Source of the DNA: Pseudomonadales bacterium
GTDB taxonomy: Bacteria > Pseudomonadota > Gammaproteobacteria > Pseudomonadales > UBA5518
Length of the DNA: 64,000 nt
Reading direction: 5' to 3'
Assembly: GCA_022072145.1 (NCBI GenBank)
Contig: JAJVIG010000019.1
Span: 1 to 64,000 of the forward strand
Part shown: piece by piece, positions 1 through 64,000 of the stretch
Layout: the number at the start of each line of letters is the position of its first letter
Position numbering within the stretch: position 1 is the first letter of the stretch
Notes under the pieces: model-generated
Told to the model about the DNA's origin: nothing
The model's input: only the letters and a program-made list of their open reading frames with translations
Databases searched by the model: none
Program-made: the position numbers and the translations under genes

Positions 1-200
1 CCGGACGTGCGCACGGGCCGTCCGCGCGCGGACTGGCGTTACGAGCGCGGGTGGGGCGCGTCGTGGCAGGGGGTCTGGGCATCGGGTGCGGGCACGGCTG
101 ATGACGAGACAAGGGTAGCCGATCGCGGTGTCCGCGCTAGTGACTTCGATCGATGCGCCGTCTACGCTGGACGCGGCCATGACCCCGATGGAGAGCGCCG
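1..200. other. window edge, no supported gene
   Basis: No reading frame here has a recognisable protein. The open frames are G+C-driven, and I could not tell whether this is the tail of an upstream gene or an intergenic leader for the gene starting at 201. A purine-rich GGAGAG near 190-195 is a plausible ribosome-binding site for that gene. Confidence 0.4.
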
Positions 201-1238
201 ATGACCGCGACCGTGCTGCCCGAACTGAGCTGCTACCTGCTGCCCGGTCACACCACGACTCCGGCCGACGCGATCGCCGAGGCGCGGCTCGCCGAGGAAC
301 TCGGCCTGGGCAAGGCGTGGCTGTCCGAACGCTTCGATGTGAAGGACGCCGGCGTGATCTGCGCCGCGGCGCTGGCCGTGACCTCGCGCATCCACGTCGC
401 CACGGCCGCGACCAACATCCACACCCGCCATCCGCTGGTGCTGGCCTCGATGTGCGCCTCGCTGCACTACCTCTCGGGAGGACGTTTCGAACTGGGACTC
501 GCGCGTGGCGTGGCGATCCGCAACCAGCTGATGGGGCTGCCGCAGGTCGGCAACGCGCGTCTCGCCGAGGGAGTGGAACTGCTGCGCAAGCTCTGGCGCG
601 GCGAGATGGTGCTAGGCCACGACGGCGAGATGGGCAAGCTGCCGTACGCGCACCTGGGCAACTGGATGCACGCGGAGATTCCGGTGCACTTCGTCGGCTT
701 CGGACCGAAGAGCCTGCGCTTCGCAGGCGCGCACTTCGATGGCGTGCATCTGCACACCTTCCTGAGCCACGCGGGGCTCGCCCGGGCGCGTGCGCTGGTG
801 CGCGAAGGCGCCAGCGACGCCGGACGCGACCCGGATGCGGTGAAGATCTGGTCGGTGCTCGCCACGACGGTCGATCCGACTCCCGAAGACCGCTTGCGCA
901 AGCTGATCGCGCGGATGGCCACCTACATGCAGGCGCCCGGGTACATCGAGCCGTTGCTGGCGCTGAACGGCTGGGATCCCGCCGTGCTCGAGCGTTTTCG
1001 CGCCAGCGAGGTCGTGAAGTCGATCGCCGGCGGCATCGACAGCGTCGCCACGCTGGAGCAACTCGAACAGATCGCCGGGCTTATCCCGTCCGACTGGCTG
1101 CCCGCCGCGGTCGGCACACCTGCCGAATGCGCCGCCGCCTGGAAGGCCGAACTCGCGGCCGGCGCCGACGGCATCGTGATCCACGGATCGACGCCGCAGG
1201 AATTCGCTCCGGCGCTGGCCGCGTACCGCGCGGCGTAG
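201..1238 (+). CDS. LLM-class flavin-dependent oxidoreductase
   Basis: A 345-residue protein of the bacterial luciferase-like (LLM, TIM-barrel) superfamily. The N-terminal part has the usual strand-helix order, with DAIAEARLAEELGLGKAWLS followed by a conserved NIHTRHPLVLA stretch near residues 80-90. The segment LSGGRFELGLARG is characteristic of LLM enzymes. The C-terminus carries the GTPAECAAAWKAELAAGADG region typical of this family. Members use reduced FMN or F420 to oxidise or reduce small organic substrates. I cannot say which cofactor or substrate applies here. The ATG at 201 follows a GGAGAG at a normal distance. The gene ends 16 bases before the ABC-type gene and probably shares its transcript. 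Function beyond the superfamily is not known. Confidence 0.85.
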   Translation: MTATVLPELSCYLLPGHTTTPADAIAEARLAEELGLGKAWLSERFDVKDAGVICAAALAVTSRIHVATAATNIHTRHPLVLASMCASLHYLSGGRFELGLARGVAIRNQLMGLPQVGNARLAEGVELLRKLWRGEMVLGHDGEMGKLPYAHLGNWMHAEIPVHFVGFGPKSLRFAGAHFDGVHLHTFLSHAGLARARALVREGASDAGRDPDAVKIWSVLATTVDPTPEDRLRKLIARMATYMQAPGYIEPLLALNGWDPAVLERFRASEVVKSIAGGIDSVATLEQLEQIAGLIPSDWLPAAVGTPAECAAAWKAELAAGADGIVIHGSTPQEFAPALAAYRAA

Positions 1239-1254
1239 CCGGACCCGACCACGG

Positions 1255-3039
1255 ATGGCATCCACGGGCGGCAACGAGGCTGCAACCGTACGCACCGAGC
1301 GGCGCGAGTTCACGCGCCGCGCGCTGCGCCTGGCCGCCCCGTACTGGAACTCGGCGCGCAAATGGCGCGTGCGCGGCGCGACCGGCGCGCTGCTGCTGCT
1401 GACGCTGGCGCAGGTCGCGCTGGCGGTCTGGACCAACTACTGGCATCGCGAACTGTTCGACGCGCTGGAGGCGCGTTCGGTCGCCGGCGTGCTGCGCCAG
1501 GTCGCGGTGTTCGCGCTGATCTTCGCGGTGACGCTCGCGGTCACGGCCGTGCACCTGATGGTCAAGCGCTGGCTGCAGCTCGACTGGCGGCGCTGGCTCA
1601 CGGATCGGGTGATCGGTCGCTGGATGGCGACCGGCCGCCATTACCGCCTGCTGTTCACGGCCGGCGAACACGACAACCCGGATGGGCGCATCGCCGAGGA
1701 CATCCGCATCTTCACCGAGACCACGATCGCGCTGGCGCACACGCTGGTGTTCTCGCTGCTGATGCTCGGCTCGTTCATAGAGATCCTGTGGAGCGTCTCG
1801 GGCTCCTTGCACGTGCCGGGAACCTCGCTGCACGTGCCGGGCTATCTGGTCTGGCTCGCGTTTGTCTACGCGGGCAGCGGCACGCTGCTCGGCTGGAGTT
1901 TCGGACGCCCGCTGGTGCGCACGACCAACGCGCTGCAGACCGCCGAGGCGGACTTCCGCTTCGGCCTGGCGCGCGCGCGCGAGCACTCCGAGGCGATCGC
2001 CTTGCTGCACGGCGAACCGCTGGAGCGCACGAACGCGACCCGTCGTTTCCAGCGCATCGCGCGCACCTGGTACCGGCAGTCGCGCGCGTACATGGGCATC
2101 GTGTCGTTCTCGACCGGCTACGGCGCGCTGCTGCCGGTGTTTCCGATCCTGGTCGCCGCACCGCAGTACATATCCGGCGCGATCTCGCTGGGCGTGCTGA
2201 TGCAGGCGGCGCAGGCGTTCCAGCGCCTCACTTCGGCGCTGTCGTGGCCGGTCGACAACCTCGGCGACATGGCGCGCACGCGCGCCTCGATCGATCGCGT
2301 GCTGTCACTGTACGAGGACATGGAGCGGCTCGACGCCGAGGCGCGCGTTCCCGACGGCCACCGCATCACGATCGAGCGCGCGCCGAAGGCGCGCCTCGCG
2401 ACGCAGGAACTGTGCATCGCCGAGCCCGACGGCCGCATCGTGCTCGAGCGGCTGGACCTCGAGATCCGTCGCGGCGAGCGCGTGCTGGTGGCCGGCGACC
2501 CGGCGGTGACCAGCGCGCTGTTCAAGGTGCTGGGCGGACTGTGGCCGTGGGGCAGCGGTCGCGTGCTGCTGCCCGGGGATGGCGCACTGCTGTTCGTCCC
2601 GCAGCGTCCGTTCCTGCCCGAGGGAACACTGCGCCACGCGTTGTGCTATCCGCACGCGGTGGACGCCTGCAGCGAGGAAGCGATCCTGCGCGCGCTCGAG
2701 TGCTCGGGCTGCGCGTGGCTCGCGCCGCGGCTGGACGAGAGCGACAACTGGGAACAGGCGCTGCCGCTGCGTGCGCAGCAGCGGCTCGGGTTCGCGCGCG
2801 TGCTGCTGCGCCGCCCGGCGTGGATCCTGCTCGAGGAAGCCACCGATGCCTTCGACCCGCGCGGCGAGCGGCTGATCCTCGAGATGTTGCGCCACGAACT
2901 GCCGAACAGCGCGCTGCTGACCATCAGCTTCCACAGCGGACTCGAGGCGCTGCACGACCGCAAGATCGTGCTGAACCGGCTGACCGAGACCCGCTTCCTG
3001 TTCAACGGCAGGCGCGTGAACGGCGCTTCGTCTCACTGA
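1255..3039 (+). CDS. SbmA/YddA-like ABC transporter, degenerate ATPase
   Basis: A 594-residue fusion of a six-helix SbmA/BacA-type membrane domain (about residues 25-340) and an ABC ATPase domain (about 375-590). The membrane part carries the family hallmarks WRRWLTDRVIGRWM and DNPDGRIAEDIRIF. The ATPase domain is recognisable by GLWPWGSGRVLLP but its catalytic motifs are worn. The Walker A position reads AGDPAVTSALF (about 412-422), with no Gly-Lys-Ser/Thr. The signature region reads LPLRAQQR (about 503-510) instead of LSLGEQQR. Walker B reads WILLEEATDAFD (about 523-534), with Glu for the usual Asp. ATP hydrolysis by this domain is therefore doubtful. SbmA and BacA lack the ATPase altogether and are proton-driven importers of peptides, so a similar mode is possible (inference). 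The 3' end overlaps the convergent GH5 gene by 7 bases. Confidence 0.85.
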   Translation: MASTGGNEAATVRTERREFTRRALRLAAPYWNSARKWRVRGATGALLLLTLAQVALAVWTNYWHRELFDALEARSVAGVLRQVAVFALIFAVTLAVTAVHLMVKRWLQLDWRRWLTDRVIGRWMATGRHYRLLFTAGEHDNPDGRIAEDIRIFTETTIALAHTLVFSLLMLGSFIEILWSVSGSLHVPGTSLHVPGYLVWLAFVYAGSGTLLGWSFGRPLVRTTNALQTAEADFRFGLARAREHSEAIALLHGEPLERTNATRRFQRIARTWYRQSRAYMGIVSFSTGYGALLPVFPILVAAPQYISGAISLGVLMQAAQAFQRLTSALSWPVDNLGDMARTRASIDRVLSLYEDMERLDAEARVPDGHRITIERAPKARLATQELCIAEPDGRIVLERLDLEIRRGERVLVAGDPAVTSALFKVLGGLWPWGSGRVLLPGDGALLFVPQRPFLPEGTLRHALCYPHAVDACSEEAILRALECSGCAWLAPRLDESDNWEQALPLRAQQRLGFARVLLRRPAWILLEEATDAFDPRGERLILEMLRHELPNSALLTISFHSGLEALHDRKIVLNRLTETRFLFNGRRVNGASSH

Positions 3040-4145
3040 AAGCGCGGCGGCAGCCACCCACGCTCGACGCAGTCGCGGAAGCTCCACGCCGGCGTGGTTT
3101 CGGTGCGATAGCTCCAGAAAAACCAGCCGCGGTAGTGCTCGAAGGCGAGCAGCTGCGCGGCCGCGTAGCCGCGGTACGCTACGTCCTCCTGGAAACGGTC
3201 CATGCGTTCCAGCGCGTGGTTGTACGGTCCCGGCGCCCACAGCGAGACCACCTTCAGGTCCAGTCCCAGGCTCCATTCACCCGCGATCGCCGGCACGCCG
3301 AGGTCGCGCTGGATCTGCAACGCCTCGTCGCGCCACTGCAGCCCGCCCTTGTGCATGTGTCCGTGGATGTCCATGTCGATGTCGGCACGATCGAAGCACT
3401 GGTAGCGGTGCACGTCGAACAGCACGTTGGCGAAGCCCGGTTCCTGGAACAAGCCGTGGAACTCCCGGTGCGAACGAAAGCCGTCGTGGAACGCCACCGC
3501 AACCTCCTGCGGCGTGCAGTGCGCGCGAATCGCCCGGTTGGCGCGCCGGTAGTAGTCCTTCAGCAGTCCGGTCGGCACGTCCCAGCGTGGCTCGTTGAGC
3601 ACCTCGATCGCGTGCAGGCAGCGCCGTCCCCGGTAGCGTGCGGCAAGCCGCCCGAGCACCTCGACCGAATGCGTCAGGTATTCCTCGCGCGTGTGCCATT
3701 CGCAGACGTCCTTGATCCCCCCGTTGTCGAAACCGTTCTGGCAGCCCGGTGCCGCGTGCAGGTCGAGCACCACGCGCAGCCCGAATTCCTCGGCCCACCC
3801 GAACGCGCGGTCGAGCACCTCGATGCCACCCTCGACGAAGGGGTGCCGGCTCGCCCCGTACGCGGCATGCCACGGGTACGGCGGCCCGAAGATCCAGTGC
3901 CCCAGCGGGATGCGCACGGCGTCGATGCCGCGTTCGGCGAGCCAGGCGAAGTCCTCGCGCGTGATGAAGCTGTCCCAGTGCGCGCGCAGCAGCCGCGGCG
4001 CCGCGGCCCCGAGTTCCGCGCACCACGAGGTCTCGTCGGTGGCTGCGAGCCCGGCGAACAGGCTGGGTTTCATCCATTTCTCGAGCACCAGCCAACCGCC
4101 CAGGTTGACGCCGCGCAGCCGCCGGCCGCTCATTGCATCGTTCAT
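3033..4145 (-). CDS. GH5-family beta-glucanase-like hydrolase
   Basis: A 370-residue (beta/alpha)8 glycoside hydrolase of family 5, closest in pattern to exo-beta-1,3-glucanases of the yeast Exg type. It starts with LRGVNLGGWLVLEKWMKPSL, a strong hallmark of that subgroup. The acid/base Glu is in VLNEPRW (E185) and the nucleophile in AGEWSLG (E290). Further family blocks are DAVRIPLGHW, VVLDLHAAPG and the terminal GWFFWSYRTE. I chose the ATG at 4145 because GAGGAGG lies just upstream (complement of 4151-4157); a longer frame upstream has no such site. No signal peptide is visible, so it would act in the cytoplasm or leave by an unusual route. It faces a GH17/NdvB glucan locus, which fits a role in beta-1,3-glucan turnover (inference). 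Confidence 0.87.
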   Translation of the reverse strand: MNDAMSGRRLRGVNLGGWLVLEKWMKPSLFAGLAATDETSWCAELGAAAPRLLRAHWDSFITREDFAWLAERGIDAVRIPLGHWIFGPPYPWHAAYGASRHPFVEGGIEVLDRAFGWAEEFGLRVVLDLHAAPGCQNGFDNGGIKDVCEWHTREEYLTHSVEVLGRLAARYRGRRCLHAIEVLNEPRWDVPTGLLKDYYRRANRAIRAHCTPQEVAVAFHDGFRSHREFHGLFQEPGFANVLFDVHRYQCFDRADIDMDIHGHMHKGGLQWRDEALQIQRDLGVPAIAGEWSLGLDLKVVSLWAPGPYNHALERMDRFQEDVAYRGYAAAQLLAFEHYRGWFFWSYRTETTPAWSFRDCVERGWLPPRFQ

Positions 4146-4222
4146 CGTGTTTCCTCCTCGTCCCTGTGTCACAAGTCTATACTGCGCCACCCGACGTACC
4201 GTCGTCCGCCGTGCCCGATGCG

Positions 4223-4660
4223 ATGAACGACCTCCCCCCGCCCCGCCCATCGCGCCGGCATCGCAGTGCGCTGCTCGCACTCGCGACCGCCGCCTGGCTG
4301 GGCGCGCTCTACGCGCTGCGTTTCGGCTGGGTGGAGATCCCGGCCGAAGCAGATCCCTGTCTGCGCGCGCTGCGCTCGCCGGCGTGCCGCGTGCGTGCGG
4401 GTTTCGGGCTGCTGGTTCACCTGCAACTGTTCGGTACTGCGGCGATCGTGCTCGCGCTGGCCGCGCATCTGCGGCTGGGACGCTGGCGCCTGCCGTGCGC
4501 GCTGCTCGCGCTGTGGTTCGCGCTGCTCGCGCTGGTGCTCTACAACGTGCACTACGGTGCGCCCGCGGCCGTGCTCGCCGTGCTCGCGCTCGCCGATCTC
4601 GGCGTGTTCCGTGACGGCACCACCCGCAGGTCCGGGCTGCGCCCGGACATGTTCGTGTAG
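4223..4660 (+). CDS. small membrane protein, unknown function
   Basis: A 145-residue protein with about four hydrophobic segments: ALLALATAAWLGALYALRF, GLLVHLQLFGTAAIVLALA, PCALLALWFALLALVLYNV and APAAVLAVLALADLG. I do not recognise the family. Two Cys (PCLRALRSPACR) lie in the first extramembrane loop. The ATG at 4223 is preferred over an upstream ATG at 4133, which lies inside the divergent GH5 gene. Its last ten codons and its TAG stop lie inside GTAG-type palindromic repeats, so the natural C-terminus has probably been rewritten by repeat insertion. It sits between the GH5 and GH17 genes, and a role in the same polysaccharide system is possible but unproven. Confidence 0.65.
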   Translation: MNDLPPPRPSRRHRSALLALATAAWLGALYALRFGWVEIPAEADPCLRALRSPACRVRAGFGLLVHLQLFGTAAIVLALAAHLRLGRWRLPCALLALWFALLALVLYNVHYGAPAAVLAVLALADLGVFRDGTTRRSGLRPDMFV

Positions 4661-4740
4661 GTCCGGGCTGTGCCCGGACACCAATTGTTCGGCCACAGGC
4701 CGAACCTACGGGGACATGTTCGGCCGCAGGCCGAACCTAC
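4626..4740. repeat. GTAG-REP cluster A, four palindromes
   Basis: Four 23-base elements. Two on the + strand have the stem GTCCGGGC / GCCCGGAC: 4626-4648 (head GCAG) and 4657-4679 (head GTAG). Two on the - strand have the stem GTTCGGCC / GGCCGAAC: 4687-4709 and 4718-4740, both with GTAG heads. Each element is a tetranucleotide head plus an 8-bp stem with a 3-base loop. The cluster lies between convergent genes. The TAG at 4658-4660 stops the + strand gene, and the TAG at 4739-4737 stops the - strand gene. Confidence 0.9.
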
Positions 4741-6242
4741 GTTTGACCGGCCGGGACGCGGGTTCGCTTACGCAGCAGACCGGCTGTCATCAGGCCCATC
4801 GTCGCTATCCAGCCCAGCGCCTGCGTGTTGCGCGGCGTCTCCTGCCAGAGCACGACCGGAATGCCGATCGCGAGTACGCCGCCGAGCACGCGGCAACGCT
4901 CGCGCCAGGGCCCGTCCGGCGGCGCGCACAGCCACGCCGCCAGCGCCGGCGCTGCGAACGCCCCGAGCGGGAAATGCCGGTAGCGGGCGTCGAAACACAG
5001 GCCGAGCATCTCGACGGTCGCCACCGCTGCGGCCACGCCGATCACGCCGTCGTGCCAACGGGCGCGCTGCGCACCGGCCAGGCGCCGGCAACCGACCCAC
5101 GCCGCCAGCAGCGCCAGCACCGCGAGCGCCACGAACCAGCCGCTTTCTGCCTCCGTGCGCGCGAACAGCCGCATCTGCTGCAGATGCAGCACGCTGCCGT
5201 TGGCGGCGAGCAGCGCGAGCAGCGCCGCCGGCCACGAACGCAACGCGCCGGCGCTCAGCACCAGCCCCAGCCACGACGCGAACGCCACCGCGGCACAGGT
5301 GCGCCATTCCGGCAGGTTCGACACCTCCCCACGCAGCACGTGCTTGTCACGCCGCGCGGTGTCGAACAGGCCCCAATAGCCGCCGACCGCGCCTTCCTGC
5401 ACGCGCTTCCATGGCTGGTCGAAGGCCTCGATCAGGTTATAGCTCCAGTCCGCCGACTCGGCGCGCTGCACGAAGCCGCGCACGAAGCGTGCCTCGTTCA
5501 CGCGTCCCGGCACGGCGCCCTCGCGCTGGCGCCCCTGCGACGGCCAGCCGGTCTCACCGATCAGGATCGGCATGCCCGGAAAGGCACGCGCGGTCGCCTC
5601 GTGCGCGCGGGTGACGGCCTCGATCGCCGCGTCGATGCCGCTGGGATCGTTTTCCCAGTACGGCAACAGGTGGATGGTGACGAAATCGGTGCCGGCGGCG
5701 ATCCCGGGGTTCTGCAGCCAGAATTCCCACACGTCACCGTAGCTGACCGGCTGCGGGACCGCGGCACGCACGCGCTGCAGCATCGCCAGCAACTGCGCGG
5801 CGGTACGCTCGCGGCGCAGAAGCACCTCGTTGCCGACCAGCACCGCGCGCACCACCTCCGGATGGCGGTTCGCCAACGCGATCACCCCGGCGATCTCGCG
5901 CTCGGTCTCGGCGTCGTCACGCCCCACCCAGGCACCGGCGATCACCGTCATGCCGTGCGCGCGCGCGACCTCGGGAACGCGCTCCATGCCGCGTACCGAA
6001 TAGATGCGCACGCAACCGACCTGTCCGGCCAGCAGTGCGAAATCGCGCTCGAGCCGCGCATCATCTATGCGGAAATCACCGGGATGCTCGTCGCCGGTGA
6101 ACGGGGTGTACGAAACACAGTGCAGGCGTCGATCGGGCGCGAGTTCGCCGGGGACGTGGTGCGCGCGACCGAGCAGCCACCAGAAAGCCACGCTGGCCAC
6201 CAGAGCGGCGAGCAGCACCGGCGGCGCCGCGGCGCGTGGCAT
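4737..6242 (-). CDS. GH17-domain membrane protein
   Basis: A 501-residue protein. It starts with a signal-anchor (APPVLLAALVASVAFWWLLG), followed by an exported GH17 (beta-1,3-glucanase fold) domain at about 38-315. About seven membrane segments fill the C-terminal third. The GH17 acid/base Glu is in LVGNEVL (E139) and the nucleophile in IGETGWPSQG (E230), so the site looks intact. EAFDQPWK and GGYWGLF are further GH17 hallmarks shared with the neighbouring NdvB-like protein. GH17 domains of this type act as transglycosylases that branch or cyclise beta-1,3-glucans in proteobacteria (family knowledge). The gene starts one base after the stop of the NdvB-like gene, so the two are almost certainly cotranscribed and may act as partners. 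The stop codon TAG belongs to a palindromic repeat. Confidence 0.82.
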   Translation of the reverse strand: MPRAAAPPVLLAALVASVAFWWLLGRAHHVPGELAPDRRLHCVSYTPFTGDEHPGDFRIDDARLERDFALLAGQVGCVRIYSVRGMERVPEVARAHGMTVIAGAWVGRDDAETEREIAGVIALANRHPEVVRAVLVGNEVLLRRERTAAQLLAMLQRVRAAVPQPVSYGDVWEFWLQNPGIAAGTDFVTIHLLPYWENDPSGIDAAIEAVTRAHEATARAFPGMPILIGETGWPSQGRQREGAVPGRVNEARFVRGFVQRAESADWSYNLIEAFDQPWKRVQEGAVGGYWGLFDTARRDKHVLRGEVSNLPEWRTCAAVAFASWLGLVLSAGALRSWPAALLALLAANGSVLHLQQMRLFARTEAESGWFVALAVLALLAAWVGCRRLAGAQRARWHDGVIGVAAAVATVEMLGLCFDARYRHFPLGAFAAPALAAWLCAPPDGPWRERCRVLGGVLAIGIPVVLWQETPRNTQALGWIATMGLMTAGLLRKRTRVPAGQT

Positions 6243-6243
6243 C

Positions 6244-8838
6244 TCAGGCCACCGGTTCGGCCAGCGTCAGCGAGCGCTCGCGCGGGGGCAGCACGGCGAG
6301 GATGGACATCACGACCGCCGCCAGGTAGGCCAGCGACTGCAGGATCAGCATCGCGGCCCAGGCGTAGGCGTCGGTGGTGTCCATCTCGTGCACCACCAGC
6401 AGCCCCGCCAGCGCGCCCCACAGCAGGATCAGGATGTACAACTCCTCGCGCGCCTCGTCGACGGCCTGCAGAAAACCCCCGTGACCGCGCAGCTTGGGTG
6501 TGCGGAAAAAAGGAATCGTGCGGGTCACCAGGCCGTAGACCACCGCCTTGCCGATGGTGTGCGACAGCGCGAGCCCTGCGACCGCCGCGCCCACCGACGT
6601 GCCGAGCGGCACGCGCAGGTGCCGCAGGTACACGTAGAGGATCTTGGTTACCTTGCCGAAGAACAGCAGCAGCGGCGGCAACGCGAAGATGATATCCGGC
6701 GGCAGCGCCTGGCGGGGCACCAGCAGCATCGCCGCGGTCCACACGAGCGCGCCGGCCGTGAAAAACAGGTTCAGCCCGTCGGCGCACCATGGCAGCCAGC
6801 CGGCGATGAAGTGGTAGCGCTGGCCGCGCGTCAGCTCGGTGTCGCGGCCGAGGAAGAGCATGCCCGCATGGTGCTTCATGATCTGCAGCGCGCCGTAGGC
6901 CCAGCGGAAACGCTGCTTCTTGTAGTCGATGAAACGGTCCGGCATCAGCCCGCGGCCGTGGGATTCGAGCACGTAGGCGGCCGAATGACCGGCAGCGAAC
7001 ACCCGCAGTCCGAGCTCCGCGTCCTCGGTGATGGTCCATTCGCCCCAGCGCAGGCGCTCGAGCACGTCGCGGCGGATCATGGTCATCGTGCCGTGCTGGA
7101 TGATCGCGTCGCGGTCGTTGCGCGTGACCATGCCGATGTGGAAGAAACCCTTGTACTCCGCGTAGCAGAGCTTCTTGAACAGCGACTCCTCGCCGTCGCG
7201 GTAGTCCTGCGGGGCCTGCACGACCGCGATGCGCGGGTCGGCGAAATGCGGCGCGAGGTACTGCAGCCAGGTCGGCTCGACCAGGTAGTCGGCGTCGATC
7301 ACCGCGACGATCTCCGCATCGGGCGCGGTGCGGTCCAGCCCGTAGTTCAGCGCGCCGGCCTTGAAACCGGCGAGCGGGCGCACGTGGAAGAAGCGAAAGC
7401 GCGGACCGAGCCGCTGGCAATGCTCCTCGACGGGACGCCACACGGCCTCGTCGGCCGTGTTGTTGTCGATCACCAGCACCTCGAAGTTGCCGTACTCGAG
7501 CCGCGCCAGCGCATCGAGAGTGCGGATCATCATCTCGGGTGGCTCGTTGTAGCAGGGCACGTGCACCGACACCTTCGGTTGCCGGCCATCGAGCGTGCGC
7601 ACCGACCGGAACGATCGGCGCCGGGTCGCCCACACCGTTTCGGCGAGTTCGTGCGCCTCGGTGAACAGCACCGTGAACACACCGATCGCCGACAGTACCA
7701 ACAGCGCGCCCAGCGAGTATTCGAGCCAGCCCAGATACTGGCGCGAATAATCGTAGGCGACGAACACCAGGAACGAGGCGACCCCGAAGGCGATCAGCGC
7801 GAGGAACGCACGTCCGCGCTGCTTCAGCCCGGAGCCATCGATCAGCAACAGGCCGAACGCCAGCACCGCCATCACGATCGATACCGCGGCCAGCGTGCGC
7901 CACTCGGGAATCGCGACCACCGGACCGGTGAACGGGAATTTCAGGTTGCGGTAGACGTCGTAGACGCCCCAGTACGCACCGACGTCTCCTTCGTCGCCGG
8001 TCTTCCACGGCTGGTCGAAGGCCTCGATCACGAAATAGTCGTAGCCGGCGCTGTTCAGCCGGTTCAGCAGCGTGCGCAGGTAGATCGCCTGCTCGGCCGG
8101 CGTCGCTTCGGCCTGGCCCTGGGCACGGCCGTGCGAAGGCCAGCCGACTTCGGCGAGCAGCAGGCGCTTGCGCGGGAAGCGCTTGCGCATGTCCTTCGCA
8201 CGCGCCAGCGTGCCCTCGATCGCCTCCTCGGTGGGCACTTTCTCCCAGTACACCAGCACGTGCGCGGCGATCACGCGCACGTGATCGGCGAGCTGCGGGT
8301 ACTTCAGCCAGATGTGCCAGGGTTCCGCGGTGGTCACCGTGGTCTTCACGCCGTCGCGCACGCGGTCGATGTAACCGATCATCTGCTCGGGCGTCACGTC
8401 GCCGCGGTACACGGCCTCGTTGCCGACGATCACCATGTCGATGTTGCGTTCGCGGTTGGCGATCTCGATCGCGCGGTTGACCTCGAACTCGTTGGCCTCG
8501 AGATCGCTGCTGATCCAGACCCCGAGCGTGACCGTCATCCCGTACTCCTGCGCGATGTGCGGGATGTCGCCGAGCGTGTCGCGTACCGAATAGGTCCGCA
8601 GCCGATTCGTCTGTTCCGCGAGCAACTCCACGTCGGCACGGATCTGTTCCGGCCGGGGGTAGATGCCGCGCGTCGGATCCTCGCCGTCGCGGAACGGCGA
8701 GAACGAATACCCGGACACGTTTTCCGGCCACTCGGGCACCGGCACCGGACGGTTGAAATACGCCCAGCCGCCGGCGAACACCGCGGCGATGCAGAGCAGG
8801 ACCGCGAGGTTGAGGATCAGGTTGCGGCGGCGGTGCAT
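6244..8838 (-). CDS. ndvB: NdvB-like beta-glucan synthase (GH17-GT2)
   Basis: An 864-residue membrane enzyme matching NdvB of Pseudomonas and rhizobia in layout and length. An N-terminal anchor (about 8-27) is followed by a periplasmic GH17 domain (about 40-305; acid/base E141 in VGNEAVYRG, nucleophile E230 in AEVGWPSHG). Then come membrane helices, a cytoplasmic GT2 domain (about 420-700) and further helices. GT2 motifs are intact: HVPCYNEPPEMM, the DAD metal site near 515-517, TEDAELGLR near 610, and QRFRWAYG near 647. It should polymerise glucose from UDP-glucose, with the GH17 domain remodelling the product into cyclic or branched beta-1,3-glucan of the periplasm. The start at 8838 lies 16 bases after the aspartate kinase stop, with GAGGAA upstream. 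Ring size and linkage cannot be told from the sequence. Confidence 0.88.
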   Translation of the reverse strand: MHRRRNLILNLAVLLCIAAVFAGGWAYFNRPVPVPEWPENVSGYSFSPFRDGEDPTRGIYPRPEQIRADVELLAEQTNRLRTYSVRDTLGDIPHIAQEYGMTVTLGVWISSDLEANEFEVNRAIEIANRERNIDMVIVGNEAVYRGDVTPEQMIGYIDRVRDGVKTTVTTAEPWHIWLKYPQLADHVRVIAAHVLVYWEKVPTEEAIEGTLARAKDMRKRFPRKRLLLAEVGWPSHGRAQGQAEATPAEQAIYLRTLLNRLNSAGYDYFVIEAFDQPWKTGDEGDVGAYWGVYDVYRNLKFPFTGPVVAIPEWRTLAAVSIVMAVLAFGLLLIDGSGLKQRGRAFLALIAFGVASFLVFVAYDYSRQYLGWLEYSLGALLVLSAIGVFTVLFTEAHELAETVWATRRRSFRSVRTLDGRQPKVSVHVPCYNEPPEMMIRTLDALARLEYGNFEVLVIDNNTADEAVWRPVEEHCQRLGPRFRFFHVRPLAGFKAGALNYGLDRTAPDAEIVAVIDADYLVEPTWLQYLAPHFADPRIAVVQAPQDYRDGEESLFKKLCYAEYKGFFHIGMVTRNDRDAIIQHGTMTMIRRDVLERLRWGEWTITEDAELGLRVFAAGHSAAYVLESHGRGLMPDRFIDYKKQRFRWAYGALQIMKHHAGMLFLGRDTELTRGQRYHFIAGWLPWCADGLNLFFTAGALVWTAAMLLVPRQALPPDIIFALPPLLLFFGKVTKILYVYLRHLRVPLGTSVGAAVAGLALSHTIGKAVVYGLVTRTIPFFRTPKLRGHGGFLQAVDEAREELYILILLWGALAGLLVVHEMDTTDAYAWAAMLILQSLAYLAAVVMSILAVLPPRERSLTLAEPVA

Positions 8839-8854
8839 GACGGCTGGCCGTTCC

Positions 8855-10189
8855 TCAGTTCACGAACGCGGCGTACAGCGCACGCACCGCGCGCGCGTAG
8901 TCCTCGGGCGCCACGCCGACGATGATGTTCAGTTCGGACGGCCCCTGGTTGATCAGGCGCACGTTCACGCGCGACTCGGCCAGCGCGCCGAACACCTTCG
9001 CGGCGATGCCGACCGTGTGTGCCATCCCCTCGCCGACGATGGCGATCAGCGCCACCTGCGGCACGAAATCGATCTCGTCGGGCTCCAGCGTGCGGCGGAG
9101 TTCGTCGATCACGTGCTCGACGCGCCCCTCGACCTGCGCCGCGTCCATCACCACGCTGACCGTGTCGATGCTCGACGGGCACTGCTCGATCGAGATCCCG
9201 TTGTGTTCGAGCACGCCGAGCAGGCGGTAGATGAAGCCGACCTCGCGGTTCATCAGGTGCTTGCCGATGGTGATCATCGCGAAATTGGTCTTGCCGGCGA
9301 CGCCCGCGATCAGCGTGGATTTCTCCACCTCCGGCGACAGGCGGGAGACGATCCGCGTACCCGGGTGGGCCGGATCGTTGGTGTTGCGGATATTGACCGG
9401 GATGCCGACCTCGCGCACCGGCGCCATCGCCTCGTCGTGCAGCACCGAGGCGCCCATGTACGACAGCTCGCGGATCTCGGCGTAAGTGACTTCGGCCATC
9501 GGACGGGGGTTGTCGACGATGCGCGGGTCGGCCATCAGCATCCCCGGCACGTCGGTCCAGTTCTCGTAGAGCCCGGCGTGCGCCGCGCGCGCCGCGACCG
9601 CACCGCTCACGTCGGAGCCGCCGCGCGAGAAGGTGCGCACGCGCCCTTCGACGTCGCGGCCGTAGAAACCCGGGATGACGTAGCGACGCGCCGGATCGGC
9701 GAGCCGCGCTCCGAGCAGTTCGTAGGTCTCGGGCATCACCATGCCCTGCGATCCGATCACGATGCAGTCGGCCGCCTCGACGAACTCCGCGTCCAGATAC
9801 GCCGCCAGCAACCGGGCACAGAAATGTTCCCCGCGCGAGGCGGCATAGTCGGCGCTGACGCCACGCGCGAACTCACCGCGGAGCGTTTCGACCTGCGCCG
9901 CGATGCCGATCGCGAGACCGAGTTCACGCTCGATTTCCTCGTAGCGCTCGATGATCTGGCGGAACGGGCCCGAGAAATCCGCATCGATGCTCGCCGCGTG
10001 GTGGCAGAGGTACAGCAGATCGGTGATCTTGGCGTCCTTCGAGTCACGCTTGCCGGGCGCCGACGGCACCACGATGCGCCGGCGCGGGTCGGCCTCCACG
10101 ATGGCGCGGACCTTGCGGAACTGCGTCGCGCTGGCGAGGCTGGAGCCGCCGAACTTGCAGACGACGCGCGAACTGGACCCCTGTTGCAT
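8855..10189 (-). CDS. lysC: aspartate kinase
   Basis: A 444-residue monofunctional aspartokinase that phosphorylates aspartate at the head of lysine, threonine and methionine synthesis. The kinase fold shows CKFGGSSLA near the N-terminus, SRGEHF and TFSRGGSDVSGA, the usual nucleotide and aspartate sites. Two ACT domains follow (ITIGKHLMNREVGF and VALIAIVGEGMAHTVGI), so feedback control by an amino acid is expected. I place the start at the ATG at 10189; a TTG 33 bases upstream would add MGTRVEEAGRA but is less convincing. It is the first gene of an apparent transcript with the NdvB-like and GH17 genes, an odd partnership. It is divergent from ahpC. Confidence 0.9.
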   Translation of the reverse strand: MQQGSSSRVVCKFGGSSLASATQFRKVRAIVEADPRRRIVVPSAPGKRDSKDAKITDLLYLCHHAASIDADFSGPFRQIIERYEEIERELGLAIGIAAQVETLRGEFARGVSADYAASRGEHFCARLLAAYLDAEFVEAADCIVIGSQGMVMPETYELLGARLADPARRYVIPGFYGRDVEGRVRTFSRGGSDVSGAVAARAAHAGLYENWTDVPGMLMADPRIVDNPRPMAEVTYAEIRELSYMGASVLHDEAMAPVREVGIPVNIRNTNDPAHPGTRIVSRLSPEVEKSTLIAGVAGKTNFAMITIGKHLMNREVGFIYRLLGVLEHNGISIEQCPSSIDTVSVVMDAAQVEGRVEHVIDELRRTLEPDEIDFVPQVALIAIVGEGMAHTVGIAAKVFGALAESRVNVRLINQGPSELNIIVGVAPEDYARAVRALYAAFVN

Positions 10190-10358
10190 AGCTCTGCCGG
10201 CCTCCTCGACCCGGGTTCCCAAAGCGTGCGCCGCGCCCGCGCGCGGCAGCTGGCAAGCATACCACCGGGCACCCCGGGTCGACGGTGCCGCGCCCGCGGC
10301 CGCATATGTGAATCCGCCGCATGTCGGGCTCGGGCAGGTTCGGCGGTATCATATATGT

Positions 10359-10375
10359 AATCAATCGTTATGATT
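10359..10375 (+). promoter_or_regulatory. LysR/OxyR-type inverted repeat upstream of ahpC
   Basis: AATCA and TGATT arms flank seven bases and contain the T-N11-A pattern typical of LysR-family boxes. It sits in an AT-rich patch just upstream of the -35 hexamer at 10388, a place suited to an activator such as OxyR. The assignment to OxyR is inference only. Confidence 0.4.
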
Positions 10376-10387
10376 TTTATATTCAAT

Positions 10388-10416
10388 TTGATGAAATTCA
10401 TGAAAAGCCCTAGATT
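10388..10416 (+). promoter_or_regulatory. sigma-70-like promoter for ahpC
   Basis: A -35 TTGATG (10388-10393) and a -10 TAGATT (10411-10416) are separated by exactly 17 bases, in a local AT-rich patch of an otherwise G+C-rich region. Transcription would start near 10423, leaving about 43 bases of leader before the GTG start. This argues against upstream ATG codons as the ahpC start. Confidence 0.6.
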
Positions 10417-10465
10417 GGTGCCTGTCGTCAGTCGCGACAGCTTCAGCCAACCGGAGGACAAAGCC

Positions 10466-11032
10466 GTGCAATCGCTCATCAACACCGAGATCAAACCCTT
10501 CAGCTCCACCGCTTTCCACAACGGCGCGTTCAAGCCCGTGACCGACGCCGACCTGCGCGGCAAGTGGTCGGTGGTATTCTTCTACCCCGCGGACTTCACG
10601 TTCGTCTGCCCTACCGAACTGGGCGACCTCGCCGACCATTACGCCGAATTCCAGCGCATAGGCGTCGAGATCTACTCGGTGTCCACCGACACGCACTTCA
10701 CGCACAAGGCCTGGCACGACACTTCGGATACGATCCGCAGGATCAGCTACCCGATGATCGGGGATCCGACCGGCACGATCACGCGCAACTTCGGCGTGAT
10801 GATCGAGGCGGCCGGCCTGGCAGAGCGAGGTACCTTCGTGATCGACCCGCAGGGCCGTATCCAGATCGTCGAGATCAACGCCGGCGGCATCGGGCGCGAC
10901 GCCTCGGAACTGCTGCGCAAGGTCAAGGCGGCGCAGTACGTCGCCTCGCACCCGGGCGAGGTCTGCCCGGCCAAATGGAAGGAAGGCGATGCGACGCTCG
11001 CGCCCTCGCTGGACCTCGTAGGCAAGATCTGA
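10466..11032 (+). CDS. ahpC: alkyl hydroperoxide reductase peroxiredoxin AhpC
   Basis: A 188-residue 2-Cys peroxiredoxin that reduces hydrogen peroxide and organic peroxides in the cytoplasm, recycled by AhpF. The peroxidatic Cys is in FVCPTE (C48) and the resolving Cys in GEVCPAKW (C167). The N-terminus [10 protein letters not shown] and C-terminus SLDLVGKI match AhpC of enterobacteria and pseudomonads. The GTG at 10466 is preceded by GGAGGA (10453-10458) at ideal spacing. An ATG-led extension of 32 codons upstream would run through the promoter and has no family counterpart. ahpF follows after 19 bases, so the two form an operon. Confidence 0.95.
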
Positions 11033-11051
11033 CACACGGAGGACATGCACG

Positions 11052-12626
11052 ATGATCGACGACAACATCCGCCGTCAGCTGCAGGGCTACATGGAGCGGC
11101 TCGCCGCTCCGATCGAGTTGGTCGCTTCGCTCGACGACAGCCCGCGCTCGCGCGAGCTGGAAGATCTGCTCGGCCAGGTGGCGGCGAGTTCGGCGTCGAT
11201 CAGCGTGCTCGAGGACGGTGACGACGCGCGACGCCCGTCGTTCGCCATCCGGCGCTCCGGCGAGGCGGCGCGTATGCGCTTCGCCGGACTGCCGCTGGGC
11301 CACGAATTCACCTCGTTGGTGCTGGCGCTGCTGCAGGCGAGCGGCTACCCACCCAGGGTCGACGAGGAAACGCTCGAGCAGGTGCGCGCCCTGGACGGCG
11401 AGTACCGCTTCGAAACCTATGTGTCGCTGTCGTGCCAGACCTGCCCCGACGTGGTGCAGGCGCTGAACGCGATGGCGGCCGTGAACCCGAACATCACGCA
11501 CACGATGATCGACGGTGCGGCGTTCCAGAGCGAGGTCGCCGAGCGCGAGATCATGGCCGTGCCAGCCGTGTTCCTGAACGGTCAGCCGTTCACCCAGGGG
11601 CGCTGCGGCATCCCCGAGATCCTCGCACGTCTCGACAGCGGCGCCGCCGGGCGCGAGGCGGCGCGCATCGCCGCCCGCGAACCCTTCGACATGCTGATCG
11701 TGGGCGGTGGCCCGGCCGGTGCGGCAGCCGCGGTCTACGCCGCACGCAAGGGCATCCGCACCGGCGTGCTCGCCGAACGTTTCGGCGGCCAGGTGCTCGA
11801 CACCGCGGCGATCGAGAACTTCATCTCGGTGTCGCATACCGAGGGGCCGCAGTTCGCGCGCGCGCTCGAGGAGCACGTGCGCCAGTACGGCGTCGACATC
11901 ATGAACGGCCAGCGCGCCGAGGCGCTGGTCCCGGGCCGCGACGGTGTGCTGCACGAGATCCGGCTCGCCAGCGGCGCGACGGTGAAGGCGCGCGCAATCG
12001 TGCTCGCCACCGGCGCGCGCTGGCGCGAGATGAACGTTCCCGGCGAGCGCGAGTACCGCGGTCGCGGTGTCGCGTACTGCCCGCACTGCGACGGCCCGCT
12101 GTTCAAGGGCAAGCGGGTCGCGGTGGTCGGCGGCGGCAACTCCGGCGTCGAGGCGGCGATCGACCTCGCCGGCGTCGCCACCCACGTCACGCTGATCGAG
12201 TTCCTGGACGAACTGCGCGCCGATGCGGTGCTGCAGGAGCGCCTGCGCAGCCTTCCGAACGCTACCGTGATCCTCGGCGCGCAGACCACTGAAGTCAGCG
12301 GTGACGGCACGCGGGTCGACGGCATCGTCTACCGCGAGCGCGCCAGCGGAGCGGAACATCGCATCGATCTGGAAGGCGTATTCGTGCAAATCGGGCTGCA
12401 GCCCAGCACCGAATGGCTGCGCGGCACGCTGGAACTGGAGCGCAACGGCGAGATCCGCATCGACGCCCGTGGCCAGACCTCGGTGCCCGGTGTGTTCGCC
12501 GCCGGCGATGCGACCACGGTACCATTCAAGCAGATCGTGATCGCGGTCGGCGAAGGGGCCAAGGCCAGCCTCTCCGCCTTCGACTACCTGATCCGCACCC
12601 CGCTGCCGGTGGCTGTCGCGGCCTGA
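11052..12626 (+). CDS. ahpF: alkyl hydroperoxide reductase subunit F
   Basis: A 524-residue flavoprotein disulfide reductase that passes electrons from NADH to AhpC. The N-terminal module of two thioredoxin folds (about 1-200) has the active CxxC in SCQTCPD. The FAD site [14 protein letters not shown] follows, then the redox-active CPHCDG, the NADH site [14 protein letters not shown], and a terminal FAD block [16 protein letters not shown]. Length and order match AhpF closely. The ATG at 11052 follows GGAGGA. The gene ends near a tandem array of palindromic repeats that separates it from the convergent SDR. Confidence 0.95.
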
Positions 12627-12627
12627 G

Positions 12628-12742
12628 CGCAAGTTGGGCCATGGCCGAACGCGTCCCGTAGGTTCGGCCTGCGGCCGAACATGTCCCCGTAGGTTCGGCC
12701 TGCGGCCGAACATGTCCCCGTAGGTTCGGCCTGCGGCCGAAC
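12628..12742 (+). repeat. GTAG-REP cluster B, three tandem copies plus a relic
   Basis: Three identical 23-base elements at 12658-12680, 12689-12711 and 12720-12742, all in the same orientation with a period of 31 bases. The stem is GTTCGGCC / GGCCGAAC with loop TGC and the head is GTAG; the spacer ATGTCCCC is repeated too. A degenerate fourth copy (head lost, one stem mismatch) lies at 12628-12650. They fill the gap between the convergent ahpF and SDR genes. Confidence 0.92.
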
Positions 12743-12750
12743 AGTCGTCC

Positions 12751-13557
12751 TTACATCCCCGACAGGATCACCGGGATGTTCGGTTGGCCGTTGCTCGCGA
12801 TCAGTCCGCCATCGGCCACGACCGCCGAACCGGTCATGTAGCTCGCCTCGTCCGAGGCGAGGAACAACGCCACCTGTGCCATTTCCTCGGGACGACCCGG
12901 CCGGCGCATCGGGATCGCATCGCACCACGCCTTCACCAGCGGCTCGATGCCCATGATGCCGCTGGTCAGCGGGGTGGCGATCCAGCCCGGGCACAGCGCG
13001 TTACAGCGGATGTTCTCGTGCGCGTGGTCGAGGGCCACCGTGCGCGTGTAGTTGATCACCGCCGCCTTGGCCGCGTTGTAGGCCGCGAAACCGTGATCGG
13101 CGCCGATGCCCGAGATCGACGCGGTGTTCACGATCGCGCCGCCGCCGGCGCGCCGCAGCGCGGGAATCGCCGCCTTGCAGCCGTAGAACACGCTGTTCAG
13201 GTCGACGTCGATCACGTGCCGCCATTGCTCGATGTCCAGCGCAACCGAATCGCCCATGCTGCCGATGCCCGCGTTGTTGCACATCACGTCGAGCCGTCCG
13301 AAGGCATTCCCGGCCTGCGCCACCAGCGCCTCGACGTCGCCGGGAACGGTCACGTCGGCGCGCACGAACACCGCCACGCGGCGCCCGGCCGCCGCATTGA
13401 GTTCGGCGGCCAGCGCCTGCCCTTCCTCCTCGCGCAGGTCACCGATGACGACCCGTGCACCTTCCTGCGCGAACAGCCTCGCCATCGCCGCGCCGATTCC
13501 CAGCGCACCGCCCGTGATCACGGCCACCTTGCCGCCCAGTCTGCCTGCCTCGCTCAC
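12751..13557 (-). CDS. SDR-family oxidoreductase
   Basis: A 268-residue classical short-chain dehydrogenase. It has the dinucleotide motif TGGALGIGAAMARLF, CNNAGIG, and the catalytic Ser (NTASISG) with Tyr-x3-Lys (YNAAKAA). The residue after the second strand is Asp (IGDLREE), which favours NAD(H). The GTG at 13557 is preceded by AAGGAGG, whereas the longer frame upstream is arginine-rich and unlike the family. The gene is monocistronic. Its substrate is unknown; relatives handle hydroxysteroids, alcohols or cyclic ketones. Confidence 0.87.
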   Translation of the reverse strand: MSEAGRLGGKVAVITGGALGIGAAMARLFAQEGARVVIGDLREEEGQALAAELNAAAGRRVAVFVRADVTVPGDVEALVAQAGNAFGRLDVMCNNAGIGSMGDSVALDIEQWRHVIDVDLNSVFYGCKAAIPALRRAGGGAIVNTASISGIGADHGFAAYNAAKAAVINYTRTVALDHAHENIRCNALCPGWIATPLTSGIMGIEPLVKAWCDAIPMRRPGRPEEMAQVALFLASDEASYMTGSAVVADGGLIASNGQPNIPVILSGM

Positions 13558-13685
13558 CTCGAGCCTCCTTCGCGTCGTCTGCCGGGATACGGTGCGCCGT
13601 CGCGCGCCGCGGTCGGCGCAGTGTAGCGCCGCCAGCCCGGCCAACGGGTTACGAGTCATCCACCCCGGGTCGGGCAGATCGCGTC

Positions 13686-13691
13686 TATAAT
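13686..13691 (+). promoter_or_regulatory. consensus -10 box TATAAT
   Basis: A perfect TATAAT in G+C-rich surroundings, 25 bases before the small ORF at 13717. No good -35 hexamer is visible at the expected distance, so an activator may be needed. Confidence 0.45.
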
Positions 13692-13716
13692 CGGACGCAG
13701 CCGCAGGAGCCTACCG

Positions 13717-13884
13717 ATGAGCACGCCCCGTCAGCCGCCGGGCGCCATGCCGCCGCCGGCGAACGCACCGCCGGCCGGTGTGGACCAGGACGCCGACGCG
13801 CAGGAGACCGCGCCCGAGCCGGTCGAGCCCTTCTCGCCGCCGTGTGCACTGCACGAAGTCGACGAGCAATACCGCGGCTTCTGA
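13717..13884 (+). CDS. 55-residue conserved-looking small protein
   Basis: ATG at 13717 with AGGAG about ten bases upstream and a perfect TATAAT before that; the stop is TGA at 13882-13884. The first 40 residues are Pro/Ala-rich and look disordered (MSTPRQPPGAMPPPANAPPA). The tail is different in character: CALHEVDEQYRGF, with a Cys-x2-His and an acidic-aromatic end. That tail looks like a conserved motif, but I do not recognise a named family. It sits alone between the divergent SDR and the first TonB receptor. The ORF is supported by signals rather than homology. Confidence 0.55.
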   Translation: MSTPRQPPGAMPPPANAPPAGVDQDADAQETAPEPVEPFSPPCALHEVDEQYRGF

Positions 13885-14060
13885 ACGCGTGTTGGCCGGA
13901 TATGTATTTCGTGTGAATTTTTCGCATCCCGACGGGTACAATTTCACAGCATCGTCCGGGACACTTCGTTTCGGTCAAGTAGACTTACCGAGAGCACCAA
14001 GAAGAACGAGCGGCCCAGCCGCCAGCCGATAGTACAACCGACGACAACCGAGGAGACCTC

Positions 14061-16280
14061 ATGATGAATGTGCGACAGTTCAACTCGCGGAAGACCGGCA
14101 TCGCAGCGCTCGTGGGCGCCGCCATCGCGGCTTCCGTACCCGGCATGGCGCTCGCACAGGACGCGGCCGCAATCGAGGAAATGATCGTCACCGCGCAGAA
14201 GCGCGAGGAGCGGTTGCAGGACGTGCCGATCGCGATCAGTGCGATCTCGAAGGCGCAACTGGAGAAACGCGGCGTCGAGGACGTGCTGGACCTGAAGGCG
14301 CTGGCGCCCAACCTGCTGGTCAGCAAGTACCCGAACAGCAACGTGGTGTCGCAGGTCGCGATCCGCGGCGGCGTGACCGTGAACGCCGCGATGTACTGGG
14401 AGCCGAGCACCGGCATGTACCTCGACGGCGTGTACCTCGGCAAGGCCGTGGGCTCGGTGTTCGACGTGGTCGACCTGGAGCGCGTCGAGGTGCTGCGCGG
14501 ACCGCAGGGCACGCTGTACGGCCGCAACACGATGGCCGGCGCGGTGAACCTGATCACCAAGAAGCCGACCGGCGAGTTCGGCGGCTCGGCGAAGCTCGAA
14601 CTCGGCAACTACGGCTACCACACGGAACGCGTGTCGGTGGACTTGCCGAAGATGGGCATCGCACGCGCCTCGTTCGCGTTGCGCTCGGAGAAGCGCGACG
14701 GCCTGGTGAAGCTCAGCGACTCGAGCCCCGGCGACGAGCTTGACAGCCGCGACAAGCTCGGCGCGCGCTTCGCGCTCGCGCTCGACATCGCCGACAACTT
14801 CGTCGCCGACTACGCCTACGACTACACCGACATCGACCAGGCGCCGCCGCACAGCCAGCTCTACCACGTGACGCCGACGACCGCGCTGTTCACCGAGGCC
14901 GCGACACTGGCATCGACCAAGCGCCTCGGCAAGGTCGCCACCAACTGGCCCGGCTACGAGCAGCTCGAACTGGAAGGCCACGCGCTGACGCTGACCTGGG
15001 AAATCGACGAGCACAACACGCTGAAGTCGATCAGCGCGTACCGTGACCTGAAAAACGACGACTCGGTCGACCTCGACGGCACGCGTCTCACCATCGCCAC
15101 CGCGAACCGCATCTCCGACTTCGAGCAGAAGTCGCAGGAACTGCAACTGGTCGGCGACGTCGCCGACCTGAACTACGTGGTGGGCCTGTACTACTACAAG
15201 GACGAAGGCGACACGGTCAACCCGCACGTGTTCTTCTTCGGCACCGACAGCTCCGAATACGGTTTCGGCGCCGAGGCGAAAGCCGCCTACGCCCAGCTCG
15301 ACTGGCATGCCACCGAACAGCTCACGCTGAGTGGCGGCCTGCGCTACACCGACGAGGACAAGGACACCTGGCGCTTCAAGAGCGCCACCATCCCCAGCCA
15401 GCGGATTCCATTCACCTCGGCGAGCGAGTCGTTCTCCGACACCACGCCGATGGTCAGCGCCGCGTACGCGTTCAGCGACGAACTAAACGTCTACGTGAAG
15501 TACTCCGAAGGCTTCAAGAGCGGCGGCTTCCAGGGCGAGTCCGCGACCGCAGCCGAGGCCGTGGTCCCGTACGATCCCGAGAAACAGTCGACCTGGGAAA
15601 TCGGCGCCAAGTCCACCCTGCTCGACGGCACGCTGCAGCTGAACGCGGCGGTGTTCCACAACACGATCGAGGACATGCACGTCACCCAGTTCTCGGGAAG
15701 CCCGGGCGTCTCGTACGTGCGCAACGCCGGCGAGGCGACCACGCAGGGCTTCGAGCTCGAGGCCACCTGGGCGCCGATCGAGCAGCTGCGCCTGCAGGCG
15801 AGCTACGGTTACCTCGACGCCGAGTGGGACGAGTTCATGGAGGCACCGAAAGTGGGCCAGCCGGTTACGAACGTCGCCTCGAACCGTTCTTTCCCGCACG
15901 CGCCTGAGCACACGCTGAACGTGTCGGCCGACGCGCTGCTCGGCGCCACCGAGTGGGGCGAGATCCGCGCTTTCCTCGACTGGAGCTACACCTCGGAGTT
16001 CAATGCGTACGCATACCAGATCGACCAGGTCGATCCGGCGCGCGCCGTCGCGGGCAACTCCGAGATCGACAGCTACGGCCTGCTGAACGCGAAGGTCTCG
16101 CTGTCCGAGATCCCGCTCGGCGACGGTGCGGGCGAGTTCGCGCTGTGGGCACGCAACGTGACCGACGACCGCCAGCCGGTGAACTACATCGACTTCGGAC
16201 CCGGCTTCTTCGCTGGCTACCGTCTCGCGTACTACCAGGAACCGCGCACCTACGGCGTGTCGTTCGTCTACGACTGGTAA
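14061..16280 (+). CDS. TonB-dependent outer-membrane receptor
   Basis: A 739-residue receptor. A signal peptide ends at ASVPGMALAQD. The TonB-box/plug start follows as IEEMIVTAQKREERLQDVP, then the plug hallmarks VEVLRGPQGTLYGRNTMAGA. The beta-barrel ends with an aromatic residue (VSFVYDW). The long variable plug loops and the barrel resemble receptors for hydrophobic or aromatic substrates in marine and steroid-degrading proteobacteria, though the ligand cannot be told. GAGGAGA precedes the ATG pair at 14061. A strong hairpin terminator follows the gene. It is a clear paralogue of the receptor at 23268. Confidence 0.92.
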   Translation: MMNVRQFNSRKTGIAALVGAAIAASVPGMALAQDAAAIEEMIVTAQKREERLQDVPIAISAISKAQLEKRGVEDVLDLKALAPNLLVSKYPNSNVVSQVAIRGGVTVNAAMYWEPSTGMYLDGVYLGKAVGSVFDVVDLERVEVLRGPQGTLYGRNTMAGAVNLITKKPTGEFGGSAKLELGNYGYHTERVSVDLPKMGIARASFALRSEKRDGLVKLSDSSPGDELDSRDKLGARFALALDIADNFVADYAYDYTDIDQAPPHSQLYHVTPTTALFTEAATLASTKRLGKVATNWPGYEQLELEGHALTLTWEIDEHNTLKSISAYRDLKNDDSVDLDGTRLTIATANRISDFEQKSQELQLVGDVADLNYVVGLYYYKDEGDTVNPHVFFFGTDSSEYGFGAEAKAAYAQLDWHATEQLTLSGGLRYTDEDKDTWRFKSATIPSQRIPFTSASESFSDTTPMVSAAYAFSDELNVYVKYSEGFKSGGFQGESATAAEAVVPYDPEKQSTWEIGAKSTLLDGTLQLNAAVFHNTIEDMHVTQFSGSPGVSYVRNAGEATTQGFELEATWAPIEQLRLQASYGYLDAEWDEFMEAPKVGQPVTNVASNRSFPHAPEHTLNVSADALLGATEWGEIRAFLDWSYTSEFNAYAYQIDQVDPARAVAGNSEIDSYGLLNAKVSLSEIPLGDGAGEFALWARNVTDDRQPVNYIDFGPGFFAGYRLAYYQEPRTYGVSFVYDW

Positions 16281-16311
16281 GCGCCGGGCACAGGCTCCGC
16301 GTCGATCCGAC

Positions 16312-16363
16312 CGGAGCCTGCAGCGGGACTTCGCGTCCCGTTGCAGGCTCCGGTTTTCTTTTG
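16312..16363 (+). terminator. rho-independent terminator after TonB receptor
   Basis: A long hairpin starts CCGGAGCCTGCA and its pairing arm ends TGCAGGCTCCGG, with a stem of about 19 bp containing one G-T pair and the loop TTCGC. TTTTCTTTT follows directly. It lies 32 bases after the receptor stop. Confidence 0.9.
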
Positions 16364-16440
16364 TGCTCCGGTAACCGTCCTGCTGCCGCGGCGATCTCAC
16401 ACCCGTGCGCCGGCTCGGGCGTGACGGTTACACTGCACCC

Positions 16441-17238
16441 ATGGATCTGGTGCTGCAAAACGCTGCCTGCCGCATGCGCGTGAGCGCCGCCCAAGGCGGG
16501 CGCATCGCGTCGCTGGAGGTCTTCGGCGAGGAATTGCTGGTCGGCGCCAACGCCGATCCGCTGGCGTGGGGCAGCTATCCGCTTGCGCCGTGGGCCGGAC
16601 GGCTGCGCGACGGCCGGTTCCGCTTCGACGGACGCGACTACCGGATCGGTCCCACGGACACACGCCATCCGCTGCATGGCACCGTGCTCGCGCGCCCCTG
16701 GGAGCGCGTGGCGCCGGATACCCTGCAGTGCGGGTTCGGTCCCGACTGGCCCTTCGACGGCTTCGCGCGGCAACGCTTCGCGCTCGCCGGCAACACGCTG
16801 AGCATGCAACTCGAACTGCACGCGCGCACGGCGAGCTACCCGGCCAGCGCGGGCTTCCACCCGTGGTTCCGGCGGCGACTGGACCGCGGCGGCGCGCTCG
16901 AACTGCACTGCGACGCATCGACGCGCGCCGTGCTCGACGCCGACGGACTGCCTACCGGCGAACTCGCGCCCGCCACCGCCCGCACCGGCGACGACTGCCT
17001 GTACGCGCCGGGGAATGATCCGTGCCTGCGCTGGCCGGGTGTGCTGCGGCTGCGGATCGGTTCCAGCCATCCGTGGTGGGTGGTCTACGAGCGGCCGGCG
17101 CACGCACTGTGCGTGGAACCGTGGACCGCGCCGCCCGATGCGCTGAACGCCCGCCCGGTGATCGTGCGTCCGGGAGCACCGCTGGTGCTCGCCATGCGCC
17201 TGGCGTGGGAATCAGACGACGGCGACGGCAGCGCCTGA
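16441..17238 (+). CDS. aldose 1-epimerase-family protein
   Basis: A 265-residue galactose-mutarotase-like protein. The conserved His are in RHPLHGTV and GFHPWF, and the probable catalytic Glu is in [29 protein letters not shown] is a hallmark of the family. It would interconvert alpha and beta anomers of a free or phosphorylated sugar in the cytoplasm. The ATG at 16441 was chosen because an upstream in-frame ATG adds residues unlike the family. The end overlaps convergent selD by 27 bases. Confidence 0.85.
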
Positions 17239-18273
17239 GCCGGCGGCCAGCACCTCCCCGATGCGCGCCGCCTGCGCGAAACCGGCCTCGCGCAGCAGCG
17301 CCTCGACCTCGGCAGCGGCGGCGGCCGCGCAACTGACGAGCAGACCGCCGCTGGTCTGCGGATCGCAGAGCAACGCGCGCCGGGTGTCGCTGCAGCCCGG
17401 GTACAGCTCGACGTGTGTGCCGTAGCTCTGCCAGTTGCGCCCCGAGGCACCGGTCAGGAAGCCGTGTGCGGCCAGCTCCGGCACCCCGGCGATGAACGGC
17501 AGTGCCGCGTCGTCGATGCGCACCCGGCAACCGGAACCGCGTGCCATCTCGAGCGCGTGGCCGAGCAGACCGAAGCCGGTGACGTCGGTCATCGCGTGCA
17601 CCGCGTCGAGCCCCGCCAGCTGCGGCCCGACCCGGTTCAGCTGCGTGGTGCAGGCGATCAGCGCCGCGTAGCCGTCGGCATCGAGCGCGCCTTTCTTCAG
17701 CGCGGCCGACAGCACGCCGGTGCCGAGCGGCTTGGCGAGCAGCAGCACGTCGCCGGGGCGTGCGGTGTCGTTGCGCCGCAGCCGGCGCGGGTGCACCACG
17801 CCGATGCCCACCAGCCCGTAGATCGGTTCGGGGGAATCGATCGAGTGCCCGCCGGCGACCGGGATGCCGGCCGCGCGGCACACCGCCTCGCCGCCCTGCA
17901 GGATCGCGCGGATCACGGCCGGTGGCAGCTTGTCGACCGGCATGCCGACGATCGCCAGCGCGAACAGCGGCGTGCCGCCCATCGCGTAGATGTCCGACAG
18001 GGCGTTGGTCGCGGCGATGCGTCCGAAGTCGAAGGGATCGTCGACGATCGGCATGAAGAAATCGGTGGTCGCGACGATCGCCTGGTCGTCGTTGAGCTGC
18101 CATACGGCCGCATCGTCGCTGCTCTCGTTGCCCACCAGCAGCTGCGGTGGCGCCAGGGTGCAGAGCGGCGATCCGCCAAGGATCTCGCTCAGCAGCGCCG
18201 GCGCGATCTTGCAGCCGCAGCCGCCCCCGTGGGCGTAGCGCGTGAGCGCCACCGGCTCGTTTTCGGCGGACAT
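17212..18273 (-). CDS. selD: selenide, water dikinase SelD
   Basis: A 353-residue SelD, which makes selenophosphate from selenide and ATP for selenocysteine or selenouridine. The active-site motif HGGGCGCK places Cys at 19 and Lys at 22, matching C17/K20 of E. coli. Other family blocks are [29 protein letters not shown] and [17 protein letters not shown]. The start at 18273 follows GGGAGG. It is a Cys form, not a selenocysteine form. No selA, selB, mnmH or obvious selenoprotein lies in the window, so its purpose depends on genes elsewhere. Confidence 0.95.
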
Positions 18274-18316
18274 GGTGCCTCCCTGGATGCGGTCTGGATC
18301 TGGATCCGGATCGGGT

Positions 18317-19357
18317 TCAGTGCGCGGGGTGCGTCACCACGACGCGCTCGACCGTCACGCCCGGCTCGCGGAACTCGCTGAGCTTGTGCCCGGTCCACGC
18401 CTTGAAGGCGCGGCGGAAGTTCGACACGCTGCCGTAACCGAGGATGTAGCCGATCTCCTTCGGCGTCAGCGCCGTGTGCTGCAGGTACTGCACTGCCAGC
18501 TCGCAGCGCGTGTCGTCGAGAATCTGCTGGTAGGTGAGCCCTTCGGTCGCCAGCCGCCGGCGCAGCGTGCGCGAACCGAGGTTGAAGCGCGCCGCCATAT
18601 CGTCCAGCGACGGGAAACAGCCGGGGTTCTTGACCAGGTAATCGCGGATCCGCCGCGACAGCAGGTCGAGGTCTTCCTTCTGCGAGACCAGCAGCTGGCA
18701 CTGGCGCTCGCAGAGCTTGAACACCTCGACGTTGGCCAGGCTGATCGGATCCTGCAGCCGCGCGGCCTCGAAATACACCACGTTCAGCGGCTGGTCGAAG
18801 TGCAGCGGGCACGCGAAGCGGCGCCGGTAGGCCGTGAGGTCCGGCGGCTCCGGATACGCCAGCCGCAGCTCGAGCACCGGAAAGTCGCGGTTGGTCAGGC
18901 TGGACGACAGCTCCATGGTACGGCTGACGAATTCCTCCACCGCGAAGCGGAACAGGTCACCGAGCATGTAGGCATCGCGCAGCTCGAAGTACCAGCGCCC
19001 GTCACGCACGCGCCCCTCGGCGTCGACGATCAGCTCGTTCAGCGAGGCGTAGCGGTCGAAGACCTCGCTCGACTGCGCGAGGCTCGCCGCGCTGAGCGCC
19101 GCGTAGCCGAGGATGCCGAGATTGGAGATCTTGAACTCCTCGCCGAGCGCGATGCCGAGGTAGGGATCGCCGGTGAGTTCGAGCATGTTGCGGATCACGC
19201 GGCGGAACTGGCCGGTGAGAATGCGCCGGTTGCCCTCCCCCAGCTGACTGGCGTCCAGCCCCGAGCCGGCCAGCACTTCCTCGGCGCTGAACCCGCGGGC
19301 CGCCATGCGGCTCAGGTAGTAGATGAGACGGGTCGGGGTCTGCAGATGTCCGGGCAT
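18317..19357 (-). CDS. AraC-family transcription regulator
   Basis: A 346-residue regulator with an N-terminal effector domain of the OruR/ArgR-like type (about 20-200) and a C-terminal AraC double helix-turn-helix (about 235-330). The second helix block reads [20 protein letters not shown], the classic AraC signature. Regulators of this subgroup often control fatty-acid, alcohol or steroid catabolic genes (family knowledge). It lies 43 bases upstream of selD on the same strand, but no target is apparent. It resembles the regulator at 46558 in overall design. Confidence 0.88.
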
Positions 19358-19434
19358 CGGATCGCTATGGACGCACCGTGCGTGACGACGGGGCGCACCT
19401 TAGCGCGCCGGACTCCCGCTTGTCCAGATAGGAA

Positions 19435-20061
19435 TCAATACTGCACCACCATCGGGTCCAGGCTGCGCCACAGGTACCAGGTCGCGACGGTGCGCCACGG
19501 CGCGTGCCGCTGCCCGTGATCGCGCACGAGGTGCGGTGTCGGCCGCACCCCGCCGAGGTAGTGGATCCCCACCGCACGCTGCAGGCCGATGTCGTCCACC
19601 GGCCACACATCGGGCCGGCGCAGGCTGAAGATCAGGAACATCTCGGCGGTCCAGCGCCCGATGCCGCGCACATCGCTGAGCTCGGCGATCACCGCCTCGT
19701 CGTCCAGGCGGCGCCAGCGCGCGGGATCGATGCGCCCGTCCACGAAATGCCCCGCCAGATCGCACAGGTATTCGGCCTTGCGCCGCGACAGGCCGCAGCC
19801 CGCGAGCTCACCGGCGTCGAGCGCAGCCACGACGCCGGGGACCACCTCGCCCGCGCGTGCGGCAAAGCGTTCCCACACGCTGTCGGCGGCCTTCACCGAG
19901 ATCTGCTGACCGACGATCGCACGCGCCAGCGTCTGGAACGGATCACCGCGATCGGCGAGCACCGCCTCCGGGTAGCGCGCGATCAGCGCGGCCATGACCG
20001 GGTCCTGCGCCGACAGTTCGGCGCAGGCACGCTTCCAGTAACGAGGCAGCCGCGCGTTCAC
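19435..20061 (-). CDS. AlkA-like DNA-3-methyladenine glycosylase
   Basis: A 208-residue HhH-GPD base-excision enzyme without the N-terminal domain of E. coli AlkA. The helix-hairpin-helix reads LSDVRGIGRWTAEMFLIFSL, and the catalytic Asp is in WPVDDIGLQRAV. ARAIVGQQISVKAADSVWER is another family hallmark. It would excise alkylated purines. The start is a GTG at 20061, as no ATG lies nearby. There is no Fe-S cluster motif, as expected for the AlkA branch. It runs in the same direction as its neighbours but without overlap. Confidence 0.88.
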   Translation of the reverse strand: MNARLPRYWKRACAELSAQDPVMAALIARYPEAVLADRGDPFQTLARAIVGQQISVKAADSVWERFAARAGEVVPGVVAALDAGELAGCGLSRRKAEYLCDLAGHFVDGRIDPARWRRLDDEAVIAELSDVRGIGRWTAEMFLIFSLRRPDVWPVDDIGLQRAVGIHYLGGVRPTPHLVRDHGQRHAPWRTVATWYLWRSLDPMVVQY

Positions 20062-20101
20062 GCCGCCACCGGCCGCGCGTGCGTGGACCCGGCCGATGCG
20101 C

Positions 20102-20563
20102 TCAGTTCTGCACCTGCCAGTTGCCGTCGGCGGTACGACAGGCGGTACCGTAGACCTTCTCGTTCTGCCCGCCGATCATCACGTCCATGGTGTACTCGCG
20201 GCACGGGCCCCCGCTGCCGTCGTAAGTCCGGGTGGGAACCACCGTGTACTGGTTGCCGGTATCGGGATTGCGCCACGTCGACGGCACGCCGGTGCGCACC
20301 GTCTCCAGCGTCTCGGCTGTGTGCTGGCGGTCCACCTCGTCCATCGTGATCCCGACCCGGCTGCCGATATGCGAACCGAGCAGCGTGCCGGCGATGATCG
20401 CCGCGGTGCGCCCGCGGCCACCGCCGACCTGCGAACCCAGTGCGCCGCCGAGCAACCCGCCGACCACCATGCCGGCGGTTTCGTTCTGCCCCTGGTACGG
20501 CGTGCAGCCGGCGAGCGCGAGCACGGCAACGCCGCACAGGGTCAAGGTCTTGCGTACGATCAT
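20102..20563 (-). CDS. glycine-zipper outer-membrane lipoprotein
   Basis: A 153-residue lipoprotein with lipobox LALAGC near residue 19. A glycine-zipper segment follows (GMVVGGLLGGALGSQVGGG), as in the 17-kDa surface antigen family. The C-terminal half contains CREYTMDVMIGGQ, the conserved block of RT0821/Lpp0805-like surface proteins. The ATG at 20563 follows GGAGAA; the longer frame would bury the lipobox. Its role is structural or unknown. Confidence 0.85.
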   Translation of the reverse strand: MIVRKTLTLCGVAVLALAGCTPYQGQNETAGMVVGGLLGGALGSQVGGGRGRTAAIIAGTLLGSHIGSRVGITMDEVDRQHTAETLETVRTGVPSTWRNPDTGNQYTVVPTRTYDGSGGPCREYTMDVMIGGQNEKVYGTACRTADGNWQVQN

Positions 20564-20681
20564 GATCGGTTCTCCACTGATTCGGGGACGCTGCGGCGCC
20601 TGTCTGCAACCGCGGTGAATGAAACGCGCGACGTCCCCGACGGTTGACACGCCGGTCCTGCCGCAGCCAGCGGCACCCGCC

Positions 20682-21854
20682 TCAGCCGAGCGCCTGGCGC
20701 AGATCCGCGATCAGGTCGGCCGCGTCCTCCAGTCCCACCGAGAGCCGCAACATCGCGTCCGAGATACCCCGCCGTGCGCGCTCCGCGGGACTCAGCCCGT
20801 GGTGCGTGGTGGTGCACGGCTGCGTGACCAGGCTCTCGACGCCACCCAGGCTGGGCGCCAGCCGGAACACGCGCAGGCGGTCGGCGACCCGCGCCGCGGC
20901 CGCGCCGTCGCCGGCAACCTCGATGGTCAGCATGCCGCCGAAGCCGTGCATCTGGCGCTTCGCGAGCTCGTGTCCGGGAAAACCGGCGAGTCCTGGGTAC
21001 AGCACGCGCGCCACGCGCGGATGCCCCGCCATGGCCTCGGCGATCGCCTGCGCGCTGGCGTTCTGCTGGCGCACGCGCACCACCAGCGTGCGCAGGCTGC
21101 GCATCAGCAGGTCGGCGGTTGCCGGCGCGATCGTCGACCCGAGGTTCTTGCGCCAGTCACGCACCGGCAGCAGCAGTTCGCGCGAGCCCATCAGCGCCCC
21201 GGCCGTGAGGTCGCTGTGGCCGCCGAGGTATTTGGTCGCACTGTGCGTCACGACGTCCGCGCCCAGCGCGAGCGGGCGCTGGTTGACCGGCGAGGCAAAG
21301 GTGTTGTCGACCGCGAGCAGCGCCCCGCGCGCGTGCGCAACGGCGGCGATCGCAGCGATGTCGAGCAGTTCCAGCGCCGGGTTGGTCGGTGTCTCGAGGA
21401 ACACCAGCCGCGCACCGCCGGCGAGCAGCCCGTCGAGCCGCCCGAGCTCGCTGCCGAGGATCAGGTGGGTGGGGATTCCGAGCAGCGGCAACTGGCGTTC
21501 CAGCAGTTCCAGCGTGCCGCCGTAGGCATCGCCCACGCAGACGATGCCGTCACGGCCGTGGGTGAGGAACAGCGCCGCCTCGGCGGCCATCCCGGAGGCG
21601 AAGGCCCACGCCATCTCCGCGCCCTCGAGCGTCGCCAGCGTCTGCTCCAGCGCCTCGATGCTCGGGTTCATCCCGTAGCGCGTGTACAGGCTGCCCGGCT
21701 TGCGGCCGTCGATCACGTCGAGCAGATCGGCCGTGCTCGGGAACGCGAAGGTCGTGGTGTTGTAGACCGGCAGCAGTGCGCTGCCGCGGGCGTCCTCGAG
21801 CGTGTGCCCGTGCACGCAGCGCGTAGACAGTCCGGCGTCGGCGGGGATGGCCAT
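20682..21854 (-). CDS. cystathionine gamma-synthase/lyase-family PLP enzyme
   Basis: A 390-residue Cys/Met-metabolism PLP enzyme. The Schiff-base Lys is in SATKYLGGHSD (K208). Other hallmarks are YTRYGMNPS, FASGMAAEAA, LETPTNP and DNTFASPVNQRPL. The C-terminal SLGGVESLVTQP is shared by cystathionine gamma-synthases, gamma-lyases and O-acylhomoserine sulfhydrylases, and sequence alone does not separate these. A GGAGGAG site precedes the ATG at 21854. Confidence 0.88.
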   Translation of the reverse strand: MAIPADAGLSTRCVHGHTLEDARGSALLPVYNTTTFAFPSTADLLDVIDGRKPGSLYTRYGMNPSIEALEQTLATLEGAEMAWAFASGMAAEAALFLTHGRDGIVCVGDAYGGTLELLERQLPLLGIPTHLILGSELGRLDGLLAGGARLVFLETPTNPALELLDIAAIAAVAHARGALLAVDNTFASPVNQRPLALGADVVTHSATKYLGGHSDLTAGALMGSRELLLPVRDWRKNLGSTIAPATADLLMRSLRTLVVRVRQQNASAQAIAEAMAGHPRVARVLYPGLAGFPGHELAKRQMHGFGGMLTIEVAGDGAAAARVADRLRVFRLAPSLGGVESLVTQPCTTTHHGLSPAERARRGISDAMLRLSVGLEDAADLIADLRQALG

Positions 21855-21897
21855 CGCAAGCTCCTCCGTGTGTCTGGTTGCGCCGTGATCGCGTCGT

Positions 21898-23049
21898 TCA
21901 GCGCAGCCACAGCAGATTGACCTGGCCCTCGGTGGCCAGCAGTTCCCCGACGTCGACCGCCCGCAGGCCGTCGCCGTCGAACACGTGCGGCCGCAGCCCC
22001 GCGGCCAGCGGCAGGCGCAGCGGCTCCTCGACGTCGAGGGCCGCAGCGCGCAGGAACCGCGGCGAGTATTCCATCAGCAGCATTGCACAGCGCGCGAGCA
22101 CGCGCGATGCGCCACGCAGCGCGGCTGCCTCGTGCCCCTCGATGTCGATCTTGAGCAGCCGCAGCGCGCGCTCGCCCAGCCCCGCCTCGTCCCAGAACGC
22201 GTCCAGCGTGAGCGTGGGCACCGCGATATCGTCACCGGCATGCAGCGGCAGCAGCGTGTGCCGGCCACGGTTGCCGCCGCTGGCACGATGCAGCGTGGCG
22301 CCTTGCTCCGAATCGCTGACCGCGGCCGCCACCACCTGCACGCGCCGCGCGGCGTTGCGGTCGAGGTTGCGCCGCAGCAGTTCGCCGTTCTCCGGATCGG
22401 GCTCGAAGCAGAAGATCGACACACCGGGCTCGGCCAGCCGGTCCAGCAGCACCGAGTACCAGCCGATGTTCGCACCCACGTCGAGCGCCACCTCGCCGGC
22501 GTGCAGGCGCAGGTTCTCCAGCAGCCACGCCGTGAGCACGGGTTCGTGCACGCCGTGGCGCGCGAGCTTGCGTGCATGCCGGTCCGCGGTGCGCGCCTCG
22601 AAGCGCATCGCGCAGTAACGTGCCTCGGCCACCAGCGTGGGCGGACGCAGCACGCGACTGGTCCACAGATAACGCGCGGCGCGCAACAGGTACGGCAGGC
22701 CGCGAGGCGGCCGGCGCGGAAAACGCCAGCGCCGCGCCGGCTCGCCCGCGTGCTGCTCGTCGCGCCGCGGGTACAGCCGGTCGAGCAGGCGTGCGGCACG
22801 CGCCGAGCCGGCCTGCACACGGTCGGGCCCGAACATCGCGAGCTCACGCTCGACGCGGTGCGCGCGAACCGACACCCCACGAAGACGCACCCGCCGCAGA
22901 CGCGGGTCGGGCACGGCATCGCCGGCGAGCAGCGCATCCGGCGCGAGCAGCAACACCTCGTGCAAGGCGCAGTCGGCCGCGGCCACGCGCATCACCGTAG
23001 CGAGTTCCGCGGCAGTGGCATCGGCGAGCAACAGGTAGGCAATGCGCAT
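21898..23049 (-). CDS. FkbM-family methyltransferase
   Basis: A 383-residue protein whose C-terminal two thirds are an FkbM SAM-dependent methyltransferase. The SAM-binding motif is DVGANIGWYSVLLDRL, followed by FCFEPDPENGELL and LLKIDIEGHEAAAL. The first 140 residues are Arg-rich and form an extra domain I do not recognise, starting MRIAYLLLADATAAELAT. FkbM enzymes O-methylate sugars or polyketides. The ATG at 23049 has no strong ribosome-binding site; a start 57 bases upstream is possible but adds an unlikely sequence. Confidence 0.78.
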   Translation of the reverse strand: MRIAYLLLADATAAELATVMRVAAADCALHEVLLLAPDALLAGDAVPDPRLRRVRLRGVSVRAHRVERELAMFGPDRVQAGSARAARLLDRLYPRRDEQHAGEPARRWRFPRRPPRGLPYLLRAARYLWTSRVLRPPTLVAEARYCAMRFEARTADRHARKLARHGVHEPVLTAWLLENLRLHAGEVALDVGANIGWYSVLLDRLAEPGVSIFCFEPDPENGELLRRNLDRNAARRVQVVAAAVSDSEQGATLHRASGGNRGRHTLLPLHAGDDIAVPTLTLDAFWDEAGLGERALRLLKIDIEGHEAAALRGASRVLARCAMLLMEYSPRFLRAAALDVEEPLRLPLAAGLRPHVFDGDGLRAVDVGELLATEGQVNLLWLR

Positions 23050-23267
23050 CGGGAGAGCCGGGTCGGAATGGCGCGCATTCTGCACCGCCCCGCGGCGCAC
23101 GCGCAAACGACGACGGCGGATTCCTTGATCACCTCTGGCCGCGACGGCAAGCCTGGATTGCGTGAATTGTCCGTTTTTATCGACTGGCGCGTCGATTCAC
23201 CATACGCCCGCCCGCCAAGGGCACCACAACCACGACGACACCATACCGGTAAAGGGGTATACGCAGA

Positions 23268-25526
23268 ATGCACATACGCAACCGCAAGGGCGCCCTCGCG
23301 CTGTCACTGGCGATCTCGCAACTGCTCGCGGCACAGGCCGTGTTCGCACAGGACGGCGCAGCGCCGGCCATCGAGGAGATGGTGGTTACCGCGCAGAAGC
23401 GCGAGCAGAGCCTGCAGGACGTGCCGATCGCAGTCAGCGCCTTCGGCTCCGACCAGATCGAATCGCGCGGCATCACCAGCATCGAGAACCTGACCGCGCT
23501 GGCGCCGAACATCCAGATCAGCAAGGCGCCGGGCAGCGCCACCGCCTCGCAGATCGCCATCCGCGGCAGCGCGCAACAGAACCCGGCGCTGTACTGGGAT
23601 CCGACCGTCGGCATCTACGTCGACGGCGTCTACATCGGCAAGTCACAGGGATCGATCTTCGACGTGATCGACGTCGAGCGCATCGAGGTACTGCGCGGGC
23701 CGCAGGGCACCCTGTACGGGCGCAACACGCTGGCCGGCGCGCTGTCGTTCATCACCCGCAAGCCGAGCGGCGAGTTCGCCGGTTCGGCGACCTTCGGCCT
23801 CGGCAACTACGACGAGCGCTCGACCAAGGTGTCGGTGGACCTGCCGCGCGTCGGCATCGCGAGCGTATCGTTCGGCCTGCAATCGCTGCAGCGCGACGGC
23901 TGGGTCGACGTCGATGGTCCCTCGCGCGAGGCAGCGAACCGTGACAGCTACGCCGGACGGCTGGCAGTGAACCTCGCGTTCAGCGAGAGCTTCGAGGCCG
24001 ATTACCGCTTCGACCGCACCGACATCGACCAGAAGCCGCCGCTGAACCAGCTCTACCGCAGCAACCTGGATCAATGGGGCATCCCCGGGCTGTTTCCCTC
24101 CCGCGATCGCGAGGACGAGGCGGCGCTCGACCTCGACGCGTACGAGGAATCGCAGGTCGACGGCCACTCGCTGACGCTGACCTGGGAAATCAACGAGCAA
24201 CACACGCTGAAGTCGATCACCGCATACCGCGAGATGAGCTGGGACGACGGTATCGATCTCGACGGCAGCGCGGTGCCGGTCGCGCACACCTTCCGCAACT
24301 CCGACTACGACCAGACCTCGCAGGAACTGCAGCTGGTCGGCGGCGGTGACCGCTGGAACTACGTCGCGGGCATCTATTACTTCGAGGACGACGGCTCCAC
24401 GCTGAACCCGCAGACGTTCTTCTTCGGCACGTTCAACTTCGATTCCCGCTACGCGTTCACCACCGAGTCGCGCGCCGTCTACGGCCAGTTCGACTACCAG
24501 CTGACCGAGGCGCTGACCCTGACGGCCGGGCTTCGCTACACGGAGGAAGAGAAGACCATCGATCGCCTGCTCGGCGTGAACTTCGCGACCGGCACGCCAT
24601 TCATCCCGCTGGTACCGCAGGGAACCGAAGGTTCCGAGGACTTCAGCTCGACGACACCGCTGATCAGCCTGGGTTACCAGCTGAACGACGACCACAGCGT
24701 CTACGCGAAGTACTCGCAGGGCTTCAAGAGCGGCGGTTTCAACGGCGAGTACGGCGTGGTGGGCGATCTCTCGCCCGCGGTGGTCGCGGCGAACGTCGCC
24801 GAGGTGCAGACGCCGTTCAAGCCGGAGGAGATCAAGTCCTACGAAATCGGCTACAAGGGCAGCTTCCTCGACGGTCGTGCGCAGCTGAACGCCGCCGCGT
24901 TCTTCAACGAGGTGGACGACATGCAGCTGTCGATCTTCACCGCGCAGGGCGCTTCCGCCTCGGTGGTGCGCAACGCCGGCCAGGCCGAGACCAAGGGCAT
25001 CGAGCTCGAGGGCGTGCTGGTCCCGGTCGACGGGCTGCGCCTGCAGGCGAGCTACGGCTACCTGGACGCCGAGTACAAGGAGTTCATGGACGGCGGTGTC
25101 GACCAGGCCGACAACCGCGCGATGATCCACGCGCCCGAGCACGTGTTCAACCTGCTGGTCGACGCGCGCATCGCCGAGACGCAGTACGGCACCTGGCGCG
25201 CGATCGCGGACTATGTGCACAAGGCCTCGTGGTATCCGTACCCGTACCAGCTCGCCGCGAGCGGCACGCTGCCGGCGTACGACGCCACGCAGCCGGTGGC
25301 CGGTGACACCAAGGTGGACTCCGTGGGGTTGCTGAACCTTCGCCTGGCACTGACGGAAATCCCGCTCGGCGAGGGCGAGGCCGAGGCGGCGCTGTGGGTT
25401 CGCAACGCCACCGACGAGGAGCACGCGTCGAACTTCATCGACTTCGGGCCCGGCTTCGGCAATCTGACCACTTCTTACTGGCAGGACCCGCGCATGTACG
25501 GCGCGAGCGTCACCTACCGCTGGTAA
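23268..25526 (+). CDS. TonB-dependent outer-membrane receptor
   Basis: A 752-residue receptor with a signal peptide ending at AAQAVFAQD. The plug starts EEMVVTAQKREQSLQDVP and contains IEVLRGPQGTLYGRNTLAGA. The barrel ends in an aromatic residue (VTYRW). Blocks such as SVDLPRVGIASVSFGLQS, HTLKSITAYREMSWDDGIDL and ASYGYLDAEYKEFM are shared almost word for word with the receptor at 14061, so the two are recent-looking paralogues with probably related ligands. A GC-rich hairpin follows the stop. Confidence 0.92.
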   Translation: MHIRNRKGALALSLAISQLLAAQAVFAQDGAAPAIEEMVVTAQKREQSLQDVPIAVSAFGSDQIESRGITSIENLTALAPNIQISKAPGSATASQIAIRGSAQQNPALYWDPTVGIYVDGVYIGKSQGSIFDVIDVERIEVLRGPQGTLYGRNTLAGALSFITRKPSGEFAGSATFGLGNYDERSTKVSVDLPRVGIASVSFGLQSLQRDGWVDVDGPSREAANRDSYAGRLAVNLAFSESFEADYRFDRTDIDQKPPLNQLYRSNLDQWGIPGLFPSRDREDEAALDLDAYEESQVDGHSLTLTWEINEQHTLKSITAYREMSWDDGIDLDGSAVPVAHTFRNSDYDQTSQELQLVGGGDRWNYVAGIYYFEDDGSTLNPQTFFFGTFNFDSRYAFTTESRAVYGQFDYQLTEALTLTAGLRYTEEEKTIDRLLGVNFATGTPFIPLVPQGTEGSEDFSSTTPLISLGYQLNDDHSVYAKYSQGFKSGGFNGEYGVVGDLSPAVVAANVAEVQTPFKPEEIKSYEIGYKGSFLDGRAQLNAAAFFNEVDDMQLSIFTAQGASASVVRNAGQAETKGIELEGVLVPVDGLRLQASYGYLDAEYKEFMDGGVDQADNRAMIHAPEHVFNLLVDARIAETQYGTWRAIADYVHKASWYPYPYQLAASGTLPAYDATQPVAGDTKVDSVGLLNLRLALTEIPLGEGEAEAALWVRNATDEEHASNFIDFGPGFGNLTTSYWQDPRMYGASVTYRW

Positions 25527-25535
25527 GCCCTTCCC

Positions 25536-25575
25536 GCCACGGCCGGCCCGGCGCCGGCCGTGGCGCCTCCTCCTT
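25536..25575 (+). terminator. GC-rich hairpin, probable terminator
   Basis: Perfect 12-bp arms (GCCACGGCCGGC and its complement, 25536-25547 and 25553-25564) with a 5-base loop, followed by a mixed C/T tract with TTTT. It lies ten bases after the receptor stop. The T-tract is imperfect, so termination strength is uncertain. Confidence 0.7.
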
Positions 25576-25696
25576 TTCCTCCACGCAACTCATGGTCTGA
25601 TACCGGAGCACACGGGCGTGCCAGCGCACGCTGGATCGACACGCCACTCGGGGCTGGTGTACGTTTCCGTACCGAAGCGGTGACGGGAGAAGCACG

Positions 25697-26842
25697 ATGC
25701 GATCCGATGCTTTGCTTGCGATGCTGCTCGCGGGCTGCCTGGCCACGGCGCAGGGGCTGGCCGGAACGCCGGCGGATGCCGAGCGGCTGCGCCCGGAGTG
25801 GCAGGCGCTCGACGCCGACGGCGACGGCACGGTGAGCCTGGCCGAGATCCCCGCACAGGGGCGTGCCGTCTATGCGCGCAACGATCTCGACGGTGACGGC
25901 GCGCTGTCGCTGGCCGAATACGTGGACTTCAACGACGACCCGGGCGGCTCCGGGCGCACCCCGCTGCCGGCCAACGTGCGCCTGATCGCGGACCTGCCGT
26001 ACGCGGGAACCGACGATCCCCGCCAGCGCCTCGACGTGTACCTGCCGGCGGAGCCGGCGCTCGCTGGCCCGCTGCCGGTGATCGCGTACCTGCACGGCGG
26101 CGCCTGGCGGCTGGGCAGCCGCGTGATGGCGCGTGCCCAGGTGCTGGAGCACGTGGCCAGCGGACGCTATGCCGCGGTGTCGATCGGCTACCGCCTGAGC
26201 TGGCAGGCGAGTTGGCCGGCGCAGATCCACGACGCGAAGGCCGGCGTGCGCTGGATCCGCGCGCACGCCGCCGAGTACGGATTCGATCCGGCGCGCATCT
26301 GCGCGATGGGCTCATCCGCGGGTGGCCACCTGGCCGCCGTGCTGGGCACCACCAACGGCGTGCGCTCGGCCGAGGGCACGCTGGGCGCGCACCTCGACCA
26401 GCCAAGCGATGTGCAGTGCGCGGTCGACTTCTTCGGACCCACGGACCTCACGAGCTTCGAGCACCGGCAGACCGACACCACCAGGCGCGCACTGGTCGAA
26501 CTGCTCGGCGGACGCCCGGAGACACTTTCCGAGCGGGCGCGCGAAGCCTCGCCGCTGTATCAGGTCGACGCGCGGGATCCACCGTTCCTGATCGTCCACG
26601 GCACGCGCGATCCGCTGGTTCCCTACGCGGCATCGGTGGCGCTCGCGGCCGCGTTGCGCGAGGCCGGCGTTCCGGTGCTGTTCCAGAGCGTCGAGGGCGG
26701 CGGCCACGGCGATTTCCCCAGCGCGGAGGTCGACCGCCGGGTGCGTGCGTTCCTCGAACGCACGTTCCACGATCCCGGCGTCGACGTGTCCGTCGAACCG
26801 ATCGTGGTCACTGCGTCGCACTCCACCGGGGGGGCGGATTGA
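25697..26842 (+). CDS. exported alpha/beta-hydrolase with EF-hand pair
   Basis: A 381-residue exported protein. A signal peptide (about 1-22) is followed by two EF-hand loops at 39-50 (DADGDGTVSLAE) and 63-74 (DLDGDGALSLAE), each with calcium ligands intact. A carboxylesterase/lipase-type alpha/beta-hydrolase domain follows. The oxyanion motif is YLHGGAWRLG, the nucleophile is in GSSAGGH (S207), and the acid and base are in GTRDPLVP (D305) and GGGHGDF (H337). The fusion suggests a calcium-sensing or calcium-stabilised periplasmic or secreted esterase. A Cys at position 14 does not form a convincing lipobox. It is followed by a separate small exported protein. Confidence 0.85.
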   Translation: MRSDALLAMLLAGCLATAQGLAGTPADAERLRPEWQALDADGDGTVSLAEIPAQGRAVYARNDLDGDGALSLAEYVDFNDDPGGSGRTPLPANVRLIADLPYAGTDDPRQRLDVYLPAEPALAGPLPVIAYLHGGAWRLGSRVMARAQVLEHVASGRYAAVSIGYRLSWQASWPAQIHDAKAGVRWIRAHAAEYGFDPARICAMGSSAGGHLAAVLGTTNGVRSAEGTLGAHLDQPSDVQCAVDFFGPTDLTSFEHRQTDTTRRALVELLGGRPETLSERAREASPLYQVDARDPPFLIVHGTRDPLVPYAASVALAAALREAGVPVLFQSVEGGGHGDFPSAEVDRRVRAFLERTFHDPGVDVSVEPIVVTASHSTGGAD

Positions 26843-26896
26843 AAACGCCACACGGCGGCTGCTAGCGTGCGGCGCGACCCACTGCCGAGATCCAGC

Positions 26897-27370
26897 ATGA
26901 CCACACGTGTTGCCGCCGCCCTGCTTGCATCGATCCTTGCCAGCCTCGTGCAGGCACAACCCCCCGACGCGAGCCATCCCGGGCACGCACACGACGCGCA
27001 CACGCCCCCTGCGGTCGCGCCGGCACCGGCAGACAGCACGACGCGCTTCGCGGCGGACGATGCCCTGCGGACCGGCATGGCGGGCATCCGCAGTGCGGTG
27101 GCGGTGCTGGCGCACCACGAGGCCGGACACCTCGGCGCGCAGCAGGTGCGCGAACAGGCCGGCGCAATCGAAAGGCAGGTCGATTACCTGATCGCCAACT
27201 GCAAACTCGAGCCACAGGCCGACGCCACGCTGCACGGGATCATCTCGCACCTGCTCGGCGCGACCAGGGCGTTGCACGACGATCCCGCCGACCCGACACC
27301 GGTCGCCGCACTGCGCGCGGCGCTCACCGAGTACAGCGAGCGTTTCGACGAATCCTCGACGACCGACTGA
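26897..27370 (+). CDS. small exported His-rich protein next to qNOR
   Basis: A 157-residue protein with a signal peptide (MTTRVAAALLASILASLVQA). A His/Pro-rich linker (HPGHAHDAHTPP) follows, then a mostly helical domain with conserved-looking His in VLAHHEAGHLG and GIISHLLGATRALH. It resembles the DnrO-annotated proteins found near nitric oxide reductase genes, but I hold that name loosely. It ends four bases before the qNOR start, so the two are cotranscribed. A periplasmic role in metal, haem or NO handling is inference. Confidence 0.65.
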   Translation: MTTRVAAALLASILASLVQAQPPDASHPGHAHDAHTPPAVAPAPADSTTRFAADDALRTGMAGIRSAVAVLAHHEAGHLGAQQVREQAGAIERQVDYLIANCKLEPQADATLHGIISHLLGATRALHDDPADPTPVAALRAALTEYSERFDESSTTD

Positions 27371-27374
27371 ACGC

Positions 27375-29723
27375 ATGGTTCGCAACGCCCGCGTCCGGGA
27401 TCCGGCGCCCACGCTGGAAGCCGGGGCGTTGTGGGAGCGTTTCGTGATGCACCGCGCGCGCTGGTGGCTGCCGTTGGCGCTGGTGCTCGCGGCCGGCGTG
27501 GCGAGCATGCTGTACGTGGGCGTCGGAACCTACCGCGGCGCACCGCCGATCCCCGATTTCGTGACCGCCGACGGCACCGTCGTGCTGTCACGCGAGGAAA
27601 TCCTGCGCGGGCAGGTGTTGTTCCAGCGCCATGCGCTGATGGACTACGGCAGCCTGTTCGGCGACGGCGCCGCGCGCGGCACCGATTTCACGGCCGATGC
27701 GCTGCACGAGGTCGCGCGCGCCGCGCTCGCCTACCACGCGGGTGACGCACCGGCGGGAAGCGAGCGCCACGACGCGGCGCTGGCGCGCATGCAACGCGAA
27801 TTGCGCAGCAACGGCTGGGACGCGAGCAGCGGCCGCGCACTGATCGGCGACGCGCAGGCGCACGCACGCGAGGTGCTCGCCACGCACTACGCCGGGATGT
27901 TCGCCGGCCGCGGACCGCAGGCCTTCCACCCGGCCGGCTACATCGACGACACCGCCGAACTGCGCGCGCTGTCCGGATTCTTTTTCTGGGGCGCGTGGGT
28001 GTGCGCCGCCGAACGCCCCGGCAAGGGGTACAGCTATACGCACAACTGGCCCTACGACGAACTCGCCGGCAACCGCCCCGGTGCGCCGGTGCTGTACTGG
28101 AGCGTGATCGCGGTGCTCGGTTTGTTGCTCGGACTGGGGCTGGTGCTGTACCTGTACGGCCGCTACGGCCACGCCAGCGGCTGGGGCAGCGGCCCGCAAC
28201 GCGGCGCACCGTTCGCCATTGCCCCGCAAGCGTGGCGACCCACACGGCTTGCGCGGCTCGCGTATCGCTTCTTCGCGGTCGCCATGCTGCTGTTCGTGCT
28301 GCAGATCGTCGCCGGCATCCTGACCGTGCACGATTTTCTCGGCATCACGCGCATATTCGGCATCGAGACCGCACACGTGCTCCCGGTCACGGTGACGCGC
28401 GGCTGGCATCTGCAACTCGCGCTGCTGTGGATCACGGCCTGCTGGATCGGCGCCACGCTGTTCCTGCTGTCGATGATGCACCGCGAGGAATTGCCGGCAC
28501 AGCACGGCATGGCACGCGCGCTGCTGTGGCTGCTGGTCATGCTGGTCGCCGGCACGCTGGCCGGGGTGTGGCTGGGCCCGCACGGGCTGCTCGGCGACTG
28601 GTGGAACCTGCTCGGCAACCAGGGCTGGGAGTTCGTCGAGATGGGCAAGCTGTGGCAGGCGCTGCTGCTGGTGGTGTTCGCGCTGTGGGCGGGACTGGTG
28701 GGCCAGACGGTGCTGCGCGTGCGCCGCGAGGGCGACGCCTGGATCCTGCCGAAGTGGCTGTTCTACGCGGTGGCCTCGATCGCGCTGCTGTTCCTGTCGG
28801 CCTTCGTCGCCAGGCCAACGACGAACTTCGTGATCGCGGACTTCTGGCGCTGGGCCGTGATCCACATGTGGGCGGAGGCCTTCTTCGAGGTGTTCACCAC
28901 CGTGCTGCTCGCGTACGTGATGTACCTGACCGGGCACATCAGCCACGCCGGCGCCTCGCGGATCGTGTACCTGGCAACGCTGCTGTTCCTGGGCTCGGGG
29001 CTGCTCGGCATCTCGCACAACTTCTACTGGAACGCCAAACCGGTGGCCACGCTCGCCATCGGCAGCGTGTTCTCGACGCTGCAGGTCGTTCCCCTGCTGC
29101 TGCTGGCGCTAGAGGCGTGGTCCTTCCGCTCCGGCCAGCGCCGCAGCACCACACAACCGGCCGCGACCGCGCACGGCGAGGCGTTCCTGTTCCTGCTCGG
29201 CGTCAACTTCTGGAACTTCCTCGGCGCCGGCGTGTTCGGCTTCATCATCAACCTGCCGATCGTGAACTACTACGAACACGGCACCTATCTCACGGTCAAC
29301 CACGGGCATGCGGCCCTGATGGGCGTCTACGGCAACCTGGCGCTCGCGGCCACCGTGTTCTGCGCGCGCTACCTGCTGCGCGACGAGGACTGGCCGTCCG
29401 CGCTGCTGCGCCGCGCGTTCTGGTCGATCAACATCGGGCTGGCGCTGATGGTGGCGCTCGACCTGTTCCCGGTCGGCATCGACCAGCTGCGCACCGTGTT
29501 CGAGGACGGTTACGCGGCGGCGCGTTCGCAGGCCTACGTGCAGGGCACGCTGTTCCAGACGCTGACGTGGGCGCGCATCGTCGGCGGCGCGCTGTTCGTG
29601 CTGGGCGGCGTACTGCCGTTCGCGTGGTTCGTGATCAGCCGCGCACCGCGGCTGGAGCCGGTGATGCTGCCAGCCGACCGCTCCGGGTCGACCGCGGCGC
29701 TCGCGGCCGAAGCCGGACCCTGA
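27375..29723 (+). CDS. norZ: quinol-dependent nitric oxide reductase (qNOR)
   Basis: A 782-residue single-subunit NO reductase with about 14 membrane helices. It reduces NO to N2O with electrons from quinol. The N-terminal extension after the first helix carries REEILRGQVLFQRHALMDYG, the hallmark that separates qNOR from cytochrome-c-dependent NorB. Haem-copper-oxidase-like His and Glu blocks follow: HVLPVTVTRGWHLQLALLW, HMWAEAFFEVFTTVLLA and VNHGHAALMGVYGNLAL. No norC is present, as expected. Position next to a small exported protein, without other denitrification genes, suggests NO detoxification rather than full denitrification. Confidence 0.94.
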   Translation: MVRNARVRDPAPTLEAGALWERFVMHRARWWLPLALVLAAGVASMLYVGVGTYRGAPPIPDFVTADGTVVLSREEILRGQVLFQRHALMDYGSLFGDGAARGTDFTADALHEVARAALAYHAGDAPAGSERHDAALARMQRELRSNGWDASSGRALIGDAQAHAREVLATHYAGMFAGRGPQAFHPAGYIDDTAELRALSGFFFWGAWVCAAERPGKGYSYTHNWPYDELAGNRPGAPVLYWSVIAVLGLLLGLGLVLYLYGRYGHASGWGSGPQRGAPFAIAPQAWRPTRLARLAYRFFAVAMLLFVLQIVAGILTVHDFLGITRIFGIETAHVLPVTVTRGWHLQLALLWITACWIGATLFLLSMMHREELPAQHGMARALLWLLVMLVAGTLAGVWLGPHGLLGDWWNLLGNQGWEFVEMGKLWQALLLVVFALWAGLVGQTVLRVRREGDAWILPKWLFYAVASIALLFLSAFVARPTTNFVIADFWRWAVIHMWAEAFFEVFTTVLLAYVMYLTGHISHAGASRIVYLATLLFLGSGLLGISHNFYWNAKPVATLAIGSVFSTLQVVPLLLLALEAWSFRSGQRRSTTQPAATAHGEAFLFLLGVNFWNFLGAGVFGFIINLPIVNYYEHGTYLTVNHGHAALMGVYGNLALAATVFCARYLLRDEDWPSALLRRAFWSINIGLALMVALDLFPVGIDQLRTVFEDGYAAARSQAYVQGTLFQTLTWARIVGGALFVLGGVLPFAWFVISRAPRLEPVMLPADRSGSTAALAAEAGP

Positions 29724-29825
29724 CAGCTTCGCAGGGCGACCCGATGCGCCATGACACGATCGAAGACGGACACGATTCCCTTCTGGATCGTCACCGCAGC
29801 CGACACGGGAAACCGTGATCGCCTG

Positions 29826-30251
29826 CTATGACCTGCCTTTTTCGGTTTTCGTGCGCTCATCAGCCTCCTTCATGATCTCCTCCGGAGACTTGGCGTCGAT
29901 GGCACACTTCTGCTGCACCGAATTCGATCGCAGCGACTCGAACTCGCCCTTGAGTTGTGCGTACTCGGAGGCCTCTGGCCCGTCACCACCTTCCAGGAAG
30001 AACAGACTCGGCCAGAAGAGCACAAGTCCGACGCCCATTTGCCAATTGTCCGCGCTGCGCTCAGCCTTCAACCTTTGATAGAGCTTGTTTGTCCGCTGGC
30101 CAACGTAGTCCATTTCAGTAGCCAGTTGATCGCAGTCGTAATTCTTGTATTTCAGTGGCGATACATATGCCGCATCGATCTTGTCCGGATTGGAAGCGCA
30201 CGCCGCCAACATGAATGCGCAGGCAATCATTGTTCCCTGTTTTTTTGTCAT
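29826..30251 (-). CDS. small lipoprotein, unknown function
   Basis: A 141-residue protein with a clear lipobox (AFMLAACASNP, Cys near 17). After it comes a Cys-bearing helix (NYDCDQLATEMDYVGQRTNK), one hydrophobic stretch (VGLVLFWPSLFFL) and a charged helical tail with a second Cys. The layout is common in short lipoproteins of gammaproteobacteria, but I cannot name a function. The ATG at 30251 follows AGGAG. Codon choice is visibly richer in A and T than in the neighbours (for example AAA runs at the start), which hints at separate ancestry. Confidence 0.75.
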   Translation of the reverse strand: MTKKQGTMIACAFMLAACASNPDKIDAAYVSPLKYKNYDCDQLATEMDYVGQRTNKLYQRLKAERSADNWQMGVGLVLFWPSLFFLEGGDGPEASEYAQLKGEFESLRSNSVQQKCAIDAKSPEEIMKEADERTKTEKGRS

Positions 30252-30555
30252 CACCGCTCCTTGGGTTCCACTCAATCCATATAACCGCGAGCGGAGCGTA
30301 TCCCAGCCCCTCGCCGCGCGTCATGATCCATATGGATCACAGAAGCGCATTTAATTCGAACACGCCGGAATACTTCCCCTGGATCCGGTGAGAATCGAGA
30401 CGCCGAGCCATTCCCGCGTGGCGTCCGCGGCGAGATAGCCCATCGCCTCCCGGCAACGGGGGGGCGGATTGACACGGGGGAAAGCGAAACCGCGCGTGGT
30501 GGTGTCGGCCAGCGCGCTAGCGCAGCGCCTGAGTGAGCAGCGCTGCTGGCGCCGC
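30252..30555. other. 304-base gap, no supported gene
   Basis: Between the lipoprotein start and the stop of the FAD oxidoreductase. It holds the lipoprotein ribosome-binding site, an AT-richer patch, a perfect 16-base palindrome at 30324-30339 and a G-run near 30460. Reading frames here are short or are out-of-frame continuations of neighbours. I see no convincing gene or terminator. Confidence 0.5.
30324..30339. promoter_or_regulatory. perfect 16-base palindrome, operator candidate
   Basis: TGATCCATATGGATCA reads the same on both strands. It lies 73 bases upstream of the lipoprotein start, a place suited to an operator for a dimeric regulator. No matching regulator can be named. Confidence 0.35.
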
Positions 30556-32136
30556 TCAGCGCCGCTCCCGGGCCGGGCGTCCCCTGAACGTGGTACGGAT
30601 CGGCGCGCCGAGGTACTCGCCGGCCGCGGCGGCGGCCAGGAAGCCGGGGCCGCCGAGCACCATGCCGCCCGGATAGGTCGAGGCGCCGCCGACGAACAAC
30701 CCCTCGATCGGCGTTTCGCCGCAGGAACACTGGTCGTTCGGCCGCAGATAGCCGAGTTGCAGCGAGGTGTAGGCGCCGTGCTTGTAAGAGCCGCGGTGCA
30801 TGGTCGCCAGCCGCTGCTCGATGTCGAGCGGCGTGGTCTCGCGCCGCAGCACCACGCCGGCGCGATCGACGTCCGCGTAGCGCTCCAGCGTGCCCAGGCA
30901 GGCGTCGCCGTGCGCGGCGGCACGCGTGCGCCAGTCGGGGGCGTAGCGCGCCAGCGTCTCGATGCGCGCCAGCGCATGGCCCGCGGGCGCCATCGTGGCG
31001 TCGAAGCGGCTCACCGGCGTCAGGTGCAGCCATTCGGCGCCGCTCGCCTGGCCGCGATCGAGCGCATCGAGGTGCTCGAACAGCTGCACGTCGTCGTCGA
31101 TCCCGGCGAACACGATCATCGCCTCGTCGACGCGTGGATCGCGCGTGCGGAAGCGGATCCCGGGCGCGCTCGCGAACCCCAGGTGCAGCCCGAACAGCGA
31201 ACGCGTCTCCCACTCCCAGCCCGCCACCGCCTGCGCCAGCGTGGGCGGCAAGGTATCCGCCCCCAGCAGGTGCAGGAAGGTCTGCTGCGGATTGAGCGTG
31301 GAGACCACCGCGGCGGCGTCGAACTCCTCGCCGCCGGCCAGGCGCACGCCCGCCACCCGGCCGTCGCGCAGCACGATCGCGCTCGCCTCGCTGGCGTCGC
31401 GCACCACGCCGCCGGCGGCGACGAAGCCGCGCAGCAGCGCCGACGACACCCGGTGCGAGCCTCCCTTGACGAAGGCCGCATCGAGCATGCGCGTGAGGTA
31501 GATCGGGCACAGGAAGCCCACCGGTTCGTCGAGGTCGACGCCCCACATCGCGGCGAAGGAGAGCAGCGCGAGCCGCACGCGCGGGTGCTCGAAGCCGTAG
31601 CCGTCGATCACCTCGAGGATCGATTGTTCGGCGATCTCCGCGAGCCGGCGCCCGCTCGCGGTGGCGCCGAACTCGGCGAGCTGGTCGAGTGCCGGCAGCG
31701 GCGGCTCCCAGGTCATCGGCAGCAGGTACTCCTCCATGATCGGGACGAATTCCTCCCACATGTGCAGATAGCGCCGCGCGTCGGCCTCGCTGAACGCCGC
31801 GATCGACTGCGCGCATTCGGCCGGATCGCGCGTGAACACCAGCGAGGCGCCATCGGCGAAGGGAAACGCCGCGACCACCGGCGGGCGCAGGTAGCGCACG
31901 CCGCGCTGGTGCAGCCCGAGGTCGGCGTGCGCGGGCATCCGTTCGGCCATCAGGTGATAGACGGCGTGCAGGTTCAGGCGGAAGCCGAAGTACTCGTCGG
32001 TGTTCAACCCGCCACCGGTCTCGTGCCGGCGCTCGAGCAGCAGCACGCGTTGGCCCGCCTGCGCCAGGTAGCCGGCGGCGACCAGTCCGTTCGGACCGGC
32101 CCCGATCACGATCGCATCGAAGTCGGTTGCGCTCAT
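30556..32136 (-). CDS. phytoene-desaturase-like FAD oxidoreductase
   Basis: A 526-residue flavoprotein of the CrtI/amine-oxidase superfamily. The FAD site VIGAGPNGLVAAGYLAQAG is followed by an ERR acidic end of strand 2 (LLLERRHETGG). The C-terminal FAD block reads GLFVGGASTYPGGMVLGGPG. It is not a carotenoid enzyme by context: no crtB or crtE is near. Its start overlaps the stop of the upstream paralogue-like gene as ATGA, so translation is coupled. The pair may work as a heterodimer or on successive steps. The substrate is unknown. Confidence 0.85.
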   Translation of the reverse strand: MSATDFDAIVIGAGPNGLVAAGYLAQAGQRVLLLERRHETGGGLNTDEYFGFRLNLHAVYHLMAERMPAHADLGLHQRGVRYLRPPVVAAFPFADGASLVFTRDPAECAQSIAAFSEADARRYLHMWEEFVPIMEEYLLPMTWEPPLPALDQLAEFGATASGRRLAEIAEQSILEVIDGYGFEHPRVRLALLSFAAMWGVDLDEPVGFLCPIYLTRMLDAAFVKGGSHRVSSALLRGFVAAGGVVRDASEASAIVLRDGRVAGVRLAGGEEFDAAAVVSTLNPQQTFLHLLGADTLPPTLAQAVAGWEWETRSLFGLHLGFASAPGIRFRTRDPRVDEAMIVFAGIDDDVQLFEHLDALDRGQASGAEWLHLTPVSRFDATMAPAGHALARIETLARYAPDWRTRAAAHGDACLGTLERYADVDRAGVVLRRETTPLDIEQRLATMHRGSYKHGAYTSLQLGYLRPNDQCSCGETPIEGLFVGGASTYPGGMVLGGPGFLAAAAAGEYLGAPIRTTFRGRPARERR

Positions 32137-33875
32137 CGCCCGTCGCCTCCCGTCGCTCTCGCCCAGCGTGCATCGACGCCGCGATTCGATGGAATGGAGC
32201 CCATGTTCCCGAAGAACCACTCGAAGGGCTTGCTGCTCCACCACGGCCGCTCGCGCGCGCCGAGGTCTTCGGCAACCTCGTTGGCCGCGATGCAGCCGGA
32301 GGCGAGATGGGTCGCGCCGAAGGGATGGATCGAGTTCGACAGGTACAGCCCCGGCACGAAGGTGCGCGCGGCGCCGCCGACGCAGACCCCGGGCAGCGGC
32401 CGGTTCTCTCCGGCCTGCTCGGGGATCGCGCTGCCGCCGATCATGTTGCCGCGCACGTTGCTCGGGTTCCCCTGCTCCTGCTGGCGCGGCGTGTTGACGT
32501 GCTGCTCGATGATCGAGGCACGGAATCCGGGCGCCATCTCGTCGAAGAGTCCGGTCATCTCGTCGCGCAGCGCCTCGGCCAGCCCCTCGCGCCACGCGTC
32601 CCAGCCGTTCAGCCGCCGGCCGCGCCAGGTGCGCGGTCGCGGCGGCACCGTCTGCCACGCGTAGATCGTGTGGCACCCCGGTGGCGCCTGCGAGGGATCG
32701 GCCAGCGTGGGGATGAACCAGCCTCCCATCGTCGCCGGCGGCACCTCGCCGCTCAGCACGCGCATCTGCGCGTCCTGGATGTCGCGCATGCCGTCGCAGC
32801 CGAAGTAGCCCACCCAGCAGAGCTGGATCGCGGGGTCGAAATCCGCCGAGCGGAACACCGGCGCTTCCTTCAGCGCGTAGTGGAAACCGATCAGCTGCGG
32901 GTCGTCGTAGCTGAAGTAGCTCGCGCGGCGCATCCACTCGGGCCCGATCACGGCTTCCCCGAGCAGGTCACGGAAGGTCGGCGTGAAGCCGACGTTGGAG
33001 ACGATGACGCGCGCGCGTACCGTTTCGCCCGGATACAGCGCCGCGTCGGACAGCCGGATCCCGCACGCGCGGCCGTTTTCGGTCAGGATCGACGCCACCG
33101 GACAGGTGGTGTGCAGCGCCCCGCCATGGGCCAGGAAGCAGCGCACCAGCGCGTGGGTCAGCGCGTGCGAGCCGCCGTGCGCCTGGTGCACCGCGACCGG
33201 CATCATCCCGCACAGCCCCAGCACCGTCGGCGCCACCCGGCGGTGCACCGGCCACTGGCCGGTGAACTCGCCGAGCGAGGCCGGCAGCACGCGCACCTTC
33301 TCGGATTCGAACACCAGATCGAGCACCTCGAAACCGGTCATGCGCAGGAGGTCGTCGCCGTCGAGCGGCAGGCCGAGGAACCGCGCCAGCTCGCCGTTGA
33401 ACGCCGCCACGCGTTCGGCGATCGCCATGGTCGGGCGCGCGTACTGCATCAGCCCGTTCAACTCCATCGCCTCGGCCATGTGCGCGGCGCCGAACTCGAG
33501 GAAACGCCCGATCCGCTCGGCGTCGTGCGCCGAATGCCGGGCGATACCCAGCATGGTCTGCATCGGATCCAGCGACTGCAGCGTGTTGCTGCCGTCGCGG
33601 TGCGGCACCGCGAACAGCGTGTCGGTGCCGCACAGCTCGAGTCCGTATCCCGCGAGGTCCAGATCCGCCATCGCCGGACTCATCGCCGGCACCAGCCAGG
33701 TCGCGTGCGTGTTGTGCAGGAAGCCGGGGGCGCCCAGCTCCACGGTGTCGCAGTTCGCGCCGCACTGGCCGCGCCCCTCGAACACCGCGACCCGCAGGCC
33801 CGCCTTCTGCAGGTAGCAGGCGGTGGTGAGTCCGTTGATTCCGCCGCCGATCACGATCACGTCGTAGTCGTTCAT
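32133..33875 (-). CDS. phytoene-desaturase-like FAD oxidoreductase
   Basis: A 580-residue flavoprotein of the same superfamily as its downstream neighbour but clearly divergent from it. The FAD site is VIGGGINGLTTACYLQKAG, and the C-terminal FAD block is GLYLSNSIHPFGATHLASG. A conserved GLPLDGDDLLRMTGFEVLD region and several Trp-rich segments lie between. ATGA overlaps join it to both flanking genes, making a compact three-gene operon. Together the three genes face a TetR regulator across a short gap with an inverted repeat. Confidence 0.83.
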   Translation of the reverse strand: MNDYDVIVIGGGINGLTTACYLQKAGLRVAVFEGRGQCGANCDTVELGAPGFLHNTHATWLVPAMSPAMADLDLAGYGLELCGTDTLFAVPHRDGSNTLQSLDPMQTMLGIARHSAHDAERIGRFLEFGAAHMAEAMELNGLMQYARPTMAIAERVAAFNGELARFLGLPLDGDDLLRMTGFEVLDLVFESEKVRVLPASLGEFTGQWPVHRRVAPTVLGLCGMMPVAVHQAHGGSHALTHALVRCFLAHGGALHTTCPVASILTENGRACGIRLSDAALYPGETVRARVIVSNVGFTPTFRDLLGEAVIGPEWMRRASYFSYDDPQLIGFHYALKEAPVFRSADFDPAIQLCWVGYFGCDGMRDIQDAQMRVLSGEVPPATMGGWFIPTLADPSQAPPGCHTIYAWQTVPPRPRTWRGRRLNGWDAWREGLAEALRDEMTGLFDEMAPGFRASIIEQHVNTPRQQEQGNPSNVRGNMIGGSAIPEQAGENRPLPGVCVGGAARTFVPGLYLSNSIHPFGATHLASGCIAANEVAEDLGARERPWWSSKPFEWFFGNMGSIPSNRGVDARWARATGGDGR

Positions 33876-34264
33876 GCTGCCGTCTCCGTTCGCGGTGCCC
33901 AGCGCCGGCGCGGCGCCTCGTCGAACGGGCGCAGCGCGTCCTGCACCCGTTGATCCACGCTGGCGCGGATCAGTTCCCGGTTCGCCCGTCCGGCCGCGAG
34001 GTGCTCGTCACGCGGCGCGCTCCAGTGGTGGTGCCGGCGCCACGCGAACAGCGCGCGCAACAGTGCCCGCAGCGACGCCCGGCGCAGCAGCAGTCCGAGG
34101 ATCGCGGTGTAATCGTCCTCGCAGAAGCGGATCGAAAAGTCCCAGGTCACCGGCTCGCGGATCACGCCCACGACGACCAGTTCGCGGTCGACCAGACGCA
34201 CCTCGTACTCGCGGAAATCCATGACCATCTCGCGCCGCCCCAGGCCCTTCGATCGCAGTCGCAT
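33872..34264 (-). CDS. conserved-context small protein, unknown
   Basis: A 130-residue basic protein, first gene of the FAD-oxidoreductase operon. The N-terminal half looks like a small beta-rich domain (MDFREYEVRLVDRELVVVGV). It is followed by an Arg-rich stretch ending RRHHHWSAP. No signal peptide or convincing membrane segment is present. The ATG at 34264 follows GGAGGAG; an internal ATG pair at MVMDF is an alternative. I do not recognise a family. The four-base overlap with the next gene suggests it works with the flavoproteins. Confidence 0.6.
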   Translation of the reverse strand: MRLRSKGLGRREMVMDFREYEVRLVDRELVVVGVIREPVTWDFSIRFCEDDYTAILGLLLRRASLRALLRALFAWRRHHHWSAPRDEHLAAGRANRELIRASVDQRVQDALRPFDEAPRRRWAPRTETAA

Positions 34265-34314
34265 CGCGCCGGCTCCTCCGCGGCCGCGATCGCTGCCGAT
34301 CGCCATACCGCCAG

Positions 34315-34330
34315 ACTAACGGTTATTAGT
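34315..34330. promoter_or_regulatory. inverted repeat, probable TetR operator
   Basis: ACTAA and TTAGT arms flank a six-base core. It lies in the divergent gap, 51 bases before the small-protein start and about 123 before the TetR start, and the surroundings are AT-richer. Position and symmetry fit an autoregulated TetR operator. Confidence 0.45.
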
Positions 34331-34452
34331 ACGCGCAGAAACTATACCGAACGCGCGGGCAACGCAAGTGCCGGGCGGGGCGAACCGGATGCGCGGAAGG
34401 CTGGGATATACTGCCGCCCTCACTCACCACGCAGAGACGGACAGCACCCGCG

Positions 34453-35109
34453 ATGAAACCCACTGCCGAACGCGCCATGGACGTCGCTGAAGAACTGTTC
34501 GCCGAACGCGGCTACCACGGAACCACCCTCGGCGACGTGGCCGACGGCATCGGCATCCGCTCGCCGAGCCTGTACAACCACTTCCGCAACAAGGAAGCGC
34601 TGTACCACGCCGTGCTCAACCGGCTCATCGAGCAGTTCAACGCGCCGTTGCGCGAACTGCGCGAGGGACCGCTGACCCGCGAGCGGATCCGCGACTGGCA
34701 GGCGCGCGTGGTACGCATGCACGTACGCAACCCCCATCTGGCGCGCATCATCCAGCACGAGGCGCTGAGCGGCGGACCCGGCCGCGCCACCATCGTCGAG
34801 CGGCTGATCGAGCCGATGGTCGCCGACACCGTCTCCGCGCTGGAGCGGATCGCGAACGTGGAAGACGACGTGCGTCGCCTGCTGCTGTGGACCGTGATGG
34901 GTTTCAACAACATCGTGATGTCCTACGTCACCATGGCGCCGATCTACCGCAGCGTGCTCGACATCGACCCGCTCGGCGAACAGGCCACCGAGCGCCAGGT
35001 CGAGATCATCCTGCGCATCACCGACGCGTTCTGGACGCGCGACCTCGGGGTACGCCGGGGGCGCGGCCGCCAGGCTGCGGGCACGGCGCGCTCCGGCCGC
35101 AAACGCTGA
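34453..35109 (+). CDS. TetR-family transcription regulator
   Basis: A 218-residue repressor. The N-terminal helix-turn-helix reads TTLGDVADGIGIRSPSLYNH followed by FRNKEALY, a textbook TetR signature. The C-terminal ligand domain is of a common type seen near acyl-CoA and hydrocarbon catabolic genes, but no ligand can be named. No clear ribosome-binding site precedes the ATG at 34453. It is divergent from the FAD-oxidoreductase operon, its likely target, with an inverted repeat between. Confidence 0.9.
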   Translation: MKPTAERAMDVAEELFAERGYHGTTLGDVADGIGIRSPSLYNHFRNKEALYHAVLNRLIEQFNAPLRELREGPLTRERIRDWQARVVRMHVRNPHLARIIQHEALSGGPGRATIVERLIEPMVADTVSALERIANVEDDVRRLLLWTVMGFNNIVMSYVTMAPIYRSVLDIDPLGEQATERQVEIILRITDAFWTRDLGVRRGRGRQAAGTARSGRKR

Positions 35110-35128
35110 GACGCGGAACGCGCAGACC

Positions 35129-36127
35129 GTGGATCCGGTCAGCCAGGCCGTGCTCGGCGCCAGCGCCGCGCAATGCGGTGCCCGCGCGGGCCAGTTGCGC
35201 ACCGCGGCGCTGGTCGGGATGCTCGCCGGCATGGCGCCCGATCTGGACATACTGATCCGCTCGCCGTCCGACCCGCTGCTGTTCCTCGAGTACCACCGGC
35301 AGTTCACGCACGCGCTGGCGTTCATCCCGTTCGGCAGCCTGCTGGTGGCCGTGGTGCTGCAACTCGTCTTCGCGCGCCGTCACCTGGCGTTCCGCGCCAC
35401 CTGGCTGTTCGCCACCCTCGGCTACGCCACCCACGGGTTGCTCGATGCCTGCACCACCTACGGCACGCAGCTGCTGTGGCCGTTCTCGGACGCACGCGTC
35501 GCGTGGAACCTGGTCGCGGTGATCGATCCGGCGTTCACGCTGCCGGTGCTGGCACTGGTGGTGTGGGCGGCGGTGCGGGGTTGGCGCCGGGCCGCCGTGC
35601 TCGCGCTGGCCTGGGCGATCGCGTATCCCGCGCTGGGCATGCTGCAGCGTGACCGCGCGGCGGCCGCCGGCATGGAGGCGGCGCTGGCACGCGGGCATCG
35701 CCCGCTCGCGCTCGAGGCCAAACCGAGCTTCGCGAACCTGCTGGTGTGGAAGATCGTCTACCGCACCGAAGACCGGTTTTACGTCGACAGCGTGCGCGCC
35801 GGCTGGCGAACGCGTTTCTACGCGGGCACCTCGGCCCCGGTGCTCGACACCACGACGCACCTGCACTGGCTGGACCCCGCCAGCCAGCAGGCGCGCGACG
35901 TCGAACGCTTCCGCTGGTTCTCCAACGGCTACGTGGCACCGCATCCCGAGGACCCGCTGCAGGTCATCGACATCCGCTATTCGATCGTGCCCGACGAGAT
36001 CCGCCCGCTGTGGTCGATCCGCCTCGACCCGCTCGCGGCGCCGGCGCAGCACGTGCACTACCTCGAACGCCGCGACACCGATCCGGCTCGCCTGCGGCGC
36101 TTCCGCGACATGCTGCTGGGGCGCTGA
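35129..36127 (+). CDS. YdjM/DUF457-type membrane metal-dependent hydrolase
   Basis: A 332-residue inner-membrane protein with about five helices in its first 180 residues and a soluble C-terminal domain. The family pattern is clear: DPVSQAVLGASAAQ at the start, then APDLDIL, EYHRQFTHAL and THGLLDACTTYG. These His and Asp residues suggest a membrane-embedded metal site. The start is a GTG at 35129. It lies 19 bases after the TetR stop and may share its transcript. The physiological substrate of this family is not established. Confidence 0.85.
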   Translation: MDPVSQAVLGASAAQCGARAGQLRTAALVGMLAGMAPDLDILIRSPSDPLLFLEYHRQFTHALAFIPFGSLLVAVVLQLVFARRHLAFRATWLFATLGYATHGLLDACTTYGTQLLWPFSDARVAWNLVAVIDPAFTLPVLALVVWAAVRGWRRAAVLALAWAIAYPALGMLQRDRAAAAGMEAALARGHRPLALEAKPSFANLLVWKIVYRTEDRFYVDSVRAGWRTRFYAGTSAPVLDTTTHLHWLDPASQQARDVERFRWFSNGYVAPHPEDPLQVIDIRYSIVPDEIRPLWSIRLDPLAAPAQHVHYLERRDTDPARLRRFRDMLLGR

Positions 36128-36249
36128 AGCGCGCCTGCCTTCCAACGGCACTTTTTTGGGCCGTCCTGCCCCTTCCTTGCAGGGATCCGGAAAACCGACC
36201 AGACTTCGGCGGTAGTCCGCGTCATCAGAAAGAACAAGGAGAACGGATC

Positions 36250-38517
36250 ATGACGAAACGACACCATTGCCTTCCCTTCGCGCGCAAGCCGCTCGCCGCG
36301 GGCTCCGTGGCCCTCGCCGCGCTGATCGCCTGCGTGCCGCCCGCACACGCACAGGATGCCCCCCAGGGCGGCGTCGCCGCCATCCTCGACGAGGTGGTGG
36401 TGACCGCCCGCAAGCGCGAGGAAAGCTCGCAGGACGTGCCGATGGCGATCTCCGCGCTGGGCTCGGACCAGATCGAAGCGCTGAAGATCCGTGACCTGAC
36501 CAATCTTTCGGTGCGACTGCCGAACGTCGCGCTCGACGACGTCGGCACCGCGCCCGGCACCGCGAACTTCTCGATCCGCGGCCTCGGCATCAACAGCTCG
36601 ATTCCGGGTATCGATCCCACGGTCGGCGTGGTGATCGACGGCGTCTACGTCGGCCTCAACAACGGGCTGGTGTTCGACACCTTCGACCTGCAGAGCGTCG
36701 AGGTGCTGCGCGGTCCGCAGGGCACGCTGTTCGGACGCAACGTGACCGGCGGCGCGGTGCTGCTGAACACCAAGAAACCCGGCGACACCTTCGAGTTCAG
36801 CGCCCGCGCGGCGATCGACCAGGGTCCCGACGGCGGCCCCAGCAAGTACCTGATGGCCAGCGTCGGCGGACCGGTGAACGACTGGCTCGCCGCGCGCCTG
36901 ACGGCGTACTACAACGACGACGACGGCTTCCTCGAGAACCGTTTCGACGGCAAGGACGTGGGCAAGATCGAGCAGAAGATGATCCGGCCGGTGGTCGTGA
37001 TCACACCCGCAGAGCAGATCGAGCTCACGCTGCGCTACGAGCACAGCGAGAACGAAGGCGACGGCGTGATCGGCCAGAGCCACACCAACGGTTCCGGAGT
37101 CCCGGGTTTTCCGGTCAATTTCGATCGCGACGAGTTCGACGTCTCGATCGACGAGCCGGGATTCCAGGACGCCGAAACCGACGCCTTCACCGCCCAGCTC
37201 GACTGGGACGTCGCCTTCGGCGACGGCACCGTCACCAACATCTTCGGCTGGCGCGAATACGCCGCCGACGGCGTGGGCGACATCGACTCGCAGCCGCGCT
37301 GGATGTTCCACGCACCGTCATGGCTGGAGTACGAGCAGACCAGCAACGAACTGCGCTACAACGGCCGCTTCCGCGACCAGCTGAACGTCACGGCCGGACT
37401 GTTCCTGTTCGAGAGCGAGATCGACTACCACGAGCGCCGCGAACTGCTGGGCGTGGCCACCGGCGGCGTGCGCCCGGGGGCCACGTTCGACGGCGGCGGC
37501 GAGCTCGATACCGAATCGTGGGCGGTGTTCACCAGCATCGACTACGACCTCGACGAGCGCTGGACGCTGAACGCCGGCGTGCGCTACTCGGAGGAGGACA
37601 AGGACACGAAGGTCGCCTCGCTGAGCAAGAACATCAACCGGCCGTGCAACATCGTCGAGGACGGCAACTGCCCCTACGATTTCGAGGACGAGGACAGCTG
37701 GGACAGCCTGTCACCGAAGCTGGGCGTCACCTACGATCTCTCCGACGACGCCCTGCTGTACGCGCAGTGGAGCCAGGGAACGCGCTCCGGCGGCTACAAC
37801 ATGCGCAACACCTCGTTCAACCCCGCCGACCTCCCCGGCCCCTTCGACCAGGAAACCGTCGACAGCGTCGAGATCGGTTACAAATCGACCTTCGGCCGCG
37901 GCAAGCTGAACGCCGCGGTGTTCTACAACACCATCGACGACATGCAGCGCGAGATCAACCTGCCGGGACCGATCGGCGTGATCCAGCTGGTGCGCAACAC
38001 CGCGGAAGCAACCATCAAGGGAATCGAGATCGACGGTACGTTCGCGCTGACCGACAACCTGGTCGCGATCGCCTCGATCGGCGTCACCGACGCCGGTTAC
38101 GACAAGGTGCTGTACGACCTGAACGGCGACGGCGTGATCGGCGGCGCCGACAAGGACCTCGACCTGCCGCGTGCCGCGGAGCTCACCTGGACGGTCGGGC
38201 TGAACCACGACCTGCCGCTCGGCGAATGGGGAACCATGTCGTCGCGGGTCAGTTACGCGTTCCGCGACGAGTCGGCGTACACCGACAACAACCTCGGTAT
38301 CCTGAACGAGCAGGAGCGCGTGGATGCGGGCGTGGATTTCCACAGCGCCGGCGGGCACTGGGTATTCTCGCTGTACGGCCGCAACCTGCTGAACGAGGTG
38401 TTGCACGGCAACGACACCCAGCTGCCGGCGACGATCTCGGGCGTGCCGCTGGGCGGCACCTTCGCGCCGATGTCCAAGGGTCGCCGCGTCGGCCTCGAGG
38501 TCACCTACAACCTGTAG
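36250..38517 (+). CDS. TonB-dependent outer-membrane receptor
   Basis: A 755-residue receptor with a signal peptide ending at VPPAHAQDA. The plug begins LDEVVVTARKREESSQDVP and contains VEVLRGPQGTLFGRNVTGGA. It is of the same broad class as the other two receptors in the window but belongs to a different subgroup: the plug has VDGVYVGLNNG, and the barrel has a Cys pair in RPCNIVEDGNCPYD. The last residue is Leu (VTYNL), not aromatic, perhaps because the TAG stop comes from a palindromic repeat that begins exactly there. AAGGAGAA precedes the ATG. Confidence 0.92.
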   Translation: MTKRHHCLPFARKPLAAGSVALAALIACVPPAHAQDAPQGGVAAILDEVVVTARKREESSQDVPMAISALGSDQIEALKIRDLTNLSVRLPNVALDDVGTAPGTANFSIRGLGINSSIPGIDPTVGVVIDGVYVGLNNGLVFDTFDLQSVEVLRGPQGTLFGRNVTGGAVLLNTKKPGDTFEFSARAAIDQGPDGGPSKYLMASVGGPVNDWLAARLTAYYNDDDGFLENRFDGKDVGKIEQKMIRPVVVITPAEQIELTLRYEHSENEGDGVIGQSHTNGSGVPGFPVNFDRDEFDVSIDEPGFQDAETDAFTAQLDWDVAFGDGTVTNIFGWREYAADGVGDIDSQPRWMFHAPSWLEYEQTSNELRYNGRFRDQLNVTAGLFLFESEIDYHERRELLGVATGGVRPGATFDGGGELDTESWAVFTSIDYDLDERWTLNAGVRYSEEDKDTKVASLSKNINRPCNIVEDGNCPYDFEDEDSWDSLSPKLGVTYDLSDDALLYAQWSQGTRSGGYNMRNTSFNPADLPGPFDQETVDSVEIGYKSTFGRGKLNAAVFYNTIDDMQREINLPGPIGVIQLVRNTAEATIKGIEIDGTFALTDNLVAIASIGVTDAGYDKVLYDLNGDGVIGGADKDLDLPRAAELTWTVGLNHDLPLGEWGTMSSRVSYAFRDESAYTDNNLGILNEQERVDAGVDFHSAGGHWVFSLYGRNLLNEVLHGNDTQLPATISGVPLGGTFAPMSKGRRVGLEVTYNL

Positions 38518-38563
38518 GTTCGGCCTGGGGCCGAACAAATGTCCGGGCACAGCCCGGACCTAC
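38514..38563. repeat. GTAG-REP cluster C, inverted pair
   Basis: One + strand element at 38514-38536 (stem GTTCGGCC / GGCCGAAC, loop TGG) and one - strand element at 38541-38563 (stem GTCCGGGC / GCCCGGAC), heads outward. TAG at 38515-38517 stops the TonB receptor, and TAG at 38562-38560 stops the acyltransferase. Both convergent genes thus end inside the repeat pair. Confidence 0.92.
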
Positions 38564-39456
38564 GCGGCCTGAACAAGGCGCTCCAGCAGTGCGTCCTTGC
38601 GTTCCCACAACGCATTGACCCACTGCTGGAAGTGCAGCCGGTACTCGTCGTCGCGCTCGTAGTCGCGGCCGATGAACTCGCGCGGAATCGCGATCTCCTC
38701 GCAGCGCAGCACCACCCGGCGCACGCGCCCGCACAGCAGGTCGAGGAAATCCGGCACCCCGTCCGGGTAGTGGATCGTCACGTTAAGCAAGGACTGCAAC
38801 TGCCCGCCCATCGCGTCCAGCACGAAGGCGATGCCGCCCGCGCGCGGCTTCAGCAGGTGCCGGAACGGTGATTCCTGCAGCGCGTGCTTCTCAGACGTGT
38901 TGCGCGTTCCCTCGAGGAAATTGAATACCGACACGTGCGCGCCACGGAAACGCTCGCAGGCCTTGCGCGTGGTCGCCATGTCCTGGCCGCGTTTCTCCGG
39001 ATGACACTCGAGGTAGTCACGCGTGTAGCGCTTCATGAACGGGAAATCGAGCGCCCACCAGCACAGCCCCATCACCGGCACCCAGATCAGCTGCTGCTTG
39101 AGGAAAAACTTCAGGAACGGAATGCGCCGGTTGAACTGGTACTGCAGCACCAGGATGTCGACCCAGCTCTGGTGGTTCGAGGTGACCAGGTACGAGCGCT
39201 CGCGATCCAGCCGCTCCAGCCCCTGGACGTCCCAGCGCATGCGCTGGACCAGGTCCATCCAGAAGCGGTTCACCGCGATCCAGGTTTCCGCACAGGCCGT
39301 CATTGCGCGGTTGATCGCCCGGCGTGCCGCGACGAACGGCAGCGTGGCCTTGAGCAGCGCACCGATGAACAGCGGCCAGCACAGCACCAGCGTGTTCACG
39401 AACAGCAGCAGCACGGCCAGCGCTGCACGCAACGAAGAGGGCAGGAAGTTCAGCAT
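38560..39456 (-). CDS. PlsC-like acyltransferase (YihG type)
   Basis: A 298-residue acyltransferase with an N-terminal membrane anchor (about 10-35). The acyltransferase motif reads NHQSWVDILVLQ (the NHx4D variant), followed by PFLKFFLKQQL and FLEGTRNT. These match the YihG/LPLAT branch of lysophosphatidate acyltransferases, which acylate lysophospholipids or related lipids at the inner membrane. Length fits the family. The stop codon TAG is part of the repeat pair shared with the convergent receptor gene. Confidence 0.88.
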   Translation of the reverse strand: MLNFLPSSLRAALAVLLLFVNTLVLCWPLFIGALLKATLPFVAARRAINRAMTACAETWIAVNRFWMDLVQRMRWDVQGLERLDRERSYLVTSNHQSWVDILVLQYQFNRRIPFLKFFLKQQLIWVPVMGLCWWALDFPFMKRYTRDYLECHPEKRGQDMATTRKACERFRGAHVSVFNFLEGTRNTSEKHALQESPFRHLLKPRAGGIAFVLDAMGGQLQSLLNVTIHYPDGVPDFLDLLCGRVRRVVLRCEEIAIPREFIGRDYERDDEYRLHFQQWVNALWERKDALLERLVQAA

Positions 39457-39487
39457 CGGCAGCGGTCCGGTCCGGTTGGGGCAGGCA

Positions 39488-41818
39488 TCAGGTGACGATG
39501 AAATCCGCGTAGCTCACGCCGTCCGGATCGCCGTTCAACGTGGCGATCAGCGTGCGGTACACCGTGTCCCCGCCGTTGGCGTCGTAATAGAGGTCGCCCG
39601 TGTCCTTGTCGTACAGGACCTTCACGCTGGCCGACACGGTCGCCGTGCCCGCAGTGCCGGCGAGCTTGATGAAGTGCTTGGCCGCGAGTGCGCCGGTGGT
39701 GGCCAGCGCCCCGAATACCGCGTTCTCGAGTTCGATCGTGTCGTCGACGGGCGTGAAACCGACGATCGTGTCGACGTTCGTGCGCGCGTTCAGCGCCGCA
39801 TCGAAACGGAACACATCGTGTCCGGCACCGCCGGCGAGCGTGTCGTTGCCGGACCCACCGTAAAGCGTGTCGTCGCCGCCGTTGCCGGCCAGCGAATCCG
39901 CGCCACCGAGCCCGGCCAGCCGGTTCGCCGACCCGTTGCCCTTGATGGTGTTCCCGAGCGTGTTGCCGCTGCCGTCCAGCGCCGCGCTGCCGCCCAGAGT
40001 GAGATTTTCGACGTTGTCGCCCAGCGTGTGCGTGACCGTGGAAACGACGCTGTCGGTTCCCTGCCCGGCGAGCTCGGTGATCGTGTCGCCGGCATCGTCG
40101 ATGTCGTAGGTGTCGTTGCCGGTGCCGCCCTTCAGCGTATCGGCGCCGGCGGCTCCGTTCAGCGTGTCGTCACCGCCGAGTCCGAGCAGCAGGTTCGGCG
40201 CCGCGTTGCCGCTCAACTTGTTGTTCATGCCGTTGCCGGTGCCCTCGATCGGCGCACTGCCGGTGAGCACCAGATCGTTCAGATTCTCCGGCAGCATGTA
40301 GTCGATCGATGCCTTCACGGTATCGGTTCCGCTGCTGAACATCAGTGGATTCAGCACGCGAAAGACGTCGGCAACGCCGTTCGTGTCCACCAGTGGACCA
40401 AGCAGATTGCCGGCTTCGCTGGCGAAGGTGATGTAACGCCCATCGGGCGTGATCGACGGCTCGCTCGAGTGACCGTTGGCTTCGACGCCAGCGCCATCGG
40501 TGCTGACGCGCGCGATCGCGCCGGTCAGCATATCCTTCACGAACACATCCCAGACACCATTGCTGTCGCCCCAGACCAGGTTGCTCGCTTTGCTGGCGAA
40601 CACGACGTAGCGTCCATCGTCGCTGATTCCAGGCATGACGCTGTCACCGTCGGCCGCCGCACCGAAGGCGTCGGTACTCGCGCGCACGATCTGGCCAGTC
40701 GCGCGATCCTTCACGAAAACGTCTTCGCTCATCCAGGAATCACCCGGGACGAGATTGTCGGCCGCGCTCGAGAACACCACATAACGAGCGTCCGGAGTCA
40801 TCTGCGCACCATCGGCTCTCAGGTTCGCCTGCCCCTCGTCGGACGAGGTGTTGACCCGCGCGACCGCGCCGGTCAGCAGATCCTTCACGAACACGTCCAG
40901 GTCAGCGTTGGTGTCACCCCCAACCAGATCGTCGGCGTAACTCAGAAACAGGACGAAACGGGCATCGGGAGTGATTTGCGGTTGGGCACTCCAGCCGTTT
41001 CCCTGCAGCCCGTCGCGATCCGAACTGATCAGGCGGGTTTCCCCGGTCAGTCGATCCTTCAGGAACACATCCGCAGTCGAATTCCAGTCGCCCGCGACGA
41101 GGTTCGATGCCCAGGACTCGAAAACCACATAGCGACCGTCCGCCGAAATGTCGGCGTTGCCGCTAGTTCCATTTCCCTCCGTTCCTGACGTGCCGGTGCT
41201 GACCCGCTCGACGGTGCCGGCCGCCAGATCGGTGACGAAGACGTCCGACATGGAGTTGCCGTCGACAGCAACGAGATTGGACCCCGCGGTTTCGAATGCC
41301 GCGAAGCGACCATCGGCGGAAAGCGCCGGGCTGGAAACCTCTCCCAAAGCGGGAACACCTTCCCAGTAGCCGGTATTGAGGACGCGCACCTCGCCGGTGA
41401 CCAGATCCTTCAGGTAGACATCCGTGCCGCTGCCGTCGGCATCCTCGCTGGAAAGGTTCTCTGCCCCGCTGGCAAACACTGCCAGCCGTCCATCGCTCGC
41501 CAGCCGCACGTCAGCGCTCGGGCCATCGGCCTCCCCGCCGCCCGAGGTCGTGCTGATGCGCACGATCCCGTTGCCGATGAACGGCTCCCAGACCAGGTCG
41601 CCCGGATCGTCGACGATGTAGGTGTCGTTGCCGTGCCCGCCGATCAGGGTGTCGGCGCCGGTGCCGCCGTCGAGCGTGTCGTCGCCGTCGTCGCCGAACA
41701 GCAGATCACCGCCGAGCAGTCCCTTCAGCAGATCGTTGCCCGCAAAGCCGTACAAGGCATCGCCGGCATTGCCGCCGCTCAGCGTGTCGGTACCACTGGA
41801 ACCCTTCTTGCGCAGCAT
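39488..41818 (-). CDS. RTX protein with seven-repeat propeller core
   Basis: A 776-residue acidic protein. Calcium-binding RTX nonapeptide blocks lie at both ends: about 14-66 ([30 protein letters not shown]) and about 545-680 ([38 protein letters not shown]). Between them are seven repeats of roughly 57-60 residues, each with a pattern like [17 protein letters not shown] followed by DVFVKDxLTGxxxRVST. Seven such units suggest a seven-bladed TolB/WD-like beta-propeller. There is no N-terminal signal peptide; a C-terminal type I secretion signal is likely. No type I secretion genes lie in the window. GGGGAGG precedes the ATG at 41818. Function is probably adhesive or surface-related (inference). 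Confidence 0.82.
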
Positions 41819-41963
41819 GATGCAGCCCTCCCCGGAGCGGAGCGCGGCGCTCGCAGCCAGCGTCGCGCTCCATGCGTTGACGCGGTGTCACACGACCGGC
41901 CGGAACGGCGAACGGCAGGCGACGCCGCGCAGCATAGCGCCGCGCGGGCGTCGGCAACAGCGG

Positions 41964-42536
41964 CTACAGCGGTGCCCCGCCGGCGAGTTGCTGGTCGCTG
42001 ACCCCGCCCGCATGGTGCAGATGACCCGCATGACGGATCGCGCGCCAGCCCGCACCGTCACGGTTGCCGCCGTAACGCGGGTCGGCCAGGAAGCCGAGCA
42101 GCGTGTGCCAGCGCAGCAGCGCGAAGAACTCGCCCTGCGCAGGGACCGCCGCCGGCCAGTACGCCAGAGCACCGTCCTCGAGGTTCACCAGCAACTCGTC
42201 CTGGCGTGCGCGGTCGATCGCCGCGAAGTCCTGCCGCCAGCGCTGGCGCGCGGCCGCCGCGAGCGCACCCAGCGCCACACGGTAGCCCGGGGCCAGCGCA
42301 CGCTCCTCGTGCGCCAGCAGTTTGTCGATGAAGTTCACGCAACCGGCGTCGGCGGTGGAGACGCCGTTCACCGGCGGCAGGATCCGCGCGCAGACAGCGT
42401 CGAGCAGGCGCCATTCGGTCGCATCGAGCAGCAGCGGTGCCGCCGACTCGCCGGCCGCCGCGACCGCGAGCGGGTAATCGAGCAGCGCCGCGCCCAGCGA
42501 CACGCCCGCGAACCGCAGCCACTCACGCCGTTGCAT
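41964..42536 (-). CDS. gluconate 2-dehydrogenase subunit 3-like, Tat-exported
   Basis: A 190-residue protein with a twin-arginine start (QRREWLRFAGVSLG) followed by a hydrophobic stretch. The body matches the gluconate 2-dehydrogenase gamma (subunit 3) family: ATEWRLLDAVCARILPP, FIDKLLAHEE and WHTLLGFLADPRYGGN. These subunits ride through the Tat system with their GMC flavoprotein partner. It begins six bases after the stop of the GMC gene, with GAGGTGAG as ribosome-binding site, so the two form a complex in the periplasm. A cytochrome subunit is not seen nearby. Confidence 0.85.
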   Translation of the reverse strand: MQRREWLRFAGVSLGAALLDYPLAVAAAGESAAPLLLDATEWRLLDAVCARILPPVNGVSTADAGCVNFIDKLLAHEERALAPGYRVALGALAAAARQRWRQDFAAIDRARQDELLVNLEDGALAYWPAAVPAQGEFFALLRWHTLLGFLADPRYGGNRDGAGWRAIRHAGHLHHAGGVSDQQLAGGAPL

Positions 42537-42542
42537 CGGGTC

Positions 42543-44183
42543 TCACCTCAGGTTCAGTCGTCGCGCCTCGGCGACGAAGTGCGCGGCCACGCGGTACGCG
42601 TTGGCTACGATCGTGAGCGTCGGGTTGTAGCCGCCCGAGGTGGGAAAGAAGCTGCCGTCGACCACCCACAGGTTCGGCACCTCGTGGCTGCGGCACCAGC
42701 GGTCGAGCACCGAGATGCGCGGATCGCCGCCCATGCGGCAGGTTCCCATGATGTGACCCGATGCGGTGCGCGCGGCGGTGTAGTCGGAAGCAAAGGTCTT
42801 CAGCGCGCCGCCGGCCTCGGCGATCTCGCGCATCCGCGCCTCCATGAAGCGCGCGAGCGCGAGGTCGTTGGGGTGGCGCGTGTGCGTGATGCGCGGCAGC
42901 GCCACGCCGTCGGCGTCACGATGATCGGGGTCCAGATCGATGCGGTTGGCCGCCTGCGGCAGGTCCTCGCCGATGGCGATCATTCCGCAGTAATGCGGAT
43001 AGCGGCCGAGGTAGCGGCTCAGCGCCTCGCCCCAGGCGCGCTGTCCGCGCAGGTAATCGGCGGACTTCACGGCGCTGCCGATCGGCAACGGATCGATGGC
43101 CTCGCCGATCACCGCGCCGCCCACGAAGCCGCGCGCGGCATCCGAGGGATGGTAGTCGTCGACGCCGATATTGCCCGGCGGCCCGAACTGCGCCAGCGAG
43201 GGCTCGCGCATCTCGAAGTTCAGCAGCGCGAACACATGGCACATCAGGTTGCGCCCGACCTGGTCGCTGCCGTTCGCCAACCCCTGCGGAAAGCGCGCCG
43301 AGCGCGAAGCGAGCAGCAGCGTCGCGCTGCCGATCGAACCCCCGGCGACGATCACGTGGCGCGCACGCAGCTCCTGGGTGGCGCCGTCGGCGGTGCGGTA
43401 GACGACACCGCGTGCGCGCGACTCGGCATCCACCGTGATCTCCAGTGCCCGGGCACCGGTGAGGATCCGCGCCTTGCCGGAGGTGCGCGCCAGCGGCAAC
43501 TGGACCACCAGCGGCGAGGCCTTGGCGTTCACCGGGCAGCCGAAGCCCGCGCACTGGCCGCCGTTCATGCACTTGGCGCGGTCGTCGTAGGGGCGGCTGT
43601 TGATCGCCATCGGCAGCGGAAACGGATGCAGGCCGAGCTTGCGCGCTCCGGCCTCGATCAGCCGCGACGAGGGCCGGTACACATGCGGGGGGTTCGGATA
43701 GTCGCCATGGCGCGGTGTCTCGAACGGATTCGAGCCCGCATGCCCCGCCACGCCCAGCGCGCGCTCTGCCTGGGCGTAGAACGGCTCGAGCTCGGCGTAG
43801 TCGATCGGCCAGTCGGCCAGGTTCACGCCGGGCAGCGGCCCATCGCGCGAGAGCATGCGCATCTCGTCGGCACGGAAGCGCCAGCTCCACGCGCCCCAGT
43901 GCACCATGCTGCCACCGAGAGTCTGTGCCAGCAGGCTGTAGCGACCCGGCCGTGCCTGCTGTTGCGCGTGCTCGCGCAGCGTTTCGCGGTACCCCGGCGC
44001 GAAGAAGTCCTGACGCACCACGTTGCCGAGTTCGTCCTGGCGCATGAAGTCCGCACCGCTGCGCTCCGGCCCGCGCTCGAGCACCACCACCTCGATTCCG
44101 GCCCGTGCGAGCTCGGCGGCCATCACGCCGCCGCCGGCGCCGGAACCGACGATGCAGACGTCGGCGATCGACTGCGTCTTCAT
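42543..44183 (-). CDS. GMC-family oxidoreductase, gluconate-dehydrogenase-like
   Basis: A 546-residue FAD-dependent GMC oxidoreductase. The FAD site reads VGSGAGGGVMAAELARAG with an acidic ERG end. The C-terminal GMC block contains HIMGTCRMGGDP and GGYNPTLTIVANAYR. A Cys-rich insert CMNGGQCAGFGCPVNAK, near residue 206, is typical of membrane-linked sugar or polyol dehydrogenases of this branch. It lacks its own signal peptide and should be carried out by the Tat-bearing partner gene downstream. It overlaps the aldo/keto reductase stop as ATGA. The substrate is likely a sugar, sugar acid or cyclitol (inference). Confidence 0.87.
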   Translation of the reverse strand: MKTQSIADVCIVGSGAGGGVMAAELARAGIEVVVLERGPERSGADFMRQDELGNVVRQDFFAPGYRETLREHAQQQARPGRYSLLAQTLGGSMVHWGAWSWRFRADEMRMLSRDGPLPGVNLADWPIDYAELEPFYAQAERALGVAGHAGSNPFETPRHGDYPNPPHVYRPSSRLIEAGARKLGLHPFPLPMAINSRPYDDRAKCMNGGQCAGFGCPVNAKASPLVVQLPLARTSGKARILTGARALEITVDAESRARGVVYRTADGATQELRARHVIVAGGSIGSATLLLASRSARFPQGLANGSDQVGRNLMCHVFALLNFEMREPSLAQFGPPGNIGVDDYHPSDAARGFVGGAVIGEAIDPLPIGSAVKSADYLRGQRAWGEALSRYLGRYPHYCGMIAIGEDLPQAANRIDLDPDHRDADGVALPRITHTRHPNDLALARFMEARMREIAEAGGALKTFASDYTAARTASGHIMGTCRMGGDPRISVLDRWCRSHEVPNLWVVDGSFFPTSGGYNPTLTIVANAYRVAAHFVAEARRLNLR

Positions 44184-45151
44184 GCCTCGCGCAGCGCATC
44201 CAGCTCGGTGGCATCGAGCCGCAGTGCGGCCGCGGCGATGCTGTCGCCGAGTTGCGCGGCGCTGCTGGCACCGATGATCGGGATCGTGACGAGCGGCTGG
44301 CTGCACAGGTACGCAAGCACCACGGCGTTGACCGAGGTGCCGTGGCGCACGGCGAGTTCGCGCAGCACGGGCAGCTTGCGACGGTTCGTTTCGGAGCAGT
44401 ACAGCGCCTTCACGTCCTCGCCGAGCGCGTCCTCGCGTCCCTCGGCGAGCTTGCTGAACACGCCGCGGCTCTGCCCGGAATACGGGATCATCGGCATCCC
44501 GGCCACGTGCAGCTCGCGGTAACCGTCCTCGTAGTAACCGCCCGGCGCGAAGCGCAGCATCGCCTCGCGATCGGGCACCGCCAGCCCCCACATCGGCTGG
44601 CAGGCGACGAAGCCCGCGTGACCGATGCCGGCGGCGTAGCGTTGCGCCTCCATGATGCGCGGCACGCTCCAGTTCGAACAGCCGAAGCAGCCGATGCGCC
44701 CGGCCTGCTGCTCGGCGATCAAGGCGTCGACGATCGCGCCGACCGGCCGCGACGGGTCGTCGCGGTGCAGCCAGTACAGATCGATGCGGTCGATGCCGAG
44801 CGCCTCCAGGCTGCCACCGAGATCGCGCCGCAGGCATTCCGGCGTCACCCGCAACGCGTAGTCGCCCTTGCGGTAGTCGAACTCGCAGCCCTTGGTCGCC
44901 AGCACGTAGCTCGTGCGCGGACGTCCCGCGAGCAGCGCACCCAGCGTGCGCTCGCTCGCGGCGTTCGGGATCCCCGGCACCCAGTCGCCGTAGGAATGCG
45001 CGGTATCGATGAAGTTGCCTCCACCGGCGAAGAAGGCATCGAGGATCTGCGCTGCCCGCTCGCGCTCGAGCGCGCTACCGAACATATTCGTCCCCAGGCA
45101 CAGCCGGCTGACCGCGAGCGGCGTCCCGGGCAGCGTGATCTTCTGCAACAT
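44180..45151 (-). CDS. aldo/keto reductase
   Basis: A 323-residue NADP(H)-type aldo/keto reductase with the catalytic tetrad visible: Asp and Tyr in FIDTAHSYGDW, Lys in YVLATKG, and His in LYWLHRDD. GCFGCSNWS and PIIGASSAAQL are the substrate and cofactor blocks. The ATG at 45151 has GGAG eight bases upstream. A second ATG at 45178 overlaps the stop of the preceding gene as TGATG and would add nine residues. It lies between the DegT-type gene and the GMC gene in one transcript. It may reduce a keto-sugar made by the upstream enzyme (inference). Confidence 0.87.
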   Translation of the reverse strand: MLQKITLPGTPLAVSRLCLGTNMFGSALERERAAQILDAFFAGGGNFIDTAHSYGDWVPGIPNAASERTLGALLAGRPRTSYVLATKGCEFDYRKGDYALRVTPECLRRDLGGSLEALGIDRIDLYWLHRDDPSRPVGAIVDALIAEQQAGRIGCFGCSNWSVPRIMEAQRYAAGIGHAGFVACQPMWGLAVPDREAMLRFAPGGYYEDGYRELHVAGMPMIPYSGQSRGVFSKLAEGREDALGEDVKALYCSETNRRKLPVLRELAVRHGTSVNAVVLAYLCSQPLVTIPIIGASSAAQLGDSIAAAALRLDATELDALREA

Positions 45152-45177
45152 GGCGTCGTCTCCGGTGGATTGCGGCA

Positions 45178-46398
45178 TCACTTCGCGCGCTGCCCGGCGA
45201 TGAAGTCGTCGAGCACCTGGTACAGGTACTGACAATCCTCGACGGTCATCGTCGGGTGGCACGGCAGCATCAACCCGTGGCGCATCACGCGCTCGGCGTT
45301 GGGGCAGCCGCCGGCATCGACGCGGTAGGCGACGTCCTTCATCATCGGTTGCAGCGCGGCGTGGCCGGAGAATATCACGCGCGTGAAGATCCCCGCCTCT
45401 TCCAGATGCACCTGCAGCGCGCGCCGGCTCCAGCCGAGCTCGGGGCGCAGCATCACCGGGTAGCAGATCCAGGTCGTGAACACATCGGGATGCACGCGCG
45501 TGTTGATGAACACGTCGGCGCGGCTGTCGATGTACTGCGCATGCAGGTCGAAGCGTTCCTGGCGCAGTTGCGTGAACAGCTCGAGCTTGTTCAGCTGCTC
45601 GTGTCCGAAGGCCGCGCCGGCCTCGTTCGGAATGAAGCCGTAGGCAATCTCCTCGAAGATGAACATGCCGTCGTATTCGATGTCGCCGAGGTTCTCGAGG
45701 AAGCGGCCGTCGCTGTCGCCCTGGCGCGTGCCGTACAGGAATTTCTCCGAGGAACGACCCCACGCGCGCAGCATCAGGGCGCGGTCCCACAGCTTCGGGT
45801 CGTCGACCGCGACCAGGCCGCCGTTGCCGAGGCAGGTGATGATGTGGAAGATCGAGAAACTGGTGACGCTGATGTGCGCGCGCTTGCCGGCCGGCTGGCC
45901 GCGGAAGGTGCCGCCGAGCGTATCGCAGCTGTCCTCGATCAGGATGAGTCCGTGCTTGTCGGCGATCGCACGCAGCCGATCCCAGTCGGGCATGCCGCCC
46001 ACCAGGTTCGGGATCAGCAACACGCGCGTTTTCGGTGTGATGTTCCTTTCGATGCGATCGATGTCGATCTGGTAGGTGTCCGGTTCCACGTCGATCAGCA
46101 CCGGCACCAGTCCGTTCAGCACGATGCTCGAGATATCGGTGCCGAAGGTCAGCGTCGGCGTGATGACCTCGGAGCCCTTCGGCACGTCCGCGAGTCGCAG
46201 CGCCAGCATGAGCGCAGAGCTTCCGGAGTTCACCATGACGCCGTACTCGTGACCCAGCAGTTGCGCACAGCGCTTCTCGAAGCTCTGTACCTGGGGTCCA
46301 ACGACCATGCTGGTCTTCATCACGCCGACGACCGCGTCGATCTCCTTCTGATCGAGCATGGCGCCACCGTAGCGAATCTCCCGTTTCGCGATTCTCAT
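45178..46398 (-). CDS. DegT/RfbH-type PLP enzyme with His in place of Lys
   Basis: A 406-residue DegT/DnrJ/EryC1-fold protein. The segment where aminotransferases carry the Schiff-base Lys reads TSFSIFHIITCLGNGGLV: aligned to the usual SFFPTK pattern, His replaces Lys. His at this place is known in the sugar 3-dehydratases ColD and RfbH (E1). Other RfbH-like blocks agree, such as IEDSCDTLGGTF, PVLIDVEPDTYQID and TRVIFSGHAALQP. The reaction is therefore more likely removal of a sugar 3-hydroxyl via a PMP adduct than transamination. The usual GEGG is GNGG here. It is the first gene of a four-gene operon divergent from an AraC regulator. The substrate is unknown. Confidence 0.82.
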   Translation of the reverse strand: MRIAKREIRYGGAMLDQKEIDAVVGVMKTSMVVGPQVQSFEKRCAQLLGHEYGVMVNSGSSALMLALRLADVPKGSEVITPTLTFGTDISSIVLNGLVPVLIDVEPDTYQIDIDRIERNITPKTRVLLIPNLVGGMPDWDRLRAIADKHGLILIEDSCDTLGGTFRGQPAGKRAHISVTSFSIFHIITCLGNGGLVAVDDPKLWDRALMLRAWGRSSEKFLYGTRQGDSDGRFLENLGDIEYDGMFIFEEIAYGFIPNEAGAAFGHEQLNKLELFTQLRQERFDLHAQYIDSRADVFINTRVHPDVFTTWICYPVMLRPELGWSRRALQVHLEEAGIFTRVIFSGHAALQPMMKDVAYRVDAGGCPNAERVMRHGLMLPCHPTMTVEDCQYLYQVLDDFIAGQRAK

Positions 46399-46508
46399 CG
46401 TCTGCGTCCTCACTGTGTTGCGCTGCGCCGGGGCGACCGGGTGCCTCCCCATCGGCGGGCATTATGCGGCGACGCAGGCGGCCGCCCGAAGGCCGCAATT
46501 CGGCAACA

Positions 46509-46529
46509 GGGGGACCGAACCGCTCAACC
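46509..46529. promoter_or_regulatory. shared word pair upstream of AraC gene
   Basis: GGGGGACC (46509-46516) and CGCTCAACC (46521-46529) lie in the divergent gap between the DegT-type operon and the AraC gene. The same two words in swapped order occur at 53686-53703, upstream of the molybdoenzyme operon. They could be half-sites of a common regulator, but the match is short. Confidence 0.25.
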
Positions 46530-46557
46530 CTTGCGGCATCGACGCTCCCGGTGCACC

Positions 46558-47631
46558 ATGGAACGCACGATGAGCACCACAGCGCTACGTAGATCACCGC
46601 AGGCCGTGCCGGCGGATTTCGCGCTCACGCTGCTGCAGGACGCCGCCGCGATCGGCGAGGAGCCCGATCTAATCCTGGAACGGCTGCGACTGCCGTTTCG
46701 CATCGACGACCTGCGCCACGGGCGTGTTGCCACGCTGCCCGACGCGCAATTCGTGCAGCTCTACCGCGAGTGCATCACGCTGCTCGCCAACCGCGCCAAC
46801 CGCGAACGCAATCTGCCTCCGATGAGCAAGGACGAGGTGGACATGCTGTGCTACTGCGTGATCACCTGCGCGAACCTCGAGGAGGTGATCCTGCGTGCGG
46901 CGCGCTTCTGCGCGATGCTCGGCGGTCGCGCTGGCAAGCTCTGGCTGGACACGGAGAAGGACACCGCGACCTTCCACATGCAGACCTTCCGTTTGCCGAA
47001 CAGCGTGAGCGGGCTGCTCGCCGACCTCACCGGGCTGTCGTTCTACCACCGGTTGTACAGCTGGTTGATCGGTGAGGAGATCCCGATCGAGGGTTTCGGC
47101 GTGATCTACGACAACCGCGGTGACGAGGTCACGCTGCCGCGCCTGTTCCACCACCCGATCCTGTACGCACAGCAAGACAACCACTTCTGCTTCCCCGCGC
47201 AGTACCTCGGCAAACCCGTGGTGCGCAGCTACCAGCGCCTGGTCGAACTGCTGGCCGTGTTCCCGTTCGACGTGATGCACGGACCGGGTGGGCAGCACTG
47301 CTTCTCGGAGGCCGTGGAACACCTGATCCTCGGACAACTGGCGCGCGGCGAGCCGATCCCGACCGCCGCCCGGTTCGCGAACGTGTTCAACATGAGCAGT
47401 GCGACGTTCCGCCGGCGGCTGGCCGAGGAGAACGCAACGCTCGGCGACGTCAAGGAGCGCTGCCGGCGCCAGCTGGCGATCGAACTGCTGGGCCCGGAGT
47501 CGCATCTGAAGATCGCCGACGTGGCGCTGCGGCTGGGATTCAGCGATGCGCGCGCCTTCCGGCGCGCGTTCCGCGTGTGGACCGGCGAATCACCGGAAGC
47601 CTACCGTTCCGGCCGCAGCGGCAGCGCGTAG
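46558..47631 (+). CDS. AraC-family transcription regulator
   Basis: A 357-residue regulator with an N-terminal effector domain (about 25-220) and a C-terminal AraC DNA-binding domain (about 255-350). Its signature reads IADVALRLGFSDARAFRRAF. It is divergent from the DegT/AKR/GMC operon across 159 bases and is the natural candidate to control it. An ATG at 46570 is an alternative start. The TAG stop codon (47629-47631) belongs to a GTAG palindromic repeat. Confidence 0.88.
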   Translation: MERTMSTTALRRSPQAVPADFALTLLQDAAAIGEEPDLILERLRLPFRIDDLRHGRVATLPDAQFVQLYRECITLLANRANRERNLPPMSKDEVDMLCYCVITCANLEEVILRAARFCAMLGGRAGKLWLDTEKDTATFHMQTFRLPNSVSGLLADLTGLSFYHRLYSWLIGEEIPIEGFGVIYDNRGDEVTLPRLFHHPILYAQQDNHFCFPAQYLGKPVVRSYQRLVELLAVFPFDVMHGPGGQHCFSEAVEHLILGQLARGEPIPTAARFANVFNMSSATFRRRLAEENATLGDVKERCRRQLAIELLGPESHLKIADVALRLGFSDARAFRRAFRVWTGESPEAYRSGRSGSA

Positions 47632-47677
47632 GTCCGGGCTGCGCCCGGACATTTGTTCGGCCACAGGCCGAACCCGC
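47628..47677. repeat. GTAG-REP cluster D, inverted pair
   Basis: A + strand element at 47628-47650 (stem GTCCGGGC / GCCCGGAC) supplies the stop of the AraC gene. A - strand element at 47655-47677 (stem GTTCGGCC / GGCCGAAC) has a decayed head. The pair lies between convergent genes, four bases before the stop of the epoxide hydrolase gene. Confidence 0.9.
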
Positions 47678-47680
47678 GGC

Positions 47681-48859
47681 TCACCGCAGCGAGCGGAAAG
47701 TGGCGCGAATGTCATCGATCAGCGCGAGCGGTTCTTCGGCCGCGGCGAAGTGCCCACCGGACTCGTGCGTGGCGAGATGGTGCAGCCGATAGTTGGCCAC
47801 GCTGCTCTCCGGCAGCAGCAGGGTCGGATCCTTGCGGAAGATGGAGATGCCGGCCGGCGCTTCGAACGCCGGTGTGCGGGAGTGCGAAGGCTGCCAGGGG
47901 CGGCGCGCCGCCTCGGCATAGAAGCGAATGCTGCTGCCGAAGCTTTCGGTTGCCCAGTAGAGCGTGGCCTTGGTCAGTATCGCATCGCGGCTGAAGCGTG
48001 ACTCCACGTCACCGTTGCAGTCGCTCCACGCCCGCAGGCGCACCAGCAGCCAGGCCAGCATGCCCACCGGAGAATCGTGCATCGCAAAGGCCAGCGATTG
48101 CGGATCGAGCATGTGCACGGTGATGTGGCACAGCACGCCGCGCTCCCAGGCGATCGCCTGCGGCAACAGTTCCGCCGGGAGCGTGGGCAGCATGGGACCG
48201 AGCAGGTCGCAGGGGCGTTCGGAAGCGAACACCCCCGGCCAGATCGGCATCGAGACGTGGATGCCGTACAGATCCTTCGCGTACTTGTGCGAAAGCTGCG
48301 AGGTGACGAGGGCGCCCCAGTCGCCACCGTGTGCGGCGAACTTCGGATAGCCGAGCACTCCGGTCATCAGCTCGTGCCAAAGATCCGCCGTCTTCCAGTA
48401 GTTGACGCCGGTTTGCCGCAGCGGCGTGGAAAAGCCGAATCCCGGCAACGAAGGCACGATCACGTCGAAGGCATCGGCAGGGTCGCCTCCGTGCGCGGCT
48501 GGATCGGCCAGCGGTTCGATGAGTTCACGATAATCCCAGAAGGTCCACGGCCAGCCGTGGGTGAGCACAATGGGGATCGGCGCCGCTCCCACGCCACGCT
48601 TCAGCAGGTAATGGATCGGCACGCCGTCGATGGTGACGCGGTAGTGCTCGAAGCGGTTCATGTCGCGTTGCTGCGCGGCCCAGTCGAAACCGTCTGCCCA
48701 GTACTCGACCAACGCGCGCAGGCTCGCGCCGTTGGCCCCGTAGCTCCAGTCCTCGTTGCCGAAATCCGCAGCCCAGCGCGCCCGCTGCAGCCGCTCGCGC
48801 AGATCGGCGATCACCGCATCGTCGATGTCGATGCGGAATTTCCCGGGTGCTGCCGTCAT
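47681..48859 (-). CDS. epoxide hydrolase (EHN-type alpha/beta hydrolase)
   Basis: A 392-residue epoxide hydrolase with the N-terminal EHN domain (about 5-110: FRIDIDDAVIADLRERL, ARWAADFGNEDWSYG). The alpha/beta-hydrolase core follows, with oxyanion motif THGWPWTFWD, the nucleophile Asp in HGGDWGA (D180) and the catalytic His in ESGGHF (H370). It would open epoxides to diols; juvenile-hormone and limonene-type substrates are known in relatives. The ATG at 48859 follows GGAGG. An ATG at 48877 is also possible. It is separate from the molybdoenzyme operon by a 129-base gap. Confidence 0.9.
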   Translation of the reverse strand: MTAAPGKFRIDIDDAVIADLRERLQRARWAADFGNEDWSYGANGASLRALVEYWADGFDWAAQQRDMNRFEHYRVTIDGVPIHYLLKRGVGAAPIPIVLTHGWPWTFWDYRELIEPLADPAAHGGDPADAFDVIVPSLPGFGFSTPLRQTGVNYWKTADLWHELMTGVLGYPKFAAHGGDWGALVTSQLSHKYAKDLYGIHVSMPIWPGVFASERPCDLLGPMLPTLPAELLPQAIAWERGVLCHITVHMLDPQSLAFAMHDSPVGMLAWLLVRLRAWSDCNGDVESRFSRDAILTKATLYWATESFGSSIRFYAEAARRPWQPSHSRTPAFEAPAGISIFRKDPTLLLPESSVANYRLHHLATHESGGHFAAAEEPLALIDDIRATFRSLR

Positions 48860-48988
48860 TGTTCGTGCCTCCACCATTGAACCCCGAGTGTATCCAGGCA
48901 ATGCCCGCGCCTTGCCGCACTCGACATTGCCCGCTGCCGCTCCGGTCGGAGCCGACCCTGAACCGGCGGGGCGCCGTGGCCGGTCGAT

Positions 48989-51574
48989 CTAGATCGCGTA
49001 GACCTTCACCCGCGCCGCGCACTCCGCCTGCAGCGTCGAAGGCCCCATGTAGCGCAGGCCGGAACCGAGCAGGCTGTTGAAGTGACCGGGGCCGCGACCG
49101 CGCCCCACGGCAGCGTCGGTGAGGTGTCCCCAGCAGCCGATGGTCCCGATCACCTCGGGGTGGATCGTCTGGGTGCACTTGAGGGTTCCTTCCATGCGCC
49201 CGTGCGGCGACTCCACGCAGACGCGCTGGCCATCGGCGAGATTCCGGCGTCGTGCGGTCGCCGCGTTGATCAGGATGTGCGCGAAATACGGGTCGCGTTC
49301 GGCGGCTTCGAGCAGCCACACGTTGGTGGCCGGCACCGTGCCCGAACCCACACCGCCCATCGCCGTGCGCCAGTTGATCGCGTAGAGGTCGAACTCGGCC
49401 GGTTCGTCCTCGAGCACACTGGAATGCCAGAACGGCAGCGGCGCGTATTCGAGGAACACGCGTTCGGGATCGAGCGCGGGGACCCGGGCGAGCACTTCGT
49501 GCGCGGTCATCTGCCGGCGCAGATCGTCGCCGACCTGCTTCAGCCAGTACGAGTAGAGCGGTACGCGGTGGCCGCCGAAGCAGTCCGGCACGTAGCGCTT
49601 GCATGCCGGCTTCGGCTGCAGGTTGTGCCCCTGCGTCCAGACGAGTTCCTGCTGCGTTCCCGCCACCGCGCGCACGTAGGTCTCGACGTATTCGCGCGCG
49701 CTGCGGTACGGATGCGTGATGTCGTTGACCGCGACCTGGCTGACCGCCTCGGAGGCGCCGCCGGTCATCTGCATCATGTTCAGGAACGAGCTGAATCCGA
49801 GCGGGCCGGTCATGATGCCGAGCCGGTGCGCGAGTTCGATGTAGACGTCGGCACTGTGACGTATGCCGTACAGCGGCTCGACCACCGGCTGCTGGATCTG
49901 GATTCCCTCGTCCTCGACCGACCACATGCCTTCCCAGCCCCAGCGCTCGAGGTAGCTCACGTCCGGCAGCACCAGGTCCGCGAACAGCGCCGTCTCGTCG
50001 ACGTACAGCGTGATGTCGACGAGGTACGGAATCGCCTTCAGCCCGGCGATCGCCGACGACGGATTCTGCCCGGTCATCACCGGGTTGCCGCCTTCGTTGA
50101 TCAGCATCTCGATCGGCGTGACCCCGTACCGCTCGGGTGCGGCCTGCGCCTCGAAGCACAGCAGTCCGGCATCGAACGCCACCGGGAAGTATTCGGGGAC
50201 CGCGATCATCTTCGGCGGGAACGCGAACGCGTGCGGCTGGAACGGCGTGAAGATCAGCCCGTCCGGCCCGGGCAGCGTGGTGGCCGGCGACTGCGGCATC
50301 ATCGACCCGATCCAGGCGCGCGCACCGCCGACCGCGCGCGTGGAGCCGATCAGCACGTTGATCAGCTCCATCGCCCACGAGGTGTGCAGCGCGTTGGTGT
50401 GCGTGCTCAGCCCGCGGTAGCCCGACACCGACGCCGGCCGGTACGGATAGGTCCTGCCGTCGATCTCGATCGTCTCGCCGATGCGTGCGGCCTGCCCCAG
50501 TTCGCGTGCCAGGCGCCGGATCGTCGCGGCCGCCACGCTGCTGATCGCCTCGGCCCATTCCGGCGTGTACTGCCGCAGATGGTCGAACAGCAGCTGGAAG
50601 CCCGGCTGGCCTTCCCCGGCCGGAGTCGTGTAGCGGCCGCGCAGCGCGAGCTGTGCCACGTCGAGCGCGGGATCGTCGAACGCGCGCGTGCACTGCGCTG
50701 CACCGTCCCAGACCAGCGGCTTGCCGCTCGCGGCATCGCGCAGCGGGTAGCCGTCGGCGCCGATCAGGTACGCGGCGTTCGTGTGCACGCGCAGGTAGCC
50801 CGCATCGTAGATGTCGAGTTCGTGCAGCAGCACGTGCATCATCGCGAGCAGCATCGCGCAGTCGGTGCCCGGGCGTATCGGCACCCATTCGTCGGCCATC
50901 GCGGCCGCGCGGCTCTGCTGCGGATCGACCACGACGAGGCGCAGTTTCCCGCGTTCGCGCGCATCGCCCAGGATGCGGCCGTAGGCCACCGCGCTCTGGT
51001 ACGCCTCGCCGATCGCCGCGCCGACGATCATCGCGTACTCGGCGTACTCCAGATCCGGATGCGTGTTCATCGAGTTGTGGATCATCTCGCCGGCCGTGTG
51101 CGCGCCGTTGCCGCACATATGGCCCATCGCGCTGAACAGGTTCTTCGCGCAGTTGGCGGTGCCGAACGCGAGCCCGAACGCGTTGCCCCAGTGCCACGAG
51201 TGCGTGTTGAAGCCGCCGACCGCGAGCAGGCTCGGGTCGCGTTCGCGGATCGAACGCAGCTTCTGCTCGAGGATGTCGAGCGCCTCGTCCCAGGAAATCT
51301 CCTCCCACCGCGGATCGACGTCCAGCCCCTTCTCGGGGTTGGTGCGACGCATCGGCACCTTGAGCCGCTTGGGATCGTAGAGCCGCATCGCGCCGCTGTT
51401 GCCCTTGGGGCACAGCCGTCCGCGCGTCGCCGGCGTGGCGGGATTGCCCTCGATCTTGAGCAGCACGCCGTCCTTCACGTGCGCGAGGATGGGGCAGCCG
51501 TGGTAGCACATGCTGCAGTGCGAGGGCACCCAGCGTTCGTTGCCCTCGGTGACGGCGGAAGCGGTTGCGGTCAT
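48989..51574 (-). CDS. molybdopterin oxidoreductase, catalytic subunit
   Basis: An 861-residue DMSO-reductase-superfamily enzyme. The N-terminal [4Fe-4S] motif is C20-x2-C23-x3-C27-x27-C55 (SHCSMCYHGCP and RLCPKGN). A probable molybdenum-ligand Cys lies in GHMCGNGAH (C154). The C-terminal molybdopterin domain includes ESPHGRMEGTLK. There is no twin-arginine signal: the protein runs from MTATASAVTEGNERWVP straight into the cluster, so it should stay in the cytoplasm. The partner genes upstream (Fe-S and DmsC-like) suggest a membrane-bound complex facing inwards, unlike DmsABC or PsrABC. The substrate is unknown; the family spans polysulfide, hydroxylation and hydration chemistry. Confidence 0.87.
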   Translation of the reverse strand: MTATASAVTEGNERWVPSHCSMCYHGCPILAHVKDGVLLKIEGNPATPATRGRLCPKGNSGAMRLYDPKRLKVPMRRTNPEKGLDVDPRWEEISWDEALDILEQKLRSIRERDPSLLAVGGFNTHSWHWGNAFGLAFGTANCAKNLFSAMGHMCGNGAHTAGEMIHNSMNTHPDLEYAEYAMIVGAAIGEAYQSAVAYGRILGDARERGKLRLVVVDPQQSRAAAMADEWVPIRPGTDCAMLLAMMHVLLHELDIYDAGYLRVHTNAAYLIGADGYPLRDAASGKPLVWDGAAQCTRAFDDPALDVAQLALRGRYTTPAGEGQPGFQLLFDHLRQYTPEWAEAISSVAAATIRRLARELGQAARIGETIEIDGRTYPYRPASVSGYRGLSTHTNALHTSWAMELINVLIGSTRAVGGARAWIGSMMPQSPATTLPGPDGLIFTPFQPHAFAFPPKMIAVPEYFPVAFDAGLLCFEAQAAPERYGVTPIEMLINEGGNPVMTGQNPSSAIAGLKAIPYLVDITLYVDETALFADLVLPDVSYLERWGWEGMWSVEDEGIQIQQPVVEPLYGIRHSADVYIELAHRLGIMTGPLGFSSFLNMMQMTGGASEAVSQVAVNDITHPYRSAREYVETYVRAVAGTQQELVWTQGHNLQPKPACKRYVPDCFGGHRVPLYSYWLKQVGDDLRRQMTAHEVLARVPALDPERVFLEYAPLPFWHSSVLEDEPAEFDLYAINWRTAMGGVGSGTVPATNVWLLEAAERDPYFAHILINAATARRRNLADGQRVCVESPHGRMEGTLKCTQTIHPEVIGTIGCWGHLTDAAVGRGRGPGHFNSLLGSGLRYMGPSTLQAECAARVKVYAI

Positions 51575-51606
51575 GGTGCGTGCGGGCCTCCGTTCAGCCT
51601 CGTTGG

Positions 51607-51939
51607 CTAGCCACCGACAATGGTCTTCACGCGGATCAGCAGCGCCTCGATGCGGCGCTCCGCGTCGAGACGATCGGCAAGATCCGCATCCAGATCGCCG
51701 ATCGGCTGATCGCCGACGAACAGATGCACGTTCGTGCGATGTGCTCCCGCGCTGCGCGCCGCGACGAGGAACGGCAGCGTCTGCTCGCCGAAACGCACGA
51801 GCATCGCCTCGATGATCCCCCGTCCGGTCAGCGCGTGCGCCGGCAGTTCGAGCGTCACGGCGGGCCGCGCGCCACCCGCCAGACCCAGATCGGGAAATCC
51901 GTGCAGCGCGACCCGCGCGACCACCGGCGCCTCGTCCAT
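51607..51939 (-). CDS. MoaD-like beta-grasp protein with C-terminal GG
   Basis: A 110-residue protein in the molybdoenzyme operon. The pattern follows MoaD/ThiS-type sulfur carriers: a first strand (VARVALHGFPDLGL), a second ending LELPAHAL, a helix (RGIIEAMLVRFG), a strand NVHLFVGDQ, and a tail LLIRVKTIVGG that ends exactly in Gly-Gly at the stop codon. MoaD and relatives are adenylated and thiocarboxylated at that GG. The ATG at 51939 is four bases after the DmsC-like stop; a start 24 bases upstream is possible. The assignment rests on pattern and length, not on a search. A role in maturing the adjacent molybdoenzyme cofactor is inference. Confidence 0.6.
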   Translation of the reverse strand: MDEAPVVARVALHGFPDLGLAGGARPAVTLELPAHALTGRGIIEAMLVRFGEQTLPFLVAARSAGAHRTNVHLFVGDQPIGDLDADLADRLDAERRIEALLIRVKTIVGG

Positions 51940-51943
51940 GCGC

Positions 51944-52846
51944 TCAGCTCCGCGCGCGCGCACGCGCCAAACCCGCCGCGAGCGATACGCTCTTCGGCCG
52001 GTAATGCCCGGCGCGCGTGAGCAAGGTCACCTTGAACGCCCAGCCCCCGAGCGCGGCGAGCACGCCGCCCGCGGCCACCGCCACGACGCCGGCGGTTCCA
52101 CCGAGCAGGACCCCGGCGAACGCCAGCAGCAGCGGCAGTCCGTCACCGGCGGGCAGCCAGCGCCGCGCGTGTGCGGCGAGCGCGGCGAGCGCGGCCGCCG
52201 GCGCATCGGCACGCACCAGAGCCGCGCGGTAACGCCGCCACGCAACGTGACGCAGCACCAGCGCGGCCACCAGCAGCACGATGCCGCCCGCCGTCGGAAC
52301 GTCCGGCACGAAAGCCGTGGTCGCCACCGCCAGACCGGCCCCCTCGGCCAGTCCGGTGACGACGATCAGCGGCACGATCTCGGCGATCGACCACGCCGGG
52401 ATCCCCTTGGCATCGTTGAGGATGCGTGCCTGGCAATACAGGAACACCAGCGCCGACAGGGTCGCGATCACGGCCATCGCGCCGATCGCCGGCTGCCACA
52501 GCGACAGTGCGCCGCAGCCGAACAGCGTCGGCATCGCGAAGCCCTCGCGGGTCATCCACGAGCCCTTCGCGTGGCGGAAGATGTTCAGCGCCCGCGCCGG
52601 GCGGCCCAGCTTCGCCATGATGCACAGCAGCCCGATGGCCACGATCGCCAGCCCCAGGCCCGCCTGCACGCGGTAGCTGGCGGTCGACGGCGCGAACAGC
52701 GTGGCCGCGAGCAGCATGCCCGCACCGGTGCCGCCGCCGACGAAGTTCGCCGCCGCGCGCCAGTCCCAGCGCGTGTATTGCCCCGGGGCAGCCGTCCATC
52801 CGGGCGTTACCGCGGTCGCGACCGCCTGCGTGGTGCTGCGTGTCAT
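51944..52846 (-). CDS. DmsC-like membrane anchor subunit
   Basis: A 300-residue protein with about eight membrane helices, matching the DmsC branch of anchor subunits. The block KLGRPARALNIFRHAKGSWM with MTREGF is the DmsC hallmark. It would exchange electrons with quinol and bind the Fe-S subunit. The gene lies 43 bases after the Fe-S subunit gene and four bases before the MoaD-like gene. No haem-binding pattern is evident. Confidence 0.85.
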   Translation of the reverse strand: MTRSTTQAVATAVTPGWTAAPGQYTRWDWRAAANFVGGGTGAGMLLAATLFAPSTASYRVQAGLGLAIVAIGLLCIMAKLGRPARALNIFRHAKGSWMTREGFAMPTLFGCGALSLWQPAIGAMAVIATLSALVFLYCQARILNDAKGIPAWSIAEIVPLIVVTGLAEGAGLAVATTAFVPDVPTAGGIVLLVAALVLRHVAWRRYRAALVRADAPAAALAALAAHARRWLPAGDGLPLLLAFAGVLLGGTAGVVAVAAGGVLAALGGWAFKVTLLTRAGHYRPKSVSLAAGLARARARS

Positions 52847-52889
52847 CGCCGCCCTCCCGTGTCTTCGACCCGGCCGGTGTTCGCCACGT

Positions 52890-53567
52890 TCATGTGTCCG
52901 CGTCCAGCATGACGTCCGCCGGCAGATAGAACACCGACGGTTTGGTGCCGGCCTCCGGCAGCAGAGGGAAACCGTTGCGCTCGCGGATCAAGCGGCTGAC
53001 GTGGCTGTCCGGATCGTCCAGGTCACCGAAGACCATCGCCTCCGACGGGCAGGTGTTCACGCACGCAGGCGTCACCTCGCGATCCACACCCGGCACCAGT
53101 GCGGTCCCCTTGGCGCGCGCTAGCCGATGCTCGCAGAAGGTGCACTTGACCACGGTGTCCTGCTTGGCGACCCAGTCGTGCCCGGCCTCGCCGCCGCGCG
53201 CCTCGTGCGGCGTCACGCAGTCGTCGAAGTGGCCGGCGGCGTAATCGACGTAGTGCCGGTGCTCGTAGGGGCAGGCCGTCATGCAGTAGCCACAGCCGAT
53301 ACACTGCCCGGAGTCGACCAGCACCAGCCCGTCGTCACGCTGGTACGTCGCGCGCGTCGGGCACACCGGAACGCAGGGCGGCTCGGCGCAGTGGTTGCAT
53401 TGCACCGGCGCGTGGATGCGCCGGGCCGTCGGGTATTCGCCGACCTCCTCGAACAGCATGCGCCGGAAGTGGATCCCGGACGGCGTGCTGTGTTCCTGTT
53501 TGCAGGCGATCACGCAGCCGTAACAGCCGGTGCAGCGCTGCAGGTCGATCGTCATGCCCCATCGCAC
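52890..53567 (-). CDS. four-cluster ferredoxin subunit (DmsB/PsrB type)
   Basis: A 225-residue electron-transfer protein with four [4Fe-4S] motifs intact: CTGCYGCVIACK, CNHCAEPPCVPVCP, CIGCGYCMTACP, and CTFCEHR paired with CVNTCP. The N-terminus RWGMTIDLQRCTGC is typical of DmsB/PsrB/NrfC proteins. I chose the GTG at 53567 because GGGAG precedes it; the ATG at 53555 would cut the RWGM start. It is the first gene of the operon and links the anchor to the catalytic subunit. Confidence 0.9.
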   Translation of the reverse strand: MRWGMTIDLQRCTGCYGCVIACKQEHSTPSGIHFRRMLFEEVGEYPTARRIHAPVQCNHCAEPPCVPVCPTRATYQRDDGLVLVDSGQCIGCGYCMTACPYEHRHYVDYAAGHFDDCVTPHEARGGEAGHDWVAKQDTVVKCTFCEHRLARAKGTALVPGVDREVTPACVNTCPSEAMVFGDLDDPDSHVSRLIRERNGFPLLPEAGTKPSVFYLPADVMLDADT

Positions 53568-53685
53568 GCTGGTATTCTCCCACGCACGGATGATGATGCG
53601 GGCTGCCGGCACGTCGAACGAACGGCTGGCTACCCGTTATGGGCCGATCATAGGCGCAGCGCGGCATGACCGCGGAGGCTGCAAA

Positions 53686-53703
53686 CGCTCAACCGGGGGA
53701 CCA
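53686..53703. promoter_or_regulatory. shared word pair upstream of molybdoenzyme operon
   Basis: CGCTCAACC followed directly by GGGGGACCA; the same words in the other order lie at 46509-46529. Just outside, AACGCT and AGCGTT arms (53684-53689 and 53705-53710) form an inverted repeat. It sits 119 bases upstream of the Fe-S subunit start. A shared regulator is possible but weakly supported. Confidence 0.25.
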
Positions 53704-53727
53704 AAGCGTTCAGGCATGCCAGTGGGC

Positions 53728-56139
53728 CTAGCGCAACTGCCGGTATTCGTCCGCGTCGAACTCGTCGACCGCGATCACGCTCATGCGGGCATCGCGCGCC
53801 TCGTTCAGCTGCTCGTATTCGGCACGCGTGATCAGGCCGGCCGCGAGCGCGGCATCGTCGAGTTCGTGCGAGGGCGCGCGATCGATGCGACCGGCGCGCA
53901 CCAGGTCACGCAGCCGCGTTTCGATGGGCAGCGCCGCCACCGTCAGGTCGAGCGCGGCCTCCAGCGCGCCGAGCCCGGGCTCATCGGGTGCAGGCACGTA
54001 GACGTCGGTCGTCAGATCGCGGCGCACCTGGCGATCCTCGAGCAGCGCACGCGCCACGCGCCCACCCAGTGCGTCGCCCGGTGGACGCATCCGCAGCCCC
54101 AGCGGGAACACCACCCATCCGAGCGCGACGGCAGCCATGCGGTTCGGCAGGTTCTCCAGCACCCCGGCCAGCGCCTCCTGGATCCGGTACAGCGCGTGCT
54201 GCACGCTCCAGCGCACCAGGTCGAGGTGCTCCGCGGGCGCGCCGTCGTCGTGATGGCGCTTCAGCGTCGCGCTGGCGAGATACAGCCACGCCAGTGCGTC
54301 GGCGAGCCGGCCGCTGATCTTCTCGCGGCGTTTCAGCGAGCCGCCGAGGGTAGCCATCGCCACGTCGGAGACCAGCGCGAAGGCCGCCGCGAAGCGCGAC
54401 AGGTACTGGTAGAGCCGCCGCGTACCGGGCACCCCCGGCACCGGTACCACCAGGCTACGCGTGAGTCCCAGCACGAGGCTGCGCACCGCGACCGTCGCCA
54501 CATGGCCCAGATGGCCGAACAGCGCACGGTCGAAGGCCACCGGATCGCGTGCGGCGATCGCCTGCATTTCCTGCTGCACCCACGGATGACAACGGATCGC
54601 GCCCTGCCCGTAGATGATCATCGAGCGGGTGAGGATGTTCGCGCCCTCGACGGTGATGCCGATCGGCACTGCCTGCCACACCGGGGAGAGGATGTTGTGC
54701 GGGCCGCGCTGGATCGCCGATCCGGCGCGGATGTCCATCGCGTCGGCCACCACCTGGCGCATGGCGTCGGTGAGGTAGGCCTTGACGATCGAGGAGATCA
54801 CCGACGGCTTCTCGCCCAGGTCGAGCGCACCGCAGGTCAGGTGGCGTGCCGAGGTCATGAGGTACGTCATGGCCCCGATGCGCGCCAGCGGTTCCTCGAT
54901 GCCCTCGAAGCGCCCGATCGGGGTGTCGAACTGCTCGCGCACCGTCGCGTAGGCGCCGACCACGCGCGTGCACAGCTGCGCGGCCGCGATCGAGAGCGCG
55001 GGCAACGAGATCGAACGCCCCGCCGCCAGCGATTCCATCAGCATCCGCCAGCCCTGGCCGGCGCGCTCCACGCCACCGATGATCGTTTCGAGCGGCACGA
55101 ACACGTCCTCGCCGACGATCGGCCCGTTGTGGAACGGGATACCCATCGGGTCGTGCCGCCGTCCGATCCGCACGCCGGGCGTATCGCGGGGGATCAGCGC
55201 GCAGGTGATGCCAAGGTCTTCCTCGCCGCCCAGCAATCCGTCGGGGTCGCGCAGGCGGAAGGCCAGTCCGATCAGCGTCGCCACCGGCGCCAGCGTGATG
55301 TAGCGCTTCTGCCAGTTCAGGCGCATCCCGAGCACCTCGCGTCCCTGGTACACACCCCGGGTCACGATGCCGGTGGACTGCGTGGCCGCGGCGTCCGATC
55401 CCGCCTCGGGTCCGGTCAGCGCGAAACACGGAATCTCGATCCCCCGCGCCAGCCGCGGCAGGTAGTGCGATTTCTGTTCGTCCGTGCCGTAGTGCAGCAG
55501 CAGTTCACCGGGCCCCAGCGAGTTCGGCACCATCACCGTGACCGCCGCCGTGATCGAACGCGAGGAAATCCGGGTGACGACGCGCGAATTCGCGAGTGCC
55601 GAAAAACCGAGGCCGCCGTATTCCTCGGGAATGATCATGCCGAAGAAACGCTGCTCCTTCAGGTACTCCCACACCGCGGTCGGCAGTTCGCGCTGCTGGG
55701 CGATCTGCCAGTCGTCGAGCATGGCGCACAGCGTTTCGACCGGACCGTCGAGGAACGCCTGCTCGCGTTCGTCGAGCGGCGGCAAGCGGTACCCCAGCAG
55801 TCGCTTCCAGCGCGGCCTGCCGCCGAACAGTTCACCGTCCCACCACACGGTGCCAGCCTCCAGCGCCACGCGCTCGGTGTCACCGAGCTGCGGCAGGATC
55901 GGTTCCATGATGCGCATCGCGCGTTCGCTGAACAGCCGCCGTCGCAGCGCCGGCACGCCGAGCAGCACCGGCGGTGCCAGCGCCGCCAGCACGGCCAGCG
56001 CGAACAGGAACGGGTTGCCGGTGCCGGCGCCGTAGCAGCCGGCGAACAGCACCACAACGGCGGCCAGATAGCCGAGCAGCCGTCGGCCGGCGAAGATGCC
56101 GGCGAGCAATGCGAGCAGGGAAACGACGAGCGCGATCAT
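53728..56139 (-). CDS. fadE: FadE-type acyl-CoA dehydrogenase
   Basis: An 803-residue acyl-CoA dehydrogenase of the long FadE type, which oxidises fatty acyl-CoA to enoyl-CoA at the inner membrane. Two N-terminal hydrophobic segments (1-60) are followed by the core: IIPEEYGGLGFSALANS, FALTGPEAGSDAAA and IGITVEGANILTRSMIIYGQ. A FadE-specific C-terminal region of about 250 residues completes it. Length fits E. coli FadE (about 814). It is a single-gene unit, divergent from the epimerase gene. It suggests active beta-oxidation. Confidence 0.94.
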   Translation of the reverse strand: MIALVVSLLALLAGIFAGRRLLGYLAAVVVLFAGCYGAGTGNPFLFALAVLAALAPPVLLGVPALRRRLFSERAMRIMEPILPQLGDTERVALEAGTVWWDGELFGGRPRWKRLLGYRLPPLDEREQAFLDGPVETLCAMLDDWQIAQQRELPTAVWEYLKEQRFFGMIIPEEYGGLGFSALANSRVVTRISSRSITAAVTVMVPNSLGPGELLLHYGTDEQKSHYLPRLARGIEIPCFALTGPEAGSDAAATQSTGIVTRGVYQGREVLGMRLNWQKRYITLAPVATLIGLAFRLRDPDGLLGGEEDLGITCALIPRDTPGVRIGRRHDPMGIPFHNGPIVGEDVFVPLETIIGGVERAGQGWRMLMESLAAGRSISLPALSIAAAQLCTRVVGAYATVREQFDTPIGRFEGIEEPLARIGAMTYLMTSARHLTCGALDLGEKPSVISSIVKAYLTDAMRQVVADAMDIRAGSAIQRGPHNILSPVWQAVPIGITVEGANILTRSMIIYGQGAIRCHPWVQQEMQAIAARDPVAFDRALFGHLGHVATVAVRSLVLGLTRSLVVPVPGVPGTRRLYQYLSRFAAAFALVSDVAMATLGGSLKRREKISGRLADALAWLYLASATLKRHHDDGAPAEHLDLVRWSVQHALYRIQEALAGVLENLPNRMAAVALGWVVFPLGLRMRPPGDALGGRVARALLEDRQVRRDLTTDVYVPAPDEPGLGALEAALDLTVAALPIETRLRDLVRAGRIDRAPSHELDDAALAAGLITRAEYEQLNEARDARMSVIAVDEFDADEYRQLR

Positions 56140-56275
56140 GCGACCTCCCGTGTCATCGCCGATGGGCCGAAGCGGGCCGGTCGCCGTGCCGGTGCGACCG
56201 ACCCGCCCAGCCTAGCGCGAATCGTCGCTGTTTTCTGCATAATCCAGTCTGGTTCCTGCCACCGGAGCACACCGC

Positions 56276-57199
56276 ATGAACGCCATCGCCGGTCATCGCA
56301 TCCTCGTCACCGGCGTCGCCGGCCAGATCGCCTTTCCGCTCGCGAGCGCGCTCGCGCGCGACAACGAGGTGTGGGGACTCGCACGCTTCAGCGAACGCGG
56401 CGCCCGCGCGCGCGTCGAGCAGGCCGGGATCCGTGCCGCTGCGGTCGATCTGGCCGCGCCCGACTGGAGCGAACTGCCGGAACATTTCGATTACGTGCTG
56501 CATCTGGCGGCCGTGATTCCGCCCGGCCTCGATTACGACGCCACGCTGCGCATCAACGCCGAAGGCACCGGGCACCTGATGCGACGCTTCCGCGGCGCAC
56601 GCGCCTGCCTCGTGATGTCGACCTGCGGCGTCTACCTGCCGGCGAGCGATCCACTGCGTCCGATCGTCGAGACCGATCCGCTCGGCGGCAGCCACCAGCC
56701 GTACTCGCCGACCTACTGCGTGTCGAAGATCGCGCAGGAAGCGGTGGCGCGCTTCGCGGCCAGCGCCTACAAACTGCCGACGACGATAGGGCGCATGAAC
56801 GCCGCTTACGGCGCCAACGGCGGGCTGCCGGCGATGCTGCTCGACCTGGTCCTCGCCGGCCAGCCGATCCCCGTGTTCGCGGGACGCCCGCCGCTGCTGT
56901 CACCGATCCACGACGACGACATCCTGGCGCACCTGCCCGGCCTGCTCGCCGCGGCAGCGGTACCGGCGACGATCACCAACTGGGGCGGCGACGAAACGGT
57001 GGACATGCGCGACATGGCCAACTACCTGGGCGAACTGGTGGGGCGCGAGGTGCGGCTGCTCGAGTCGCCGGACGGCATCCAGCAGATACTGAGCGACCCG
57101 ACGCGACGACGCGAACTGACCGGCCCCTGCCGCGTTCCCTGGCGCGATGGCCTGCGGCGCATGGTGCAGGCGCGCCACCCGGACGCCCTGGCGGGCTGA
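56276..57199 (+). CDS. NAD-dependent epimerase/dehydratase
   Basis: A 307-residue extended-SDR protein. The motif near the start is VTGVAGQIAFPLASALA, a variant of TGxxGxxG. The catalytic Ser-Tyr-Lys set is in MSTCGVYLP and YSPTYCVSKIAQE (Tyr-x3-Lys). It ends with LTGPCRVPWRDGLRRM. It likely acts on a sugar nucleotide or another hydroxylated carbonyl compound. CGGAG precedes the ATG at 56276. No other sugar-nucleotide genes lie beside it. Confidence 0.85.
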   Translation: MNAIAGHRILVTGVAGQIAFPLASALARDNEVWGLARFSERGARARVEQAGIRAAAVDLAAPDWSELPEHFDYVLHLAAVIPPGLDYDATLRINAEGTGHLMRRFRGARACLVMSTCGVYLPASDPLRPIVETDPLGGSHQPYSPTYCVSKIAQEAVARFAASAYKLPTTIGRMNAAYGANGGLPAMLLDLVLAGQPIPVFAGRPPLLSPIHDDDILAHLPGLLAAAAVPATITNWGGDETVDMRDMANYLGELVGREVRLLESPDGIQQILSDPTRRRELTGPCRVPWRDGLRRMVQARHPDALAG

Positions 57200-57230
57200 A
57201 ACCGCCCGCGCCCCCGAACATTCGTCCGCC

Positions 57231-57279
57231 GCAGGTTCGGCCTGTGGCCGAACAATGTCCGGGCACGGCCCGGACCTAC
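57231..57279. repeat. GTAG-REP cluster E, inverted pair
   Basis: A + strand element at 57231-57253 (head GCAG, stem GTTCGGCC / GGCCGAAC) and a - strand element at 57257-57279 (head GTAG, stem GTCCGGGC / GCCCGGAC). They lie between the convergent epimerase and MFS genes but do not supply either stop codon. Confidence 0.9.
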
Positions 57280-57325
57280 GCGAACATGGCGGGCGCCACA
57301 CCCGTCCGGCTGGGGAACGGGGCGG

Positions 57326-58546
57326 TCACGCGCGTAGCGCGGCGCGCGCGATGGCGAGCGTGACCGCGATCGCCAGCAGTTGCAGCAACGCCACGCCACC
57401 GAGCACGGTGCTGAAACGCGCCGCATCCATCAGCGGACCGAACACCAGCGGCGACAGTGCGACGCCGGTGTCGATACCCGCGTAGACGAATCCGTAGACC
57501 CGCCCGTACGCCACCCGTCCGCCGCGCGCGAGCGCACTGCGCCGCACCAGCAGGTCACGCGCCGGTCCTGGCACGCCGCTCGCGAAACCCATCGCTACCA
57601 GCAGAGGAACCACGCTCCAGCCCGGTACCACCCCGGATGCGAGCGCGAATGCGAGCACGGCGGTGGCAAGCAGCGCGGCAGCGATCAACCTCTCCTGCGC
57701 CGCGGTACGTCCGACCAGCATGCCGCCGGCCAGAATTCCTGCCGCATTGCCGATCAGGAAGGCGGTCAACGCCGCAGCGGCCGCCGGCAGCGCCAGTCCG
57801 TACAGCGCGTGCAGCAATGGCGTGCCGAAGTGCTGCACTGCGCCGAAGGCAGCCGTGACCAGGGCGAAGAACAGGAAACAGAGCCAGATCACGCCGGAAC
57901 CGAGGAAGGCGAGCGGCGCACCGTCGTGCCGTCCGCCACCCGTGGCAGGCGCTGCCTGCCCGACCTCGAGTTCGCGCACGCGCCACAGCACCAGGCCCGC
58001 CCCCACGGCCAGCAGCGCGGCGCCGAACGCCGCCCAGCGCCAGCCGGCCAGGCTCGCCAGCGAAGCCAGGAACAGCGGCGCCGCCGCCCATCCGATGCTG
58101 CCCGCGAGTCCGTGCACCGAGAACGCCTGCCCCAGCCGCACGGCGGGGACGCGATGGTTGAGCACGCTGAAATCTGCCGGATGGAACACGCTGTTGCCGA
58201 GCCCCGCCAGCGCCGCCGCCACCCACAGCAGCGCGTGCCGGTCAGCCAGCGCGAGCACGCTGGCGGCGAGTGCGAAGCACGCCATGCCGCCGAGCAGCAC
58301 GCGCCGCGGACCGACACGGTCGACCAGGAAGCCCGCCAGCACCTGCCCCACGCCGGAGACGACGAAGAACACCGTCATCAGTGCACCGGCCTGCGTGAAG
58401 TCCAGGCCGAACTCGGGCATCAGCCACGGGAACAGCGGCGGCAGCAGCAGGTGGAAGAAGTGCGAGACGCCGTGCGCGCAGCCGATCAGCGCGATCAGTC
58501 GCGCATCGGCGGAAGGCCGCCAGCGGAGCGCGGCGCTAGCCGGCAT
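57326..58546 (-). CDS. MFS transporter, Fsr-like
   Basis: A 406-residue transporter with 12 hydrophobic segments. The first helix region, GCAHGVSHFFHLLLPPLFPW, resembles the fosmidomycin-resistance (Fsr) branch. The cytoplasmic loop motif between helices 2 and 3 reads GFLVDRVGPRRVLLGG. The ATG at 58546 overlaps the end of the carbonic anhydrase gene by 11 bases, with GGAGG upstream. It would export or import a small molecule by proton coupling. Cotranscription with purC-purE-carbonic anhydrase is suggested by the overlap. Confidence 0.85.
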   Translation of the reverse strand: MPASAALRWRPSADARLIALIGCAHGVSHFFHLLLPPLFPWLMPEFGLDFTQAGALMTVFFVVSGVGQVLAGFLVDRVGPRRVLLGGMACFALAASVLALADRHALLWVAAALAGLGNSVFHPADFSVLNHRVPAVRLGQAFSVHGLAGSIGWAAAPLFLASLASLAGWRWAAFGAALLAVGAGLVLWRVRELEVGQAAPATGGGRHDGAPLAFLGSGVIWLCFLFFALVTAAFGAVQHFGTPLLHALYGLALPAAAAALTAFLIGNAAGILAGGMLVGRTAAQERLIAAALLATAVLAFALASGVVPGWSVVPLLVAMGFASGVPGPARDLLVRRSALARGGRVAYGRVYGFVYAGIDTGVALSPLVFGPLMDAARFSTVLGGVALLQLLAIAVTLAIARAALRA

Positions 58547-59192
58547 CCCGGCCGGTCGCCTCCAGCGCGCGCGTACAGGCGAGCAGGGTGTCCTGTTCGG
58601 AGCCGACCGAAAATCCGAGGTCACGCAGCAAGCCGTCCTGCAGGCCGTAGATCCAGCCGTGCACGCGCAGCGGCTGACCCCGGCTCCAGGCATCGCGCAC
58701 GATCGTGGTCTCGCAGACGTGGCGCGCCTGTTCGATCACGTTCAGTTCGCACAGGCGGTCCCAGCGGACCCGCTCGTCGTCGAGCCCGTCGAGCAGCGCG
58801 GCGTGCTGGTCACGCACATCGACGATGTGGCGCAGCCAGTTGTCGATCAGACCGAGACGCTGGCCGGTCAACACCGCGCGCACGCCACCACAGCCGTAAT
58901 GACCGCAGACGATGATGTGTTCGACCTTCAGCACATCGACCGCGAACTGGATCACCGACAGGCAGTTCAGGTCGGTGTGCACCACGGTGTTCGCGACGTT
59001 GCGGTGCACGAACACCTGCCCCGGCAGCAGACCGGTGATCTGGTTGGCCGGCACGCGGCTGTCCGCGCAGCCGATCCACAGGTACTCGGGCGACTGCACC
59101 GACGCCAGACGGTTGAAGTAATCGGGGTCGGTACGCCGCAACTCCTCCGACCATGCGCGGTTGTGCGCGAACAGCGCCGTGATATCCGACAC
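58536..59192 (-). CDS. can: beta-class carbonic anhydrase
   Basis: A 218-residue beta-carbonic anhydrase that hydrates CO2 to bicarbonate. Zinc ligands are in IGCADSRVP (Cys, Asp) and VCGHYGCGG (His, Cys). The family block HRNVANTVVHTDLNCLSV is present. The GTG at 59192 follows the purE stop by one base, so translation is coupled. E. coli Can is the same size. Placement in a purine operon suggests supply of bicarbonate or CO2 for AIR carboxylation (inference). Confidence 0.92.
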   Translation of the reverse strand: MSDITALFAHNRAWSEELRRTDPDYFNRLASVQSPEYLWIGCADSRVPANQITGLLPGQVFVHRNVANTVVHTDLNCLSVIQFAVDVLKVEHIIVCGHYGCGGVRAVLTGQRLGLIDNWLRHIVDVRDQHAALLDGLDDERVRWDRLCELNVIEQARHVCETTIVRDAWSRGQPLRVHGWIYGLQDGLLRDLGFSVGSEQDTLLACTRALEATGRDAG

Positions 59193-59193
59193 C

Positions 59194-59700
59194 TCAACCC
59201 CCGAGCCGGGCCAGCGCCTCGTCGGCGCTCTGCTCGTAGCGCTGGCGCTCCTTCGCCGCCGCCTGTTCCAGCGCGGCATCGATCGCCGGATCGAGCAGCG
59301 CGAGGATGCGCGCGGCGAGCATCGCGGCGTTCTTCGCGCCGTCGATCGCGACCGTGGCCACCGGCACGCCGGGGGGCATCTGCACCGTGGAGAGCAGGCT
59401 GTCCAGACCCTGGAGCGGACCGTTGCCCAGCGGCAGCCCGATCACCGGCAGCCGGGTATGCCCGGCGATCACGCCGGCCAGGTGCGCGGCGACGCCGGCA
59501 GCACCGATCAGCACCTTGACGCCGTTGTCGTGCGCGTGGCGGATGTACGCCAGCACCTTGTCGGGCGTGCGGTGGGCGGAGGCGACGATGATCTCGCTGG
59601 GGATGCCGAGTTCGGTGAGCGTGTCGCGCACCTTCACGACGGTCGGCAGGTCGTTGGGGCTGCCGGTCAGGATGCCTACCAGTGGATTGGCGCCGTTCAT
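59194..59700 (-). CDS. purE: AIR carboxylase/mutase PurE
   Basis: A 168-residue PurE, sixth step of purine synthesis, converting N5-CAIR (or AIR plus CO2) to CAIR. The N-terminal motif reads GILTGSPNDLPTV, a variant of the usual GSxSD with Asn for Ser. AHRTPDKVLAYI, GAAGVAAHLAGVIAGHT and LLSTVQMPPGVPVAT follow and are typical. No purK lies in the window. It runs between purC and carbonic anhydrase. Confidence 0.93.
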   Translation of the reverse strand: MNGANPLVGILTGSPNDLPTVVKVRDTLTELGIPSEIIVASAHRTPDKVLAYIRHAHDNGVKVLIGAAGVAAHLAGVIAGHTRLPVIGLPLGNGPLQGLDSLLSTVQMPPGVPVATVAIDGAKNAAMLAARILALLDPAIDAALEQAAAKERQRYEQSADEALARLGG

Positions 59701-59760
59701 GCGGGTACTCCTCCGTGCGGTGATCGCCGGTGCGCGGGCGGCGCACCGGCGGGGCGGGAA

Positions 59761-60657
59761 TCAGTCGATGTCGGTACCGGTCAGGCGCTGCAGCGCTTCG
59801 CGGTACTTCGCGGCGGTGCGCTCGGCGACCTCGGCCGGCAACTGCGGCGCTGGTGGCTGCTTGTTCCAGCCGCTGCTTTCGAGCCAGTCGCGCACGTACT
59901 GCTTGTCGAAGCTCGGCGGGTTGCTGCCCGGTTGCCAGGCGTCGGCCGGCCAGAAACGCGAGGAATCCGGCGTCAGCGCCTCGTCGATCAGCACCAGTGC
60001 GCCGGAGTCGTCGGTACCGAACTCGAACTTGGTGTCGGCGATGATGATGCCTTTGTCGCGAGCGTACGCGGCGGCTTCCTCGTACAGCGCGATGGCGACG
60101 CGCTGCACCTGCCCGGCCATGGAGCGCCCCAGCAATTCCACCGCCTGTTCGAAGCTGATGTTCTCGTCGTGCGCGCCGGCCTCGGCCTTGGTCGAGGGCG
60201 TGAACAGCGTGCGCGGCAGCCGGTCCGCCTCGCGCAGCCCCGCGGGCAGGGCGATGCCGCAGACGGTGCCGCCGGCGCGGTACTCCTTCCAACCGGAGCC
60301 GACCAGATAACCGCGCACGATCGCCTCGATCGGCAGCGTGCGGTAGCGCTTCACGACCACCGCGCGACCGGCGACCTGGCGGCGCTCGGCGGGGTCCGAC
60401 AGCACATCGTCCGGCGTCAGCTCGCACAGGTGGTTGGCGACCACGCCGCCGAGGCGCGCGAACCAGAAATTCGACAGCGCGTTCAGCACCTTGCCCTTGC
60501 CGGGGATCGGGGTGGGCAACACCACGTCGAAGGCCGACAACCGGTCCGTGGTCACGATCAGCAGGTGCCCGGGCCCCGCCTCGTAGATGTCACGCACCTT
60601 GCCACGGGCCAGCAGCGGCAGGCCGTGGAGTTCCGACTGAAACAGCGCTTGGGTCAT
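59761..60657 (-). CDS. purC: SAICAR synthase PurC
   Basis: A 298-residue phosphoribosylaminoimidazole-succinocarboxamide synthase of the longer (about 300-residue) type. Blocks include [52 protein letters not shown] and [15 protein letters not shown]. It joins aspartate to CAIR using ATP, directly after the PurE step. GGAGC precedes the ATG at 60657. It is first in a purC-purE-can-MFS run and divergent from a LysR gene. Confidence 0.94.
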
Positions 60658-60707
60658 GGGAGCTCCGGTTCCTGGATTCGTCGACAGGCTGGCATGCCAA
60701 CTCTCTC

Positions 60708-60725
60708 CATATAAGTTAGTATATG
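60708..60725. promoter_or_regulatory. inverted repeat in purC/LysR divergent gap
   Basis: CATATA and TATATG arms flank a six-base core in an AT-rich patch between the divergent purC and LysR genes. It lies 51 bases before the purC start and 83 before the LysR start. It could be an operator or overlapping -10 elements; its even spacing does not give the LysR T-N11-A pattern. Confidence 0.3.
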
Positions 60726-60807
60726 CATGATACCAGCAGCATTGATCATCGCAAATATGACAAATGCCCTACCGGCAGCACGTGCCTGAGGCGTTCCGAC
60801 CCACGCC

Positions 60808-61743
60808 ATGCAACACAACGACCGCCCCGCTCGCCCGCACATCAGCCTGCGCCAGCTCGAACTGTTCGCCTGCGTGGCGCGCAACGAGAGCTACAGCCGC
60901 GCGGCCGGGGAGTTGCACCTCACGCAGCCCGCGGTGTCGGTCCAGATCCGGAATCTGGAGGACAGCGTCGGCACCCCGCTGCTCGAGTACGTCGGCCGAC
61001 GCCTCTATCTTACCGATGCCGGGCGGGAACTCTACAGCGCCGCGAGCTCGGTGCTCGAAACACTGGACCGTTTCGCGATGCTGGTGGCCGACCTGAAGGG
61101 ACTCAAGCAGGGTCGACTGCGGCTGTCGGCGGTCACGACGGCCAAGTATTTCATGCCGCGCCTGCTCGGGGTGTTCTGCGCGCGGTACCCGGGAGTGGAC
61201 GCCGAGCTCAAGGTGGGCACGCGCGCCGAGGTCATCGCTCGCCTCGAGCACAATGCCGACGACCTGTGCGTGATGGGCCGGCCGCCGCAGGCGATGAACG
61301 TGGTCACCGAAGCCTTCCTCGACAACGAACTGGTGGTGATCGCACGCGACGACCACCCGCTCGCCGGGCGCCGCAGGATCGCGCTGGGGCGCCTCGTCGA
61401 GGAACCGTTCCTGATGCGCGAGGCCGGCTCGGGCACCCGCATGGCGCTCGAGGCGTTGCTCGCCGCCAGCGATCTGCAGGCACGCACGCGGATGGAATTC
61501 GCGAGCAACGAAGCGATCAAGCAGGCCGTGCTCGGCGGCCTCGGGGTCGCGGTGGTGTCGCGGCACGCGCTCGCCGCCGACGCGCACGACAGCGGCATCA
61601 CCGAACTCGACGTGGCGCACTTTCCGCTGCGCCGGCACTGGTACGTGGTGCACCCGGCGGAGAAGCGCCTGTCGGTGGTCGCGCAGGAGTTCCTGCGCTT
61701 CCTGCGCGAGCAGGCCCCGTCCGCGGAGTCCCCGCCGACATGA
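60808..61743 (+). CDS. LysR-family transcription regulator
   Basis: A 311-residue LysR regulator. The N-terminal winged helix-turn-helix (about 12-71) reads LRQLELFACVARNESYSRAA then LHLTQPAVSVQIRNLE. A periplasmic-binding-protein-like effector domain follows, resembling CbbR/CysB types. It may control the CoA-transferase and SDR genes downstream on the same strand (169-base gap) or the divergent purC. No effector can be named. Confidence 0.9.
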   Translation: MQHNDRPARPHISLRQLELFACVARNESYSRAAGELHLTQPAVSVQIRNLEDSVGTPLLEYVGRRLYLTDAGRELYSAASSVLETLDRFAMLVADLKGLKQGRLRLSAVTTAKYFMPRLLGVFCARYPGVDAELKVGTRAEVIARLEHNADDLCVMGRPPQAMNVVTEAFLDNELVVIARDDHPLAGRRRIALGRLVEEPFLMREAGSGTRMALEALLAASDLQARTRMEFASNEAIKQAVLGGLGVAVVSRHALAADAHDSGITELDVAHFPLRRHWYVVHPAEKRLSVVAQEFLRFLREQAPSAESPPT

Positions 61744-61912
61744 CCCGATATGCAATGAAATCGGCCCGATCGGCACCCCGCGCCTGGCACCCGGAGCTTC
61801 CCGGTCCGCGCGACTTGCGCGATCATCGCGCCATCCATCCGGTCGTAGCCGCGCGAGCAGCTGCGGCCCGACCCGCTTCCGAACCGACCAACCGCACTGT
61901 GAAGGAAACGCC

Positions 61913-63142
61913 ATGAACAAAGCAGCACCACTCGCCGGCCTGCGCGTGATCGAAAGCTCGATCCTCGGACCGGCCGCGATCACCACCGCCTTCGTCGACC
62001 TCGGCGCCGACGTGATCAAGGTCGAGACACCGGCGGGCGACTACATCCGCGAGATGACCTGGCCGATCGTCGAGGGCGTCTCCCTGATGCACCTGCACCT
62101 GAACCGCGGCAAGAAGAGCATCACGCTCGATCTGCGCCAGGAAGAAGGGCGCCAGATCTACCGCGACCTGGTCAAGGACGCCGACGTGGTGATCGAGGCC
62201 TCGAAACCCGGCGCGCTGGCGCGCTTCGGGCTCGGTTACGAGGAACTGAAGAAGGTCAACCCGAAGATCGTGTTCATCACCGTCTCCGGCTACGGCATGA
62301 GCGGGCCGTACAAGGACATGCCCTCGCACGGCATCGCCTACGACACCTGGTCCGGCGCCGTGACCCCCGCCTACGACGAGCAGGGATTCTGCTACATCCC
62401 CGAGCACGTCAGCGTCGGCATCAACGCCGCGCCGCTGTTCGGCGGGCTGGCGGTACTGGCGGGCGTGCTGCGTGCGCGCGAGACCGGCGAGGGCTGTTTC
62501 ATGGAACTCGCGCAGAGCGATGCAGCGGCCGCCTTCGACTGGTACCGCATCGAGAGCTACATGGCGTACCGCCGCCCCGAGGACGTGGTGACGGGCAACA
62601 AGTCCGACGGCTACAGGCGCCGGCCGGTCGCGACCCGCGGCATGAAGGAAGGCGTGCGCTACCAGATGTACGAATCGAAGGATGGCCACGTGCTGTTCAT
62701 GGCCTCGGAACAATCGCTGTGGAAGAACTTCTGCGAAGGCCTGGGCCGCATGGACCTGTTCGAGAAGTGGCCCGGCTCGAAGTACGCCGACCACGCGCGC
62801 GGCAACCGCGAGTTGCAGGCGATCCTGCGCGACATCTTCAAGTCCAGGACCAGCGCCGAATGGATCGCCTTCGCCACCGAGGCCAACACCCCGATCGCAC
62901 CGGTCAACACGCCCGAGAACATCGTCGCCGACCCGCAGTTCCAGGCGCGCTTCAAGGTCATGCCGCACCAGGACCACGGTGCCGACATGCTCGGCTTCCC
63001 GGTGAACTTTCTCGGCGAGGAACTTCCGGAGCCCGCCTGGGCGCCGTCCGCCGGGCAGCACAACGAACAGGTGCTGCGCGAGGTGCTCGGCTACGACGAG
63101 GCGAAGATCGCGGCGCTGCGCGACGCGAAGACGCTGGGCTGA
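61913..63142 (+). CDS. CaiB/BaiF-type (class III) CoA transferase
   Basis: A 409-residue class III CoA transferase. Typical blocks are PLAGLRVIESSILGPAAITT, GADVIKVETPAGDYIRE, NRGKKSITLDLRQEEGRQI and VVIEASKPGALARFGLGYEE. The position of the catalytic Asp is plausibly in FMELAQSDAAA. It moves CoA between an acyl-CoA and a carboxylic acid; bile-acid, carnitine and aromatic acids are known substrates. AAGGAA precedes the ATG. It is followed after four bases by an SDR, so the two act in one catabolic step series (inference). Confidence 0.9.
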   Translation: MNKAAPLAGLRVIESSILGPAAITTAFVDLGADVIKVETPAGDYIREMTWPIVEGVSLMHLHLNRGKKSITLDLRQEEGRQIYRDLVKDADVVIEASKPGALARFGLGYEELKKVNPKIVFITVSGYGMSGPYKDMPSHGIAYDTWSGAVTPAYDEQGFCYIPEHVSVGINAAPLFGGLAVLAGVLRARETGEGCFMELAQSDAAAAFDWYRIESYMAYRRPEDVVTGNKSDGYRRRPVATRGMKEGVRYQMYESKDGHVLFMASEQSLWKNFCEGLGRMDLFEKWPGSKYADHARGNRELQAILRDIFKSRTSAEWIAFATEANTPIAPVNTPENIVADPQFQARFKVMPHQDHGADMLGFPVNFLGEELPEPAWAPSAGQHNEQVLREVLGYDEAKIAALRDAKTLG

Positions 63143-63146
63143 AGCG

Positions 63147-63911
63147 ATGGACGCAGCACAGAATAACGTTTCGAACGAGGGCCGCGTCGCTCTGGTCAGC
63201 GGCGCCGGCACCGGCATCGGGCGGGCGATTGCGTTGCGCCTCGCGCGCGACGGTTTCACGGTCGTCGCCGGCTATGCGCGCTCCGCCGACGGCGCCGACG
63301 CCACCGTGCGTGCCATCACCGATGCCGGCGGCGTCGCGTGGGCCGAGCGGGTGGACATAGCCGATGAAGATGCGGTAATCGCGTTCTTCGCCGCCGCTCG
63401 CGCACGCTGCGGTCGCATCGACGTGGTCGTCAACAACGCCGGGATCGGCCATCTGAAGCCGTTCCGCGACATCCCGATGAGCCATTTCGACTTCACCTTC
63501 GGCGTCAACGCGCGCGGCACCTTCATGATGTGCCGCGAGGCCGCACGCACGATCGAGGACGGCGGGCGCATCGTTAACATCTCCACCGGCGCGACGGTGG
63601 CCAACGGCGCCGGCATGGCGCTGTACGTGGGCAGCAAGATGGCGGTCGAGGGTTTCACGAAGGTGCTGGCGCGTGAACTCGCGCCGCGCGGCGTCACCGT
63701 GAACGTGGTATCGCCCGGCATGACCGACACCCCGATGCTGCTCGGGGGCGACGCCGAGGCGCTGCGTCGCTACGGTGCCGAAACCGCCGCCATGGGCCGC
63801 GTGGGACAACCGGAGGACATCGCCGATGCGGTCGGAGCGCTGGTTTCCGCCGACGGGCGCTGGATCACCGGGCAGGTGCTCCGTGTCGACGGCGGCACGA
63901 TCATCACCTGA
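63147..63911 (+). CDS. SDR-family oxidoreductase, FabG-like
   Basis: A 254-residue classical SDR. The cofactor motif is VSGAGTGIGRAIALRLA, followed by NNAGIGHLKPF, the catalytic Ser in IVNISTGATV, and Tyr-x3-Lys in ALYVGSKMAVEGF. The cofactor preference is not clear: GYARS after strand 2 allows NADP(H). It lies four bases after the CoA transferase stop and most likely oxidises or reduces a hydroxyacyl-CoA or related intermediate of the same pathway. Confidence 0.9.
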   Translation: MDAAQNNVSNEGRVALVSGAGTGIGRAIALRLARDGFTVVAGYARSADGADATVRAITDAGGVAWAERVDIADEDAVIAFFAAARARCGRIDVVVNNAGIGHLKPFRDIPMSHFDFTFGVNARGTFMMCREAARTIEDGGRIVNISTGATVANGAGMALYVGSKMAVEGFTKVLARELAPRGVTVNVVSPGMTDTPMLLGGDAEALRRYGAETAAMGRVGQPEDIADAVGALVSADGRWITGQVLRVDGGTIIT

Positions 63912-63933
63912 ACCAGGACTCCGGCGGCGCCGA

Positions 63934-64000
63934 TGATCCGCCTCGCGGCCGCCCTGGCGATCGCCTGCGCCACGCTATTGCTGCCGGCATCGCCCACCGA
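63934..64000 (+). CDS. start of an exported protein, cut by window end
   Basis: An ATG at 63934 opens a frame that runs to the window edge, coding MIRLAAALAIACATLLLPAS, which looks like a signal peptide. It lies 22 bases after the SDR stop and could be the next gene of that operon. The ribosome-binding site is poor (AGGA 18 bases upstream), so the call is tentative. Only 22 residues are visible, so no function can be given. Confidence 0.4.

Follow-up and report, generated by a model that had tools for sequence, protein, structure and literature searches.

In SbmA, the described example, loss of the ATPase domain (NBD) turned an ABC transporter into a secondary transporter, and the substrates known for the family are peptides, cobalamin and acyl-CoA. 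To our knowledge, no link to glucans has been described for Rv1819c, the mycobacterial BacA (cobalamin ABC transporter, 6tqe). The protein studied here is encoded in a window of 64,000 nucleotides, meaning the whole stretch of DNA analysed. It shares the order of transmembrane domain (TMD) and NBD with Rv1819c and aligns with it over the full length, but the identity is 28% and Rv1819c retains its Walker A motif (GRSGAGKT). ABCD1, ABCD3 and ABCD4 have the same half-transporter layout and fold; however, the identity in structural alignments is only ~20%, and according to their entry titles they use ATP and act on acyl-CoA or cobalamin. With SbmA/BacA (SLiPT) the window protein shares the fold of the TMD, the expected ATPase-free transport and the equivalents of E193 and E276. 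In our tree it stands among the YddA types of the YddA/BclA family, but Walker A, the signature, the Walker B Asp and the switch His are lost.

According to PMC13316013, SbmA derives from a YddA-like ancestor after NBD loss, the SbmA ladder comprises E193, E203, E269, E276, E287 and E378, and YddA lacks E203 and E287. SbmA/BacA, BclA and ExsE have been classified in PMC12003926, whose main text contains no word starting with "degenerate" or "fused". The GH17-GT2 architecture has been proposed for the pseudomonad cyclic beta-(1,3)-glucan synthase NdvB (PMC10237404), and one gene of the window shares the architecture of this NdvB-type synthase. The term "ABC transporter" does not occur in the main text of that paper, nor does "transporter" in that of PMC12102758, which deals with beta-1,2-glucanases. 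Among the open-licence PMC papers listed by our searches we found no report of the clade-wide fused pseudo-ATPase or the glucan module, and none of a degenerate NBD or a sugar or glucan link in the SbmA/YddA family, or of ATPase-less ABC relatives.

The transporter and its ATPase domain

Table 1. Features of the transporter gene and of the GH5 and GH17 genes next to it, in window coordinates
Feature	Position	Strand	Remarks
Half transporter, YddA/Rv1819c type, with fused degenerate NBD	1255..3039	+	594 aa; intact ORF, alignments, model
Transmembrane domain	1342..2289	+	residues 30-345, input for the tree
Glu148, equivalent of SbmA E193	1696..1698	+	Glu in 72/76 main-clade rows
Glu155, clade-conserved acid 3 residues before the SbmA E203 site	1717..1719	+	69/76 main-clade rows
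Glu231, equivalent of SbmA E276	1945..1947	+	76/76 main-clade rows
Pseudo-Walker A, GDPAVTSA	2494..2517	+	1 residue short of canonical, without Lys
Q-loop Gln450	2602..2604	+	retained; Gln in 69/83 clade rows
Pseudo-signature, LPLRAQQR	2761..2784	+	at the LSGGQ-type site
Walker B region, WILLEEATDAFD	2821..2856	+	Asp replaced by Glu527, catalytic Glu528 retained
Phe559 (ISFHSG)	2929..2931	+	at the switch-His position
GH5, predicted exo-beta-1,3-glucanase-like	3033..4145	-	no evident signal peptide; converges tail to tail on the transporter gene
GH17 protein	4737..6242	-	Pfam score slightly below the curated cut-off
GH17-GT2 fusion	6244..8838	-	

In the 594-aa protein, Pfam found ABC_membrane_2 (PF06472, 135.5 bits, cut-off 24.4) and SbmA_BacA (84.5 bits) within residues 36-336, and no match to ABC_tran at E ≤ 0.001. 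Despite this, the C-terminal half is an NBD as judged by its alignments and its predicted fold. In phmmer searches residues 32-573 align with Rv1819c (E 1.1e-64) and residues 383-561 with ABCD1. The AlphaFold2 model has a mean pLDDT of 84, with 81-96 in the NBD blocks, and its top solved match is again Rv1819c (Foldseek E 2.3e-27; VIA Z 24.9 over 563 residues). SbmA (9g3g_B) superposes on the TMD alone (Z 24.0, rmsd 2.7, 307 residues). Fold and family of the transporter are already known. The features of the YddA/BclA type are present as far as TMD, NBD fold and tree position are concerned, and none of the four ATPase motifs (Walker A, signature, Walker B, switch His) is intact.

The first-pass annotation had described an intact reading frame with a kept ATPase-domain fold, in which Walker A, the signature and the Walker B Asp are lost, and had argued that this is no simple pseudogene. 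All of this holds, and loss of the switch His has to be added. In the wider alignment the pseudo-Walker A reads GDPAVTSALFK and the Walker B stretch ILLEEATDAFD. An intact Walker A elsewhere in the protein would have spoken against that annotation; the pattern is absent from the protein and from the remaining reading frames of its DNA. One relative (L042) shows a chance match to a loose Walker A pattern, away from the Walker A site.

Each of the 83 clade rows, 82 of them distinct, has a gap in the column of the Walker A Lys, whereas 66 of the 71 other NBD-bearing relatives have Lys there. Therefore, the loss of Walker A is neither a chance event nor a local artefact; the alignment check proposed in the first-pass annotation thus shows it to be common to the clade. 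The remaining losses are found in most rows and are not universal: the Walker B Asp is retained in 6/83, the signature Gly in 6/83 and the switch His in 7/83. Outside the clade, 59 of the 71 NBD-bearing relatives have all eight ATPase positions.

The NBD is under purifying selection. Over 2212 pairs, the NBD has a median dN/dS of 0.42 and the TMD one of 0.32, values from simple NG86 counts in GC-rich codons, with pairs that are not independent and some single pairs reaching up to 0.8. The mean frequency of the top residue is higher in the TMD (0.76) than in the NBD (0.67) of the clade; in intact relatives the order is reversed (NBD 0.56, TMD 0.50). Since the fold is kept, and in view of these dN/dS and conservation figures, the catalytic motifs were lost from a domain that selection still maintains. 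A pseudogene or a sequencing error was ruled out because the loss is common to the clade and conserved, with the median dN/dS values given above.

The clade, its relatives and the proton ladder

The genome scan yielded 103 loci with a relative, and the best 80 of these (44-73% identity) were analysed. Among the best 80, the gammaproteobacterial carriers are Azotobacter, Pseudomonas, Cellvibrionales and MAGs, and the betaproteobacterial ones are Azoarcus, Thauera and Rhodocyclaceae; records labelled Deltaproteobacteria, Desulfovibrio and similar are also included. Azotobacter vinelandii CA carries its homologue at L037 and has a single PF06472 gene. The 83 clade rows comprise, besides other loci, the window, L084 (identical to L001) and L135, which is 47% identical to the window protein. 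In a TMD tree of 172 sequences (FastTree) the clade is monophyletic with a support of 0.995, and the SbmA group is separate from it, close to YddA with weak support. Since SbmA-type sequences gave an uninformative root, three distant relatives (L156, L157 and L159) served as the outgroup.

Within the clade, erosion is less advanced in a distant subclade (L074, L076-L080) and in L135. The subclade retains GEQQ and L135 EQQ; in both, the switch His is still present and Gln replaces the Walker B Asp. Their sequences read as an earlier stage of decay. One genome (G408, locus L200) carries two pseudo-ABC copies, each resembling one subclade; the second has a GH5 gene behind it on its own strand and a divergent GH3 gene in front of it.

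Further branches that have lost or eroded the NBD independently are the SbmA group, the NBD-less L153-L155, which are placed amid intact sequences, a group eroded to varying degree (L132, L141, L143-L145, L149, L151 and L152) and the eroded pair L133/L147. The support for these lost or eroded groups outside the clade ranges from 0.965 to 1.0. Judged by this tree, the NBD would have been lost or disabled about five times including this clade, a count that hinges on a topology with uncertain deep branching.

The proton ladder of SbmA is largely missing. The window protein has two of its six glutamates (E193 and E276), and E. coli YddA has three. Among the 76 main-clade rows, the E203 site is Ile or Val in 75, the E269 site Thr or Ser in all, the E287 site Arg in 75 and the E378 site Arg, Lys or His in 74; L135 and the distant subclade still have E378. 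In the NBD-less L153-L155, E203 and E269 are missing as well, and Arg, Arg and Asn occupy the E287 site. Due to the four missing glutamates, the known proton path of SbmA is absent from the window protein. Residues specific to the clade (E72, H100, K104, R105, H139, E155, H162, Q275, Q320 and Q323) are candidates for an alternative H+ route. The window protein does not belong to the SLiPT (SbmA/BacA) type, since it has an NBD, two of six ladder glutamates and a position outside the SbmA clade, whereas SbmA has no NBD, possesses the full ladder and falls in another clade.

Beta-glucan genes around the transporter

The GH5 neighbour in the window is predicted to be an exo-beta-1,3-glucanase-like enzyme; its top solved matches are exo-beta-1,3-glucanases (8z2w, E 1.1e-58; 1eqp, E 4.8e-49). 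Its start was set at the first Met, and the longest ORF extends to 4280. Upstream, a luciferase-like (PF00296) oxidoreductase gene (201-1238, +) has its end 16 nt ahead of the transporter start, and the two look co-transcribed. As a partner of the transporter this oxidoreductase was ruled out, with 0 tblastn matches in the best 80 of the 103 loci. Farther away in the window we noted by eye a long protein with GGxGxD repeats (RTX-like; 39488-41818, -), three ORFs similar to TonB-dependent receptors (14061-16280, 23268-25526 and 35746-38517, +) and a large membrane protein resembling quinol-type nitric oxide reductase (27375-29723, +).

Among the best 80 of the 103 loci, 64 have GH5 inside the examined flank. 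It lies convergently downstream in 57, at a distance of ≤ 120 nt in 50 of these. In the distant subclade it is co-directional and downstream at five of six loci; at the sixth (L077) it shares the transporter's strand, with an uncertain ORF end. At L075 it is upstream on the strand of the transporter. The N-terminus was readable in 58 of the 64 GH5 proteins and one of these (L073) has a borderline hydrophobic stretch, by a hydropathy test and not a signal-peptide predictor. Because the other readable N-termini have no such stretch, the GH5 enzyme is probably cytosolic.

A glucokinase match was found in the flanks of 25 of these 80 loci, in 22 of them as a co-directional gene called immediately upstream, and GH30 in those of five. 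Pfam confirmed Glucokinase (L057), GH30 (L078) and GH16, upstream of L006, at one locus each, and an alpha-amylase-type GH13 at L025 and L041. Altogether, 77 of the best 80 loci have a glycosidase or glucokinase in the flank. The examined flanks of L007, L008 and L035 contain neither, and the genomes of L007 and L008, which belong to the 50 carrier genomes tested, encode GH5 elsewhere. L075 (1-6731) holds a same-strand run of GH5, a solute-binding protein, two permeases, a MalK-like ATPase and the pseudo-ABC transporter, and thus, as confirmed by Pfam, a complete binding-protein-dependent sugar ABC importer in the same run. Canonical ATPase ORFs were seen in the flanks of eight of the best 80 loci. 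Genes were called with a home-made script based on codon composition, and some calls may be spurious.

At the level of genomes, GH5 (E ≤ 1e-40) is present in 50/50 carrier genomes tested versus 1/398 genomes of the phylum, the one being the window's own. A GH17-domain match (query: GH17-GT2 of the window; E ≤ 1e-10) is found in 50/50 carriers versus 65/398 phylum genomes. Fisher tests with the own genome removed from the background gave 1.6e-67 for GH5 and 1.1e-34 for GH17, uncorrected for kinship and with carrier and phylum genomes that are phylogenetically clumped and not independent samples. GH17 and GT2 do not occur as neighbours in the examined flanks of L001-L080 (best 80 of 103); the link of GH17 to the transporter runs by genome and not by position. 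In the genus of the window, GH5 occurs in five of six genomes and PF06472 in two of six. At L187, L188 and L189 (genomes G004, G001 and G002 of this genus) GH5 stands at the contig end, where the transporter would be expected next; thus, its absence from these genomes is probably due to an assembly break. The genome of L135 (G168) has no GH5 at E ≤ 1e-40. L135, which was also surveyed as L199, ends ~40 nt from a convergent GH1 gene.

Relatives outside the clade were surveyed with queries drawn from positive loci. The NBD-less L153-L155 are all part of gene runs that carry GH1 and glucokinase on the same strand (3/3). In L205, L206 and L207, the loci of the NBD-less YddA-type genes beside GH1 beta-glucosidase and glucokinase, the whole NBD was lost separately; Pfam found GH1, Glucokinase and PfkB at L206 and GH1 at L205, a PfkB kinase was noted by eye at L207, and by pattern no separate ABC ATPase is encoded near these genes. 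Eroded L133, L147, L144 and L145 are near Glycoamylase (PF10091) genes, L144 and L145 near GH3 as well. In L210, L211, L213 and L214, the loci of the eroded transporters beside Glycoamylase (PF10091), GH3 or GH13 is added at L213 and L214. We presume that these PF10091 genes may encode beta-1,2-glucanases. A glycosidase neighbour (Glycoamylase, GH3, GH13 or GH1) is found for four of the 11 eroded relatives outside the clade and for L135 within it; the other seven outside the clade showed none. With the same queries and ~6 kb, glycosidase or glucokinase was found near 0/58 intact loci and 0/15 SbmA-type loci. The comparison of NBD-less and eroded relatives outside the clade (7/14) with intact ones (0/58) gives p 2.3e-6; the version with p 4.8e-7 counts L199, a clade member. 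Pfam also found no glycosidase or glucokinase among the 38 nearest neighbours of 19 random intact loci (20 drawn, L242 without a called transporter); one neighbour, at L241, belongs to the major facilitators and matches Sugar_tr in addition.

Two intact YddA-type ABC genes follow directly behind a GH17-GT2 synthase on the same strand (L194:3055-7880 and L195:4631-9295), with gaps of ~0.2 kb and ~30 nt, respectively. Because these ABC genes are intact, the tie to glucan needs no dead NBD, and because they adjoin the synthase, export is possible.

Proposed function and alternatives

The glucan context, absent from the first-pass annotation, is the strongest evidence on function. With moderate confidence we propose that the window protein imports beta-(1,3)-gluco-oligosaccharides across the inner membrane and represents a new branch of the YddA/BclA/Rv1819c family whose NBD no longer acts as an ATPase. 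The functional evidence consists of gene context, which suggests the substrate class, and import by a homodimer is our assumption. Periplasmic beta-(1,3)-glucan, either from the GH17-GT2 synthase or foreign, would be trimmed to oligosaccharides, which the homodimeric transporter would pass to the cytosol by alternating access. There, GH5 (in some relatives GH30, GH1 or GH3) would cleave them to glucose, and glucokinase would phosphorylate the glucose released. The energy would most likely come either from facilitated diffusion pulled by hydrolysis and glucokinase, in which case ATP would be spent at the kinase in place of the NBD, or from H+ symport off the SbmA ladder. The NBD pair may serve as a structural clamp of the dimer. 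The dead motifs, the clade-wide loss of Walker A, the NBD fold and the presence of GH5 and GH17 in all 50 carrier genomes are consistent with this importer. It is also supported by GH5 next to most clade loci, by glucokinase and GH30 in some flanks, by the glycosidase or glucokinase neighbours of the NBD-less and some eroded relatives against none at intact or SbmA-type loci, and by the single PF06472 gene of 40 carrier genomes. Against it stand the classical sugar importer already present in the L075 run, the intact YddA-type genes behind a synthase at L194 and L195, the seven of 11 eroded non-clade relatives without a glycosidase or glucokinase neighbour, the choice of queries from positive loci, the kinship among the genomes, the genome of L135 without this GH5 and a main clade that, with E378, E203, E269 and E287 gone, has no known proton path.

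The direction could be the opposite one. A beta-(1,3)-glucan exporter or flippase working with the GH17-GT2 synthase, parallel to the exporters of cyclic beta-1,2-glucan, with cytosolic GH5 editing misplaced glucan, would agree with the GH17 match in all carriers and with the intact genes behind the synthase at L194 and L195. We consider export rather unlikely, since the model proposed for the synthase (PMC10237404) already moves the glucan via the synthase's membrane part to a GH17 domain in the periplasm, 64/397 other phylum genomes have the GH17 match but not this GH5, glucokinase, GH1, GH30 and GH5 look catabolic, and ATP-free export would require another driving force. The L075 run with its second sugar importer would also suit a protein that is no longer a transporter and acts in glucan metabolism as a membrane sensor or scaffold; this is very unlikely because the TMD is better conserved than the NBD, both in top-residue frequency and in dN/dS.

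The first-pass annotation had suggested an SbmA-like intermediate, proton-driven with a regulatory pseudo-ATPase. For such a transporter, of whatever substrate, speak the good superposition of the SbmA TMD, the retained equivalents of E193 and E276 and the reported origin of SbmA itself from a YddA-like ancestor that shed its NBD (PMC13316013). Nevertheless, it appears improbable, as four of six ladder sites have lost the glutamate, the clade is separate from the SbmA group and the 15 SbmA-type loci have no glycosidase or glucokinase nearby. Of the first-pass interpretation as a whole, the intact frame, the kept fold and the clade-shared loss stand, and the SbmA-like intermediate is weakened, with fewer ladder glutamates than in YddA. 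The degenerate protein could also be one half of a heterodimer whose intact ABC half is encoded elsewhere, as in exporters with one degenerate site, and a second PF06472 gene, several times intact, does occur in 10 of the 50 carrier genomes. The other 40 and the window's own genome (G000) have a single PF06472 gene, which makes the heterodimer extremely unlikely.

More tentatively, we speculate that the repeated losses have a common theme. The YddA/BacA family has shed or disabled its ATPase about five times, SbmA being one case, and the other four lineages, which have members beside beta-glucan or beta-glucoside enzymes, might be gluco-oligosaccharide facilitators of ABC fold in which the ATP cost was moved to glucokinase and the pseudo-NBD, where present, acts as dimer clamp. 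This is possible, and we regard it as less than probable.

In conclusion, the NBD loss of this clade is a case separate from SbmA, caught with the NBD still attached. The clade, which includes genera with cultured members (Azotobacter, Thauera and Pseudomonas), makes it testable why a fused dead NBD is kept and how a transporter of ABC fold is energised without ATP or the SbmA ladder. Beta-glucan oligosaccharides are predicted to be a new substrate class for the family and, if this is true, the transporter would supply an uptake step for fragments of beta-(1,3)-glucan.

Follow-up and report, generated by a model that had tools for sequence, protein, structure and literature searches.

GTAG heads of a REP/REPIN family provide in-frame stop codons to neighbouring genes in a Pseudomonadales genome

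The closest described relatives of the repeats reported here are the GTAG-tagged REPs, including SMAG of S. maltophilia, which share with the family of the genome under study (G000) a GTAG head, a short perfect stem and a location mostly between converging or co-directional genes, as described in a main-text section of Di Nocera et al. 2013 (PMC3733652). One sentence of that text states that REP termini often give a TAG stop to the flanking open reading frames (ORFs), and the section carries no numbers, phase, orthologue stops or contrast with GCAG and GTGG heads, as are given here for the G000 family. The inverted pair of REPs with outward heads that constitutes the repeated unit of REPINs (Bertels and Rainey 2011, PMC3116915) is also found in G000, while the group 3 TnpAREP/REPtron of S. 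maltophilia (PMC8266576) is similar in that its 23-nt REP has an 8-bp perfect palindrome, a 3-nt loop and a GTAG motif. For TnpAREP, cleavage takes place at CT, and GTAG has been proposed to act as the guide. In a literature search taking in a minority of subscription journals, no published measures of phase, orthologue stops or head-type contrast were found. Head-supplied stops as such are already in print (PMC3733652), and what is new, as far as found, is a quantified member of this group, for which the perfect phase and the origin of the stop have been measured.

The G000 REP unit is a short palindrome with an unpaired GTAG at one end, made of the GTAG head, an 8-bp perfect stem and a 3-nt loop, the stem being of either the GTTCGGCC or the GTCCGGGC type. 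There are 636 copies at no more than 1 mismatch in the genome (3.83 Mb, 66 contigs), a high copy number, and these are mainly extragenic (0 of 189 GTAG-headed copies lie within a coding sequence in the sample described below). Unlike the REPs of PMC3733652, the stem never exceeds two copies in any relative searched: congeners G001 to G005 have 0, 2, 0, 0 and 0 copies of the family, respectively, and no copies were found among 49 other genomes searched in the order. Most copies are paired as REPINs, namely head-out pairs with short recurrent spacers. Unlike the REPINs of PMC3116915, the G000 pairs are almost strictly heterotypic, with 71 mixed pairs (one stem of each type) versus 1 like pair genome-wide, window clusters 4626-4740 and 38514-38563 included, whereas tandem neighbours are mostly of the same stem type. 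A single gene encoding a Y1 transposase domain (Y1_Tnp) was found in the genome. It adjoins five tandem copies of the same REP stem, all GCAG-headed and with a 41-nt period (contig C24, L104 1976-2166), and its best NCBIfam match is the REP-associated tyrosine transposase (REP_Tyr_transpos), with a score of 70.4 bits, which is below the 80-bit cut-off. The putative RAYT-like transposase encoded by this gene probably moves the REP/REPIN family. The latter seems to have expanded in the G000 lineage, the evidence on its spread being the copy-number contrast between G000 and its congeners, and it now sits at the 3′ ends of genes, chiefly between converging ones.

The window, i.e. the whole 64-kb stretch of DNA that was analysed, contains five REP clusters flanked by ten gene 3′ ends, five of which are head stops, the TAG of a GTAG head being the in-frame stop codon. 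The sequence-only reading had assigned such stops to five genes, and the coordinates confirm all five: GTAG heads start at 4657(+), 4740(−), 38514(+), 38563(−) and 47628(+), and the ORFs end on their TAG at 4660(+), 4737(−), 38517(+), 38560(−) and 47631(+). For the last gene, given as 46558-47631(+), the head stop at 47631 holds and the start is placed here at 46606. That both converging genes end within the repeat at two clusters, 4626-4740 and 38514-38563, was also correctly read. The five genes are backed by homology or domain content: orthologue ends were found for four of the five, and four have Pfam matches, of which one falls slightly short of the cut-off.

In the first cluster the coding end of a gene for a 145-residue protein with no Pfam match (4223-4660, +) contains a GCAG-headed copy (4626-4648, +), so that the last approximately 10 residues of the protein (RSGLRPDMFV) are repeat-encoded, and the stop, TAG 4658-4660, belongs to the following C-type copy (4657-4679, +). 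Two T-type copies on the opposite strand complete the cluster (4687-4709 and 4718-4740, both −), the second of which supplies TAG 4739-4737 as the stop of a gene for a 501-residue protein (4737-6242, −) with a weak GH17 match, the one just under the cut-off. Three tandem T-type REPs (12658-12742, +) provide no head stop, and the neighbouring genes end with TGA and TAA. The REPIN made of a T-type left half (38514-38536, +) and a C-type right half (38541-38563, −) terminates a TonB-dependent receptor gene (36250-38517, +) with TAG 38515-38517 and a YihG-family acyltransferase gene (38560-39456, −) with TAG 38562-38560; the acyltransferase is four residues shorter than its orthologue in the sister species G002, whose stop is TGA. 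If d is the distance from the first base of the gene stop to the T of the head, the REPIN at 47628-47677 combines a GTAG-headed REP (47628-47650, +), of which TAG 47629-47631 is the stop of an AraC-family regulator gene (46606-47631, +), and a GCGG-headed REP (47655-47677, −), with the gene to its right ending with TGA at d = 7. The REPIN at 57231-57279, with a GCAG head (+) and a GTAG head (−), provides no head stop, and both flanking genes end with TGA, at d = 35 and 50.

The count was extended to a sample of 1.25 Mb, about one third of the G000 genome, in which a simple home-made codon-usage caller gave 1031 genes, and which holds 189 GTAG-headed and 51 GCAG-headed copies. An exact gene stop was found at 67 of the 189 GTAG heads, and none of the 189 is out of frame within a called coding sequence. 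As random phase would give approximately two out-of-frame placements per in-frame one, the 67 : 0 ratio is far beyond chance, and it fits the earlier proposal that termination of translation in one frame is what makes the head tolerable. Head stops account for 67 of 176 TAG stops (38%) and for 6.5% of the genes, approximately 1 gene in 15. Repeats are present in 52 of 151 convergent gene pairs, with a head stop at both, one or no end in 15, 23 and 14 cases, respectively, close to the 13.5, 26 and 12.5 calculated here for independent ends. These counts strongly support the conclusion that, where gene ends face a repeat cluster, about half now have the head TAG as their stop.

Heads that are unable to stop translation are placed differently. 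The first GCAG heads after stops in G000 are found at d = 7, 8, 15, 16, 16, 16, 25 and beyond, and the GTGG heads of G002 at d = 10-42, with none at 0 in either set; most of such non-stop heads near genes lie 7-60 nt past the stop, and three GCAG heads of the sample lie inside coding ends. GTAG heads are rarer than GCAG heads at d = 1-22 (3/189 versus 6/51, p = 0.004, uncorrected and with several tests tried).

The origin of the stop was addressed by comparing C-termini with those of G002, the nearest congener (approx. 80% DNA identity), and of G003 and G004 as outgroups (70-75%), by means of concatenated C-terminal queries and retrieved stretches, which yielded small orthologue sets. At 70-80% identity the tails and spacers are mostly unalignable, so that the orthologues do not represent true empty sites. 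The outgroup orthologues of head-stop genes end with TGA in 21 cases, TAG in 6 and TAA in 3 (n = 30), as compared with 58, 11 and 6 for control genes (n = 75). GTAG stops without a REP head make up 5.3% in G000 (51/964) and 4.2% in G003 (12/283); repeat-free GTAG stops are thus at the baseline level of G003, and the head stops are an excess on top of it. G003 is without the G000 family and has one of its own, in which AGGA is followed by stems such as GCGGGC-CAT-GCCCGC; very few GTAG stops in G003 appear to come from a repeat. When the orthologue extends further, a single substitution would turn the codon facing the head TAG into TAG in only 2 of 27 comparisons (7/51 as background), and point mutation is therefore not the source of the head stops. 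At one convergent pair the G003 stops are 9 nt apart with no repeat, and G000 has a 147-nt array with both stops on heads; at C2:137507 G000 reads ACG CCG TAG and G002 ACG CCG GGC GGG AAG TGA. Most likely, the stop came from the repeat and not from an older TAG, in agreement with the earlier suggestion that repeats may have replaced the original stops, since the relatives mostly have TGA and repeat-free GTAG stops are at baseline.

The reverse order of events, in which the element inserts just 3′ of an existing YGTAG, as IS200/IS605 elements do at a target tetranucleotide, with amber stops being the commonest such site at gene ends, would explain the perfect phase without selection, and is nevertheless considered unlikely. 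YGTAG is occupied about as often at stops (62/97) as within 60 nt beyond them (16/29), which suits a pre-existing GTAG target and speaks against a repeat-supplied stop, and occupancy is low for RGTAG in the 3′ spacer (1/18) and for YGCAG (13/124). Furthermore, TAG is present in 14 of 35 G002 orthologues of head-stop genes (TGA 19, TAA 2; controls: TGA 74, TAG 19, TAA 4). However, REP families of G002 itself often occupy the same gene ends, so that the comparison with this genome, including its TAG excess, is confounded. These other families, mostly GTGG-headed (GTCGGCA-TTCA-TGCCGAC), are seen in the intergenic places where G000 carries its family (L163, L159, L181, L183). Against a pre-existing target are also the lack of clear TAG enrichment in the outgroup orthologues (6/30 versus 11/75 for controls), a GTAG-stop excess over G003 that is about the number of head stops, the replaced codon being rarely one step from TAG, and the published biochemistry, in which GTAG is the proposed guide and cleavage occurs at CT (PMC8266576). 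One head of each REPIN would have to be carried by the element, yet both heads are equally in phase, and a search for YGTAG depletion between genes revealed no specific depletion. The orthologues mostly show TGA where an empty site would be expected to carry the tetranucleotide, although their distance keeps them from serving as true empty sites. Equal occupancy had at one time made a pre-existing GTAG stop the favoured reading, which was demoted by the stop composition, the orthologue stops and the one-step codon test.

As to the proteins, the sequence-only reading had it that gene ends are being rewritten, which holds for the stop codon and mostly does not for the product. With respect to the outgroup orthologues, 14 of 30 G000 proteins are shorter, 9 equal and 7 longer, as compared with 20, 37 and 18 for control genes (n = 75), a difference with p = 0.17, and the mean shift versus controls is approximately +1 codon (95% interval, −0.7 to +2.7). 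Shifts are mostly below 10 codons, and a typical C-terminal loss is of one to eight codons. Seven of 17 head-stop genes, but just 2 of 29 control genes, are shorter than both relatives at once (Fisher p = 0.008, uncorrected and with several tests tried). There is, thus, a modest tendency of head-stop genes to lose one to a few codons, with little change of the proteins. A strong truncation was apparent against G002 alone (21/35 shorter), a genome with repeats at the same ends, and it is not significant against the outgroups. Two outcomes had been set by the earlier reading against its own claim, namely orthologues ending at the same residue with unrelated stops, which are observed, since about 30% of head-stop proteins share the position of their last residue with the outgroup, and a random phase, which is not seen (67 : 0).

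The explanation that is preferred, and that on balance we consider narrowly probable as a whole, combines the spread of the REP/REPIN family to 3′ ends, repeat-supplied stops, selection for frame and an end-by-end capture. A family with active G-TAG heads would settle at gene 3′ ends, mainly between converging genes. Selection may remove out-of-frame placements, which would lead to reading through the palindromes towards the convergent gene, and in-frame placements would persist because the protein is changed by only a few residues. The least certain step is that the takeover would be separate at each end and follow insertion (‘capture’), rather than being part of one insertion event: a short stretch with the old stop would be lost, and the frame would then run into the head. 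The repeat origin of the stop is a firmer claim than the route, for which capture is placed first with low confidence and direct insertion is a close rival.

In the case of direct insertion, which is possible and can be entertained only tentatively, a REPIN with its own GTAG would insert behind a pyrimidine in the last codons, and only in-frame TAGs would survive, with no later capture. A pyrimidine is directly 5′ of the head at 62 of 67 head stops and in 119 of 122 other copies (47/48 at stops in an early smaller set), which suggests the trace of a cutting site and fits an insertion-site mark, thus favouring direct insertion over a later random deletion. Clear cases such as C2:137507 versus G002 and the polarised shortening (7/17 versus 2/29) are also in its favour. 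However, direct insertion predicts that phase-free GTAG heads 1-22 nt past a stop should be at least as many as those in the last codons, and 3 versus 67 are seen; this scarcity just past stops supports capture. REPINs with both heads as stops would need two in-frame hits per event, leading to the prediction of few double takeovers, but these are near the independence expectation (15 versus 13.5), as also expected for capture, and single REPINs of this type are found at C3:86829, C4:75399, C4:78830 and window 38514. That 7 of 30 proteins are longer than in the outgroup is also against direct insertion. A further reading that we regard as improbable is that GTAG heads pull gene ends in, with the transposase cutting behind upstream pyrimidines and rejoining them to the head, so that the spacer would be eroded until the gene terminates at the head TAG; heads of the GCAG and GTGG types would cause no such erosion.

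Positive selection, with a hairpin right at the stop that regulates translation or protects the message, so that in-frame head stops would be favoured for their function, is judged very improbable. In E. coli, translation is reduced by REPs that lie no more than 15 nt from a stop, as reviewed in PMC12306157, and in G000 the head stop is immediately followed by the stem, with strong folding at some head-stop ends (z = −3.0, −4.6 and −2.7). Yet the fourth end that was folded has no significant structure (z = −0.5), no common functional theme emerged among the genes looked at, and copies with GCAG or GTGG heads are tolerated at distances of 7-42 nt.

If the preferred explanation is correct, a selfish repeat would be a steady source of new stop codons, having supplied 38% of the amber stops in the sampled part, and the family would offer a countable and testable case of mobile palindromes settling at gene ends. 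Stop-codon usage in REP-rich genomes would then partly reflect the history of the repeats and not translation alone.

Some further observations concern repeats and their surroundings. Contig C464 of G002 (L224) has approximately 95-96% DNA identity to G000 over C3:201985-203121 and beyond, and is possibly a contamination or the result of a transfer. The head stop is common to C464 and G000, with one repeat behind it in the former and five in the latter, which indicates that the head stop is slower to change than the length of the array. In the window, three large ORFs (14061-16280, 23268-25526 and 36250-38517) are linked by long DNA repeats; as the third encodes the TonB-dependent receptor, the other two are probably related receptors. 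Internal repeats of 27 and 174 nt at 39813-41749, within ORF 39488-41818(−), suggest a repeat-built protein. Finally, a metagenome-assembled genome labelled Verrucomicrobia contains, among the matches listed, a single copy that fits the degenerate REP pattern exactly (L255 159-181), with an imperfect stem, and its TAG also ends an ORF.

Follow-up and report, generated by a model that had tools for sequence, protein, structure and literature searches.

A four-gene operon in the window, the 64,000-nucleotide stretch of Pseudomonadales DNA analysed here, encodes a molybdopterin catalytic subunit of the PadB clade together with an FeS protein, a membrane anchor and a 110-residue MoaD-like protein. 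The pairing of such a catalytic gene with a MoaD-like gene recurs across phyla. We tentatively propose, with somewhat less than even confidence, that this is an inward-facing Mo/W enzyme with a dedicated MoaD-like sulfur carrier that matures or maintains its cofactor.

Organization of the operon

The gene set consists of four genes on the minus strand (Table 1). The preliminary description had given the order as FeS protein, anchor, 110-residue protein and catalytic subunit, and the ORFs, lengths and coordinates agree with this to the base. The intergenic spacers are 43, 4 and 32 bases in that order and an AGGAGG-like ribosome site precedes the catalytic gene, suggesting that the four genes are read as one operon. 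Codon-position GC is typical of coding DNA for the catalytic, anchor and FeS genes. The operon is flanked by a FadE gene upstream and an epoxide hydrolase gene downstream, and the flanks also contain epimerase and MFS genes. An Rfam search of the window gave no match.

Table 1. Genes of the operon, from the FeS protein to the catalytic subunit
Feature	Coordinates	Strand	Basis
FeS electron-transfer subunit, PadC/PsrB-like, four [4Fe-4S] motifs, GTG start	52890..53567	-	motifs, domains, identity to PadC-position protein
DmsC/PadD-like membrane anchor, about 6-8 transmembrane segments	51944..52846	-	weak DmsC match, hydropathy, relatives
MoaD-like beta-grasp protein, 110 aa, C-terminus IVGG	51607..51939	-	profile, leave-one-out, AlphaFold model, structural matches
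Tat-less Mo/W-bis-pterin catalytic subunit, PadB clade, 861 aa	48989..51574	-	domains, upstream frame, tree, motifs

Subunits of the predicted complex and their kinship to PadBCD

The catalytic subunit contains Molybdop_Fe4S4, Molybdopterin and Molydop_binding domains and an N-terminal [4Fe-4S] motif. In the PDB, the closest sequences are those of polysulfide/thiosulfate reductase (2vpw) and ArrA. It had been described as lacking a twin-arginine (Tat) signal; we found none in the protein or in the in-frame stretch upstream of its ATG, and an upstream start therefore restores none. All 33 clade rows of the catalytic subunit share the Cys of a CGxxxH motif; it is a likely metal ligand, compatible with a metal coordinated by Cys. 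In the window genome the Molybdopterin oxidoreductase family has 17 matches, an unusually large number, several of which lie in open frames roughly 950-1000 codons long.

Motif reading of the FeS protein gives four clusters with 16 Cys in all and one additional Cys, and its GTG start at 53567 aligns with the MRWGM/MKWGM starts of relatives. Hydropathy analysis of the anchor showed six clear hydrophobic segments. The match of the anchor to the DmsC model is below threshold (E 0.0037), and its PadD relative passes the DmsC cut-off; the anchor is 27-29% identical to the anchors of relatives. At one related locus (L024:10589-12028) the FeS protein and anchor are apparently fused in one 479-residue ORF, and a MoaD-like gene follows it. 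Taken together, the sequences best support a PadBCD-like complex that would be membrane-anchored and inward-facing.

PadB was identified solely by its pad gene cluster. Searching with padI returned nothing in the window's own order, and a second order gave three PadI-positive genomes. Two of these three had no PadB beside their padI-like genes, and their best PadB matches are only 31-32% identical. In the third, G896, the pad cluster goes on to encode a Tat-less catalytic subunit of 867 residues, an FeS protein, a DmsC-family anchor and an FdhD-family protein. The window catalytic subunit is 33% identical to the G896 catalytic subunit, and the FeS protein is 48% identical to the protein in the PadC position. 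In a 40-row tree the window, PadB, MoaD-linked and Coriobacteria rows formed one clade (support 99/100), within which the Tat-bearing rows were a single subclade (100/100). The branching of the window and PadB sequences within the clade, both of them long branches, is unsettled in this tree. The substrate of PadBCD is a CoA thioester (PMC5109826), which fits the inward orientation. The preliminary description had called the operon the best candidate for a new redox system; in that form this is not supported, as the catalytic, FeS and anchor subunits fall with this known enzyme.

At the G896 locus (L121:1742-6950) padB, padC and padD are followed directly by the FdhD-family sulfurtransferase gene. 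This adjoining gene suggests that the PadB cofactor is sulfurated.

The 110-residue protein belongs to the MoaD/ThiS/SAMP beta-grasp group

As a single query, the 110-residue protein retrieved nothing useful from Pfam, NCBIfam or the PDB. The single sequence gave only one doubtful match, containing stops, in 96 related genomes. Since single-sequence searches were unproductive, a family profile was needed. We gathered relatives by scanning public genomes with the catalytic subunit and found that in these genomes the catalytic gene is adjoined by a short ORF whose product ends in GG or AG. A profile built from these operon-linked proteins (profile A1) matched the Pyrococcus MoaD structure in the PDB (E 2.6e-6); its weaker matches were 2m19, MoaD-related, MoaD2 and SAMP1 chains. 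A leave-one-out profile recovered the window protein at E 8.9e-5 among 20,001 sequences (best shuffle 0.087). The AlphaFold2 model has beta-grasp topology (pLDDT 79) and its Foldseek matches are ubiquitin-like; on structural realignment the top matches were SAMP1 (Z 9.9), mycobacterial MoaD2 (9.7), 2m19 and Pyrococcus MoaD (9.1). Thus, profile A1, the leave-one-out test and the predicted structure all bear out the earlier reading of the protein as MoaD-like, and the predicted fold is a beta-grasp nearest to SAMP1 and MoaD. Against canonical MoaD proteins of the same genomes the profile match was moderate (E 6.3e-5, probability 65%). The PF02597 (MoaD/ThiS) model matched all seven of these canonical proteins, matched 4 of 16 relatives weakly and did not match the window protein.

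The tail of the window protein is KTIVGG. Among 24 homologues, 15 end in GG, five in AG and four in GG followed by a short tail, so the terminal Gly is kept except where residues follow GG, and the Gly-Gly ending noted earlier is conserved to this extent. Most operon-linked proteins end in EGG, NEAG or similar. A PP[VM]xGG tail is present in 7/7 canonical MoaD proteins of the same genomes and missing from most operon-linked proteins, including that of the window. The mostly missing tail suggests that the partner of the operon-linked proteins may differ from MoaE. Two Nitrospinota operon-linked proteins retain a PP..GG tail, which would still be compatible with a MoaE partner.

Residues (A, K or a longer tail) follow Gly-Gly at L033:7650-7955, L016:1201-1505, L111:4791-5192 and L113:3746-4165, and such proteins would need trimming to be carriers. 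Several marine MoaD-like proteins (L013:7498-7950, L014:7469-7897, L017:7514-7933 and similar) have an N-terminal extension with a conserved DxSAxxWY motif.

Conservation of the gene pair

A MoaD-like gene lies beside the catalytic gene in 22 of 24 Tat-less tree rows, usually directly upstream of it, compared with 0/9 Tat-bearing Coriobacteria relatives and 1/48 rows outside the clade, where the tail is of canonical type. Given this distribution, the adjacency cannot be attributed to chance. Before removal of near-duplicates the pairing was present in 23 of 34 clade rows, and the 11 rows without it were the nine Tat-bearing Coriobacteria, PadB and L012. At least five phyla have the pairing (Pseudomonadota, Tectomicrobia, Nitrospinota, Chloroflexota and Myxococcota), with records from Rhodospirillaceae, Burkholderiaceae, Tectomicrobia, Nitrospinota, Limnocylindrales (Chloroflexota) and Myxococcota. 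The four-gene set itself is conserved, with a gene order at L110 identical to that of the window (FeS, anchor, MoaD-like, catalytic). L110 and L111 were missed by the adjacency filter and were added by reading the sequence. Two automatic flags were dropped: a Tat signal on L023, which has no hydrophobic stretch, and a MoaD-like protein at L054, which has a PPFAGG tail and lies beside a Tat-bearing distant enzyme. A plasmid search gave one distant match.

One Rhodospirillaceae genome (G757) carries five MoaD-like/catalytic pairs. In a Tectomicrobia MAG (L011:7280-13439) the pair is tandemly duplicated. Neighbours in marine Rhodospirillaceae include HpaB, LigB, amidohydrolase, Rieske, UbiD and enoyl-CoA hydratase genes, and L114 has a gene resembling TPP-dependent acetolactate synthase/benzoylformate decarboxylase. 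These lineage-varying neighbours point to aromatic or acyl-CoA catabolism in general, with no specific substrate indicated.

Cofactor genes

The window genome has a canonical moaD followed by moaE, away from the operon, and a single MoaE and a single ThiF/MoeB-family gene. No FdhD was found in this genome, which is 93.6% complete. Exactly one MoaE was present in every genome in which MoaE was detected. The PadB operon of G896 has FdhD, of the cofactor sulfurtransferase family, in place of a MoaD-like gene. FdhD is present in most other genomes with the pairing, and because it lies elsewhere in most genomes a strict swap between FdhD and the MoaD-like gene is not supported.

Discussion

In the model that we tentatively favour, this PadB-clade enzyme would be an oxidoreductase with a Mo or W bis-pterin cofactor, linked to quinone and facing the cytoplasm. 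It would probably oxidise a substrate from the cytoplasm, for which a CoA thioester and an aromatic acid are possibilities, with water as the oxygen source, and its electrons would reach the quinone pool by way of the four-cluster FeS protein and then the membrane anchor. The Gly-Gly of the MoaD-like protein could be activated to a thiocarboxylate by the cell's E1-type enzyme, the single MoeB/ThiF-type gene product, and its sulfur would then go into maturing or maintaining the cofactor of this enzyme alone. The recipient might be the sulfido ligand of the metal or a dithiolene specific to the enzyme. We regard as doubtful the narrower version in which the carrier acts directly on a DMSO-reductase-family enzyme and installs or renews the metal sulfido ligand in the cytoplasm, which is FdhD's job, instead of making molybdopterin (MPT) with MoaE. 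Some observations speak against a carrier role. Cytoplasmic maturation is shared by the Tat-bearing relatives even though they have no MoaD-like gene, which indicates that bis-pterin insertion does not generally require this gene; these relatives are one lineage, so the contrast between Tat signal and MoaD-like gene amounts to a single event. The presence of FdhD in most other genomes with the pairing, the five AG tails and the four proteins with residues after GG also count against the role.

The MoaD-like protein could instead be a second small subunit of molybdopterin synthase. It would bind the housekeeping MoaE and increase or retune the supply of dithiolene during production of the enzyme, as has been suggested for MoaD genes adjoining tungsten aldehyde oxidoreductase genes. 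This would agree with the beta-grasp fold and terminal GG, with the lone MoaE of each MoaE-positive genome, which is free to pair, with the Nitrospinota members that have a PP..GG tail, and with the precedent of MoaD genes linked to aldehyde oxidoreductase (AOR) genes (PMC1779556, PMC6365974). We consider it unlikely, given the loss of the tail common to 7/7 canonical MoaD proteins from most members including the window's, the absence of a Pfam ThiS match for the window protein when 7/7 canonical proteins have one, and the absence of a MoaE gene accompanying the 110-residue gene. It is rather improbable that, instead of carrying sulfur, the protein serves as a chaperone, a structural subunit or a ubiquitin-like modifier that is bound or conjugated to the catalytic subunit: the terminal Gly is almost always retained and no E2 or JAMM conjugation/deconjugation gene was recognised in the window operon, even though the top structural match is the archaeal modifier SAMP1, the operon contains no TorD/DmsD-type chaperone gene, AG tails or residues after GG relax the requirement for a thiocarboxylate, and several marine members share the N-terminal DxSAxxWY extension.

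We think it very improbable that the operon encodes a plain phenylacetyl-CoA:acceptor oxidoreductase (PadBCD) in which the small gene is incidental. The shared clade and the identities of the catalytic and FeS subunits to the G896 pad cluster favour this, but the small gene recurs across phyla and is thus not incidental, and no PadEFGHI-like or phenylacetate-CoA ligase genes were found in the examined flanks of the window operon. Furthermore, G002, a congener of the window genome, encodes a protein with an N-terminus that is nearly that of G896 PadB, with no MoaD-like gene upstream, which makes the window operon a paralogous system and not PadBCD itself.

If the dedicated-carrier model is correct, the module would tie cofactor maturation to the membrane side that the enzyme faces. 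A recurrent module of a PadB-type, predicted inward-facing molybdoenzyme with its own MoaD-like protein, found in at least five phyla, makes it testable whether a MoaD/ThiS-type carrier can serve one enzyme's cofactor directly. The Tat-bearing sister group from gut Coriobacteria, which has no MoaD-like gene, offers a natural comparison.

Comparison with known systems

A dedicated MoaD-like carrier in such an operon had been called unusual. MoaD genes beside Mo/W enzyme genes are already known for AOR: they adjoin AOR genes, often with a separate Moco operon in the genome, and have been proposed to serve tungsten cofactor synthesis (PMC1779556), and the Aromatoleum proteins AorD and AorE resemble MoaD and are not in the purified enzyme (PMC6365974). 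For PadB-type enzymes, a literature search limited to non-subscription papers returned no report of a MoaD-like gene of this kind. Like the AOR-linked genes, the window gene lies beside a single Mo/W enzyme gene and apart from the main moaD. By contrast, AOR belongs to an unrelated enzyme family, and the AOR-linked MoaD at L112 keeps PPVAGG, which most PadB-clade-linked proteins do not have. At this locus (L112:4177-6512) a tungsten-type aldehyde oxidoreductase-like gene is accompanied by its own MoaD ending in PPVAGGNRAT, and the same Nitrospinota genome has PadB-clade pairs.

With PadBCD of Thauera and Aromatoleum the window complex shares a Tat-less catalytic subunit, an FeS protein, a DmsC-like anchor, membership of one clade and the conserved metal-site Cys. 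It differs in gene order, in having no PadEFGHI nearby and in a catalytic identity of only 33%, and the G896 pad operon has FdhD and no MoaD-like gene. PsrABC/PhsABC and DmsABC have the same plan of catalytic subunit, FeS protein and anchor, and 2vpw is the best PDB sequence match; unlike them, the window catalytic subunit has no Tat signal, which predicts an inward orientation, and the operon has the additional MoaD-like gene. The window protein differs from MoaD proper in having neither an adjacent MoaE partner gene nor a PPVxGG-type tail. It shares its fold and C-terminal Gly with SAMP1, MoaD and Urm1, and is set apart from them by a highly diverged sequence and by its operon linkage to one enzyme.
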